A stretch of DNA of 64,000 bases. It comes from Owenia fusiformis. Taxonomy: Eukaryota > Annelida > Polychaeta > Sabellida > Oweniidae. Under the pieces are notes generated by a model. It was not told the origin of the DNA, ran no database searches, and saw only the letters and a program-made list of their open reading frames with translations. The stretch is from assembly GCA_903813345.2 (NCBI GenBank), contig CAIIXF020000008.1, positions 31,768,867-31,832,866 on the forward strand. Direction: 5' to 3'. Numbering within the stretch: the first letter of the stretch is position 1; the number at the start of each line of letters is the position of its first letter. Both the position numbers and the translations under genes were made by a program. Positions 1-64,000 of the stretch are shown one piece after another.

Positions 1-165
1 AACACATCTATAAGTGGAGCACCTCTATAATGAAGCACCTCCATAAGTGGAGCACCTCTACAAGTGGAACACTCAATAAATGGAACACATCATAGCCCAG
101 CCTTGATCTTTTGAATCAATAATAATGATCTGTAAGTGGAACACCTCCCAAGTTAAATACAATGT
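1..165. repeat. Degenerate short tandem repeat, pogo/Tigger-MITE-like
   Basis: Repeated variants of AAGTGGAGCACCTC and AAGTGGAACAC occur from the window edge to about 150. The phrase matches the ends of common invertebrate MITEs whose termini read like CAGTAAAACCT followed by GGAACACC units. The element is cut by the window edge, so its family is only suggested. Confidence 0.4.
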
Positions 166-196
166 ATTAGAGGAACCAAATATGTTTCACTAATGC

Positions 197-297
197 CGTG
201 GTCACATTTGCTCCATTTTCAGTAACGGTGCATTCAGTTTTGAACAAAATACTCATTGGTAGGACGCCAGTGAAGATCGGAGAAAATGTGACCACGA
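197..297. mobile_element. Small foldback MITE with GTGGTCACATTTGCTCC ends
   Basis: About 100 bp bounded by CGTGGTCACATTTGCTCC and its near-perfect inverse GGAGAAAATGTGACCACG. A second member with the same interior words lies at 38820-38934 in gene 3 intron 2, which supports a dispersed non-autonomous element. No coding capacity. Confidence 0.6.
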
Positions 298-330
298 CAT
301 TACAAAGGTTTTACTGTGTGTTTGAACCAC

Positions 331-3300
331 TATATATCATTTATCAGCTGTTTAAGATACGAGAATAGATCGTAAATAAATAAAGCTTGAGTATGATGTG
401 ATGTTCAAGGACTGATCTTACGTTGACCAAAGTCTACTCTGCGACACTGACACTCGTGTACCGTATGAACGTGACGCTGAGGCAAAGTTCGAGTCCTATA
501 AAGTCCAAAGTCTTCAGCTCTTCACATTTATTGTAATTAGTTTGTGTCAAGGAAGTTCCAATAAAATTGATAATATGTCATATTTGATCAATTAATTTGT
601 TTTCTCATCCACGAAAGAACACATAGAATTTTGAATCACAGTTTTAAACAGTAGATAAATAAGTAAAAAATTGTCTTTTATGAAAACACTATTTTTGTTT
701 TAATCCACAATTTAAGAGAATATGCTATTAAATAAAGTTGAAGAGCACAAGTCATTGAGACCAATCAAACGCCAAAAGATATCAAAATAGGTAAATTAAT
801 TTTCATAAAATTACAAATCACTGATATAGACAAAGCAAGAGAGTTCAATCACAGAATATGCTTCCAATTAGCTCATATATACATATACAAGGAAATCACG
901 AGAGTCGTTCCCTCCCCATGTATTTCAAGAGTGACAATAGAACACTCGCGTATACGAAATATTTTATTAACATTAAACGAAGAATTATTTGAGATTTTTA
1001 TATGATTTTAATGAGCAATTTTATTATTAGCCAGTTAGATATATTACCAATCTGAAATAAATTACAATTTGGAACAAATTCTCCCACTTAATTTTATTTA
1101 TGAATATATACGTTAATAATGATATGATATAAAAACATTTAGTTAATTCAATCGTATAACTAAGGGTTTAAGTACAGTGTTTTTGCGATCCTAGAATTAA
1201 TATAGGGTTATTAACTTCTTTAGATCTCATGTTTAGGAGTCTTATATCCTAAACAATAACCTGCAAATTGGAACACATCTCAATCTGAACACCTCTCAAT
1301 GTGTGGATTTTTTCGGTCTCAATTTTTAATTTTAATTTGCCAAAGATACCATTTTTAAGACTCTGCAATGTGAACACCTGCCAATCTGAACACTTTTGGC
1401 CAATCCCAGTGGCGTTCGTATTCGATAGGTTTTATTCTTTATTGTACATTGATGTTGGTATTTTCAAAGCCTAGACTTTGATTCCCACCCTAAACACACA
1501 AACGATATGATAACATTTCTATTATATGATTACGGTAAAATCAGGCCATACTGATCACCTGATCTTGTCCCTTACTTAAGCGTTTATTTGACAGTGCAAA
1601 TTATCTTAATTCTATAGTTTATCATTTCAATGATTTATTATCCATCCCAAGGCCAGACACACAGACACGGGAACAAGAGTTCACCCCCTCGCACTCTCTA
1701 CGTATAGATAGAAAAAAGATTACGATTACGATTATACAGTGAGTGGGGGGGGGGGGTTAAATCTTCTTTCTGGGTCTGTGGCCAGACACAAGTGCAGATT
1801 TGAACCCTTGAGTTTAATCATAATAGTGTAGTTGTTTTATATTCTTTGTACCATACTCTTTGGGACGATTGAAGAGATTTATTGTACTATTCTTTATAAG
1901 GAAATAAAGATATCTCGATAAAAAAAAAGATTTATTATGGAGGGGAAGCTACACGTTTTCGTTTTCGAGAGATCTTGTATGTCAACGTGTAGAATTATGG
2001 TCTTATGGGCATTACTTCTCCTCTTCGTAATATTTACTTGCCCAATTTAGTATTAACCTTTGAGGGAAAATGTTGTAAGTAGGCCCCTGGAAAAACAGCT
2101 AAAAGGGGTATTATAATGCACACGTTCACGTGTTATCTCAAAAACGTGTCGCTGAACCTTACTATTGTATTTGATTCTCCCTACTTGAATCTAGATACCC
2201 CCGAAAGGAGGTACTTAGGTGCTGCATAGTCAACTGTAAAATACAAATTGGGCTCATTGTATTGTCAGCAACGCCTTCCTGTGCGTGCATGCTAAGATTC
2301 ATGAATTTTATGCAACATGTTCAAAACTGCTTTAACACCATCTTTAAGAAAACAATGAATCAACCTTTAAGTACCTCTTGCACATCAATTACATTTTAAG
2401 GGTTGATTATATTGTTGAAATATGTTAATAAACTACCCTTCGTAATTAAAAATAATGTATTCTCAAATATTCGTATTTGTCGTACATATGACAATGAGCT
2501 TATTTATTGTGTTTATTTTTCAGTTATGAACTCTTCGTAATCGCCAAAACAGAGATTTATTAGATCACTGTGCCTGTTAAGAGGTCACCTTTGCATTGAT
2601 CTCACAACCAGGTAATATTGTAAACCTTTGGATCCAGGTATTAGATCGGACCATATTTTTGGGACGAATCATTTGTCCTATGATATTGTATGATCGTAAT
2701 GTGATTTACAACAATTTATATGTTAGGCCGCTAAAGGTCATTTGCGTTAAACAGGATTTATTTTTGAAAAATGACCACGATGTGTTTAGAAAGTTTTAAA
2801 ACTATAAATTAAAGTAACAGTTTAAGTTGCAAGGCTTTATCATAAAAGCGTTTCTCGCGCGAGGGTATTAATTGGGACGCATGGTGTACAATAATCACAA
2901 TATTAGCATCCCGAAATACCACCACATCGACTCATATATGATAGCTTTATTCATAGAGAGAATCAGATATAGCGGAGGCAAACATTTTTTTCAATTTTAG
3001 AATATTTCTGGCTCATGTCACCCCTTGTCATGTCTTTTTTCTAAAAATCCCCAAAGTGTACACTTTATATTAGTAAAACTAAAGAGTTTTACAATAATGT
3101 ATTATTTTTCTATGGTTACCATTCTTATTATTTGGTAGAATTTAAACATTTTTCACGCATTATTGCTCTTTGAATCCATTATAGCTTCACCAATTTATGA
3201 CATATTGTGAATCTTTTGGGAGATATTGTATTTGAGATTGTAAAAAATAGATTGGTAGGTAAATTGTACATGTTGCTTGTAACTTTGTCACCCCTAAAGA

Positions 3301-4455
3301 TCTGATTCTACCATTAAATGTCATTAAAGTGCGTTATATATTGCCGTCTTATATATAACTTAGTAAAATGCATTGGAAGATTAATTCAAATCCATTGAAA
3401 GAAAGTTCTGTCACATCCAATAGCAATTTAGAATTGTGACTCAGAGATATTTTATTTTTTGAGACAAGAAAGAGATGAACCATGATGATCGTGTCAGTTT
3501 CTATTAAACGTTTCATGTGGGCCAATCGAATTTCGTGTTCGATGAGCAGTTCCCAATGAAATTCTGAGCGTAGTTTTAATTTTAGCTCCAAAATGGCTAA
3601 AAATGAAAAAAATACAGCGGTCTGTAATTTGTTATGTTGGGCTCTTTTTTGCTTTGTTTCATTTATTCATCGCATGAAATGAAATTGTTACCATGGCATT
3701 ATAGACAATCAAAACAAATACAATGCCAAAATATACAAGTACAATGAATAGTTTCATGTTTAAGCATCTGCCACACCTTCACCAGAAAGCAGGTGTACAT
3801 ATTATGAATCTCACATAAATGATAAATTTCTTTATTTAATGCCCTTTCGCCATCATCTGTGATAAGTAATCAAGAAACAAATAGATGAATAACATATGAT
3901 TTGTTTTGTAATCACGACCAGTCAAATAAACAATCTTGTAATTTTTATTGATTCCACCAACATTCTTAGACGTCTAATAAATTACACCGAAATAATAATA
4001 CTATTGTTTTAGTTAGTTTTAGTTTAATATAGTTTATTTATGTGTCACAAGCAATAATATTAAAATACATTTAAAACATTTTTAAAAACATTGCTTCTAG
4101 CCGATGCCGGCTTATGAGACACCAAATTAGTACATGTGTTGATAACATTCCCCATTATACATGTGAAATTACTAAATGCACAGTAACAGTGATAGAGACC
4201 ATGACTTTTGTACTGGGTTAATTGTTTTTTCCTAGTTAGTCATACAATCGAAGTTGCTATTTCATGACAAGAAGTTTTACTGTGAATTGTTTTATTGACT
4301 GACACTCCAAGAGATCACGGACTTTTGTGTCAGTGGTCAAATGGTCCGACTTTATTATCTTATTTCATTATGAAAGCTCATTCTTATCACTCCAATTCTA
4401 AAGCAATCTATTGAAGAACTGAAGTTGACAGAACCTCCAATAAATCAAAATTCTT
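331..4455. other. Intergenic region upstream of gene 1
   Basis: AT-rich, with no open frame resembling a protein. It holds a Tigger-like relic at about 1261-1435 (CAATCTGAACACC words followed by a GATAGGTTTTA end) and a 12-base G run at 1745-1756. Nothing else was recognised. Any 5' noncoding exon of gene 1 or tail of an upstream gene here is not detectable by eye. Confidence 0.5.
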
Positions 4456-4460
4456 TGACT

Positions 4461-4468
4461 TATAAATA
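4461..4468 (+). promoter_or_regulatory. Candidate TATA box of gene 1
   Basis: TATAAATA lies 130 bp before the gene 1 start codon, with GC-richer sequence (about 4508-4530) between. A start site near 4490 would give a 5' untranslated region of roughly 105 nt without an intron. Position and sequence fit a core promoter, but in DNA this AT-rich such a match can arise by chance. Confidence 0.4.
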
Positions 4469-4597
4469 TTGTTCCCGGATGATCTGTTATCATTATTTCC
4501 GGACATCACACTGACGAGGACGCGGACTATGGTTATCAGGGATTAATCGAGAGCGATTGTTTTTGATTAATTTATTGAAATTAGAAAAATATACAAA

Positions 4598-7500
4598 ATG
4601 TCCGATTACTACACAAACGTTGGGTTTGAACACGATGAGAAAAAACCAAATGGAACTACTCCAAATGGTAAACTACCCGATGTTTCCAAAACGCCAAATG
4701 GTAATGTAGGGAATGGGCACCATTACGAAACATTTGTTAAACCGCACATCGGAGAACATGAACCTGAAACTAAGGATTCATTTGAGATGAAAAGCATGGA
4801 CGAAAAACCAAAGGACTTGGAGAAAGGACAGCTCGATGATGACGAAGTTGATTACTCAGATGCCAACTGCATTACAAGAGGAATGAAATTGTTTCAACTC
4901 GGGTTTTCACAGTTTATCACTAATAACTTTAACTTGTTAAGAAATATCTTCATGGGTGTGCTTCTCGTGGGCTATAGCGTCTACTTTGTATTTGCCCTCC
5001 TGTATTCTGTGCAAGGAGCCACGGCCCTTATAGTCATGACCTCGATTGCTGTCTTCTTTATCGTCTATGCCTTCTTACGCGATCACTTTGGGGATACAGT
5101 GAACAGAGTTGTATTTGTCCCACTTGGACGTCTTCTGGATAAACATTGGTTTTGGCTAAAATGGTAAGTATATAAAAATCGACCTACGATACGGTTCATA
5201 GTACCCTGTAAAATCGATCATTGTGAATGGTTAAATAGGTACAGCATATAAACGATGAATCTTCTTCAAATAGCAATGTCTATTTTTTTTAGTGAAAAGT
5301 GTTCCTCTATTTAGCGAGAAAAAAGGCAAAGTAATTGTCCCAGTCCTTGAAATAAATCTGGAAGTTTCAAAATTTCCCAAATTGTATTTTGTAAGGAGAA
5401 AATGTAAAGGTTATTCAACTTGAAAATGTTTTGAAGGGTTCAGGAAAATTATTATCCTTTTCACTTGCATTACTCAATTTAGCATGATCTGGAGTAATGA
5501 GACAATGGAAAAAATAGAAAACTTGAGGAATTTCCATCGTTGAAAATTTGTTTAATACATCGATCGTACAAGTGCACGTTTCAGGGGACTGTCATATCAT
5601 ATCTGATTAAATCATATCACATATCATATCAGCATTTTCGTCTCTAATATTTTACGCTGCATATTCACGAAGAATAAATAATTCAGAGAATCACACCCGG
5701 TGATCGTGAATATGGGACGGAGGGGGGGGGGGAGCAGGCAATTTCTGCTAGGAAATTCAACAAATCTGGAAGATTTATTTTTTCAAGAAAAAGTTTACTA
5801 TTGAATTGCTAAATGGATAGGCACACGGTATGGAAGAATATGTTAGGGGAGGGGACGGAGGGGGGAGCAATATGTATATAAGACATGATTAGAGATGTTT
5901 CGCGACTTTAAGTCCTTTTACTCCAAATGTCCCCATTTTTCAGTCTCCAGGGGTATATCATCCAGTTTCTTACTAAGTTAATGAGTTAATTTTTCAAATA
6001 CAAGAATTCGTGTGAAGTTGTTTCACTTTATAGAATTATTACTCCCCCCCTCCGTCCCCTCCCCCCCTCCGTCCCATTTTAATTATTTTCGATTATTTTT
6101 TATTTTACGTATGGAAACTTATTTTATAAATTCAGCAATGACATTAATTTAGTTATGATAACATCACTTACAAGTATTTATTACAGGTCGTGTAGTCCAT
6201 TGTTGCTTGATTTATAGCAAAACTTTGACTTTTGCACGTTGGTTGCGTTGCGCCTTTTTTAATAGATCTTATATCTTAAAAGAGTATCGGTTGAAAAATA
6301 ATCCTAGAATACCTAACATATTTTATCATACCGTGCGCTTATTCAATTTGCAATTCAATCGTAAACTCTGTCTTGAAAAAATAATTTTACCAGATTTGTT
6401 GAATTTTCTAGCGGAAATTGCCTGCTCCCCCCCTCCGTCCCATTTTCACGATCACCGGATGTGAGAATATGCAGTGTAGAAAAAATTTACATTCGTTTGT
6501 AAAATATTAATTGAAATGAGATTCAAATGTTTTCCTTGCATTGCTTTTAAAGATAAATGTGAAATTGATATGTTGACTAGAAGTTATCTTCAATGAAAAA
6601 GTGAGTTTTTGACAGAAACGATCAAAAATCGTTGTCATGACGACGAATGACAATAATATAAAATTAATTATATGAAATAAAAAAAATTTCAGGTCGGATA
6701 TATGTCTTTATGAAATCATTGATTTAGTCAACATATAAATATTAGAATCCATATTTTTAGGATAGTTTACCTGGCGCTACTGGCGGGTCTGATTACGTAT
6801 CTGGCTGTAGAATGCATCAAACGTTGGGAACAACTTATCCCCGTTGGTGGAGTTGCCCTCATTATATTCCTTGAGTTTCTGTTCTCAAAGCACCCACATA
6901 AGGTAAAATATATTTATAGAAAACACTGACGGTAAAATAGAAAATACATAAGGTAATATATATTTATAGAAAACACATGAGGTAAAATATGTTTATAGAA
7001 AACACATAAGGTAAAATATATTTATCGAAAACACATAAGGTAAAATATATTTATAGAAAAAACATAAGGTAAATATATTTATAGAATACAAGTGCGTGAT
7101 ACAGGGGTTGCCATTTTAGTAAAGGGTGTAAATACGTTTCTGTGCTTGATACAGGGTATATTTAATGGAAAAGGTTAAATTATGATGTTGAATTATTGGT
7201 GTCTATCATATATTTAAGAACTGCCATCTATATATGAATATAAAGTTTAAATAACTAACGTGAACAAAAGATTAATGAGATTCTGATTGTTAGGTTCTGA
7301 GAATGCTGCTGCCATCTTTGAATAAACTCTAAATTATCAATGATATAATTATAATCTATTGTGATAACGAACACCTCCCAATCTGAATGTTTTTAACTGC
7401 ACGGTGGCATTTGGATTAGACAGGTTTTACTGTATGAGTAATAGTAATACTGAAATTCAAAAAAATCTGAAGGCCTAGTCAATCTATTTTGGGAAATATT

Positions 7501-10500
7501 CTCAGCTATTTGAAATGAAGATCAACTTTGTAAGAAGTCTCTATAATTATTTTTTTAATTTATACAATAACATTATACTCAACTTAAGTTCAAATTCCAA
7601 TGCTCTGGCCTTGGCTAATCAAAACAGTTCATTGCAATTGTTTCATCAATTATTATATTATTATATTAATATATCATAATTATTTCACATGCAAATACTG
7701 TACTGCCACTAATATTTGATGCTGTTATCTTTCACAATTTTGCAATTTTGAAATTTTGCGGATATCAATTTTCGCTAATTATAAATTTTTTATAATTTTG
7801 TATCTATTTCTTTCACCATCATATCATTTCTCAAAAAAATTTCCAGCTTATTTGATTAAATGTTTTTAAAACCAAGAAATATGAATGAAACAGTACCTTC
7901 TTACCTTTAATTATTGCTATACCATGTACTTAAAGCCTTTACATGATACCTATCAGCTATCACCTGCTTCAAAAGCATAGGTGAAACTAAACTATTGAAA
8001 TCAAGTGCTCACTTTAAATTTTTTTTATATTTTCTGTTTGGGAAAATCTGTTAGTTATCAGCTGCATTTTTGTCAGTCAAGATTTCTCTTCATCAAACCA
8101 AATCAAATCCAAGGAATGTTTAGTCAAATATCCAGTTGTTCAGGAATCGAACTCAATTCAAAGAATGATTAGTTCCATAGTGTAAACATATACAACTTTG
8201 AACAAAATTGGTATCAGCCATTATGTTACATTAAAAAAAAACAGAATGTAAAAGACTTTCATGTAAGCAGGAAATTTCTTGAAAGAATACTAAAGGTTTC
8301 GCAACAGAATTTAGACGGTCATATGTTGAATTGCAGAAATTTTCTGAAAATGTAAGGTGTGTATGTTAGGCCAATGCATTATCTAAAGGAAAAGTACTCA
8401 TACAGATGATAAAAAAAATTGGAGATTGAGACAGGGAAGGTGCAAAGACCCCATCAACATTTTTTTTCAAAAATGTTTTCCTGATTTTCAGTTCCTTCCA
8501 TTTTTTTTTTATAATGTTTTCACATTAATATGTTGCATTTGTAGACAAAGTTAACATACTAAAGAGAAAATATTTTCCTTTTAAGAGTTTATTTGTGTCT
8601 CCAAATGCAACATACTGATGCATAAAACATTTATAAAAATTGAGTAGAAGGGGAAATTTTAAATTCAACGAACATATAGGCCCACTGAGCATTTATTTTG
8701 CACAGGGCCTTTATTAGAAAGAACTCAAAATAAATGCCATTGGCTTTTATTAAGACTAAGAGGGAAATTGAAAACATTTTTCCAAGGGGACAGGCATTTA
8801 TTAAGAGGGAAAATAGCTTTCCCAAGCCAGTGGGTGTTTATTTCGAGGAGTATTATCAATCGAAGAGTTGACACATGGCCTTCATATACTCATGCAATAG
8901 TATCTATCATCTCTGATTGCACACTTCTGTTTTACCTTTCAAGCATTCGATTTGGATTTTGGAATGTCATAAAGCTATGCGGTCAAAAGTAATCTTAATA
9001 CTTTTTAGTGAAAATGCATTTATATTTTTAAAATGCAGAATCTTGCGAATGCAAAATCCTCGAAATCCGATCACCTCCACATCTGAATGTTTTTTTTAAC
9101 TGGTCATGGTGTTTTAACTGGTCATGGTGGCATTTGGATTAGACAGATATTACTGTATAAGTATTAGACAGATATTACTGTATAAGTATAATAGTATTAC
9201 TGGAATTCCAAAAAATCATAACGCCTACAATGCTAGTAATATTAAGTGAAAATGCATTAATATTTTTTCAAAATCAAGAATCTTTCGGATGCAAAAACCT
9301 CGAAATCAGACGTTTAAATTTGAATGTTTTTAATTTGTAGCGGTGGCATTTGGATAAGACAGGTTTTACTGTATAAGTATAATAGACATTAATAGTATTA
9401 CTGGAATTCCAAAAAATCATAAGGCCTATAGCAACAATCATGTGAACTTCAGGTCAAAATTCCAATGCTCCCTTGGCCAATCAAATCAGTTCATTGCATT
9501 TGTTTCATCAATGCTCTCAATATCATAATTATTCCACATGCAAATACTGTACTACCGGTTAATTTGCGAGTTTAAATTTCATGAATTTTGAGAAATACCA
9601 ATTTTGCGGCCATTAAATTTTGCGGATATCAAAGGTTTAACTTCCATTATTCTCTGAATCCTCAAAATTAATTTATCTTATCTACAGTAATTACACCTAC
9701 CCAATATCATATACTTTGGATTAGATTTACAATCTCTAGATCTTAGTCAATGGCATGTTGCACCTCAGCCTTTAATTGGCGATATTCCCGACTATTAATT
9801 TTCGTGATTTTTACACAATCGCGAAAAGCACGAAACTAAATTGCACGCGAAAAATATCGGGAGTACAGTACATTGAAACCATACACTCTTATATTTCATA
9901 AGAATTTGCAATCAAGCCTAACAAATCTATTGGCAAAATATTAGGAGGCCAGCAAATGTACCCATGCTAAAGTGATGAAACTTTAATGAATTTTAATTTT
10001 TGCCTATACTGAGATGTGTTAAACTCTATTTGGGTTAGATTTATTCGGCTACACCCTCTACTTACAGCCTTAACATGCCCCCTATCGGCTATCACCCGCT
10101 TCAAAATCATAACAGGTTCCTTTATATCTTCCTTTATCTTCTGTTTAAGAAAAGCTGTTAGCTATCAGCTGTATTTTTGCCAATCAAGATTTCTCTTCAT
10201 CTGTGAATTACCCAGCGAGAAACCAAAATGGCAATTTTGATGGAAAGACACAAAGTACCAGTCAAAATCTCTGAAGATTTCCGGGCAAACAATGGCAGCT
10301 CTCCCAGTTAGGTTTTAGACTGTCTTCTCATATTTTGTCAATTTTATTCAATTTCAAGTATTGTTTAGAGTTATGCGTTCAACATATTCGAGAAGTCAAT
10401 AGCTATAATAAATCTGCAGATTTTGCTCACATTTATGTAAGCTTTTCTCTTTTGACGGATACTTTGTGTCTTTCCTTGAAATCATGACAGGTGTAACTGA

Positions 10501-13500
10501 TCTACTGAAATCAACTTCAAGTGCTTACTACTATCTCCCAATGTGAGCTACATCAGTGCTTTTTGTTGAGAAAATATGTAAGTTATTAGCCGCTTTTTTG
10601 CCGATCAGGATTTAAATTCTCTTTATCTGTCATGTACCTAGCAAGATTCAGAGATTTTGACTTGTACGTCATGTCTTTCCGTCAAAACTTCCATTTTTGG
10701 TTTCTTGGTAAAAAGTAGCTTCTCAATGTATAATGAGAATTTGCTGTTCGGCACAGAAGCACCTTTTAATTTTTTTCGATTTTCGCAAGGACACTAACAC
10801 AATTTTGAAGCGGTTGATAGGGGGCTCTAAAGGCTGTTCTAACATATCAGTCACAGCCTCTGAAAGAGCTAGATCTAAGGCTCTAGCTTTAGGCTAGTCT
10901 AAGTCCTATAGATCTAGTAGTCTAGGCCTAGAGTCATAGGCATAGGCCCGTAAAAATGTAAAGAAATAAAGCTTACAGCATGTTCTATAAGTGAATATGA
11001 CTCAATGCTATACATGTTCCGGGCCTATGCCTAGTATAGTCCCGCAGGACGAAGAAGATAGAATGTAAAAATCAAATTGAAAATCAAAATAATCGAACGA
11101 AAAAAAATTGAAAAAGTTGAAAATTCGATTTCGATTCAATTTGATTTTCTGCCATTATCATGGAGAGCCCATGGCCATTATAAATGAAATACTGTACTTA
11201 CCAACATGTTTCTCGGATATATATGTTGTTCTTACTTTATCTTCGCCGAAGATCGATGTTTATTTATATATAACAATCGAATAATCGACATAATTCAAAC
11301 TCATCTACGACACAAAAATATATCACTTTCGAAACCATGTAAACTGCTAAGATGACGTCATTTATATCCGGGATTGCTTTGCAAACTCCACACAACAGAC
11401 TGTCCCAGCTTTTCTCCTGCTTTCTCCCGATGCAATTCATACATTACTCGGAGATTACTGTCAAACGTTCCAAGTTTTACAATTTTAGCATGTTTATTAG
11501 GAGGCCCCATCGGGGGGCCTCCTATCAATTTTGTAGATATTATTCTTTATTCTTTATTCTTTATTCTTTATTAGGAGGCCCCCCGGCAGGGGCCTCCTAT
11601 CAATTTTGTAGATATTATTCTTTATTATTCTTTATTAGGAGGCCCCATCGGGGGGCCTCCTATCAATTTTGTAGATATTATTATTATTCTTTATTATTCT
11701 TTATTATTATTTATTCTTCCTCCCTCTTTTTCTCCTACTTCCAACTACCTTTCAACTAGGTACTACATAGTCCTACTAGGGACCTGGGCTGAACTTGGCG
11801 GGAAAGGAATTTTTATCTAGGTCAAGGTCAAAGGTCAAAATCTAGGTCAAATCTAAGTTTTTTTCAAGTTTCTCAAATCCTGACACTACACTTAAATATT
11901 TTTGGCTGAATTTTTGCACACAGATAGATATTAGTATTCTATTAGTCTTAGCCTTTTGCCGTCTAGAGAAATTTTGCCTAGATTTTGAGATATTGAAGGT
12001 CAAAAAAAGGTCAAAAAAGGTCTTTTTTCAACTTGCTTCAAATTGACCAATTTTTTTTTTAAAACTCATCTACAAGTTCTCAGGATTCCAAATCTGACCT
12101 TACTTTTGACCTTTGACCTTTGGTTGATCTTCAGTGACCTCCGAAAGGTAAAAAAGTTGATTTTTCAAATCGATTTTCTGGATTCAAATTTAGGTATATT
12201 TATTCACAAAAGATCTTCTGAGGTCTAAAAAAGTAAAATTTGCAAGGTCAAAGGTCAAGGTCATCAAACGAAATCACAAACTGTGTTTTCTAAGTTTCTC
12301 AAAATTGGAGACTACAAATCAATTTTTTTTACTGAAAGTCAGAATATATATTCCTCTAAAGGTTCTACACATATTAGCAATTGACTATTTATTAAAATTT
12401 TGCTCCAGTTTTGAGATATTAGAACTCAAAAACTGAAAAAAGGTCAAATTTAAAATTTTTCAAGGTCAAATTTCAACTTGCTCTAAATTGACCAAACTTT
12501 TTTTTAAAAAGCATCTACAAGATCTCAGGAACTCAAATCTGACCTTAGTTTTGAACTATGACCTTTAGTTGACCTTCAGTGACCTTCGAAAGGTCAAAAA
12601 AGTTAATTTTTTAAATTGATTTTCTGGATTCAAATTTAGGTTTCTTCAATCAGAAAAGATATACTGAGGTCTAAAAAAGTAAAACCTGTAAGGTCAAAGG
12701 TCAAGGTCATCAAACTAAATCACAAACTGTGTTTGCTAAGTTTCTCAAAGTTTGTGACTACAAATCAATATTTTTGAATTAAAGTCAGGATATATATTCC
12801 TCTAAAGGTTTTACACATAATAACAATTGATTATCTATTAAAATTCTGCACCAGTTTTGAGATATTGGACCTCAAAAACTGAAAAAGGTCTAATGTTGAA
12901 ATTTTTCAAGGTCAAATTTCACATTGCTTCAAATTGACCAAACTTTTTTTTTAAAATCATCTACAAGATGCCTGGAGTTCATATATGTCCTTGTATTTAA
13001 GATTTGACTGGCTGACCTTTAAATGTTCAAAAAAGCCTACGGGGCCTCCGTAAGATTGCTTGCAATCTTCTAGTTATTATTTATTCTTCCTCCCTCTTTT
13101 TCTCCTACTTCCGACTAACTTTCAACTAGCTACTACATAGTCCTACTAGGGACCTGGGCTGAACTTGGTGGGAAAGGAATTGTTATCTAGGTCAAGGTCA
13201 AAGGTCAAAATCTAGGTCAAATCTAAGCTTTTTTTAAGTTTCTCAGATTTCGTCCTCATACTTCATTATTTCTTGCGATGAATTAAAATGTAACTAGATA
13301 TAAGCATTCTCTACAAATTGCTCACTATATGTACGCATTAATTTTTTACCGTTTTTGAGTTATTTGACGTCAAAAATCGGCAAAAATCTGTCATTTTTCA
13401 ACTTGCTTCAAATGAACCAGATTTTTTTTTAAAAATCATCTACAAGATCTCAGGAACTCAAATATGTCCTTACTTTTGACCTCCGACCTTTGGTTGACCT

Positions 13501-16500
13501 TCGGTGACCTTCGAAAGGTAAAAAAAGTTGTTTTTTCAAATTGATTTTCTGGATTCAAATTTAGGTATTTTTGATCACAAAGGACCCACTGAGGTCTAAA
13601 AAAGTAAAATTTGCAAGGTCAAAGGTCAAGGTCATCAACCTAAATCACAAACTGTGTTTTCTAAGTTTTCAAAATTGGAGACTACAAATCAATATTTTTT
13701 CATGAAAGTAAGCATATATATTCCTCTATAGGTTCTACACATATTAACAATTGACTATTTATTAAAATTGTGTACCAGTTTTGAGATATTGGAATTCAAA
13801 AACTGAAAAAAGGTCAAATTTCGAAACTTTTCAAGACTAAATTTCAACTTGCTTCAAATTGACCAATTTTTTTTTAAAACTCATCTACAAGTTCTCAGGA
13901 TTCCAAATCTGACCTTACTTTTGACATTTGACCTTTATTTGACCTTCAGTGACCTCCGAAAGGTCAAAAAAGTTGATTTTTCAAATCAATTTTCTGGATT
14001 CAAATTTAGGTGCATTTAATCACAAAAGACCTTTAGAGGTCTAAAAAAGTAAAATTTGCAAGGTCAAAGGTCAAGGTCATCAAACTAAATCACAAACTGT
14101 GTTTTCTAAGTTTCTCAAAATTGGTGACTACAAATCAATATTTTTTCATGAAAGTCAGGATATATATTCCTCTATAAGTTCTTCACATATTGGCTATTGA
14201 TTATTTATTAAAATTGTGTACCAGTTTTGAGATATTATAGCTCAAAAACTGAAAAAATGTCAAATTTCAGAATTTTTCAAGGTCAAATTTCAACTTGCAT
14301 TAATTCGACAAAATCTTTTTTAAAAATCATCTACAAGTTGTCTGGAGTTCATATATGATCTTAAATTTGATATTTAACCTTTAGTTGACCTTCTAATTGG
14401 CAATGCCTACAGGGCCTCCGTAAGATTGCTTGCAATCTTCTAGTTATTATTTATTCTTCCTCCCTCTTTTTCTCCTACTTCCGACTAACTTTCAACTAGC
14501 TACTACATAGTCCTACTAGGGACCTGGGCTGAACTTGGCGGGAAAGGAATTTTTATCTAGGTCAAGGTCAAAGGTCAAAATCTAGGTCAAATCTAAGTTT
14601 TTTTCAAGTTTCTCAAATCCTGACACTACACTTCAATATTTTTGGCTGAATTTTTGCATACAGATAGATATTAGTATTCTATTAGTCTTAGCCTTTTGCC
14701 GTCTAGAGAAATTTTGCCTAGATTTTGAGATTTTGAAGGTCAAAAAAAGGTCAAAAAAGGTCTTTTTTCAACTTGCTTCAAATTGACCAAATCTTTTTTT
14801 AAAACTCATCTACAAGTTCTCAGGATTCCAAATCTGACCTAACTTTTGACCTTTGACCTTTGGTTGACCTACAGTGACCTCCGAAAGTCAAAAAAGTTGA
14901 TTTTTCAAATCGATTTTCTGGATTCAAATTTAGGTATATTTATTCACAAAATACCTTCTGAGGTCTAAAAAAGTAAAATTTGCAAGGTCAAAGGTCAAGG
15001 TCATCAAACGAAATCACAAACTGTGTTTTCTAAGTTTCTCAAAATTGGAGACTACAAATCAATTTTTTTTACTGAAAGTCCGAATATATATTCCTCTAAA
15101 GGTTCTACACATATTAGCAGTTGACTATTTATTAAAATTTTGCTCCAGTTTTGAGATATTAGAACTCAAAAACTGAAAAAAGGTCAAATTTCAAAATTTT
15201 TCAAGGTCAAATTTCAACTTGCTCTAAATTGACCAAACATTTTTTTAAAAAGCATTTACAAGATCTAGGGAACTCAAATCTGACCTTAGTTTTGACCTAT
15301 GACCTTTAGTTGACCTTCAGTGACCTTCGAAAGGTCAAAAAAGTTAATTTTTCAAATTGATTTTCTGGATTCAAATTTAGGTTTCTTCAATCAGAAAAGA
15401 TATACTGAGGTCTAAAAAAGTAAAACCTGTAAGGTCAAAGGTCAAGGTCATCAAACAAGATCACAAACTGTGTTTTCTAAGTTTCTCAAAGTTTGTGACT
15501 ACAAATCAATATTTTTGAATTAAAGTCAGGTTATATATTCCTCTAAAGGTTTTACACGTATTAACTATTGATTATCTATTAAAATTCTGCACCAGTTTTG
15601 AGATATTGGACCTCAAAAACTGAAAAAGGTCTAATGTTGAAATTCTTCAAGGTCAAATTTCACATTGCTTCAAATTGACCAAACTTTTTTTAAAAAATCA
15701 TCTACAGGATGCCTGGAGTTCATATATGACCTTGTATTTAAGATTTGACCTTTGGCTGACCTTTAAATGTTCAAAAAAGCCTACAGGGCCTCCGTAAGAT
15801 TGCTTGCAATCTTCTAGTTACGATCTAATTCCTGCCAGTATCAATGAATAAATCTATTGACCAACAGATTGGAAATATGTATTCCAGCGATACCCTCATT
15901 TTGACGAAAGAATGGTACAAATATGTCCACTATTTATCGAGATATCGTGTAGAAAAATTGAAGAAAGACATCGCTTAAGAAATCTCTATTTCTAGACTGA
16001 ACTGTTCACGCTCGCAAGTGGCATCTCCATCTCCATATATGGGCAAAAAGGTGGAGTTAACAATAAGCAATGACACGATTGACACGATTGACACGAAGAA
16101 GTCTCGATGAATCTCGCTTAAACTCCGCCCCTTCTTCGTGAAAAATCACGTGAATTCCGGCTTTTGCTGGGACATATCCGGGCATCTCGGCTTCGAACCC
16201 AATCAGAAGTTTCAATTTTGACTGGCGCCGCATACATTATCTCAAGTCTCACCCAATATTTTTATGTATACGTTAATTAAACATATTTATAGAAAACACA
16301 TAAGGTAAGATTTATTTATAGAAAACACATATAACTTACATTAATCAAAGTTTCAACACAAGAATAGTTTACTCTACCGAAATTAAAAAAGCACTTTATA
16401 ATATGATATAATTATTGAACAATTCCATTTAAAGTAACTAAATGCTCATTTTTAATTTATCAATTCCCTGTTCTACATACTATCTTACAATGATTTTCAA

Positions 16501-19500
16501 ACAGTTATCTCAAGCATCATCATGTTCTTTATAGGTGCGCCTGAGACCTGTAGCATGGGGATTCGGTCTACAGATTGTGCTGGGGATTCTCGTCCTGCGC
16601 TGGAAGCCTGGATACGACGCCATAGAGTGGGTAGCGGATCAAGTGCAAGAGTTCATGTCGTATACACTAGCAGCTGGGGACACCGTATTCGGATTCACCA
16701 TTCTACATCCGTTCATCTTTTTGGTGAGTAAACGGAGATTTATCTCAAAAACTACCCTGATATATTGTGCTTTTCTACTGAATACAGTACGCGTAAAAAC
16801 TAACCTTACACGAGCTCCTTCACGCCGTCGGTATCCATAACTGACACCATGTCTACACTCATCTCAATAAGTTTGGCAACCTAATGTTTTTATTGGCCGG
16901 ATAGCATATCAAAGTCGATCAAATTACTTAATTTCAATTGTTCGGAAAATATGAAAGATTCTTTTAATCGCCAAACAAACAGGCCTAGAAAATTGATTAC
17001 TTAATTTCAATTGTTCGGAAAATATGAAAGATTTTTTTAATCGCCAAACAAACAGGCTTAGAAAATTAATCCAAAATGGAACTTCCGGTAGACACATCTA
17101 TTGATCTGAGAAGTTGTGACTAACCGACTGTTTTTTAGATGATGCCCATGCTCATTTGGTTTGCCGCTGTGATGTCTGTGTTATATTTCTTTGGGATCAC
17201 CCAAGTGATTGTTAAGAAGATGGGTTGGTTTATGCAAATGACGTGTGGAACAACTGCCGTAGAATCACTTAGTGTATCTGCTAATATCTTCCTAAACGGG
17301 GTATGTTTATTTCATATTTTGTTTCAAACAATAAAGGTGCAGATTACAGTAAATAAAGTCGACAAACTATAAATAGTCCAAATACAATTCTATTTAGAGT
17401 TGGCTGTTGTCATTTTTAGGGCATGCTTGGCAAGTTCATCCTCCGATCACAGGGCTTCAAAATCCAGAATATATTCTTTCTTTTTACCCCCTGCGATAAG
17501 CAGTTACCATTTCCCCGATTAAGAACTCGCAATCTGATTGACTGTCGCAACACTGCGACAGAAATCATGTAACATAATTAGATCACGTGATTCAGTTAAA
17601 TCGGGCGCGTCCAAATTGGTTATAGCAAGGGGAAGAAGGAGGTACGGATTCTGGATACCTGCTTAGGAGGATGGGCAAGTTTTGCACATTAATATCCCAT
17701 TAACTAGGCTTTGTCTTTTATATCTTTTGTAGATGGATACACTGCTTATGTTACGTCCCTACCTGGAGAAACTGACCAAGTCCGAGTTTCACGCCATGCA
17801 AGTCGGCAACCAGGCCACCGTTGCTGGATTTGTATTTGCTGTTTTCATCTTGTTAGGGGTAGGTACATGTTGCGTCCATTACCAAGTGACGAGGCCTATT
17901 ATATATCTAAAAGTTACAAAGTGACTTTATCAAAATGATAATGCATTATACAATTAAAAAATGTATAAAGATAAATAAATGAGATCGAAATTATCATTTA
18001 TGATTGTACAGAACAATATTGTCACATAGGTTAACAATAATTATTGTTAGTACCTCCGTGTAAATACTCTCATCTGATTGGTCAATTAGCTGTCAACATT
18101 TTTGCCTGTACCTCACCTGTGCATCATGGGATATCATATTATTGACCGCTTATGTTACTGTACTACACTTGTGAATTATGGGAAATATGTCAACAGCAGT
18201 TTCTCGGTTTACAGTCTCGGTATACAATTTTGCCGGTTGACCTCTGGAGAGGTCAACAATTGTATATTGTCTTATGATGTACGTGTACAGTGAATTTATA
18301 TTTTTCATTAAACGATTGTAGGCACCACCCCAGCATCTGCTGACTGCAGCTTGCATGAGTGCCCCTGCTGCTATGGCAATAGCTAAACTCAACTATCCAG
18401 AAACGGAACAGTCTGTAACCAATGGCGACGTCGAATTTCCACCTCCGTAAGGACATGCGTACATTTATTAACAATTAATAAAAATGGTAGCTGTAATTTC
18501 ACGTTCAAAAGCAGAGAGAATGATCATACTTTGAAACCAAACCTGCTGTTGTATTATATACTTAAAAGTATACTCCTCAAAATCTAACCTGCTACGATTT
18601 ATGGATTCCCTTAACCCAGGCCTCAATACACTCCCCTTCATAAGTTTGGCAACTGGAAGTCGCCAACATGACATACATTTTCTGTGGCATTTATAAAAGC
18701 CTGTTTATGTTCATCAAAAATTCACCAAGGTCGTAAATTTCCAAACTGTTGCATCTAAAGCGAAAATTAAGATATTAACATCAACAGTCATTGATATTCT
18801 ATCTAATGAGAGCCTCCAGTTCCCAAACATATGGTGAGGAGTGTACATCATCCCGTTCTTTCCTTGATTTTAGCATGCATTTATGTCATGTTAACTTATG
18901 TTGTGTGTCTCTTGCAGGGTTGAAAAGAATGTCATCGAATCAGCTTCCAATGGTGCCAAGGCAGCTGGCAAGACTGTCACAGCTGTCGTGATCAGCTTTA
19001 TTTTTATGTTGTCAGCTATAGAGTTTCTTAACGCAACTTTGAAATGGATTGGGGAGAGGGTTGGATATGGCGATCTCACTTTCCAGGTACGCATAAACGA
19101 GTTTTATTTTGTGTTCAAGCAGAGTACGAGTTTTTTCTAGGTTATTTCACCCACGCCCATGTGAATATAACCAACATTTTTCCACCGGTCAATTATGTGG
19201 GTGGAATTACCTAGAATCGAATCGAGAATCTATTAACGTAATTAGAAAGTTAAAAATTTTGCCAAGAGCATGCATATAAAATACTTCATCTTATTCCTGA
19301 AATAAATATTTTAAAACTTACATTACAACTTTTGCTTCATACATGACAACGTACAGCTAAAGTGTACACCCGCAAATTTTGTCACTGTACGTTGTCGATG
19401 GTTAGGCGTGGTATTATAAGGGGCATGTGTACAGTTAACGATAGTGAAAACAAATTGTACTCTAATGACATTCATGATGATGTTCCTTAAACTTATTCAT

Positions 19501-21314
19501 TCACTGTAATGTATTCACTTGCAGTTGATCTGTTCGTACGTCTTCTGGCCATTTGCCTTCTTGATGGGTATAGAGCGAGACAACTGTGGACAAGTCGCCA
19601 AATTATTGGGAATTAAACTGTTTACGAGTGAATTTCTGGCCTACAGTGAACTTGGAGATATGGCAGAAGCTGGTGAAATCACAGTAAGTTCTTTCAAGGG
19701 TCAATGGTTGATAATGTATTGATTTTGTGGCTCAAACGTTCATTTATTTAAAGTCTTTCGGCTATGTTGGACAAAATGATTTTAAACTCAGTTTCTTTGA
19801 ACATAAAAAGCTGACATACTGTATACTTTGGTTGCTTTTTAACTTTACTTATTATTATCGTACATTTAGCAACGATCAGCTGCCATTGCGACGTATGCTT
19901 TGTGTGGGTTTTCTGGATTGGCCACGTGTGCGATTGCAATTGGAGTATGGAGTGCTCTCGTTCCTTCAAGAGTCAGTTGGGTAGCAGAACAAATGTTACG
20001 ATGTGTTATCAATGCAAACATGGCCTGCTTCCTCACTGCATGTGTTGCCAGTAAGTTTGACATCTACCCTGGCTAGTAGTTAGATTCCAGTTTCAGTACC
20101 ATGAGAATGATTTGGCTCAGGGAACATGGTATACAATGACAGATATAGAGAAAGATCCCCAAACTTGATGAATAATAAATTAATTAATTGGATCCATTTC
20201 TAACTTCAATTCAGTATCATCATTTGAACTATGTAGATATTGTTATTTTTATGACACGTCGAATCTTTTCTTTATTCCAGGTGTTCTTTACCGAGACGAT
20301 TTCTCAATTGTCAATGTCAATGGGACATCTATTGACCCTCTGCCCATCGTAGGAAACGGTGGAATAATGGATGTTATACTTGACTTGGTCGGCAGCATCA
20401 TTCCAAAAGACATTATGGATTCCTTTGCGAATATCATTTTGGGAATACGCGATATTGTATTACCCGCAGCGCCAAATTGCACTATTACTGGAGGCACAAT
20501 CGTGAACGAAGTAAACGGAGGTCTCCAAGGTATTTTGGACGTGCTTGGTGCGATCCTACCAGATGATGCCATGGGTTCTCTTAACCAAGTACTTGACGGA
20601 CTGCAAGGGATCGTCCGTCCTCGAGATTGTGTCATCCTCAATGTGACAACTGGTTTCAACGATACAATGGCAACTGCTGAAACCGCAACTGGTGATTTGA
20701 TAGGTACAATCATTGACTTGATATCTGCAATAATACCCGAGGACAGACAAGGTTCTTGGGATAAAGTGCTCCAGGGAATCGAGGACTTGCTCACCCCTGC
20801 TGCAGTGAACTGCTCCAACCCTGATACTATCAACCCTACCGTTGACCCAGTCCTTGTTGGCATATGGGATATTATCAAACAACTCCTTCCAGCTGATGTT
20901 ATAGCATTACTTACACAAATAGGTAATGGTATAGGTGAAATAGTGGCTCCTATTAATAACTGTGATGTAACGACAGTTGCCACTGTAACTGCCAGTGCAA
21001 TGGCAGATTCGGGAATGTCCGCTCTAGCCGCTGTGCCTGGTGTAAACCAGATCTCCTCGCAGCAGCTACAGACAATGCACGACGCAGTGTTACATATGCC
21101 GCAAGAAACAATATCGCAGGTTGCGCAACAAATGACACATATAATTGGCTATTTCCAAACCAGTGATTTACTAGAGACAGCTATGAATACACAAGGGGTC
21201 AATCCAGCAGTGACTAAAATAATTGAACTTTCCCATCAACTTCCTGAACATGTTCTTAATCCATTGCATCGGGTCTTAGAGGGCTTGTCAGAGCTGCTAA
21301 CTGCGGGGACATAA
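4598..21314 (+). CDS. Gene 1: SLC28/CNT-like transporter with long repeat-bearing C-terminal tail
   Basis: Exons: 4598-5163, 6761-6902, 16535-16723, 17139-17300, 17733-17858, 18322-18446, 18918-19086, 19525-19683, 19870-20050, 20281-21314; all GT-AG and phase-consistent, giving about 950 aa. Residues 1-115 are a polar, presumably cytoplasmic tail with PNG repeats; exons 1-2 carry the first membrane helices. CNT landmarks: RPVAWGFGLQ (exon 3), GTTAVESLSVSANIF (exon 4), LRPYL with SEFHA (exon 5), LNYPETE (exon 6), SEF in GIKLFTSEFLAY (exon 8, Glu about 529) and TYALCGFSG (exon 9). CNTs carry nucleosides with Na+ through the plasma membrane, but the expected GQTE, NEF and GFANFSS motifs read NGMDT, SEF and GFSGLAT, so the substrate is uncertain. 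The last exon encodes residues 607-950, an extracellular repeat tail unlike the short ends of known CNTs. The start codon ATGTCC follows ACAAA and is the first ATG of the open frame. Confidence 0.93.
5683..6476. mobile_element. Foldback MITE in gene 1 intron 1
   Basis: About 800 bp with inverted ends: CCGGTGATCGTGAA plus GGGACGGAGGGGGG on the left, and CCCCCCTCCGTCCC plus TTCACGATCACCGG on the right. The inversion continues inward for over 100 bp (AGCAGGCAATTTCTGCTAGG against CTAGCGGAAATTGCCTGCT). A related left arm occurs at 36262-36400. Non-coding; inserted in an intron. Confidence 0.75.
6893..7088 (+). repeat. 30-bp minisatellite starting at the exon 2 splice donor of gene 1
   Basis: About six imperfect copies of a roughly 30 bp unit (core CACATAAGGTAAAATATA, then TTTATAGAAAA). 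The first copy overlaps the last codons of exon 2 (CCACATAAG) and its donor GTAAAA, so every unit repeats a donor-like AAG/GTAAA. Two more copies lie 9.2 kb downstream at 16280-16332. Confidence 0.8.
7089..11497. other. Gene 1 intron 2, repeat-derived stretch with local duplications
   Basis: No exon is visible. Paralogous blocks recur. AATCTGAATGTTTTTAA with GGCATTTGGATTAGACAGG (Tigger-like ends) occurs near 7380, 9080 and 9325. A block with TTGGCNAATCAAANCAGTTC occurs near 7610 and 9475. A block with GTTAGYTATCAGCTG and TCAAGATTTCTCTTCATC occurs near 8050, 10160 and, degraded, near 10580. A hairpin of GCGATATTCCCGA type lies near 9780-9870. The pattern indicates segmental duplication of a 1-2 kb block inside the intron. 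Confidence 0.55.
11498..15820. repeat. 1.37-kb satellite-like element, three tandem units rich in AGGTCA
   Basis: The left end has three short tandem copies (from about 11498, 11571 and 11637) of a palindromic head, AGGAGGCCCC...GGGGCCTCCT, followed by ATCAATTTTGTAGATATTA. Three long units then start at 11711, 13081 and 14451 with TTATTCTTCCTCCCTCTTTT; the first two are 1370 bp and the third about 1368 bp. Units end in GGGCCTCCGTAAGATTGC then TTGCAATCTTCTAGTTA. Each unit contains internal subrepeats about 445 bp apart. No ORF of note. A truncated inverse copy sits in gene 2 intron 8 (27430-27955), so this is a dispersed family. Confidence 0.85.
16280..16332 (+). repeat. Detached copies of the gene 1 exon 2 donor minisatellite
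   Basis: ACATATTTATAGAAAACACA, TAAGGTAAGATTTATTTATA and GAAAACACAT continue the same unit as the array at 6893-7088. The interval between the two pieces (7089-16279) holds the satellite and duplicated blocks. Confidence 0.75.
16843..17065. mobile_element. MITE relic with a 74-bp direct duplication, gene 1 intron 3
   Basis: An ACACTCATCTCAATAAGTTTGG end belongs to the CTCCATAAGTTTGG family seen again at 18630, 44270, 53962-54164 and 63973. Inside, a segment starting ATTACTTAATTTCAATTGTT is repeated at 16922 and 16996 almost without change. Confidence 0.5.
17417..17690. repeat. Imperfect inverted repeat filling gene 1 intron 4
   Basis: Left TTGGCAAGTTCATCCTCC and right GGAGGATGGGCAAGTTTT are inverse of one another, with a small TGTCGCAACACTGCGACA hairpin between. 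Probably a decayed MITE. Confidence 0.4.
17939..18321. other. Gene 1 intron 5, no clear feature
   Basis: The stretch includes a short hairpin, GTTGACCTCTGGAGAGGTCAAC (18235-18256), and a CTGATTGGTCAATTAGCTG word typical of invertebrate MITEs. No coding sequence. Confidence 0.35.
18618..18760. mobile_element. MITE end of the CCATAAGTTTGG family, gene 1 intron 6
   Basis: ACACTCCCCTTCATAAGTTT followed by GGCAACTGGAAGTCGCC matches the termini of the complete copy at 53962-54164. The matching right end is not intact here. Confidence 0.45.
19343..19400. repeat. Short hairpin in gene 1 intron 7
   Basis: TGACAACGTACAG and CTGTACGTTGTCG form an inverted pair around a loop of about 25 bp. Possibly the remnant of a MITE. 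Confidence 0.4.
20281..21314 (+). other. C-terminal repeat domain of gene 1 (exon 10)
   Basis: This exon adds about 344 residues after the last transporter helix. Four units share the pattern hydrophobic-D-x-hydrophobic-hydrophobic, then (I/L)(I/L)P-x-D, then a G-(I/L) helix, then P and Cys. The key Pro is at about residues 648, 700, 759 and 810, and the Cys follows 23-25 residues later (about 673, 723, 784, 834). A fifth, Cys-less unit (HQLPEHVL...VLEGLSELL) ends the protein. Asn-linked glycosylation sequons (NCT, NVT, NCS) fit the extracellular side expected for CNT C-termini. I do not recognise the domain from any named family. The short tails of genes 2-4 (IDEIIGCIIDPDNC; WEEIIDIVDCIFFDNC) look like single distant relatives of the unit, which suggests local amplification. 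Confidence 0.75.
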
Positions 21315-21467
21315 TCAAAACTTTGTTTCTGAAAATTCATGGTGAAATATTTTATTGTACCAGCTGGTTGGAAACAGCAAGACACAAAGTTAATGATATT
21401 ATGTAAATTTTGATATTCTCGATTTTAATTGGTCAACGAAAGGTCAATAATTTTGACTAACCCAAGT
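21315..21467 (+). other. 3' flank of gene 1
   Basis: Sequence after the stop codon is AT-rich and no AATAAA signal was seen in this short stretch. The nearest AATAAA words lie within or beyond the following MITE (AAATAAAATG near 21764), so the true 3' end of the transcript is not settled. Confidence 0.3.
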
Positions 21468-21937
21468 CACATTGTCGCACGGCGGCCGCAAGTCGACCGC
21501 AGAACAATTAAATCGGTGAATTTCTGCGGCGAGCGTAAAAAACTACGCTCGCCTTGCAGCCTCCGTGCGGCGTATGCAGATTTTTACACGCCGCAGGGAA
21601 GGCATAGAAATTATAACTCGGAGTTATAATATTCATTTCTGAGGTCCCCGTAGAAATCAACTGGCTCAACAAGATTGAATCATTATTCGTCAATGTTTCA
21701 CGATCACTTTTCATTTGATAAAATCTCCTAGCACTTTGAATAACATTTTTAAATGGTCCTGATGTAAATAAAATGAAAAAACTATTATTTATCAATATAA
21801 ATTTAAAATTCACCGTGCGGCTGCCGTGGGAAATGTGACTGCAAAAGTATGAGCGCAGAAATTCTGCGGCGAGCGTAGAAAAACTACTGGCCGCAGAAAT
21901 GATAGACCGCAAGGTCACCGTAGGAAATGTGACTGGG
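21468..21937. mobile_element. Foldback MITE with GC-rich ends
   Basis: The left end CAAGTCACATTGTCGCACGG is mirrored by CCGTAGGAAATGTGACTGGG on the right. Both sides contain TTTCTGCGGCGAGCGTA and GACCGCA words, standing out as a GC island in AT-rich DNA. No transposase. It may supply the polyadenylation region of gene 1. Confidence 0.65.
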
Positions 21938-23009
21938 GTGAAGATAAGTGTACATGATATTTTACTGTTCTCAAAGACACCATGACGCAAAATTAAGTTC
22001 CCTTTTCTGTTTTCATACTTGGAACTAAACGATCTATTGTTAGTTTTAACAGCTGATTGACAAAGTTAACTTGTCTGTAGACATTTTATATTTAATTAAT
22101 ATATTATTTCACTAAAGGTCTTATGTGGATACCTTTTGCGATCGTTTGACTTCGCTCCTTAAAAGAGAGCTTCATCCTCGTAGAATTCATAAATAGACTC
22201 TGCGTGTAGGGCATGCATTGTGAGGGAAGACCAAGTTTTTCTTGTTTTCATGTTTGGTAGGGAACTGAGTCCCGATAATAAATTAAATTAATCACCATAG
22301 AAGGGGCAGCGAATGGCTGGTCATGCAATCATACCAATAGCTTTTTAAAAGTTGTACATATGTTTATAGTATATACGTTAGTCTGAAATAAACTATTGTA
22401 ATGTACACGTATGTCTGTCTTAGATAAATTACTACAACGGCGATCTAATGTGGAAATACTTTCACCCGTCTCAGTGATAGGAATATCAAACATGGATACA
22501 AGAGTCATTCAAAAAGTCATTATCTATGTTTTTAAATAATTAAATATTATCACAAACCTCGGAGTCGTGGTACTTTAAACCATTATGTTATAAAATAAGT
22601 TATAAACGTAAATGACAGTTCCTGGCACTTCTTGAAATAATACTGTTTGGGTATGATACAAGTGTATATAACTTAAGGTATTATGTCCACATCACATGGC
22701 ATACACGTGCACAGTATTATTAACTAGTTTTTGTGTGATCTCAGAGGTAAGATTGTAAGTCAGTTTATCTGTTCTGCCCCAAAAAAAGAATATTTTACCT
22801 TGTCTTGAAATATTTATTTATCGATGCTACTAGATAGCATGCTCTTCTTATCTTTATGCCAATATCATTTTCAATTTGCAAGATAGTCATATCTCAAGAA
22901 GTGTTTTTTCGAAACACTTGAACTCCCAAGTTTCAATTATAACAACATGCGACTCATTATGTAACAAGGTTTTCACGAGAGCGAAGAAAAGGCTCTACAT
23001 AGATACAAA
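21938..23009. other. Intergenic spacer between genes 1 and 2
   Basis: No gene or strong repeat was recognised. A 5' noncoding exon of gene 2 could lie here, as the sequence before its ATG ends in a possible splice acceptor at 23595-23596, but no convincing TATA or donor pair was found. Confidence 0.35.
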
Positions 23010-23365
23010 TATGTTGACCCCCGTATGGTACACTAGACATACATTGTAATAGAGGTAAACTCTTTGAAAGACCCCCGTATGCTACACTTGTTACAATGGA
23101 GGCAAACTCTTTGATCGACCCCCGTATGTTACACTTGGTAAAATGGAAGTCAATTCTATGAACGACCGCCGTATGGTTCACTGGATATAATGGAGGCTAA
23201 CTCTTTGAACAACCCCCTCCCTATTTTACACTTGATATAATGGAGGTACACCCTAGATATAATGGAGGCCCACTCTTGGAACGACCCACGTATGTTACAC
23301 TTGATATAATGGAGATATAACTCTTTGATCGACCTCGTATAAAACACTCGATATAATAAAGGTCC
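23010..23365. repeat. Minisatellite about 250 bp upstream of gene 2
   Basis: Seven or eight diverged units of about 45-48 bp with the words GACCCCCGTATG, TACACTTGATATAATGGAGG and AACTCTTTGAA. Adjacent units differ by point changes and small deletions. Its position just before the first exon of gene 2 could affect transcription, though no effect can be read from sequence. Confidence 0.75.
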
Positions 23366-23612
23366 AGTGCATTACAATGTCATCTCATTGATAACGTAAA
23401 AAGTGGTGTGTTTTATATTTTAGGATAACACTTTAAACTTAGGACCACATCAGTTCATAACTCATATTTTAATTTACTACCTATATTAATACTACATGTA
23501 CATGTACTACTAAATAAATCGTAAATGAATTGAAAACGTGAGGGTTGAGCATTTTGATTATCATCGAATTAAAGTTGATGATTATTATTCCCGGAGCGGT
23601 CACTGATAGAAG

Positions 23613-26600
23613 ATGGGCGATAATTCAACTTCCGAAACAGCATTTAAAAAATATTATGAAGATATTCCGACAAAGACCAATCCGCAATTGATACATACAA
23701 ATGGATCTGTAAAGGCCAATGGTGATGCGGTTACGAACAATGAAAATGATAGCAATGGGGTTAAAGTTATCGACGATAGTAACCACAAACGCTCTAGTCC
23801 GTTAGACAATGGCGGCCGTGTTAACGCGAAACATGGGAACCGTCTTACAACTGGCATGAAAAATTGTCAAACTGCTCTAGGAACACGTTGCTCGGTATAC
23901 AGTTCTTGGATAGCAAAAATAACACTTTTCATACTTCTAAGCGTATACACTATATATTTTATATTTGCTATTATACATAGCGTAGACGCAGCTCGGGCCC
24001 TGATAGTCTTGACAAGCCTGACTGTATTTTTTATTGTATGGAATTTTGTTCGAGATCATTATGGAGATCGTTTATATGGTGCTTTTGGTGAACCTGTAGT
24101 GAATGTGTTGAACAAACAATGGTTTTGGTTAAAATGGTAAGTCTAAATTATTTTCAAATGAAGCAATTATTCAACCAGCTTACATCAATTCAGAATATCA
24201 GATAAGAGAAATTATAATGTCGTAAAATAACGACATTATAATTTCTGTCTAAATGTATCTCGAATTTCTCAAATTCTTACTCCAATGAAATGATGTATCG
24301 CTGTAAATATTGTAAACCACATTTATTGCAATAAACTATGCCTGTAAAATATATAAACATAGTAGGAAAATCAAGCTACATGTTTTTATGAGAACGTATA
24401 CGTGAACGTGATTTATTGTTCTCTGGGAACTGGTTCTCCTATGAACCTATCTTTCTAACCTAACTTTCGCAGTGCTAGATTGAGTATAGCGGTACACGTA
24501 TTCAAGAAAAATAGTAGTACATGTATGAGTTCCCTGGAAAAACAAATTAAGAGGTGCCAGTAATCCCTGGGGTGTAATGTTAATAATTTATGTTATTTCA
24601 ATATGTTAATATTTACACGTACATAATATTGTAAGTACTTACAACTTGTTTTAAAACGCGTATCTTACCCTCCCTGTTGTACTCTAAACATACGTAATAA
24701 TGTAATACAAATCACCATACACGGTTGTATTTCCTTGCAGGGTTCTTGCCGTTGTCGGATTTGTAGGTCTGGTGGTCTATTTGGCAGTTGACGTCATTAA
24801 GACGCCCATGCAGTTGGCTTCTCTTGGGGGAGGACTCGCTATGCTCCTCATCGTATTTTTGACATCGACGAATCCAGATAGGGTAAATGTTATGTACAAT
24901 CCTATAAAAAGAAGCAATGTATTTGTAATAAAACATACAGGTACAATGTTACCATAATGCCATTTACCATTTTTCATCTTTAAAGGTCCAAATGCGCCCA
25001 GTTGCGTGGGGTCTGGGTATACAGTTTGTTATGGGTTCTGTGATTCTGAGATGGTCCTGGGCTTATGAAGCAGTAGACTGGATGTCAGACCAGATCCAAA
25101 GATTTCTGTCTTACGTCCTTGATGCCAGTGAAGTCGTATTTGGGGACCCGGGTTACCTCGACCATCCATTTATATTTCTCGTAAGTGTGACCAGTACTCG
25201 ATATCTTAGCCTATTTGGGCAAATGAACCTAATTCGTTCCTGATCGTAACGCACATACCGCGAGCCAGATCCAGTCCCCATTGGTAGTTGACTCAATGAA
25301 ATAATGAGTATATTCATTGAGCTTTGAGACTAATACTAAAGGAGGAATCTAGCAGAGGTCCGTGTTTAACGTAAGAATATTGTATATATATGTTTCATTG
25401 ATCAGATGGACACGATGCTGTTGTTGAAGTCATACATGAACCCGATTAGATTGGCAATGTCAGGATCGCAAGCATTGCGTATAGTCAACCACATGACCTG
25501 CTCATCGTTCATCCAATGTAGTTTCATGCGAAACAATACTCTTTCATGTCTTTATTTGTCAGATGATGCCGATGTTGATCTACTTCTCCTCAGTGATGGC
25601 CATACTGTTCTATATGGGAGTGATCCAGGTAATAGTGATGAAGATTGGATGGCTCTTCCAGAGGACGTTCGGCACGACAGCGGTTGAGAGCATCAACTCA
25701 TCGGCGAATATATTCCTGAGTGGTGTAAGTGAGGTTCATAATGTTAGCATCAATTGTGTGGAGTAAACCATACGGAAATACAATCTTATATTGGCTTTTG
25801 AAATAACAGGACGACACAAAAATCTTCAAATGAATGAATGAATCCAGTAAATCAAATATAAATGCAAGACAATTAAGGCATTAACATTTAAAATATCGCC
25901 ACTTAAAGACACTGACCAGCCACCGCCGACCGCAGAACGCCGAACGCTGATCGTCAAACGTCGAACACGGTCCACTGATGTTGGTGATAAAAACTCATCC
26001 GGAATGTATGTCTGTATATCCCTTTTTAGATGGATACCATGTTGATGTTGAAACCATATCTGATGAGATTGACAATGTCGGAACTGCACGCATTGCGTGT
26101 GGCCAACCACACTACAATAGCTGGCTTTGCATTCGCTCTCCTTATACTGCTAGGGGTGAGTATCTCAATCTGGAGTATATACGTGTACGTTGTTAATTCC
26201 TAAAATGTTGGTCTCTGGATTTTTCATTCCTTGTATTTTATTGTCTGAGAGCCCTTTATATTGTATATTTCATTAATTACCATAAAAAATCTGATGGTTT
26301 ATATTTTCAAAAATAAACCCAATGTAATATTTGGTATTCGAGGAATGAATATATGTGAATTGATTACGTACATATAGGCCCCTGGGAGACATCTATTAGC
26401 AGCAGCTGTGATGTCGGCTCCAGCAGGATTAGCAATAGCCAAGCTTAACTACCCTGAGACTGAAGTATCAGTGACTGGAGATAATATTGAGCTGGAAGAT
26501 TCGTAAGTGAACTCTTTGAACATGCATCGTATCTTTGTTGTTTTCCAGGATCGTATTACAATTTTTCATATGTACCTTTAATTTACACCTTTATAATTAA

Positions 26601-29600
26601 TTAATTAATACGAAATTAACAAAACTACTATAATTCTACGCGTTCACCTACAAGTAATTCTTAAAAACGTGGGTCTTGACCTTACTATTGCGTTGAATCT
26701 CAAACGATGCGGGAGATTTTAGATTTTACAGTGTCAACATTACATAAAATTTTCTTTTTACTTTAGTTTTAAATAAACGAATGATGGTTATGATTAACAT
26801 CGTGTGATTTTTCAAAAATATATTTAGTAAAGAAGATATTACTTTCTATATTACTTTCTTTACATGTATTCATTAGGCCAGATCGCAATATAGTTGAGGC
26901 AGCTTCGAATGGTGCTAAAGTTGCTGGAAAGACAGTTATGGCCGTTATAGTGAATTTCATATCTGTACTGTCTTCACTTTCTTTCCTGAATGCCACTTTG
27001 AAATGGTTGGGGGAGAGGGTTGGTCAGGATAACTGGAGCTTTCAGGTGAGACATATAGTTATGATACAAGCCGATTGACATTTCCAGAAAAAAATCAATA
27101 GACGCTTTTCAATTAAACTTTGGAGATGGAGTTCAAAATTATTAGTATGGCTCAAGTTGCATCGTATTTTACAATAATCAAACAGTTTGTACTCGTATGT
27201 TCTTTCGTGTTGTCATCTTCAATGAAACACACGCATGTCTTTTGCTTTCAGTTCTTTTGTTCATATCTTTTCCTGCCAGTGGCCTTGTTAATGGGAGTCG
27301 AGTGGCGTGATGCAGGGAAAGTTGCCTCACTTATTGGCCTCAAGCTATTTACAAGTGAATTCATAGCATATGGGGAAATGGGAGAAATGATAGATAGAGG
27401 AGAATTAACCGTAAGTTGTCTATATCATAACTAGAGGTTTAAGATTGCAAGCAATCTTACGGAGGCCCCGTAGGCTTTTTTGAACATTAAAAGGTCAGCC
27501 AAAGGTCAAATCTTAAATACAAGGTCATATATGAACTCCAGGCATCTTGTAGATGATTTAAAAAACAAGTTTGGTCAATTTGAAGCAATGTGAAATTTGA
27601 CCTTGAAAAATTTCAACATTAGACCTTTTTCAGTTTTTGAGGCCCAATATCTCAAAACTGGTGCAGAATTTTAATAGAAAATTAATTGTTAATATGTGTA
27701 AAACCTTTAGAGAAATATACATCCTGACTTTAATTCAAAAATATTGATTTGTAGTCACAAACTTTGAGAAACTTAGAAAACACAGTTTGTGATCTTGTTT
27801 GATGACCTTGACCTTTGACCTTGAAAATTTTACTTTTTTAGACCTCAGTATATCTTTTCTGATTGAATAAACCTAAATTTGAATCCAGAAAATCAATTTG
27901 AAAAATCAACTTTTTTGACCTTTCGGAGGTCACTGAAAACTGTAAATACAACGTAAAACTCAATTGATTTTTTGGTCTGCTTTTCTGAACTACACTAGAC
28001 AACCCTCACTTCACAAATAGGATTAACATTATCAAAAGGTCCATTCATCTGTCTATCTAATACCTATATTTGTAATCACGTCCATCGCATGTCTTTGCTT
28101 TTAGCAACGTTCAGTGGCAATAACAACATATGCAATGTGTGGTTTCTCTGGTCTAGCCACGTTTGCAATCAGCGTTGGGGTGTTCAATGCCTTAGAGCCC
28201 AGACGGCTGCATCATGTTATCGGAATGATGGGCAGGACGATGATGAATGCAAACATCGCCTGTTTTCTCACTGCTTGCTATGCAGGTATGCTCCGTGACT
28301 TGCTTTTTCCATTGTATTTTCTATGTATACTAATGAGTTGATAAAATGTCACGAACATATCTCTGTACACGGAAAACGTTCATGTATCAGGTCATAAGGT
28401 AATTTTGCTGTAATTGTTGACATTTTCAAAGGTTGACTGTTGAAATTACATGTACCAGGTCGTTCAATAAGTTCACGTAAAATGCTCTCATTTCAAAGAT
28501 TTTTGATATTTTCTCATGTCACACAATGTATAGAAAATACTGATGGATTCCTAAAATATCAGCGTCTCTTATTTGATTGGTCAAAAAAGGGTTATTATGG
28601 TAACTTGACTTTTGGGTAGGCGGGGCACTTTTTACGTCACATTATTCATTAGAAAAACTACAGAATGATAGGTAATTTATGAGTATATCACATGAATTTC
28701 TTCTCCGCTTTCTACTTGTACATGATATAACTTAATTTAATTGTTACAACTATTGTCCTCTAAGGTTTCAGAAGTATTCTCCCTCATGTTTAATGCACAG
28801 CCTCTTGCATTCAACCCATTGACGATACAGTGATCTGAAGCCATTTGGCAAACTTGTTTGAATGGCAATCTTGACTGCAGTCGAAAATAGTTTCATTGTT
28901 CCATAACGGGCAACTAAACTCCTAGCTGATCCTTCATCCTAGTGAAAAGGCAAAATCAAGGATTGTCTCATCTGGAGAGTATGTTACTTGGGGCAGCTTT
29001 GCCATCTATTTTGCCAGTCATTTGTGATGGTTTCCTGCACAATATTAGCAGTGTGATCGGCTGCATTATCCCGATTGAAAAAAAGTTTGGCCGAATGGTT
29101 TTAATCAACTTACCATAGCATTACTCTTTGTTGATTTTTTGGTCCACTGGTACAGCATTGACTAGCACGATTTCAGAAATTTTCATGATAACAATGGACA
29201 TTAATTTTTCCTCAAAACATTTGTAATTTAAAAAAGAACAAATAAAAATAGGGATCCTTCATTTGCATATATTGATATATTTCTGTAATGGTAAATTGTG
29301 TGACGTAAAAAGTGCCCCGCCTACCCAAAAGTCAAGCTACCATAGTGACCCATATTTTTGACCAATCAAATCAAAGATGCTGATATTTTAAGAATCAATC
29401 CTGAAGTATATTTTGCACATTGTGTGAAAATTTTATGGGAAAATATCAAGAATCTTTGATGAGAGCATTTTCCCGTGAAATTATTGAACGACCTGGTATA
29501 TCCCTTGCTAACAAAGACCACAACAAATGGTGAGTCCCGTAAATGTGCTCCGAAAGAATCACAATCGAGTATTTAGGTTGATGTTCTAATAGTATACTCT

Positions 29601-29866
29601 TTCCATGTGTTTCAGGTTTGCTGTACAACGAGGATATAGCCGGTGGAAGTGGAGGTAGCAATAGCACAATAACCACGCCACCCCCAGACTTCACATGGCC
29701 TCCCTGGTTACCACCCATAGATGAGATTATAGGATGTATAATAGACCCTGACAATTGCCTAGATTCAGACACTAAATTGGCTGCAAGACAGTTCAATAAT
29801 GGAACATTGAATGCAACCTTCTTTGGGCATTCCCCTACAGTACCAATGAGTGCTGTATACAGTTAA
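23613..29866 (+). CDS. Gene 2: SLC28/CNT-like transporter
   Basis: Exons: 23613-24136, 24741-24882, 24986-25180, 25563-25724, 26030-26155, 26378-26502, 26877-27045, 27252-27410, 28105-28285, 29616-29866; about 677 aa. The start MGDNSTSE lies in TCACTGATAGAAGATGGG, a context shared with gene 3. The cytoplasmic tail is polar and shorter than in gene 3 (about 85 residues missing). Core landmarks are MRPVAWGLGIQ, GTTAVESINSSANIF, MLMLKPYL, LNYPETE, GLKLFTSEFIAY and TYAMCGFSGLAT. As in the other copies, Q and T of the CNT hairpin-1 motif are replaced and its Glu is Asp; NEF is SEF; the TM8 Asn is Gly. The conserved Arg of RPYL is Lys. The last exon gives an 83-residue tail that is Pro-rich, with NST/NGT/NAT sequons and two Cys. 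All junctions are intact, so it should be expressible. Confidence 0.92.
24207..24246. repeat. Perfect 16-bp-stem hairpin in gene 2 intron 1
   Basis: AGAAATTATAATGTCG and its exact inverse CGACATTATAATTTCT flank an 8-base loop, about 70 bp after the donor of exon 1. It could be a tiny MITE; no function can be assigned. Confidence 0.6.
25406..25500 (+). pseudogene. Partial, misplaced copy of exon 5 in gene 2 intron 3
   Basis: The frame MDTMLLLKSYMNP...QALRIVNH matches the start of the true exon 5 at 26030 (MDTMLMLKPYL...HALRVANH) and keeps an acceptor-like ATCAG just before the ATG. The second half of the exon (IAGFAFALLILLG) and its donor are absent, and it lies upstream of exon 4, that is out of order. 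It is best read as a broken duplicate that is skipped in splicing. Confidence 0.75.
25860..25985. repeat. Repeat of the GACGCCGAC family in gene 2 intron 4
   Basis: TTAACATTTAAAATATCGCC followed by GCCGACCGCAGAACGCCGAAC. A related sequence occupies the same intron of gene 3 (42750-42830), and an inverse member lies at 44080-44160. The shared position in paralogous introns suggests insertion before the gene 2/3 duplication. Confidence 0.5.
27430..27955 (-). repeat. Truncated inverse copy of the AGGTCA satellite in gene 2 intron 8
   Basis: Starts AAGATTGCAAGCAATCTTAC then GGAGGCCCCGTAGGC, the inverse of the unit ends at 13035-13070 and 15780-15818, and runs through one GACCTTGACCTTTGACC block before breaking off. 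It lies 20 bp after the exon 8 donor. Confidence 0.8.
28456..29496 (-). mobile_element. Mariner-like element with long inverted ends, decayed transposase, gene 2 intron 9
   Basis: Ends CCAGGTCGTTCAATAAGTTC and its inverse ATTGAACGACCTGG are each flanked by TA, the target duplication of Tc1/mariner elements. The inverted ends extend about 210 bp and include GTGCCCCGCCTACCCAAAAG. On the - strand the interior reads fragments such as QWVECKRLCIKHEGEYF, like the C-terminal region of mariner transposases, but with stops and frameshifts. Inactive. Confidence 0.75.
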
Positions 29867-29919
29867 CGTTAGACCTTCTCCTAGAATGTCAATGAGTGCT
29901 GTATAAAGTTAATATTGAA

Positions 29920-30054
29920 CAAATATTTCACTCTATTTTCGGTGAATACCTGTACATCTTTCACAAGTGATATTCCACGAAGCCCGAAGGGCAAGTGGAA
30001 TATCACCTTGTGAAAGTGCTACAGGTATTCACCGAAAATAGAGTGAAATATTTG
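29920..30054. repeat. Long hairpin within the gene 2 3' repeat
   Basis: CAAATATTTCACTCTATTTT on the left pairs with AAAATAGAGTGAAATATTTG on the right. The stem continues nearly unbroken for about 60 bp to a loop reading CGAAGCCCGAAGGGCAAG. In the RNA it would form a strong stem about 55 nt after the stop codon. Confidence 0.8.
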
Positions 30055-30056
30055 TT

Positions 30057-30347
30057 TTATTATATCACTGTCTAGCTAAACATCCCTAATATTATTAAGT
30101 CATTAAGTCTTCAGATATTTTTACGAATCTACTCGGTTCGTCTGCCATTTTGACTTACACTGAACTAAATTATTTACACTGAACGAAAACAAATTCTTTG
30201 AAAATTCCCTGGAGCGTGGGATATCGCTAGATATCTCACGGTTGTCTTATCTGATTAGCATTGCCATTGAATATCGCCAGATATCCCACGACATGTGGCC
30301 CGGTTTTGACCAACCATACTGTCGCTAGCTAGATAGTGATATAATAA
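30057..30347. mobile_element. MITE adjoining the hairpin
   Basis: TATATCACTGTCTAGCTA on the left and TAGCTAGATAGTGATATA on the right form terminal inverted repeats of about 20 bp. The interior has repeated GATATC(G/C)AGATATC words. It inserted, with the hairpin, into the gene 2 3' tandem repeat. Confidence 0.65.
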
Positions 30348-30545
30348 TAGACAATATCCGACAGTATCAATGAGTGTTGTATACAGTTGTCGTAAGAGGT
30401 TCTCCAAGAGTGTCAATAAGTGCTGTAGATGAATAATATTAGACCTTTTCTTACAGTACTAATGGTTGCTGTATACAGTTAACGTTAAACCTTTTCCTAG
30501 AGGAGTGTCCACGAGTACTGTATAAATAAATATTAGACCATATAT

Positions 30546-31200
30546 AGCCTCGTCAACGATTGCCATATATAAATACTATATCTAGTATTATGAATGTATA
30601 CATATAGTTGCGGACACTGCCCTCCCTTCTTTGGTGGGCCCCGAAAAAAAGAAATCGGGGCACAAATAATTTCTAGGGATTAACTAATTATGTAGGGTTA
30701 TGTAATGTTGTCAAATGATGTGTATTTATATCATGTAATGATCTGTTTGTGTTTACGATGGAATACATGTCTACTCCAAACATATTGGTTTAAGTGTTTA
30801 TTTCTATCAACCGGGTATGTTGCATTGGTCCTGGAAATACTTAGATTCGACAGCTACTTCACTTGATTTATTTCATTTTAACTCCTATATTCTTGAACTA
30901 AAAGTTAATCGATGCAAACCATTATTTGAAAGCTGTCTTAAATATAATAGCAGCTGAACATAGTTGCCGGGACAGAATCTCTCTGTTTTTTCTTGATAAT
31001 GCCTTAGTTGCATTTGATCTACGACAACCGTAAGGCGGCTGTAGGTTCCCAAAAATTGAGAGAAATATGCAGCATAGAATATAGGAATAAGCAGTACGAT
31101 GAAGATTTTCTATGTGATCGAGGTTTAACTTTTTCACTTCTCAATAATTTTTCATGAACGTTGAAAAGGGTAAACTTCAAGCATTCTAGACATACAAAAT
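30546..31200. other. Spacer after gene 2
   Basis: No gene was found. TATAAATAAATATT at about 30520-30535 could be the polyadenylation signal of gene 2, but the distance from the stop is long because of the inserted hairpin and MITE. Confidence 0.3.
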
Positions 31201-31233
31201 GTTCTGTTTAAAGTGTGCGCCAAAGTTTAAAAC

Positions 31234-31354
31234 TGCGCAGGCGCACCGCTCTCGCTAACCTATATAAAGAGATTACCGAGTACAGGCTTCAGAGGTAAGC
31301 CAGGAAGGTGAACAATCTTCGTTCCGTGTTGATTCCCCGTATAATCGTAACCAA
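31234..31354 (+). promoter_or_regulatory. Candidate promoter and noncoding first exon of gene 3
   Basis: TGCGCAGGCGCA (31234-31245) matches the palindromic NRF1-type site. TATATAAAG follows at 31261-31269, then a moderately GC sequence, then ACCAA/GTAAGTTT, a good splice donor at 31355. A noncoding exon from about 31290 to 31354 could splice to an acceptor at 33032-33033 (TTTCTGAAG), 16 nt before the gene 3 ATG. The order site, TATA, donor is coherent, but the link to gene 3 is inferred from position. Confidence 0.5.
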
Positions 31355-31360
31355 GTAAGT

Positions 31361-33030
31361 TTCAACATTGAAATTAAAAATTACTATTAGATATACTTTG
31401 TAGATGTTATTTATGAAGCTATTGAGTGTATGCATCAATCAAATGGCTCATTTTAAACATATCAAAAGTATTTGTGTTTTGTTTCCCAGGGAATTGTATT
31501 CCCATATAGTACACACATAAAATAGTGTACATTATGTACTTGAATAGCCCGGTTTACATAAATTGAAGGGCATGCTGATTACATGCACACGAGTACATGA
31601 ATGAAGGCCTGATATTGATATAGCTTGCATACCTAAATAAAAAATAAACTCTTCTAATCCCCTAATGTAAACACGGCGGTATACGTAGCCCGATTTATCG
31701 GGGACTTTAACTCTAAACTAATTTTCATTATAATTGCAGCTTTTCAAAAAAGATGGCCACTTAAATTAGCGAGTCTAAATTCAACATGCATTTTGAGTCA
31801 ATGATCAGACACTTCTAAAAAAGTATCTGAAACAAATGTAAAAATGAAGCTATTTGTATCATATGGTGAACAGTGCGATATGTTGATACAATATAATGAA
31901 AACATGATTTATTGGGAATAAAGACAATACTCACTATATAGTATTCCAGAGAAAATGAGACGATTTGTCCTTTTTAGACCAAATACTCAAATTGGTATCT
32001 TAGAATTTGGCCATCATTTTGTTAGATGGACTGGACTAATATATTCAGAAAAATTGGTAGAGGACAGCAAAATTCTGTGTAAAAATGTAAAATTCGACTG
32101 TCATGTTTGTCCAGGAAGATAAACAAAGCCCTGGGCCTAAAGGATATTGAGAAACAAATTGTGGGCTAAATTTAGCACCTTGCCAACCTCCCTTACCAAA
32201 ATCCAGAACACGTAATTGTTTTTCTTGTACAGTACGTTTTCGCTATATTATATTGAACACCCCCCCCCCCAGTGCCCAGTGACGTATTGTATAGAATGCC
32301 ATTCTAGCACTACTATACGTCGGCATCGTGAGATATCACAGCCTTCTCTCAGTGTCCTTCTAGACATTCTTGTGCATAGCAGAGATGGTCTGAGTATCAG
32401 AATGATACGTCGGTAATTAATAACCGGTATACAAAATCATTCCTTTACCGATACTGCACTCCATTGAATCCCTTTCCTAAACGTTTCTTTCCAGACACTG
32501 CAAAAGAATTGTGCAAAATCACGAATAAAATATGAAATGAATGAAGATAATTAATTTCACTGAATCTAAATGTTATCATTCTATTTGAAAAATCTAGAAT
32601 GCATTTTTATATAAACATATATTTACATATTTCTCTTATCTCATTAATCACTGCTACAAAGAATGGATGGAGTTGCTACTCATTGTCAAGGATGATAGGC
32701 CTACATAATATGGGGGCGGGTCGAATTACAATGACGTCGTCCTGATTATCTAAAATGTGGTGTGATTATTTTTTTATGATAGCACTTTGCTCTTTGGACC
32801 TTAATGAGATGATGATAAAGACTGTATTGCATATTATTAGTCTATTTGACATACCAAGTAGAAAAGTAAATGATTGGTATGTATTAATAAATATATTTTC
32901 TGCTACCAAAGAGAGGCCATCGGATGATTTAATATACACCTCTGTACTCAATGTAGCAAAATAAATCAAAAATCAGTTGGCAATGAAGGATATTATTTAA
33001 TATAATGAAACATAATATGTATTATTTCTG
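31361..33030. other. Stretch between the candidate promoter and gene 3 exon 1
   Basis: AT-rich, with a short C run (32264-32273), and no coding or repeat family recognised. It would be the 5' UTR intron of gene 3 if the upstream promoter is real. Confidence 0.35.
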
Positions 33031-33049
33031 AAGTAATCACTGATAGAAG

Positions 33050-36000
33050 ATGGGGGATAATTCAACTTCCGAAACATCATTTAATTATTACGAAGATATT
33101 CCGTCTAAGTCAAATACTAAAGCAGTACAACACAATGGATCTGTAAAGGGAAAATCTGATACAAAGAAGACCAATGAAGGCGAGAAATGCGGTGTTAGCG
33201 TAATTTCCAAAAGCAGTCATGCATCGAAACCTGTTAAGGATCGAGATGAGGACGGTCTCCTTCATGCTGGAAGTCCCATAATGCTTAATGCAGCTGTTGC
33301 CTCTGGTTTGGCATCTAGCGAATTGAAAACACCCATTCGAACGGGAAAGATAGACGTGGAACACGATGGTTCAGTTCATTTTAACTTTGCCCATATTGTA
33401 TCTGAAGACTCCCCTAGACTTTTTAGGAAAAACGTGGATGGGACAATTACTCAAGTTGGCATTCCGGAGAGGGATACAGATAGCGTTGATACAAACGCAA
33501 GCGCCGGAAACGTTGTCACAAATGGAATGAAAAATTGTCAAAACTCTTTAAAAGAATGTTGTAGTAAAAACAGTTCTTGGATAATTAAAATAGTCCTATT
33601 TATACTCTTATGTGTATATTCTGTCTATTTTGTATTTGCTATCATACATAGTGTAGATTCGGCCCGGGCTCTCATAGTACTGACCAGCTTCGCTGTTTTC
33701 TTTATCATATGGAACTTTGTTCGAGACCATTTTGGGGACAGGATATTTGATGCAGTTTGTGAACCCGCCGGGAAAGTATTGAACAAGCAATGGTTTTGGC
33801 TAAAATGGTAGGTTATCATTTCTTTGTATCCTATTAAATTGTATACTTTTGAAAATAAGAATTACAAGAATGATATGTACAGTACGTATAAAATGATTGA
33901 CATTATAAACGGAAAGGGCTTAGAGTATCTCACAGTATATTTCACAGCAAGGACGGAGATAATTAATAAATCTAAAACAAAATGGATCATATTTAACATT
34001 TTGCGACCTAATCCAACATTTTACCGCATTTAGAATCTGTATAGAAATTTGATACTGTTCAATGTGTTTTCTTGCAGGGTCCTCGTGGTCGGTGTCTTTG
34101 TTGGTATCGTAGTATATCTTGCAGTTGACGTTATTAAGAACCCAATGCAGTTGGCATCTCTTGGAGGAGCGCTTGCTATGCTCTGCTTCCTCTTTCTGAC
34201 ATCAACAAATCCAGATAGGGTAGATATTTTGATAAATCCGAGATATAAATTCTCTCAAACCAATAATCGGATATAAAAGGTCTAACAATAACCTAGTTCA
34301 ACACAGTGGCATACTCATCTCCACGAGCATTTTTCTTGATGAATTACTATTTTATATGTTTTACATTTTCTTCAAAACAGGATCTTAAGAGGTTCTGGAC
34401 AAATCATTTGATTCTGGACTTGTCATATTTTTTTTTCAACGAAATCACATCCAAGGGTTGAATTTTTATTAGCTATTTAGAGAGTGAGACCTGCCTAGTA
34501 TTAATTTCAATAAAAAAGTTAAAATAGAACCCTATTTGAGAGTCAATCTAATACTTACATTACATTGATAAATTAAGGCAAATCCTGAAATATTTTTAAA
34601 GTGCGTTTTTTAATGAAATATTATCCAGCAAGTATTTAAAAGAAACGGTCTTATTTAAATACAAATCATAACATGATATTTTTCATGAAACATTTTTCAA
34701 TGAAATTCAATTGAAGGGTCAAGATAAAACGAGCTAATTTAGGTGAAAACCCTTACATGATGATGTGTTTTCATAACTTCTTTCATAAAATTCCATCAAG
34801 GGGTGAAGATAAAATGATCGAATTTAAGTGATTTAAGGATCACGAGAATATGTTTTCTTTGATATTTTCTATGAAATCCCATCCAATGGTCAAGGTAAAA
34901 TTTTGATTTTGATTTTGATTTGGTCACGTGTTCGAAAGATCCATATAAGGCCCATAGAACCATATAGGAACGTCATTTTGAATGTCACGTGATAGATCCA
35001 TATAAGGCTTTTAGAACCATTTATGGAAAGATGAGGGAAGCCCCTGACACCTGTTTCACGATTTTTATGCACTTCATTATTGTACCGAAGTTTGCCGATT
35101 CGATTCGTCGTATTTCGGAATCCTGGTGACAATTTTATACTCCATTGGAGTATTTTTGACCTACTTCTTATGACGGAAATTCCCGAACCTTGTTCGGATT
35201 AATCCGGATTTTCTGACCTACCTTATCTACCGAGATTTCACGAGTTAACATTCGTCTCATTCCGGAATTCTGGTGACAATTTTATACTCCATTGGAGTAT
35301 TTTTGATCTACTTTTTCTGGATTTTGCCCTACTTATTATATCTTGACAACAAGCAAATCAAAAAGTTCGACATGAACGGGTCTCGATCAACTAACCTAGA
35401 CTATGGAAGCCAGGCACGCTAACCATTAGGCCAACGAGCTACGGATATGAAAGAACAAAAGTATTATATATTTATACCGAGCGTCAATTCAAAATGATCC
35501 TCACTTTTGTCTCCACTTAAATACGACTCGTCAGTTGTATCCAGAATAGTAGAACGCCTATGGCGCTAGTGAATAACCAAGTCCCATGTGAGTGGTTCGT
35601 ATCCCTCCGTGATATACTATTTTTGTTTTATTAAATACGACAGAAAGGAGCAAGGTGTAGGTTGAAAACAAGACGTTAGTTTGTTTCAAAACAGTTTGGA
35701 AACATTAATCTCTGGAACATTATTTTTTCAACACTGATACAAATTTCCCTGACATTTCCCTGACATGTCTACCGTTTCGAAATTCCCGGTCATCTTTGGC
35801 CCTTTTGACCTAATTTTAAAATTACCTGACATTTCCAGCACTTGGAAAATCAAGTCAATTTCCCTGACATTTCCAGGTGTGTATGAACCCTCGAAATATC
35901 CCACTGGCTCGCCCTATGAATCGCTAGCACAGATTGGATTGATTAGTGTTTCAAAATGGTGGACGAAGTGTTTAATTAGATAATTTACATATTAAGCTTC

Positions 36001-39000
36001 TTAAAGGGGCAATAAGGCCTGTACATAGAAAAATCGAAATTTTTTACATTTTCTGAATTTTTAGGGCAACATTTGGCTTTAACATCTTTTTTTATACATT
36101 TTTTCTTAAAATGTATGGATAAGCAATAAAATTTCAGCATTAAGCAGTGCAAATTCAGTTCAAAGCTTCTATAAAGGGAGTCCAACTTATAGATTTTGAA
36201 AATCCGACTCGTTTAAAGAAGAATATCAGCAGCTTAAATCACGCCTTGTGATCATACAAAATGGATGGAGGGGGGGGGGGGGGTAGGCGATTTCTGCAAG
36301 AAAACTCAACAAATTTGGAAGATTTATTTTTTTCAAGATAAAATTTACAACTGAATTGCCAAATGAATAGGCGCAGTGCATGGCAAAATATGTAAGGTCT
36401 TCTAGTATTTTTTGAACTGATACGCTTCTAAGATATGAGATCTATTATAAAAGGCGCATCATCATCATCATCATCATCATCATCAACGTTCAAAAGTCAA
36501 TGTTTTAGCTATAAATCAGGCAACAATGGTCTACACGACCTGTAATAAATAGGTATGAGGGGCGTTATTAGAGAATTTTCGTTATAAGTTTTTTAAAAAC
36601 TTATACGTATACTTATACTTATAAACCCAATAAACAAGGTGTTTCATAATTTCCTAATTCGTCGGGAAATATCTCCTAGGACGGTTATAAAAAGGGCCAA
36701 TGGCATACCATCCGTACCCCCTTGATGTAAAGCATGTTTAGTTGTGTCATATGTGTTTTCTAGAATCAAATAGGCTGATATAGCACACGGGTTTTACAGA
36801 TTTATCTGCTCTCAAATATATTTTTTGTAGATGATCGTTTTGAATCACCTTGTAGAAATAACGAAGGGAGAATTAGTTCAGCTAATGAATGAGTCGAGCT
36901 ATTTGATTGTATACTATGCCTATTCAGCCGATTAATTTTAATAAGCCATTCTGGTCAGTAGGTCCACACATATACTATGCGGAGATCCAACTCTGTAAGT
37001 TTATAATCTGCGTATAAAGGCCCTTTTATACGTAAAAACTTAAAAATTGACCTTATAATTTCATGAGAACTTTGAAATGATCGACTCGTTCGTGTAGTGA
37101 TTCACTTTAAGGTCAGGGTGCATGATGGGAAATTTTCTGCATTCCTCAATTGAGTCACATGTTATTTTTCAAACAAGAATCACTCCTTCCCCAGAGGGTC
37201 TATATCTTCCAGGTTTGCACAAAGAGTGCTCTTATGTGCCTAGAAAAGACTTGTGAGAAGAATGTTTTGATGAAGTGTATAAAAAACAAGAAAATTCAGT
37301 GAAAAAATTCAGAAAATTTTCAGAAATTTTTTTATCTGAATTTTCTCGTTTTGTATACATTTTACAAAACAAATCTTCTCACAAGGCTTTTCTAGGCACA
37401 TAAGTGCACTCTTTGTGCAAACCTGGAAGATGTAGACAATGTGGGGAAGGAGTGATTTTTGTTTGAAAAATAACATGTGACTCAATTGAGGAATGCAGAA
37501 AATTTCCAAACATGCACCCTGTCCTTAAAGGGTCTTGTTTATCGTACACTACAAGGACCCGTCAACTAGAATTTAGTTTATTGTGTTCATAATTGACACT
37601 AGCAAAGGACATTGTATTCGCAGTCCCTAGTTGATGATGAAACTTGACTATATCGGGAATAGTTATGCCCCACTTGGTACAGATTATGAAAATCAATTTG
37701 AATTGATTTTAGTTCGACAAGACCCTTTAAACTATAAGTATACGTATACGTTTTTGAAACAACTTATAACGAAAATTCTCTATTATCACAACACTGACAT
37801 TGCTCACTTTTTAAAGTTGTTTCAAAGCGTTATATGTAAATGGGTGTGTGAAAGGCCCGTGGGTGGCAATAAAATAACTCGAACTTCAAATTAAAATATA
37901 TATAAAATAGTATATTTCAAACTTCAATGTTTAAAATACAATGCTCTGTAATGTACAACATGAACTCTTACAGCAACTACTGACAAGCCAACACCCAATG
38001 CAAACTCAGCTACATGTGAGTGAGAAAGACCATATAGGGGAACAATAGATATATAACACTGACACAGTTTGCATAGTTGAATAACTCAAGGTGAAAAGTG
38101 AACATGGTATTAAAAGAGTAAAACTGCAAACAACCTAAGGGACCTTAGGGACCTGTTATATTGAGATGAATAGGGATTGATTAATATGAACAGTAATAAT
38201 ATAAAATGTGAAAATGACCATGTTACATATACAAAAAATAACCCCATTGTTACAAAATCACAAAAAGTGAAATATCTATTCTTGTATTGCATTTTCGTTC
38301 ACTGGACATATTTTAATTGCATTGCTATTAGATACATTTAAGGGTGATATGAAAATTGAACCACGAAAACAGATGTACTTTAAGTTAAAGGGAACTTTCT
38401 ACCATACCCGCCATGCTATCTGACCCGAACGAGCCACCTTGTGGTGAGATTGGTAACTACCTGCTCGCATCTGCGTTATTACGCAGAGACATAAACGTAT
38501 ACACAAGGAAACGATAGGAGATAACCTATTTTATCTCTGTATACATTTTAACTTTAATACATCGTTGAATCGAATTTGTCCAAAGGTCTTGAAACGTAAA
38601 ATACCTAAATATTTATCTTAGACCTTGGGATGACCTTGTACAAGAAACATTAATGTTGACCTCGGTTCATCTTATCATAATTCGCCAAGGGCCATAGTAT
38701 CATCAAACGCCAAATACCTAGACATTGATCGTTTACTTGGATTTAAATAAGGAGTATGATTTTAAAATTGGCTAGGTCGTGGTTAAGCAACAATAGTATG
38801 TTCGAAATACCGCTGTGTAATGCCTGGATCACATTTGCTGCGAGTATTTTGTTCAAAATTAAATACATTTCTGAACACAATACTCAATCGGCCGGGCGCC
38901 GTAGTGAAAATCGGAGCAAATGTGACCAAGACATAAAACAATTGAATAATACTGTATCAGTTTTACATTTACAGCGGTCAAAAGCATTTACAAAAAACCG

Positions 39001-42000
39001 CCAGAGTTGGCAATCATATAAAATGAAACCAATCCCGCTGTGATTCATAGAAATAACTAATTTACTGCATTGAGTTCAATGTTATAACCATGTCGATTTA
39101 CATGAGTGTCCGATTCATTGTAACCAAATTTAAACCTTGACTGTTCTCCAGAAAGCAATAAGCTGACATATATCATATTTTACATTTTAATACAACTGAA
39201 AAGATAATAAATGTTTTAATATAAAGTTGACGTAGTTATAAATGTTTTCAGCGTAAAATCAAAGCACAACCATATAATTAAAAACATTACGCTGGGATTC
39301 AAACTGGATACAACTGACGAGTTGTATTTAGGTGGCCTAAAGTGCTGCTTATTTTTTCGTGAAGCCACTCAGTAAAATTACGATTTCTCTCAACCCTGAT
39401 GTTCAATCAACATCATTCGAGTATCTATATGTTCCTGACACGTTCGGGCATCCGGTTATGACAACGTCTACCCAATGTTTGCACGAGAAATTGACGTAAT
39501 TCATGACTGAAATCGGGAAGACAAAAATATGTGATATTCTTTCAGAATTGTTTATAATAACTATTTACAAAAACGTTCCCGAGACACAATCCATTTAGGT
39601 AAGGTTTGTTTTAAAGTCGAAAAGCTCCAATAAGACAATACAAACCCAGATTAAACCCAGAAGAATGCAGATTTCATGTAATGATTTACGTTCATGTAAA
39701 CAAGGAAAGTACATATAATCCCCATATAAAACACTGGCCTACGTGACATGTAAACACAGGTTCAAATTGAAATATAGAAAATTTTCAACATAGCATTTGC
39801 TTCTGTGTTCTGTATGCCCCTCTACCTGCTAATAAGGCAATGTATCTTCAAATAAAACCTTAGCCAAGTAGATAAGGGTCTCTGGAACACTTTTGTAAAT
39901 AGTTTTCACAAGCAATTTTATTCCCGGACGCCCAAACGTGTCAGGAACACATATATATTTGAATGATCTTGATTGGACATCAGGTTGCAGAGAAATCGTA
40001 TTTTTACTGAGTGGATTATTGAATTTCATAGATCTAGAGGCCCTTCAGGAGTGGAAACCCTTAAATTATCAGAGATAAATGTTTCCAAACTGTTTTGAAA
40101 CAAACTAACGTCTTGTTTTCAACCTACACCTTGCTCCTTTCTGTCGTATTTAATAAAACAAAAATAGTATATCACGGAGGGATACGAACCACTCACCTGG
40201 GACTTGGTTATTCACTAGCGCCATAGGCGTTCTACTATTCTGGATACAACTGACGAGTCGTATTTAAGTGGAGACAAAAGTGAGGATCATTTTGAATTGA
40301 CGCTCGGTATAAATATATAATACTTTTGTTCTTTCATATCCGTAGCTCGTTGGCCTAATGGTTAGCGTGCCTGGCTTCCATAGTCTAGGTTAGTTGATCG
40401 AGACCCGTTCATGTCGAACTTTTTGATTTGCTTGTTGTCAAGATATAATAAGTAGGGCAAAATCCAGAAAAAGTAGATCAAAAATACTCCAATGGAGTAT
40501 AAAATTGTCACCAGGATTCCGGAATGAGACGAATGTTAACTCGTGAAATCTCGGTAGATAAGGTAGGTCAGAAAATCCGGATTAATCCGAACAAGGTTCG
40601 GGAATTTCCGTCATAAGAAGTAGGTCAAAAATACTCCAATGGAGTATAAAATTGTCACCAGGATTCCGAAATACGACGAATCGAATCGGCAAACTTCGGT
40701 ACAATAATGAAGTGCATAAAAATCGTGAAACAGGTGTCAGGGGCTTCCCTCATCTTTCCATAAATGGTTCTAAAAGCCTTATATGGATCTATCACGTGAC
40801 ATTCAAAATGACGTTCCTATATGGTTCTATGGGCCTTATATGGATCTTTCGAACACGTGACCAAATCAAAATCAAAATCAAAATTTTACCTTGACCATTG
40901 GATGGGATTTCATAGAAAATATCATAGAAAACATATTCTCGTGATCCTTAAATCACTTAAATTCGATCATTTTATCTTCACCCCTTGATGGAATTTTATG
41001 AAAGAAGTTATGAAAACACATCATCATGTAAGGGTTTTCACCTAAATTAGCTCGTTTTATCTTGACCCTTCAATTGAATTTCATTGAAAAATGTTTCATG
41101 AAAAATATCATGTTATGATTTGTATTTAAATAAGACCGTTTCATTTAAATACTTGCTGGATAATATTTCATTAAAAAACGCACTTTAAAAATATTTCAGG
41201 ATTTGCCTTAATTTATCAATGTAATGTAAGTATTAGATTGACTCTCAAATAGGGTTCTATTTTAACTTTTTTATTGAAATTAATACTAGGCAGGACTCGC
41301 TCTCTAAATAGCTAATAAAAATTCACCCCTTGGATGTGATTTCGTTGAAAAAAAAATATGACAAGTCCAGAATCAAATGATTTGTCCAGAACCTCTTAAG
41401 ATCCTGTTTCAACTTTGTTTATTTATTTTACATAACTTTATATATTATTATTTGTATCTCCATTTTATTATGGGCAATAAAGATGCACAATAAAATACAC
41501 GTTATATTTATATATGGGCCTCGCCATAGGAAAACCGGTCTTATTACAAAAATTTAAATTGTGCTACAGAGCCAAAAATGTGCCCAAGATTAAGAGGAAA
41601 ATGTGCTAAATTCAAATCAGTCTTTTTGGTCTATACCTACAAGGAAAAATTGGTAAGACACAAGCCATGGCTCATTTAAAAAGTATCTTTGTGCTTTTTA
41701 AGAAAAACAAAAAATCAAAACATTGAAAAAGATCTGTGATAAGACCCCTTTTCCTATGGCCTGGCTCATATATATCCATATATAACTTTATTAAAGGTTC
41801 GAATGCGTCCAGTTGCATGGGGTCTGGGTATACAGTTTGTTATGGGTTCGGTGATTCTCAGATGGTCCTGGGCTTATGAAGCAGTAGACTGGCTGTCGGA
41901 CCAAATCCAAGCATTTCTGTCTTACGTCATTGATGCCAGTGAAGTTGTCTTCGGTGACCCCGGCTATATTGACCATCCCTTCATATTTTTGGTAAGCATA

Positions 42001-45000
42001 ACCGCGCGCTAGATGAATATATCTGTACCTATCTGTACATTACACCTAAAATAACAGACAATTAACACCCTTCAGTTATGTTATTTGAATGAACATTTAT
42101 ACACGAATTTATTGAACAATCCTAGTATAGTAAACACCATGTGTGTAAATGAATAGTTTTTGTGTTTGGGGATAAACGTATATATTTGTGTCTGGAAACA
42201 TAAATCATATCAATTGGTCAATGAATATGTTCAACAAAGTCTCATATGGAAACATTTTAGTGCCCAAATTTTTAAAGGTAAATGCGAATCTATTCACATC
42301 TTTGCCCATAACTTATAAAGGTAAATTCACAACTATTCACACTTAGACATTGGTTTATCTTTATGTGATGCCCATAACTTATAAAGGTAAATGCGCAACT
42401 ATTAAGCATTGGTTTATCTTTATGTGATGCCCATAAGTTATAAATGTAAATGCGCAACCATTCACACTGAGACATTTGTTTATCTTTAGATGATGCCCAT
42501 AACTCATGAATGTAAATGCGCAACTTTTCACACTTAGACATTTGTTTATCTTTAGATGATGCCTATGTTGATCTATTTCGCTGCTGTGATGGCCATCCTC
42601 TATTACATTGGCGTCATCCAGGTCGTGGTGTTAAAGCTAGGATGGCTTTTCCAAAGGACTTTGGGAACCACAGCGGTCGAGAGTTTGAACTCATCGGCTA
42701 ATATATTCCTGAATGGTGTAAGAATGATTTCATACTATACATCGACAAGACATTAACATGCAAAATATCACTACCTGACAATTGTTACAGACGCCGACAG
42801 CCGACCTAACCCCCGAACACAGTCCTAGAGAAAGTTGGAGACCGTAACAATATATCCTCACTTTTTGGTACTGACATAAAAACAGTGCAATATTTGAACA
42901 TTTATCCAAATTGAAACAAGAACATATCATATATGAAGAACATAATATTACCGATGGCGATTTTGTGTCACCTAAAATGAAACTTTAAATAGTTTTCTTC
43001 ACATACTGTTTTTCAGATGGATACCATGTTGATGTTGCGGCCATACTTAGTGAAACTGACAATGTCCGAATTGCAGGCGTTGATGGTCGGCAATCACACT
43101 ACAGTAGCTGGTTTCGCATTTGCTCTCTTCATACTTCTTGGAGTAAGTAATTAGCTTCATACGTTTCTCACAAGTAAAATCACTCATAATGAAATGAGTA
43201 TGGAGGGAAAAGACAACTGTAACATTGGATAATAAACTTTAAAAAAAATTTGCTACTCAAATCTATTGAAATATCTCGCCCCTTAAAGAATTGTATAGCC
43301 TCTAAATCAAAATATTTTCGTAGTAATTTGAATTATGTTGATATTTCATGTAGGCGCCTGGGAGACATTTGCTAACAGCAGCGGTGATGTCGGCCCCTGC
43401 TGGGATGGCAGTAGCCAAGCTTAACTACCCAGAGACGGAAGAATCACAAACTGGAGATGACATAACGTTGGAGGATTCGTAAGTATTTTTTCAGCTATAT
43501 ATGCGCTTTTATGCATCCCACTAATTTAGCAGAACCCACAAAATAGAATCACGCGTGAAAACTATTTTACTTACCTAAACTTTTTTTGCAGTCTATATCA
43601 TTGATATTTGGAACACAATTAAGTTCAAGGATAGTGGACAGATAAACAATTACGATTGCGTTTTGCAACTAGTTTAGTTTTGATTTTGGGAAATGGGAAT
43701 TTTATTTCATGATATTTAAAGTATTAATGTGATAATACTTTGCTCTCATAATACGTTTATTATGTTAATCAAAATTTCCTTAAAAACATTTGTAGACCAG
43801 AGCGAAATATCGTCGAGGCAGCTACCAACGGTGCTAAGGTTGCAGGGCAAACGGTGGCTGCAGTTGTTGTTAACTTTGTGGCAGTGTTAGCTATTCTTGC
43901 TTTCTTCAATGCTACTTTAAAATGGTTGGGAGAGAGAGTTGGTCAGGATAACTGGAGCTTTCAGGTATGTTGTAGATCCTTATCATTAGTTGCAGTACAC
44001 AGTTCATAGTGGATCTACACTCCCGTCCATACGTTTCAACAAGTGGATGTCCCCTTTCATGTCACCACCAACTTTTTGTTGACGGCGTTTGGCGTTCGAT
44101 GGTCGGCGTCTGTAGCAAATGACAGGTGGTGATATTTTGTATGTTAATGCCATGTTGATAATTTGTCAATGTCTGTTAATGTTTAGCGGTCTAAAAGTTG
44201 ACTTAGATTAAATTTCCAAACTAATTATGATTCATTGACAGACTTTGATATTGGATAAAAACATTCGGTCGCTAAACTTATGGAGGGGAGTATCCATTTT
44301 GTATGTATGCATCAGAAATAATACAATACAATACAATATAATACAATACACACTAAACTTCAAACTGTCGAGAATTTCTTTGTGGCATCTCCTAAAATTT
44401 GCTGTTGTGATTTCTGAACTCTACATCACGGAAGTTCCATCTTTCTCACCGAAGAGCATCTCTTGTTTTCAGTTTTTCTGCTCATATTTATTCCTGCCAG
44501 TCTCCTTGTGTATGGGGGTCGAGTGGAAGGATGCCAGAAACGTTGCCTCGTTAGTAGGCCTGAAACTATTCACCAGTGAATTCCTGGCTTATGGGGAAAT
44601 GGGAGAAATGATAGACAGAGGAGAATTATCTGTAAGTTGTTGCCAAAACAATGCATCATTCAGTGTTTGTAATTGTTCTAATACCTGAATACTAGATTAT
44701 GAATCCAGTCGTTACAAATATACGCAGCTCATATTTTAGGTCATGGAAACATATAATATGAGGTTATATAATGGTTTATTCTGTATATCGTGTTTATACT
44801 CGAGTGAGTATATAATATATTCACAAGTGAGCGTAGCGAACGAGTGAATATATTATATTCTCACAAGAGTATAAAATGCACGATATACAGAATGAACCAT
44901 TATATAATCTTATTATGCCACTCTAAGTTCAATTACAGTTGATTCAAACACAATCATAACAATTATAAAAACCATAAAAATATCCCATAGCCAACTCAGT

Positions 45001-45576
45001 AATGCCGATGTTGATATTGATCCATTTATGACGTCACTTGATTCTAGCAAATCATATGGGAACCATTCATGACGTAACTTGATTCTAGGAAATCATGTGT
45101 AACAAAACATATATCTCGTTCTTCGGTCAATATTCATTAGTTCCCAGAATGCACTTCTACAGTGGTATACGCTGGAGTGTATACGGAGGAGTTGTATACG
45201 ATGACGATATACCACTCTCCACTGTATATCATTGTTATAGACCCATGTTATACAACTGTAATCGGACTTAGAGTGGTATAACATCTTTTATGTGCGTATA
45301 TGCAGGCCTGTCAACTGTCCCGCAATTTGCGTATTTGTCACGCATTTGCTGAAGAATTTGAAGTCACGCCAGTTATTTTTGCGTGACAGAAAATGTCACG
45401 CAAATACGCATTTTACCTGGTTATTGTCACGCAAAAATATTTCTGTAGAAAAATTTCAAAAAAAGATCGTCTACACAGCAAAAATACGAACGCCGGAAAA
45501 AAACGTACGCATTTCGTTCGGACTTTTCACGCGAATTACGTATATGTCACGCATTCCGTTCGAAATTTTTCGTACC

Positions 45577-45631
<55 letters not shown>

Positions 45632-47816
45632 TTGACGGATGGTTTGAACGCGAGCGTAGCGAGCGCGAAAAATTAGAGGTGTTCAAAATTTGGCAAGATG
45701 TCATAAAATTTAAACCAAGGTGTTCAAAATTTGGATCAAGGTGTTCAGATTTGGACCAAGGTGTCCACATTTTGAGGGGAGGTGTTCAACATTTCCAAGT
45801 CACTCATGTTAGGTGTTCCCAAGTTGACAGGCCTGGTATATGTATTTAAAGATGTAATATGCCCTATTATTTTAGCAACGTTCGGTGGCAATTACAACGT
45901 ACGCCTTGTGTGGATTCTCTGGTCTAACGACATTTGCAATCAGTGTTGGAGTGTGGACCGCCATAGAGCCCCGAAGACTGCATGATGTAGTCGCAATGAT
46001 GCCCAGGACCATGTTAAATGCCAACTTTGCCTGCTTTCTCACTGCTTGCTACGCTGGTATTTATTTTGCATTTACCTGTGTAGATTGGAGAAAAATCGAA
46101 TTTGTTGTCATAGCAATACAAAAGTCATACCATGTTTTAATTGTTGGAATGTATGATACAAATTCTCAGTACCTAAAACACAAACATAAGCTCAAAATAT
46201 TGTTAAAGGTGCAACAATTAGTGCAGAGAGGGTATTAAACTATCATGGACCAGTTTCAAAATATATTTCAGTTTATATATTTAATCAAGACTAACATATA
46301 TTTATTATCTCCAAAGAAACCCCCTGGATGAGTTTTATATCAACTGATATTCCCCTTGAAACGTGGTAGATCTTAAAAAATCTATAAGTGGGACTCCCTT
46401 TTAGAAGCCTTGAACTGAATTTACACTTCTTAATGATCAAATTGATAATTTATCCATACATTTAAAGAATATAGATATGTCAAAGAAGATGTTAAGCCAA
46501 ATGCTGCCCTGATAGCTCAGAAAAAGTAAAACATTTCGAATTTTCTCTCTACAGGCCTTTTGCAGATTATGTATTTTCAATAAATAGGTAAATTGGATTT
46601 TTGATGATTAAAGCGTAAAAATCTGAAAGTTCCAATTTACCAAGAACCCATACCTTATGTTTATCTATGCATTTGCCAATGACTATAACCTTAGACTTAT
46701 TCGAACTAAACTTAAAAGCCCATTTCAGTGCAAACTTGTCTGCTACTTTTAAAATTCTATCTAATTGAGTTTCGGATTCAACGATTGAGACCATATCGTC
46801 AGCTAACAAAGGGTCAGGGAAATTTTTATCTGGGGAAAAATACCGATTCATTCGAGCAGTCAGTTAAATCAGTCATCACTAGAGAGAATGATGTGGGAGA
46901 GAGACAGCACCCCTGATTATGAAAGTTAGTTGTGCTGCGCTCAAACCATTTTCAGACCAAAGATTACTTAATTTAATACCCCTTCATAGAGAGCACGTAA
47001 AAGACGCCAGACATTGCCTTGCACACCTTTTCCCATAACTTAATGGACAATTAAATATAACCTGTCTACAACGTCAAACGCTTATGATATGTCGAGAAAT
47101 GCTGAATAATATATACATATCGGTTACTAAGCAGCTAAATGAGAGGTTCGAAGTCGAATTTCTTAATGAAACATTAATTGCACATTTTAAGTAAGTCAAC
47201 ATTGGAAATTATTATTTGAGGTCAAAGATTGCTTCAAAATACCTCTTCAAAATCCATCAAATGAAAAACTTATCAACGGGATCTGTTCTCAATTATTGAT
47301 AGTCTCATTGTTTCTCTTCCAACTTTGCCACTAACAGCCATCAATATTAGATAAAATCTACCAACCAATTCTCAGCTCTTATTTTTTGATCCCCTTGATA
47401 TATAATGTTAGACAATAGTCGTAGGAGGCATAGAGCGGTCCATAGATTTTTTGAACATAATGTTATGGTTTCCGTTATAACCCTAATATTATTTTCTCAA
47501 ACGCTGTATTGTGTATATGTTACTCGAGCTCTAAATGAAACTAATTACATAACTATTTGTTCTAGGTTTACTTTACAATGAGGATGTTGCCGGTGGTGGT
47601 GGGGGTAACAATAGCACAATAACCACCCCACCCCCAGATTTCACTTGGCCTCCCTGGTTACCACCCATAGATGAGATTATAGGATGTATAATAGACCCTG
47701 ACAATTGCCTAGATTCAGACACTAGATTGGCTGCAGGACAATTCAGTAATGGAACCTTGAATGGAACCTTCTTCGGGCCTACTCCTACAGTACCAATGAG
47801 TGCTGTATATAGTTAA
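33050..47816 (+). CDS. Gene 3: SLC28/CNT-like transporter
   Basis: Exons: 33050-33807, 34078-34219, 41797-41991, 42556-42717, 43017-43142, 43354-43478, 43796-43964, 44473-44631, 45876-46056, 47566-47816; about 755 aa. It is closest to gene 2: MGDNSTSE start, same exon phases, and an 83-residue tail with DEIIGCIIDPDNCLDSDT identical in both. It has an extra segment of about 85 residues in the cytoplasmic N-terminal tail (around residues 65-150). Landmarks: MRPVAWGLGIQFVMGSV, GTTAVESLNSSANIF, NGMDTMLMLRPYL, LNYPETE, GLKLFTSEFLAY, TYALCGFSGLTT. Membrane topology should be CNT-like with the tail outside the cell. Intron 2 is 7.6 kb and packed with inverted repeats; intron 3 ends in a tandem repeat that duplicates the exon 4 acceptor. 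Substrate-site residues differ from known CNTs as in its sisters. Confidence 0.92.
35370..35443 (-). repeat. tRNA-derived sequence in the left arm
   Basis: On the - strand it has TGGCCTAATGG, matching the A box of pol III promoters, and 34 nt later GATCGAGACCC, matching the B box pattern GWTCRANNCC. The cloverleaf is poor, so it is probably a tRNA-derived (SINE-like) segment and not a working tRNA gene. The inverse copy is at 40342-40415. Confidence 0.5.
35552..35612 (+). repeat. Second tRNA-like sequence in the left arm
   Basis: TGGCGCTAGTGAATAAC resembles an A box and D loop, and GTGGTTCGTATCCC resembles a T arm with B box. Together they look like the two halves of a tRNA. It is repeated inverse at 40172-40235, where one base of the T arm differs (CAGGTGAG for CATGTGAG). 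Confidence 0.5.
36005..36200. repeat. Dispersed repeat in gene 3 intron 2, inverse copy at about 46370-46570
   Basis: Shared words include GGGCAACATTTGGCTTTAAC (here) against GCCAAATGCTGCCCTGATAG (there, inverse), and AAATTCAGTTCAAAGCTTCT against AAGCCTTGAACTGAATTTAC. Both start near AAGGCCTGTA/GCAAAAGGCCTG. The family was not identified. Confidence 0.5.
36262..36400. repeat. Arm related to the intron 1 foldback MITE of gene 1
   Basis: ATGGATGGAGG, a long G run, then AGGCGATTTCTGCAAGAAAA and CAACAAATTTGGAAGATTTA match 5715-5830. The opposing arm is missing here. An (ATC)n microsatellite follows at 36456-36485. Confidence 0.55.
36567..37786. mobile_element. Foldback element with a 420-bp internal hairpin
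   Basis: The ends ATTAGAGAATTTTCGTTATA and TATAACGAAAATTCTCTATT are inverted. The inner palindrome 37107-37528 pairs AAGGTCAGGGTGCATGATGG with the inverse near 37505-37528, with arms of about 200 bp (CACAAAGAGTGCTCTTATGT against ACATAAGTGCACTCTTTGTG). Non-coding. Confidence 0.75.
38820..38934. mobile_element. MITE related to 197-297
   Basis: GATCACATTTGCTGCGAGTA at the left and ATCGGAGCAAATGTGACCA at the right, with GAACACAATACTCAATCGG inside; the same words occur at 197-297. Confidence 0.6.
39360..40025. repeat. Inverted repeat pair inside the 7-kb unit
   Basis: CCACTCAGTAAAATTACGAT then TTCCTGACACGTTCGGGC (39366-39450) is mirrored at 39925-40017 (GCCCAAACGTGTCAGGAAC ... ACTGAGTGG). Identity is lower than in the outer arms, so this pair is older. 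A fragment of the tRNA-like block (CTGGATACAACTGACGAG) is also present directly at 39306 and 40240. Confidence 0.6.
40066..41410. repeat. Right arm of the 7-kb inverted repeat
   Basis: Inverse of 34376-35718, ending CCTCTTAAGATCCTGTTT. The pair encloses a 4.35 kb loop of further repeats. The sequence between this arm and exon 3 (41411-41796) shows no feature. Confidence 0.85.
40342..40415 (+). repeat. tRNA-derived sequence in the right arm
   Basis: TGGCCTAATGG (A box) and GATCGAGACCC (B box) in + orientation, identical to the inverse copy at 35370-35443. A second tRNA-like piece is on the - strand at 40172-40235. Confidence 0.5.
42296..42558 (+). repeat. 66-bp minisatellite that includes the exon 4 splice acceptor of gene 3
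   Basis: Four units (periods 66, 60, 66 and 66) read GATGCCCATAACTTATAAA, then AATGCGCAACTATTCACACT, then TTTATCTTTA(G/T). The true acceptor TTTATCTTTAG/ATGATGCC at 42555/42556 is the junction of the last unit. A perfect decoy acceptor plus ATGATGCCCAT lies one unit upstream at 42489/42490; earlier units have TATG in place of TAG. Confidence 0.85.
43980..44310. mobile_element. Nested MITE relics in gene 3 intron 7
   Basis: CTACACTCCCGTCCATACG on the left and CTAAACTTATGGAGGGGAGT on the right are ends of the CCATAAGTTTGG family. Between them lies a GTTGACGGCGTTTGGCG...GTCGGCGTCTG repeat of the family also in intron 4 of genes 2 and 3. An AATAC microsatellite follows at 44323-44354. Confidence 0.5.
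44761..44909. repeat. Long hairpin in gene 3 intron 8
   Basis: AGGTTATATAATGGTTTATT pairs with AATGAACCATTATATAATCT, and the stem runs to a loop reading AAGTGAGCGTAGCGAACGAG. Same build as the hairpin at 29920-30054 and likewise followed directly by a MITE. Confidence 0.75.
44911..45281. mobile_element. MITE next to the hairpin, gene 3 intron 8
   Basis: Terminal inverted repeats TTATGCCACTCTAAGTTCAA and TCGGACTTAGAGTGGTATAA; interior with GTATACGCTGGAGTGTATAC palindromes. Non-coding. Confidence 0.65.
45303..45835. mobile_element. MITE with CAGGCCTGTCAACT ends and a 53-base C run
   Basis: CAGGCCTGTCAACTG and CAAGTTGACAGGCCTG are the inverted ends, about 530 bp apart, ending 40 bp before exon 9 of gene 3. 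Repeated TGTCACGCAAATACGC words lie on the left and GGTGTTCAAAATTTGG words on the right. Positions 45578-45630 are an uninterrupted run of C, followed by a CGCGAGCGTAGCGAGCGCG palindrome. Confidence 0.7.
46370..46575. repeat. Inverse copy of the repeat at 36005-36200
   Basis: See the partner at 36005. Here it lies in gene 3 intron 9 directly downstream (in - orientation) of a decayed reverse transcriptase, so it may be the tail of that retroelement. Confidence 0.5.
46580..47130 (-). pseudogene. Decayed non-LTR reverse transcriptase fragment in gene 3 intron 9
   Basis: On the - strand, QGCCLSPTSF near 46907 resembles RT motif 4, and LLADDMVSIVES near 46810 is the catalytic (Y/F/L)ADD box followed by the usual KW...N..KSKV stretch (KWAFKFSSNKSKV). 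Further upstream, AFDVVDR-like words near 47085-47070 fit the first Asp motif. These pieces are in different frames with stops between, so the copy is dead. It belongs to the LINE-type RTs; the clade cannot be told by eye. Confidence 0.75.
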
Positions 47817-47990
47817 TATAAAACCTAGAACAATTGTCAATGAGTGCTACAACAATTTATCATTAGACCTCTCTTACAGTACCAAATGAGTGTTATAAAA
47901 AGTTAACATTAGACCTTTCCTACAGCACTATTTAATCTGTATACAGTTAACATTAGACCTTCTTATACTGTTTCAATATAAGTGTTGTAG
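47784..47990 (+). repeat. Tandem repeat spanning the gene 3 stop codon and 3' UTR
   Basis: CCTACAGTACCAATGAGTGC then TGTATATAGTTAA (with the stop) recurs as TCTTACAGTACCAAATGAG near 47872 and CCTACAGCACTATTTAATC near 47920, each followed by AGTTAACATTAGACC. It is the same unit as after gene 2, so the array predates their duplication. Confidence 0.75.
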
Positions 47991-48059
47991 TATAAATTGG
48001 TGGCATGACTATTTTAGTAATGTATAAACGCTATGTTTGAACACTGCCATCAAAATTAG

Positions 48060-48065
48060 AATAAA
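48060..48065 (+). terminator. Candidate polyadenylation signal of gene 3
   Basis: AATAAA lies about 245 nt after the stop codon. It is the first canonical hexamer downstream of the tandem repeat. No cDNA evidence is available, so this is a positional guess. Confidence 0.35.
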
Positions 48066-49038
48066 CGCAACGGCTGCGTTGAATATGAACGTTGTTAGAG
48101 GTCAACACTTTACGGGTCATGTGAGGTCAATGTGTCATTTATTGGTCCACTAAAATATGGAATGAGATTATATGTTAAGGGGAGTTCAAGGTCAGTTCAA
48201 GGTTGATACAACGGCGCATTGGACCTCCTTGTTTCTGGATTTGAGTTAGAATGTCAATCGGAAGCATATGAATCTAAAAAAATCAAAGTCACGTGGATGA
48301 GCTTTGCATCTTTATGTCACCAGAAATGATTAAGTTGTGACGTTTTATGTTTTTATGATAACGGTTGTGCGTTCGATATCGTTGTCTGTAACGAATTAAA
48401 CGCATGGTTACAATTTGTTATTGGTGATATTCCATAACATAAATTCATTTTATTCATAAAGACTTGAAGTGTTTTTATAGATAACAATGACACTTCCCCT
48501 GCAGTACATGGACTTAATATATAGTATTGTATATAATTGTAAAAATGTACTCGTCAAATCAGTATTTGTAACAACCTCTTGTTGTACTTAGAAATTGTAC
48601 CAAGCAACACTTTATAATATTATATTTAATTAGTAATTTAATATTTAGATACGCAATAATGTGCTTACGATTAAAAATAAATTATTGTAGTAAGTAATGA
48701 ATTGCTATCTTGTTGATTATTTTAGCTTGTTTAATTCAACTAACTTTTATTGCAATGAAAAAAGAAAGCCCAAATCTAATAAAGTACAGATCATTAAAAT
48801 AAAGGCTAGAGATGCTATACTATGTTATCCTTTTTATCTTTCAGAATATTTATGTCTGATTACATTGGAATTATTAATATGCATGAAATGAATAAAGGAC
48901 CCAATACCAAAGGTCTTATTTGTTATTTAATGCGACTTTACCATGGGAGAATTGAACCTAACTTGAAAATCACAAATACTTGTGATCAAGTTTATTTAAG
49001 TAATCGTCAAATTTCCTGTTTTTTATCATTCTCATATT
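48066..49038. other. Spacer after gene 3
   Basis: AT-rich with several AGGTCA words (near 48110-48200). No gene, RNA or repeat family was recognised. Confidence 0.4.
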
Positions 49039-52000
49039 ATATCAGATGCTGGCACAGTTTTGCCGGAAGTTTGCAAGAAGTAACTTTTGGCAATGCAGTA
49101 TGTTAGAGTAACCTAGTAGGTGTAAGAAAATATAAGGTGATGGCCTTTAAAGTGGTAAAAACAATTTTCACGGCCGAATTGGACTTCAATTCCTGCGATT
49201 TCAGGGGGTACTATAAGACTATTTCATAACATAAAGGATATAGTTGCTATTGTTCTGTTTTCCACAGCACACATTACTAGTCCAAAGATGAATAATATCC
49301 TAAAGTTGTAGGCCGATATCTGTATTAATCTCAGAAATATTGCAATTAATAGGAAAAAAATATGCAATTTTAGTCATTTTTAAGTCTCACGTATCTTATA
49401 TTTGTAGCTTCCAGCAAAAGATGGCAGCTTAAATAGCTCAAAATTGTTTTCTAAAAACTAATTCATGCTTTGTTTGATATTGTAGTACAATTATAATAAT
49501 GATAATGTACTATTTATGATTTTTAATATGACTTTATAGTACCCTACCCCTGGAAAGTGGGCGTGGTCAATGTTATCATTTTGCAGCATACAATTAAAAA
49601 CTTGTATTGATAAAAAGCAAATCAATGCATTTTTAACATTTTCACTTGTTACTTGACATTGTAATTCATTCATTACTAAAATATAGGACTCTACATATTT
49701 TATATATACGTTTTCAATTTTGTACAATGTATCATGACGAAATCTAATAGGCTGTTTCATTTTCAGTGTTCACTAACCCACGAAATGTTAGTCACAGTGT
49801 TTCCAAATTACTTGGCAATGAGAAAGTACCACAAGGACTACATAATATGAGCAGTTTTAAGGTCCTAATACTAATACTTACCGATCTATCGGCGTTCAAA
49901 AATAGAGAAAGCTGTCGTGAGTGCAGTTTTAACTAGCTTTGAACTGAAACTGCTGCTTAATGAATATTTTTCTCAACATTTGTGATTTTTTAGACCCCAA
50001 ACATAAGATACCAAGACATAATGCTACCAAGTTCTGATATTGGAAGTTTCAGAGCTCTAGATCAAATATTCACTTCTGCATGTACTTTTAAAAAGACCCA
50101 AAAGGACAAAAAACCTGTCAGATATCGTGAAAAATATGAAAGATGCACTATTCAGAACAATTTATCTCTTAAATGTTACTTTTATTTCACATAATTTCTG
50201 ATTCTGCCTCCAGTTAGTACCACCAATAATACATATGAGAAGACTTAACGTCATAGTAAGTGGAAGTACAGATCTATTGGCTTCTGAAAATGGGAAAAGC
50301 TGTAGCAAGTATGATTTTCATCAGTTTTTCAGCTAAGACTGCAACTTTCTGAATTTTCTTTTTACAAACTGCACAGTAAGACCAAAGACATTAAAGGAAA
50401 CCTGGTCATTGTACCACCAATAATAAGTAAAAATAATATTGGTAATATATACCAAGTGTTTAGTCTTTAATTCCAAGGCATCTGAATTGATAAATAAATA
50501 AAATCAGTACTTTATTGTATCTTGCTGTTGTAAGCTTGACATCACAGTATCAAGTGAAAGATACGTTGTTATATACAGCTATATATCACCTGCCTGGCCA
50601 TCCTAAGAAAAAATGCGACGGAGGGCAAAGAGGGTGCATGGTATAATTGGTAATTAAGCTCTTCCAGAGTTTAAAGCTCCCACAATTTTTAAAAACGAAA
50701 TGGAGAATAACATGTGAAAGTATAGGATGGACTTATTGTTCTAAGAAAGTTTTTGAAAGTAACATTGCATGAAATATTTAAGCAAGAGATATGTTCCAAA
50801 ATACTTTCAGGTAGAAATAAAGCTCTGAATGTAAAAACAATGTATTCTCAGTATTCAATATTAACATTCTTTATAGGTTTTTTGGTCTTAAGCATATCAG
50901 TGATTATCCCATGGTTGCAAGGATAAATATTGAATATCACATGAAGATATATTTGATATGTGGATCAAGATATCATATTTTAGCAAAAAATTCACAAACC
51001 ATCGAATATCACTTTTAAATTATCGAATATCACGTCTTAAAAAGTGATATTCGATGGTTTCGAATTTTTTCAAAATTTTTTTTTACATTTTTTAATTATT
51101 TTCAAAAATATTTTATATATATTATATCCACTCATGGATACAAATATCTTCACTCACTCGCTGCGCTCACTCATGAAAATATCAATATCCACTCATGGAT
51201 ATAAATGATATTTTTTCAAAACCATAGAATATTCCTATATTATATCAATTCGGATGCTGAAGTCACTTAATAAATAATAACTAGATGTAACTCCTAGTAA
51301 GCACTTCAAGTTTCAGTTCTAAATAAAATACAGTTTAGATAAAAAATTGTTAAGAATACATACATTTTTTCACAATCACAATTTCACCATTTCTGACTGT
51401 ATTTTGTCAATGATTCAATGATTATTTGATATAACCACCTGAAACTACTCTCATATATATTTGGTGGTACAGTGATATGGAATCCTGTCTTTTGGGGTCT
51501 CACGGAATTCTTGTTTCAGAGAAGAAAATCCTGAAAGCTGCAGTTTAATATTATGAATTATAGGTGAAAATTGCACTTGCTACACTGCTTCTCCCATTTT
51601 TAGATGCTAATAAATCTGTAACTACACTTACTATGACCTTAAGTCTACTCATATGTATTATTGGTATTACTAACTAGAGGCAGAATCAGAAATTATGGTA
51701 AATAAAAGTAAAATTTAAGAGATAGATTGTTCTGAATAGTGCATTTTATCACATTTTTTCGCGATATCTGACTGCATTTTGTGTCTTTTGGGTCTTTTTA
51801 AAAGTCCATGCAGATATGAATACTTGATCTAGAGCTCTGAAATTTTCAATACCAGAATTTGGTAACACTATGTCTTGATATCCTGTGTTTGGATTCTAAC
51901 CAAATCACAGTTGTTGAGAAAAAAAAATTCACAAGTAGCAGTTTTAATTCAAAATTAGTTGAAACGGCACTCAAGACAGCTTTCCTCATTTTTGAAAGCC

Positions 52001-53010
52001 GATAGATCGGCAAGCATTTACACCATGATCTTGAATCTGGGCATACATATTCTTAATGGCACTATCTCATTGCCCAGATATTGTGGAAACATTGTGACTT
52101 ATATTCCATGTGATAGTAAGCACTGAAAATGGACTTGTTGCATTGTGGCGGACCCCATACAAAACAAACATAGGGGTAGGGGGGGGGGGGTTTAAACGTT
52201 GATCAGTTCTGCTATTTTTTGTGGCTATTGGTCATATAGTAGATCATTTTGTCAAAAGGTAAGGGTGATCCGAGAAAAAGTTGGTAAATTGAAACAGCCT
52301 ATTAGATTTCATCATGATACATTGTACAAAATTGAAATTGTATATATAAAATATGTAGAGTCCTATATTTTAATAATAAATGAATTACATTGTCAAGTAA
52401 CAAGTGAAGATGTTTTATATGCATTGATTTGCTTTCTATCAATACAAGTTTTTAATTGTATGCTGCAAAATGATAACATTGACCACGCCCACTTTCCAGG
52501 GGTAGGGTACTATAAAGTCATATTAAAAATCATAAATAGTACATTTTCATTATTATAATTGTATTACAATTTCAAACAAAGCTTGAATTAGTTTTTAAAA
52601 AACAATTTTGAGCTATTTAAGCTGCCATCTTTTGCTGGAAGCTACAAATATAAGATACGTGAGACTTAAAAATGACTAAAATTGCATATTTTTTTTCTAT
52701 TAATTGCAATATTTCTGAGACTAATACAGATATTGGCCTATAACTTTAGGATATTATTCATCTTTGGACTAGTAATGTGTGCTGTAGAAAGCAGAACAAT
52801 AGCAACTATATCCTTTATGTTATGAAATAGTCTTATAGTACCCCCTGAAATCGCAGGAATTGAAGTCCAATTCGGCCGTGAAAATTGTTTTTACCACTTT
52901 AAAGGCCATCACCTTATATTTTCTTACACCTACTAGGTTACTCTAACATACTGCATTGCCAAAAGTTACTTCTTGCAAACTTCCGGCAAAACTGTGCCAG
53001 CATCTGATAT
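49039..53010. mobile_element. 4-kb palindromic (foldback) element between genes 3 and 4
   Basis: ATATCAGATGCTGGCACAG at 49039 is mirrored by CTGTGCCAGCATCTGATAT ending at 53010. The inverse match runs inward for about 750 bp at high identity and then, with more divergence, to a central palindrome at 50996-51060 (AAACCATCGAATATCAC against its inverse), centre about 51028. Each arm keeps an open frame containing FNCMLQNDNIDHAHFPGVGY (- strand 49760-49491; + strand 52199-52558), with no recognised domain. No transposase was found, so the element is presumably non-autonomous. Confidence 0.8.
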
Positions 53011-53961
53011 ATATCATCCTAGTACTTGACACTACTTTATTGATTAGAATTAGATGCCCGGGATTAGATGGTGACATGTCCCTCCAATTATTTGGAGGAC
53101 TGATTTCCTACACATAAGCATACACAAAACGTTACTAACATTTCTATTTGTTGATTTCATCACGTCTGATCCGATTAATGTTTATAATTGTCCTTATTTC
53201 CCGTTTTCATTAATATCACTTCGTCCTTCTATAATATATTTCTAATAATTGAATACTTCGGACTAGACAGTAATTTGTGTTGAAACTTTATTTCTGCTCG
53301 AATTGCTGTTTTAACTTGCTCGTTGCATAAACAAGGCTTTATATCCAAAGAACATGTGTACGTTTTATAGATTTTTTTACATAAAATATAACATATTACA
53401 ATTTAACCTTTTTGGCATGGGGAGACGGCTATCTATCGATCGTTTTATATTTCACCTGGACATCAAAAGTGAAAAATCGAGCGGTACACATTGGGCCTAA
53501 AACAACTGAGAAATTAAATTCCGACTTGTAACAGAATAAAAATTCTGGGAAAAATAAGGCGTTTTGTGTCAATACGAACTTGACAAATGGCAATTCATAT
53601 ATATAGCTATTAGATAATACATCAAAAACTCTAACAGTGCATCATTTATATACTCATAGAGTTGACCAGGGATTCAATAAATGTTCATAAATCAGTTTGG
53701 TGTATGCAGAATAAAATGTCAACAAAATATTTGATTGGTTATAGCCCTCAAAAATTCCCATAAAGAACCTTTGTACCTCGTCCGACCGTTGTTAATTGGA
53801 TCAACTATTGAACTTTGCACGTTATGTATCAGTCTACAAGAGTCTGTACTATGAACTATAATCTAGGACTAGTGACAATGAGCACATTTGTATAAATAAT
53901 AAGTGGCACTCGGTGACCATTCAATTCTTACGGTATTTTTGTTTATTTATTTATTTAATTT

Positions 53962-54164
53962 GAATTCCCTCCATAAGTTTGGAATCCGGAAGTCCGTTTT
54001 TAGATAACATATCAAGGTCTGTCTATGTTTTGCGGTTTGAAAAAAAATCACCAAATTTGTTATAAATCTCGAATCATTGTAATCAAAAAACAAAATTAAA
54101 TTCGTCAGGGTTTGATTTGCTATCAAATGAAACATCCAGTAGCCAAACTTATGGAGGGGAGTGT
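53962..54164. mobile_element. Complete MITE with CTCCATAAGTTTGG ends
   Basis: TTCCCTCCATAAGTTTGG at the left and CCAAACTTATGGAGGGGA at the right enclose about 200 bp with ATTTGTGGTTTTTTTT-like simple sequence. It is the best-preserved member of a family with ends at 18630, 44000/44270 and 63973. Confidence 0.65.
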
Positions 54165-54413
54165 ACACTGTACATGTATACAGTCGGAGAGTTGATTGTG
54201 TGTCCATAATTTGCGATTCATATGTTTTGATGACCCTTTTCACAAATGCAACATCCTGTTTAATCCTGGTGGTAATACTAGTATTTTACAAGGGGAATAT
54301 ATCAGCTAAAATAAACAGAATAGTAACAGTCATTGATTGTTAGACCTTCTGCATTTTAACCCCGCGTTTTGATTGGACAACAGCTTGAAATATTATATGA
54401 CGTCATGTAAATA

Positions 54414-54560
54414 GAGATTATCCTATATGAGGTTCGGGATATTGGGATTATCCCGAGGCCAATATAATATATCTGCCCGAGGGCCGTAGGTCCCGAGGGT
54501 AGATATATTATATTGGCCAAGGGATAATCCAAATATCCTGAACCGACTATAGGATGATCT
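54414..54560. repeat. Long hairpin with GGGCCGTAGGTCCC loop
   Basis: AGATTATCCTATA pairs with TATAGGATGATCT, and GGCCAATATAATATATCTGC pairs with the inverse near 54500-54525. The loop is CGAGGGCCGTAGGTCCCGAG. Downstream, 54838-54895 has repeated ATCTGCCCGC words of the same type. Confidence 0.65.
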
Positions 54561-54899
54561 GTTTATCCCATACCATTAATCACATTGTTCAATTTGCCAA
54601 AGTTCAGAAACTTTGCAACCAACCGTGGAATATTCTTAAAATATTCATGTCCAGTTTTGTATTCTTGTTTTTTTCCTGTTCAAATCTTTGATTATTAACA
54701 GGGTATACTGCCACTTCCCTTCTCTAAAGCATCACATAGATCGCGATCGTCTGCGTTTTTCTCCATTGGCGTTTACAGTATGCGAACGTATTACAAAAAA
54801 GAACTAATACGGGAACAGCGATTATGACGTAGCGGGCAGATATACTTTATCTGCCCGCTCGGACCGGGACGTAAAGCTATATCTGCCCGCTGATGAAAA

Positions 54900-55955
54900 T
54901 ATAAGTTTTTACAAACCGGCTTTATGTACCCGTAACACGTCCAAGTATTGGATAAAAGTAAATTATCTATCCAAATAAAAGCAGTTTCACTGTAGTTTAC
55001 ACCAATGTTTAATTGAGATGGTTTGATGACGATATGCCTGAGCATTGCCGTGACTGATATAATAGTACCTATATTTATATTGTACGTTCCTCCCCCAATA
55101 AATTCCCAATAAAACGAATAGTTCTGACTATACTTTTAAAAGATGAGGGAAGCCTAGCGGCCACCGATATGGTTCATGACCTGGAGTATATTACCCAACC
55201 CTTTAAGAGGATAACAACCGATTTCATAAACCAGGGTGTATTTTTCTATTTTTATGATTGGTATAATTGTAGGCATTGCTTTCGAACAATGTAATGTATC
55301 GAAACTTTTGACAAAGGAGATATCCGAATCGCAATTCCAAAAATGAGCATTGCGAAAGATTATGACCACAGTAAAAATATTTTGTAATATAGCATTATCC
55401 GCCAGGTGACGCTAATGTACAGTATCCATTTAAGTCACTTCCTATTATCTTAATAAGTGGTTTCTGAAAATGACATCCCATCTTTGAAGGGGCTTTCTAT
55501 CGGTGATCCTAAAATATCCCAAACCTTTTTTTAGAACTATTAGACCTTACGTTTTTTCAAGCTTATAACTCATCTCGTTACGTCCAAATCTTCGGAGGGA
55601 CGTTATTATAAAATATAAGGTATTGTAATTTGTATCACTAATCAAAGAGGGGGTCGTATACTTTATTTCTTATACCAATACCTTATCTCGATGGACCGCT
55701 TTATCCAATTTAGTACTCTCAAGTGATCGCCCTTCAATGTATCATACAAAATATAAATTGGAGATAAACCACAGATGAATGTTAATAATTAAAAAAGATA
55801 AAAATATAATATATGGTATGATATCACGTTAATATGATCATGCTATCCAAAGATTGATATTATATTTTATAACCTTGGATGTCTCGTGAAGTGGTGCACA
55901 TCCAATTGATTTTTAAATTTTTTAGTTTGATTATGCGTAAAATAGACTAGATATT
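54900..55955. other. Spacer and 5' flank of gene 4
   Basis: No gene was recognised. Before the gene 4 ATG, TTTTTAAATTTTTTAG (about 55910-55925) could be a splice acceptor for a noncoding first exon, and TTTATAACC near 55875 could be a weak TATA. Neither is decisive. Confidence 0.3.
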
Positions 55956-55959
55956 TAAA

Positions 55960-58900
55960 ATGGACGTAACTGCCTTGGGAGAGAAAACAATAGCAAATGG
56001 CCGGGCATATGATAATCACGGCTATACGAGTGGCGACGCAGAAAATGGCCGTATTAATCCGGGAGTGAGTTCCGTAGTCCCGATAAATGGCGACGTTATC
56101 CTAAGAGACGACAGCAAAAATCGAGATATAAAACCAACGGGTTCTGCCCTATATGATGATATCCCCGTGTATGAACAGCTAGCTCAAGATAACATTGTTA
56201 CCATTCATGACACTGCGATAGAAACCCAACCCAATGGAAAGACTTTGTACACAGATTTGGAAATATCTAAAGAAAATGGCGGTATAGTTTTGGAGACGCT
56301 ACCCAGGCCTCCAGCATACGACGATGTATACAAAAGGGAACTTCTTCCAGAACCTTCAGAAGAATGCGGACCGTGTTTACCATGTTTAAAATGCGGAAAG
56401 CTGATCGCAAAATCACGAGGTGGTATGGGTGGGAGATTGAAATCAGCCGGGGGCTGGTTAAGCAAAATCGTCCTGCTCATAATGCTGTTGGGATACACAT
56501 GTTACTTCATTGCAGCGTTGGTATATTCAGTGGAGAAAGCGAGGGCGCTGATTGTCATTACCGCAATCGTAGTAACACTAATATTTTACACCTTCATAAG
56601 GAATCACTATGGAGAACGGATTTACGAGAAAATATTTCAGCCGTGTGTATCTGTCGCGCAACGGCATTCTGTCTGGCTTGCAAGGTAATAGGTTCTTCTC
56701 TATATGGTTTTATAATAAGTCCAATACGTATAAGAGGATCGTTTACTTTTATAAGACAACTCTCTAAATAAGATGTAGTTTGAGTAGTTTGCCTGCTTTA
56801 GCTTCAAGAAAAGCAATTATATTAACTTGCAACTAGTCAATTTTACTATTATATCTCATAATTACTAAAACAACTGCCTCACTAACTTAATTTAAAAGTA
56901 TTATTTAGACCTCTACTGTGAAACGTCTTTTACTAGTATGTCAAAGTCTTGCGTCCTTACTTGTAATACGGTACATTATTTGCCACATCTGTCACTAATT
57001 GTTTCTTTTTTTTGGCTTTTAGGATAGTTGGTTTACTCGTGTTTATCGGTTTTGTGTTGTTCCTTGCGTTGGATGTAATTCGGAGTTGGATGCAACTGGC
57101 TTCCCTTGGTGGTATGGCCGGCTTCCTGTTACTTGCGTTCATTACATCAAAACACCCAAATCATGTAGGTACACTATGAATCATCCCTGAAAATGTTCAT
57201 GAACATGATTGACTTTTATGTTAGCGACAAATTGTTTACGTTCATCATGTGAAACAGTATTATGTCAATGGCTTTCCAATGTGCAAAAACATTTAGATTA
57301 ATATCATATATGGTATTCTTTTTTCTTTCAGGTTCGATTGAGACCAATTGTATGGGGCATGGGTTTGCAGTTTGTATTTGGGGTTCTCGTTTTACGCTGG
57401 AAGCCTGGTAAGTCCTTTACTTAGCATTCGGATGTATGAGCAAGGTACTCCATTGAGTCACAGATGGCCATGACAAATTCTCTTTCATTTCAGTTAATTA
57501 TCTTAATATGTCCTTACGCATTTTCAACATAAGAGAAGAGATAATACGAGGGCAGTTCAATAAATAATCATACAACGCTCTAGGCTTCATGTCTACCATG
57601 TAGTCACTGTTTTACAGAGAGTGGAGGCACTATGTATGACTCAATGCCCAAAAGAAAATGATTCTTGCTATCATCAATGGCAGCTATTTAAGAACATGCA
57701 TTTCCAAATAATATTTTGAATTATATTTTCGGTCCCAAATTGATTCTCGATGTTCCATGATGATGATGCTTTAAGTTAAGACTACAGGTATTTCATTATG
57801 ATATTTTAGGTTATGACGCCATTGATTGGATTGCCAGACAGGTACAGACGTTTCTAGAATACACCAATGACGCTAGTGAGGTTGTATTTGGAGAATACCT
57901 GGACCATCCGTTCATATTCATGGTAATGATTTTTATTTATTGTTATGGTTGTCCAGAAAAATGTTTTATGCTCATGTATGTAATCGAGGTAGCATTCGCG
58001 AATTCAACTGACGGCTGACGGACTAACAAACTGTTAGTGGCCAACTCATTTAAGCATGCAAAGTACCTGTCACTATTTCCATTCATATTTAAATGAGTTG
58101 ACCATAAAATGGTGAAACCGTCAGTCGCCAGCCGGAAGTTGAATTCGCGAATGCTACCCCAGTTTTATATAAACAAAATAAAGATATACTAAACGTTTAT
58201 AAATTATTATTCCACATTGGAAATAAATTACAGATTTTACAGAGCATGAAAAAGTTACCACGTGGAACATATAGACCTGAACAGACGCAATTTTATAGTT
58301 GGTCAGTTCAAAACTATGTACTAGGGCGAATCAGAAAAAGTATATATGAAATATTTTAGAATGACTTGTTCTGTTGGTTATCAATTTGATTATAATGAAT
58401 AATAATTATACTTCAAATTCATTCAACAGATTATGCCTATGCTGATTTTCTTCGCAACCGTTCTTGCCATTCTGCATTATTTTGGTATCATCCAAATCAT
58501 CGTGGGCAAGATGGGATGGTTCATGTCGTTTACACTTGGAACAACAGCCGTTGAGAGCATCAGTGTCGCTGCCAACATATTCCTCAATGGGGTAAGTTAC
58601 ATCGAGGTCCACACACCTTGATTTATTTTTAACTGTGTCAGTGACAACGTGAGTTCATTCATTTTGTGGTTTAAACAAAAACTCAAAATCGAAATAATGT
58701 TCGTCATTAATTATGCTCTTACTCATATAATGGTACTATAATCATGAGTATCGATTTAGGGGCTCCGGATTGAATTCACAAGTTTAGAAGATTCAACAGT
58801 TTGTTGTTTATTTTTTGCAGATATTTCCTTTTATAATGAACTTTATATTGCTATCAATCACACTAGTGATTCCATAAATCATAACGGTTCTTATTTGATT

Positions 58901-61900
58901 TGCAAAACTAACTACAGGCCTGTAGCCAGGGGGGGGGGGGCTCTGGGGACTCGTCCTAAAAAATGTGGACCTACCGTTTGCTTCCTTGAAGAAAAACTTG
59001 CTCTTCCCCACATTCACTGGACAATTTAAGATTAAAAAACTGACATTACTGTGCATTGTTTTTCGAATTTGGGCATTATTTTTAAAAATTTGGCCCAGTG
59101 TTTTGTTAAACATAGCCTTCTGGCATGCCCTCCCCACTAGGATGGGCCCGGAAAAAATGTTGGCCCAAAGATATTGTAGGGCCTCTTTAGTGGGCCTTTT
59201 TTGGCATTACTTGACCTTTTTGGGCCTTATCTTTTTTTATTTCAGGCCAAATCTTCAAAAAACGGGCTATAAATTTTCAATTTTTGGTTTTAGGGCGCTA
59301 AAAAACTTTAAGCACGGCCCTAAGATGGGCCCAGAAAAAAATATTTGGCCAAAAATATTGTAGGGCCTCTTTAGTTGGCCTTTCCTTGATCTTTTTACTT
59401 GACCTTTTTGGGCCTTATTTTTTTCAATTGTAGGCTAAATTTTCAAAAAACGTGCCATAAATCTTCAAAATTTAGGCCCAAATTTTTGTTTAAAGGCCCT
59501 AAATGGTTTTCCGCGCGGCCATAAGATGGGCCCGGAAAAAAATGTTGGCCCAAAAATATTGCAGGGCCTCTTTAATAGGCCTCTTTGGGCATTAATTGAC
59601 CTCTTTGGGCATTATTTTTTTCAATTTAAGCCAATTTTCAAATACGGGCCATAAATTTTCATAATTTTTGCCCAAATTTTGGTTTTAAGACTCTAAGAAT
59701 TTTACGCACGGCCCTAGGATGGGCCTGGAAAAAAATGTCGGGCCAAAAATATTGTAGGGCCTCTTTAGTTGGCCTTTACTTGACCTTTTTACTTGACCTT
59801 TTTTGGCCTTTTTTCAATTTTAGGCCAAATTTTCAAAACACGGGCCATAAATTTTCAAAATTTTGGTTCTAGGGCCCTAAAAGGTTTTCCACGCGGCTAA
59901 ATGTTGTCCCAAAAATATTGTAGTGCCTCTTTAGTGGGCGTTTTTGGGCTTAACTTAACCTTTTGGGCCTTATTTTTTCTATGTTAGGCCAAATTTTCAA
60001 GAAACGTGCCATAGATTTTCTAAATTTTGATCCAAATGTTCGTTTTAGGGCCCTAAAAAGTTTTTCCGCGCAAGCGCGGATATTTTTTTCTGACTTTAAG
60101 TGTCGGTCCCACCTTGTTAGGTTCCGGATCCGCCACTGTCCTTTACAATACAAACGGGCTTGGTTTTGCATGGGAAATTTTTTTTTTTTGGGGGGGGGGT
60201 ATTGGGGGGGGGGGGGTTCGAGCCCCCCCTTACAAAAAGCTGGCTACGGGCATGAACTATACTCCATTTCGCCAAGTATCATTCGTATCGACCGTTTCAG
60301 CTGGATTCTATTATGTTGGTGAGGCCGTATTTGATGAGTCTGACCAAGTCGGAGTTCCACGCCATCATGGTGGGCAACCACGCTACTTTGGCAGGCTTTG
60401 CCTTCGCAGCATTCATAGCTCTAGGGGTAAGTGCACGAACCCTTCGGGATGATTAGTAACGACGTTCAAGGTCAATGATATTTTTCTGCGATAAGGACTG
60501 TTACCATGAAAAGTAGAGAAGGCATAACCATGTAATCGATGGTACTATTGTTTATAAATCTCCGCTGTCTGTAAAAAGACTATCACTTTTTCAGGCCCCT
60601 GCTCGCCATCTTTTGTCGGCAGCTGTGATGTCAGCCCCTGCTGCTATGGCCGTGTGTAAGCTCAACTACCCAGAGACAGAAGTATCATGCCTCAAAACTG
60701 AGAAAGACGTCAAGTTGGGAAAAGCGTAAGAAAAATATGTAGAAATTACTCAAAACGCTTTTTAACGATTTTGACCAATTTGCACAGAATTTATAGATGA
60801 TATAGCTCTAAGATTACCACAGTGCCAAATCTGACCTTTAAAACCAAATTGACGGGCCTTGTGCCTGTAACTGAATAGAGGGACATACGATGCGTTAGGT
60901 TATTGCTTAAACTTCCAGAACTGAACGCAATATGGTAGAGGCTGCCAGTTCTGCAGCAAGTTTGGCTGGGAAGACTATTGCGGCTGTTGTAGTGAACCTG
61001 GTTGCCTTCATTGCTATCCTCGCTTTTCTCAACACCACCATTAAGTGGTTCGGCCAGAGGGTCGGCTACGAAGATTGGAGTTTTCAGGTCAGTTTACAAA
61101 ATTCTATTTTGCAACTTATACCCCGAACCTATAGTCAAAGGATGTTATATCTGCAGTATTTAAAAATGGACATCAATATTATAGTTTTTAGGATACACCT
61201 GTCCAGTAACTAATACATTACAATTTCTATGCAAAGGTTCCGGAAAGCCTGTTCATACCTATTCAAGTTATCCAGACACTGTTCATTCATGTATGTGACT
61301 GTATTTTACTATTCAGAAAGCGTGTTCATACCTACTTTTACCGATTGTGTACCTGATGGGAGTCGAACATGCAGATGCAAGTAAAGTTGCCGAGTTGCTT
61401 GGCTGGAAGATATTCGCAAGTGAAATTATTGCATTTGCAGAACTTGGAAATATGGTTGACAATAACATGCTAACAGTATGTATTTCGTTGTCACTGTCTT
61501 CAGTTTGTACAATATACCTTGTTCATTTTGTATGCATGTTATGCACATAATCTTGAACCTTTGAGAATTGAGACAAATCCAAAGTTTTACAGACTCGGTG
61601 TCACGATCTTCTCTGGCTCAGCAATATTTTGACTGGCCACTTTTTTTTTAGGCAAAACCGTATTTCTTTTTTCCATATTACTTTTTTGTCTTCCTTTGTA
61701 ATTAAAAAATCGCCCTTCTTGTTTATTATAATTAAAATAATTACTTCCGATTTTTTGCCAGGAGCGGACACAGGTTATCGCGACATACGCTTTGTGTGGG
61801 TTCAGTAGTCTCTCAACTGTGGCGCTAAGCATTGGCGTGTGGAGTGCCGTAGAGCCTAGACGAATTAATGAGGTCACTAGCACTGTTCTCAGGGTCATCG

Positions 61901-62373
61901 TAAACGCCAACATATCCTGCTTTCTTACAGCATGTGTTGCCGGTAAGGTGGTGTGCTGATGCTGATTTTGTTGTCGCCTTATGATTAAAATAGTAACAAC
62001 ACAAAAGTTTCACTATTTCAAAAGATTAACATTTCAAAATTATGGGAGAATAAATGTTTAGAAATACATGTTTGTATTTATTTTTTTGTATTTCCCATAA
62101 GTCTGCGATCGCCTCACTATATAAATTGAATTTGAACAATCGTTTAACATTGATACATATTTATTTGTAGGTATGTTGGTCCATGTTCCAACATCCGGGT
62201 CTGGAAGCAACGTCACAACTACAATGCTGCCATCTACCACCACGGAAAACCCCTGGGAAGAAATCATAGACATTGTAGATTGTATATTCTTTGATAATTG
62301 TGGAACAGGTCAAGGAAAAGATTTAGCAAAAACAATTGCACTCAGTCCAAAAGGTGTGCCAATGCTAGGCTAA
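55960..62373 (+). CDS. Gene 4: divergent SLC28/CNT-like transporter with an extra intron
   Basis: Exons: 55960-56684, 57023-57164, 57332-57407, 57810-57922, 58430-58591, 60301-60426, 60595-60725, 60919-61087, 61317-61475, 61762-61942, 62171-62373; about 728 aa. It is the most distant copy. The 189-nt exon 3 of gene 1 is here split in two within a Gly codon (KP-G-YDAI), an intron absent from genes 1-3. The cytoplasmic tail has a Cys-rich patch (CGPCLPCLKCGK, about residues 136-147) just before the first helix. Landmarks: LRPIVWGMGLQ, GTTAVESISVAANIF, NGLDSIMLVRPYL, KLNYPETE, GWKIFASEIIAF and TYALCGFSSLST, so the substrate motifs deviate from CNTs in its own way (Ser for Gly in TM8; SEI for SEF). 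Exon 6 is six nt longer. The tail is 67 residues with NVT and two Cys in DIVDCIFFDNC. Confidence 0.92.
57545..57790. mobile_element. Mariner/MITE fragment in the extra intron of gene 4
   Basis: GAGGGCAGTTCAATAAATAA resembles a mariner terminal repeat; the following CAACGCTCTAGGC and AAGAAAATGATTCTTGC words fit no frame. No right end was found, so only a relic. Confidence 0.4.
57989..58157. mobile_element. Small MITE in gene 4 intron 4 (before exon 5)
   Basis: GTAGCATTCGCGAATTCAAC and its exact inverse GTTGAATTCGCGAATGCTAC bound 169 bp. The interior also pairs (CTGACGGCTGACGG against CCGTCAGTCGCCAG; CCAACTCATTTAA against TTAAATGAGTTGA), so the whole element can fold. Confidence 0.8.
58916..60254. 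mobile_element. Element with GTAGCCAGG ends and about five 190-bp tandem repeats
   Basis: CCTGTAGCCAGG plus a G run on the left, and CCCCCCCTTACAAAAAGC TGGCTACGGG on the right (with G runs at 60190-60216), are inverse ends. Inside, GATGGGCC(C/T)(G/A)GAAAAAA recurs at 59141, 59334, 59525 and 59718, a period of 191-193 bp, with GGGCCTCTTTAGT and GACCTTTTTGGGCC words in each unit and a degraded copy near 59895. It ends 46 bp before the acceptor of gene 4's RPYL-coding exon at 60301. Confidence 0.8.
61244..61263 (+). repeat. Short duplicate of the start of gene 4's 159-nt exon
   Basis: AAAGCCTGTTCATACCTATT matches the exon start at 61317 (AAAGCGTGTTCATACCTACT) at 18 of 20 positions, 73 bp upstream in the intron. 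It lacks an AG directly before it, so it should not be used as an acceptor. Confidence 0.5.
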
Positions 62374-62536
62374 ATGATGTAAAAGTACACGACTGCATAT
62401 ATGGACATGAACAGCAAAGGCCTATATGAATCACACTCACAACATTAGAGAAATTTCGCAACTAACTTATAGCATGTTCATTATTCCCCGCCCGTATACC
62501 GTATAATTCATGAAGTATTTGATTACGTCATCATTT
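62374..62536 (+). other. 3' flank of gene 4
   Basis: No AATAAA was seen in this stretch. The first canonical hexamer is at 62779-62784 beyond a small MITE (CTAATAAACTG). Confidence 0.3.
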
Positions 62537-62632
62537 ATTGCGGAGCTCTATACGTCCATAAGTTTGACGTTCTTATATATCGCCCTCTATACTTAAGGAT
62601 ATCATACATATGGACGTATAGAGCTGTGCAAT
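62537..62632. mobile_element. Small MITE downstream of gene 4
   Basis: ATTGCGGAGCTCTATACGTC and GACGTATAGAGCTGTGCAAT are terminal inverted repeats (22 of 24 positions pair when extended to CATA/TATG), about 95 bp overall. Confidence 0.7.
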
Positions 62633-62778
62633 AACCTCACAGTACTTGTACTAACTTCATGCATTCAATATAGTTCTATCACGACGCAATTACCAAAAGC
62701 ATATCATTTTATACGTTAAACTCCCTAATATCGGGTTTCTTCCTTATCACATGCATTACATCATTTAGTAATTCAACT

Positions 62779-62784
62779 AATAAA
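62779..62784 (+). terminator. Candidate polyadenylation signal of gene 4
   Basis: AATAAA about 405 nt after the stop codon. This is a positional guess only; another AATAAA lies near 63127. Confidence 0.3.
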
Positions 62785-63007
62785 CTGCCAATGGACATTA
62801 ATAGCTGATCCAATGCTTATAGTTAATATTAGAAACAATTACTATGGATTCCTCTTCTAGGGACCTTTATCTATTTGTTTTAGGGATTTGATAATATCTA
62901 TGACGTTAATTAGTGGTTGCATTTGAAAATTATGTAGATTTCTTCTTCGAACAATTATTTCTAAAATTATTTGCTATATCATTGTTTAATTATCTATTTA
63001 AATTACA

Positions 63008-63113
63008 ATTACCAGATGTGCTAAAACGTTCACTTCATTAAGATGATTTGATACGAATATAAAACATAACTCAACGATGATAATATCGGATTATTGCAGA
63101 GGCATTTAAAACT
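63008..63113. repeat. Direct repeat, first copy
   Basis: TTACCAGATGTGCTAAAACG to GATTATTGCAGAGG is repeated at 63629-63722 with three or four differences. The 515 bp between the copies has no recognised gene. Confidence 0.75.
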
Positions 63114-63628
63114 GTATTGAGTGTGAATAAATAATGATTAGAGCCGTTGTGAAAGAAATTATGGTCCCCTGGGGATTATGGTCCCCTTTCTTAAAGGCCC
63201 TTACTGGCCCTGATTGTGGGTACGATAATAAGGGAAAGAGTTGTATTTAGGTCACCATATAAATCAATGGAAAGTAGGACCATAATTTTACCCTTTTACA
63301 CCGGCGTTCTTGTATAGTTTTACCTGTTAGGTCGTGTCATTACAGAAATTGCAAAGCGAACAATTAGGATAATTATTCACTTTACAATTGTTGACGATAT
63401 GCTTCTCACATGAGAGCCGAGAACATGTAGTCAATTTCGATTCAAAAGGAGTGGTATCGATATGGAGAACTTTTTGAACACACGTTTCTCTTAAACCAGT
63501 CATACAAAAAATCTAAAAAACATCGTCAATTTAATGGTCATCTTTTGAATGGTAACAAAATAATTTGAAATATATAATATACTTTCATCTATATTGTTTT
63601 TAGAAAACACATCAAACACTTGTTTACA

Positions 63629-63722
63629 ATTACCAGATGTGCTAAAACGATCACTTCATTAAGATGATTTGATATGAATATAAAACATAACTCAACGATG
63701 ATAATATCGGATTATTGCAGAG
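63629..63722. repeat. Direct repeat, second copy
   Basis: Second copy of 63008-63113. The two copies diverge after GCAGAGG, which suggests a local duplication of about 620 bp or a shared insert end. Confidence 0.75.
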
Positions 63723-63972
63723 GTTTCCCCATTGGTTTACATGGTAATGACAATTTCTGAAAATTTGTCATCAATTTTCGACCTTTTGTAATTGAAAAAA
63801 GGAAAATTCAGAGGCATTGGGTATGAAGTCAAGTTACATTTCCACCTTTATCATAACCTTTAATATTTATCATCATCTTTATTATAAGTACATCATCGCT
63901 GGTTATGTAAATAAATACTGTATTCGAACGTAAAGAGGCGTTAACACGTAGTCCAATGAGGGAATTAGGGTT

Positions 63973-64000
63973 ACCAAACTTATGGAGGGGAGTGTATATA
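63973..64000. mobile_element. End of a CCATAAGTTTGG-family MITE at the window edge
   Basis: ACCAAACTTATGGAGGGG then AGTGTATA is the right end seen at 54143-54165. The rest lies to the left in decayed form or is absent. Confidence 0.5.

Follow-up and report, generated by a model that had tools for sequence, protein, structure and literature searches.

The window analysed here, the whole 64,000-nucleotide stretch of Owenia fusiformis DNA, holds a tandem cluster of four genes that probably encode Na+-coupled carriers of the CNT fold and the SLC28 clade, with a substrate pocket changed before the genes were duplicated; as substrate we favour a riboside with an odd or small aglycone, or a polyol-like metabolite. 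Judged by the residues of the pocket, an altered specificity with retained Na+ ligands is well supported, and the four transporters probably carry something other than the usual set of nucleosides; that the substrate is not a nucleoside is possible. Such a paralog cluster, combining an altered contact set with intact Na+ ligands, would be a natural experiment on the evolution of CNT selectivity. If this reading is true, a homology-based label such as 'SLC28A3-like' may be given to proteins that do not carry nucleosides.

Four intact CNT genes in a single row

Exon searches with gene 1 and inspection of the exon boundaries placed four intact SLC28/CNT-type genes in tandem, all on the forward strand. 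Gene 1 (4598-21314, 950 residues) comprises ten exons (4598-5163, 6761-6902, 16535-16723, 17139-17300, 17733-17858, 18322-18446, 18918-19086, 19525-19683, 19870-20050 and 20281-21314). It is followed by gene 2 (23613-29866, 10 exons, 677 residues), gene 3 (33050-47816, 10 exons, 755 residues) and gene 4 (55960-62373, 11 exons, 728 residues). Every intron is of the GT-AG type, and each frame contains one stop, at its end. The first-pass annotation had located its finding at 17139-20050, and these limits prove exact: the fourth exon of gene 1 starts at base 17139, and the ninth, which encodes GFSGLAT, ends at base 20050. Core fragments of human CNT3 and of the Neisseria CNT, run against the window by tblastn, matched nothing upstream of 4598 or downstream of 62373; three matches were at chance level (E 3-6). 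Queried with the N-terminal exon of gene 1, the window yielded the first exon of each of the four genes and a single weak match besides (E 0.19). Rfam at gathering thresholds returned zero matches in the window, and ARAGORN found no tRNA there.

On sequence grounds, the four genes belong to the CNT family by descent. In gene 1, the one product taken through the Pfam test, PF01773 (Nucleos_tra2_N) scored 73.7 bits against a cut-off of 27 and PF07662 (Nucleos_tra2_C) 210.7 against 32.3, with the Gate domain PF07670 falling under its cut-off (24.4 versus 29.6 bits). Residues 74-611 of gene 1 align colinearly with residues 86-635 of the CNT3 chain 8tz1_A (E 5.1e-125), and its core is homologous to vcCNT (3tij, E 2.6e-51) and nwCNT (5l26, E 2.2e-58). 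Against TIGR00804 (NupC/NupG), a 373-residue core of gene 1, a fragment that begins at profile position 23 of 401, reached 362.8 bits for a cut-off of 442. The signature (G/A)XKX3NEFVA(Y/M/F), as written in PMC5465479, occurs in none of the four window genes, compared with 21 of 24 comparator CNTs (NEF itself in 24 of 24), and 'nucleoside transporter' is therefore unsuitable as a functional name for them.

A replaced nucleoside pocket

The register of the pocket was set by a hidden Markov model built from the 24 comparators, namely two CNT3 chains (6ksw_C, which we take to be human, and 8tz1_A, presumably bovine), nwCNT, which we assume to come from Neisseria, and 21 bacterial CNTs. All four genes align to this model without gaps in HP1, HP2 and TM10, and every printed position there carries the top posterior symbol. 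This bears out the gapless placement of ANIFLNG|MDTLLMLRPYL (the bar marking an intron) given for gene 1 in the first-pass annotation.

Residues are numbered below as in human CNT3 (hCNT3). Table 3 of PMC5465479 lists Q341, T342, E343, E519, N565, S568 and F563 as uridine contacts. Excerpts of PMC7440666 add V375, divide the contacts into a ribose set (E519, N565 and S568) and a base set (Q341, T342, E343 and V375), and give G340, Q341, S374 and V375 as selectivity positions. In vcCNT numbering, Thr155 and Glu156 hold the water through which the base is read, and Phe366 forms the floor of a bowl (PMC4139061, in part).

The HP1 tip reads ANIFLNG|MDT in genes 1 and 3, ANIFLSG|MDT in gene 2 and ANIFLNG|LDS in gene 4, the phase 0 GT-AG intron lying between Gly and Met/Leu in all four. 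Where CNT3 has GQTE, the window genes thus carry (N/S)G(M/L)D: NGMD, SGMD, NGMD and NGLD for genes 1 to 4, followed by SEF, SEF, SEF and SEI in HP2 and by GFSGLAT, GFSGLAT, GFSGLTT and GFSSLST in TM10. In gene 1, the first half of the HP1 tip (N-I-F-L-N-G, 17283-17300) keeps N336 and exchanges G340 for Asn and Q341 for Gly; the second half (M-D, 17733-17738), on the next exon, exchanges T342 for Met and E343 for Asp. S374, a base-selectivity position in PMC7440666, has become Phe (17829-17831). The S-E of SEF in HP2 (19627-19632) exchanges N518 for Ser and keeps the ribose contact E519, and the TM10 stretch C-G-F-S-G-L-A-T (19903-19926) keeps C561 and F563 and exchanges A564 for Ser, N565 for Gly and S568 for Thr. 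All of these lie on the forward strand.

Unlike CNT3, all four genes share replacements at nine pocket positions. In gene order, G340 is N, S, N, N; Q341 is Gly throughout; T342 is M, M, M, L; E343, S374, N518, A564 and S568 are uniformly Asp, Phe, Ser, Ser and Thr; and N565 is G, G, G, S. E519 and F563 are kept in all four, as in CNT3. Other pocket positions vary: V375 is V, A, A, A; F520 is F, F, F, I; and G567 is A, A, T, S.

Much of what the first-pass annotation had seen in gene 1 is confirmed by the aligned segments, including NEF to SEF, GFAN to GFSG, the survival of the counterparts of vcCNT Phe366, Glu332 and Asn149 (F563, E519 and N336, in four of four genes) and the exchange of Glu156 for Asp (E343, also four of four). 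It had ascribed the change to gene 1, where it is indeed present; it is common to the four tandem genes. Of the nucleoside contacts counted there as lost, Q341, T342 and N565 are gone, but every copy has Thr for Ser371 (hCNT3 S568), and the hydroxyl at that position is thus retained. Its list also passed over the Phe at S374. The replacement reaches two selectivity positions, G340 and S374.

The Na+ site is conserved

Table 3 of PMC5465479 assigns N336, V339, T370 and I371 to the Na+ site, V339 and I371 through their backbone only, and a second hCNT3 site formed by S369, S396, C561, C602 and T605 is proposed in PMC7440666. N336 and T370 are kept in all four window genes; the two backbone positions read Leu throughout (V339) and V, I, V, L (I371). 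Among the seven side-chain positions of both sites only S369 differs (A, T, T, A), whereas N336, T370, S396, C561, C602 and T605 are the hCNT3 residues in every gene. Each gene accordingly shares site 1, six of the seven side chains and four of the five second-site residues with CNT3, compared with zero to three of seven in the 21 bacterial CNTs; nwCNT, in contrast to hCNT3 and the window genes, has Asn and Ser at C602 and T605.

The counterpart of vcCNT Ser183, which had been left unplaced, is Thr in the four genes, as in hCNT3 (T370; 17817-17819 on the forward strand in gene 1, its role being given in Table 3 of PMC5465479). An alternative placement, in which the Ser183 counterpart is the Ser now replaced by Phe374, was rejected, as the numbering in that table leads to the kept Thr four residues earlier. 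The earlier claim of Na+ coupling is thus upheld at the level of residues, and with more of them than had been named. Each protein would act as a Na+-coupled elevator, and the largely kept second site makes two Na+ per substrate likely.

Comparison with other CNTs

The 21 bacterial CNTs are a non-random sample: 19 come from plasmid records and two from IMG/VR contigs, the 19 different plasmid proteins having been hand-picked for genus variety out of 88 matched plasmid records, and loci L005, L006 and L008, repeats of others, were excluded before counting. Core identity to human CNT3 is 40.7-42.7% for the window genes and 23.7-41.2% for these 21. Eight nucleoside contacts were counted (Q341, T342, E343, V375, E519, F563, N565 and S568), of which genes 1 to 4 share 3, 2, 2 and 2 with human CNT3, that is, about the rate of an average residue at their identity. 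By contrast, nwCNT and six of the 21 bacterial CNTs, at 37.3-41.2% identity, retain all eight; the other bacterial proteins share seven (six proteins), six (six), five (two) or four (one). vcCNT also has all eight at 39% overall identity to hCNT3, according to excerpts of PMC5465479 and PMC7440666. All 24 comparators agree at N518, E519, F520, F563, A564 and N565; at S568, 22 have Ser and two have Ala, and none has Phe at 374.

On these contact counts, set against CNTs of similar identity, the change of the pocket appears to exceed chance; a cruder column test shows no such excess. It took the columns with 90% conservation or more among the comparators: two of the four contact columns differ in every window gene, as do 10 of the 34 others (Fisher p = 0.58). 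Nor are the nine replaced positions significantly more uniform among the paralogs (six of nine invariant versus 167 of 373 columns, p = 0.16).

Searches for relatives with the four-paralog core yielded 450 pattern matches in genome contigs and 102 in viral contigs, zero of them confirmed. A scan of genome contigs with an HP1-only alignment and the one exact pattern [AS]NIFL[NGS][GN][MVL]D, which is not a survey, gave 47 stretches and no confirmed CNT relative. Bacterial segments retrieved L001, L006 and L007 from viral contigs, L006 and L001 being one contig, and the phage collection gave five records (best E 2e-11). In titles and abstracts of open-licence PMC papers on invertebrate SLC28 or its pocket residues, this pocket appeared in none of the matches listed.

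Origin and maintenance of the cluster

In a tree that carries a long-branch warning (L019), and in which the two CNT3 chains are not sisters, the four window genes form one branch with 100/100 support and join those chains, the only other animal-type rows, in a group of six, again with 100/100. Since a single branch unites four genes with a common pocket, the change of the pocket most likely predates the duplications. Core identity is 84% between genes 2 and 3 and 58-61% for all other pairs. The copies, at least genes 2-4, are under maintenance, with purifying selection wherever it is measurable: dN/dS is 0.10 (NG86) and 0.12 (YN00) for genes 2 and 3, 0.18 (NG86) and 0.13 (YN00) for genes 2 and 4, and 0.09 (NG86 only) for genes 3 and 4, pairs involving gene 1 being saturated.

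What the transporters may carry

PMC5465479 and PMC7440666 present the characterised members of SLC28 as carriers of nucleosides. In the window proteins, the hydroxyl-bearing part of the substrate would still meet E519, T568 and the ring of F563: on the ribose side a hydroxyl and a carboxylate (T568 and E519) are kept and N565 is not, and the base side is rewritten. The Gly, Met and Asp of HP1, together with the bulky Phe374, would recognize the base-side part differently, in a smaller and more hydrophobic half-pocket. This would point to a riboside whose aglycone is small or non-standard, or to a small metabolite resembling a polyol, as the likeliest substrate, in place of the usual wide range of nucleosides.

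More tentatively, these residues could describe a tandemly expanded animal branch of SLC28 that couples Na+ to the transport of a small non-nucleoside, the cation machinery and the hydroxyl face being kept while Phe374 and Met342 close the nucleobase half. A CNT-like transporter of a non-nucleoside exists in SpoVV (YlbJ) of Bacillus subtilis, which carries dipicolinic acid (PMC5629000, in part), but its homology to CNTs is remote only and it belongs to sporulating bacteria. In Table 3 of PMC5465479, hCNT3 Cys mutants are non-functional at E343, E519, F563 and S568, and those at Q341, T342 and N565 retain function, the first two with an altered choice of permeant. As each essential position preserves its chemical kind in the window genes and the lost ones tolerate Cys, a riboside carrier of altered specificity fits at least as well as a carrier of non-nucleosides. 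The first-pass annotation, which had concluded that the substrate is not a standard nucleoside, was right that specificity residues are changed; its conclusion reaches beyond the evidence, given that the essential positions remain Asp, Glu, Phe and Thr.

A bacterial parallel bears on the same step. Two plasmid CNTs, like the window genes, have Asp for the HP1 Glu, followed by a hydrophobic stretch (DVFVM versus DTLLM): GNVD in Klebsiella michiganensis p8BG (L004/L008) and GNTD in Photobacterium sp. DA100 (L009). Unlike the window genes, they retain NEFVA and N565 and have Ala at S568, and in the tree they group with L007 (84/84, not strong), apart from the window genes. Both loci (L008, 3728-8659; L009, 1163-5432) show the same gene order, a DeoR-PfkB kinase, a nucleoside hydrolase-like protein, the CNT and a Tsx/OmpK channel, the OmpK label being the annotation of the Klebsiella record itself. 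The hydrolases are divergent and score far under the NCBIfam equivalog cut-offs, and the rows perhaps serve the uptake of an unusual riboside. Because these CNTs lie beside riboside-type genes, Asp in place of Glu seems to allow a riboside as substrate, and the loss of GQTE becomes a weaker reason to conclude that no nucleoside is carried.

A less likely reading, in our view, though a live one, is that the four are ordinary nucleoside carriers with a shifted base preference, in which the HP1 changes retune the choice between purines and pyrimidines as S319, Q320, S353 and L354 do between hCNT1 and hCNT2. The residues kept in kind, the working Cys mutants with altered selectivity and the bacterial Asp-HP1 gene rows would all suit such carriers, as would the hCNT3 N565A mutant, in which binding of uridine persists at ~280 uM (excerpt of PMC7440666). 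Against them stand the hCNT selectivity positions G340, Q341, S374 and V375, all of them replaced in genes 2-4 and all but V375 in gene 1, the Phe374 foreign to all comparators, and the loss of both N518 and N565 despite their invariance there.

The C-terminal tail of gene 1

Gene 1 further differs from CNT3 in a long repeat tail. Its last exon (20281-21314, forward strand) encodes ~344 residues past the final core stretch, with four clear repeats of ~30 residues that start at residues 639, 691, 750 and 801. Pairwise repeat scores are 48-75, compared with a maximum of 39 in 30 shuffles, which were run on a coarser grid, and each repeat contains one Cys (673, 723, 784 and 834). A weaker fifth repeat is seen at residue 918. 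The tail would be extracellular if the topology of vertebrate CNTs applies. It matches no Pfam family and has no credible PDB match (best E 0.5), and its AF2 model (mean pLDDT 36) is too poor for use. That the repeats derive from the short tails of the other three genes found no support: 343, 111 and 390 of 500 shuffles reached the same scores.

This tail could be the working part of gene 1 if the four proteins were non-transporting Na+-binding sensors, scaffolds or adhesion proteins, a reading that the absence of the family NEFVA motif from all four genes and the lack of significant similarity between the gene 1 tail and those of genes 2-4 would also fit; with the cation ligands conserved in every copy and dN/dS near 0.1 for genes 2 and 3, we regard it as very unlikely. 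That the genes are decaying or mis-modelled, with a splice or alignment error mimicking a changed pocket, is hardly credible: the HP1 change does sit precisely at an exon junction, but junction, phase and motif are shared by four genes with core identities of 58-84% and frames that are open throughout, and a six-frame pattern search of the window found no GFAN, its only GQTE-like peptide, SQSEHL, lying at 1278, where there is no CNT exon.

Other features of the window

Intron 2 of gene 1 contains a 446-bp tandem repeat in ~8 copies (12026-15763), rich in GGTCA-type words. A 7-kb stretch in intron 2 of gene 3 (34375-41409) has inverted-repeat arms of 1340 nt that are 99% complementary, perhaps a recent mobile element. 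The intron preceding the gene 3 exon at 45876 includes a run of 53 C (45578-45630), and an open frame on the reverse strand (46570-46863) resembles, by eye, a fragment of a reverse transcriptase.
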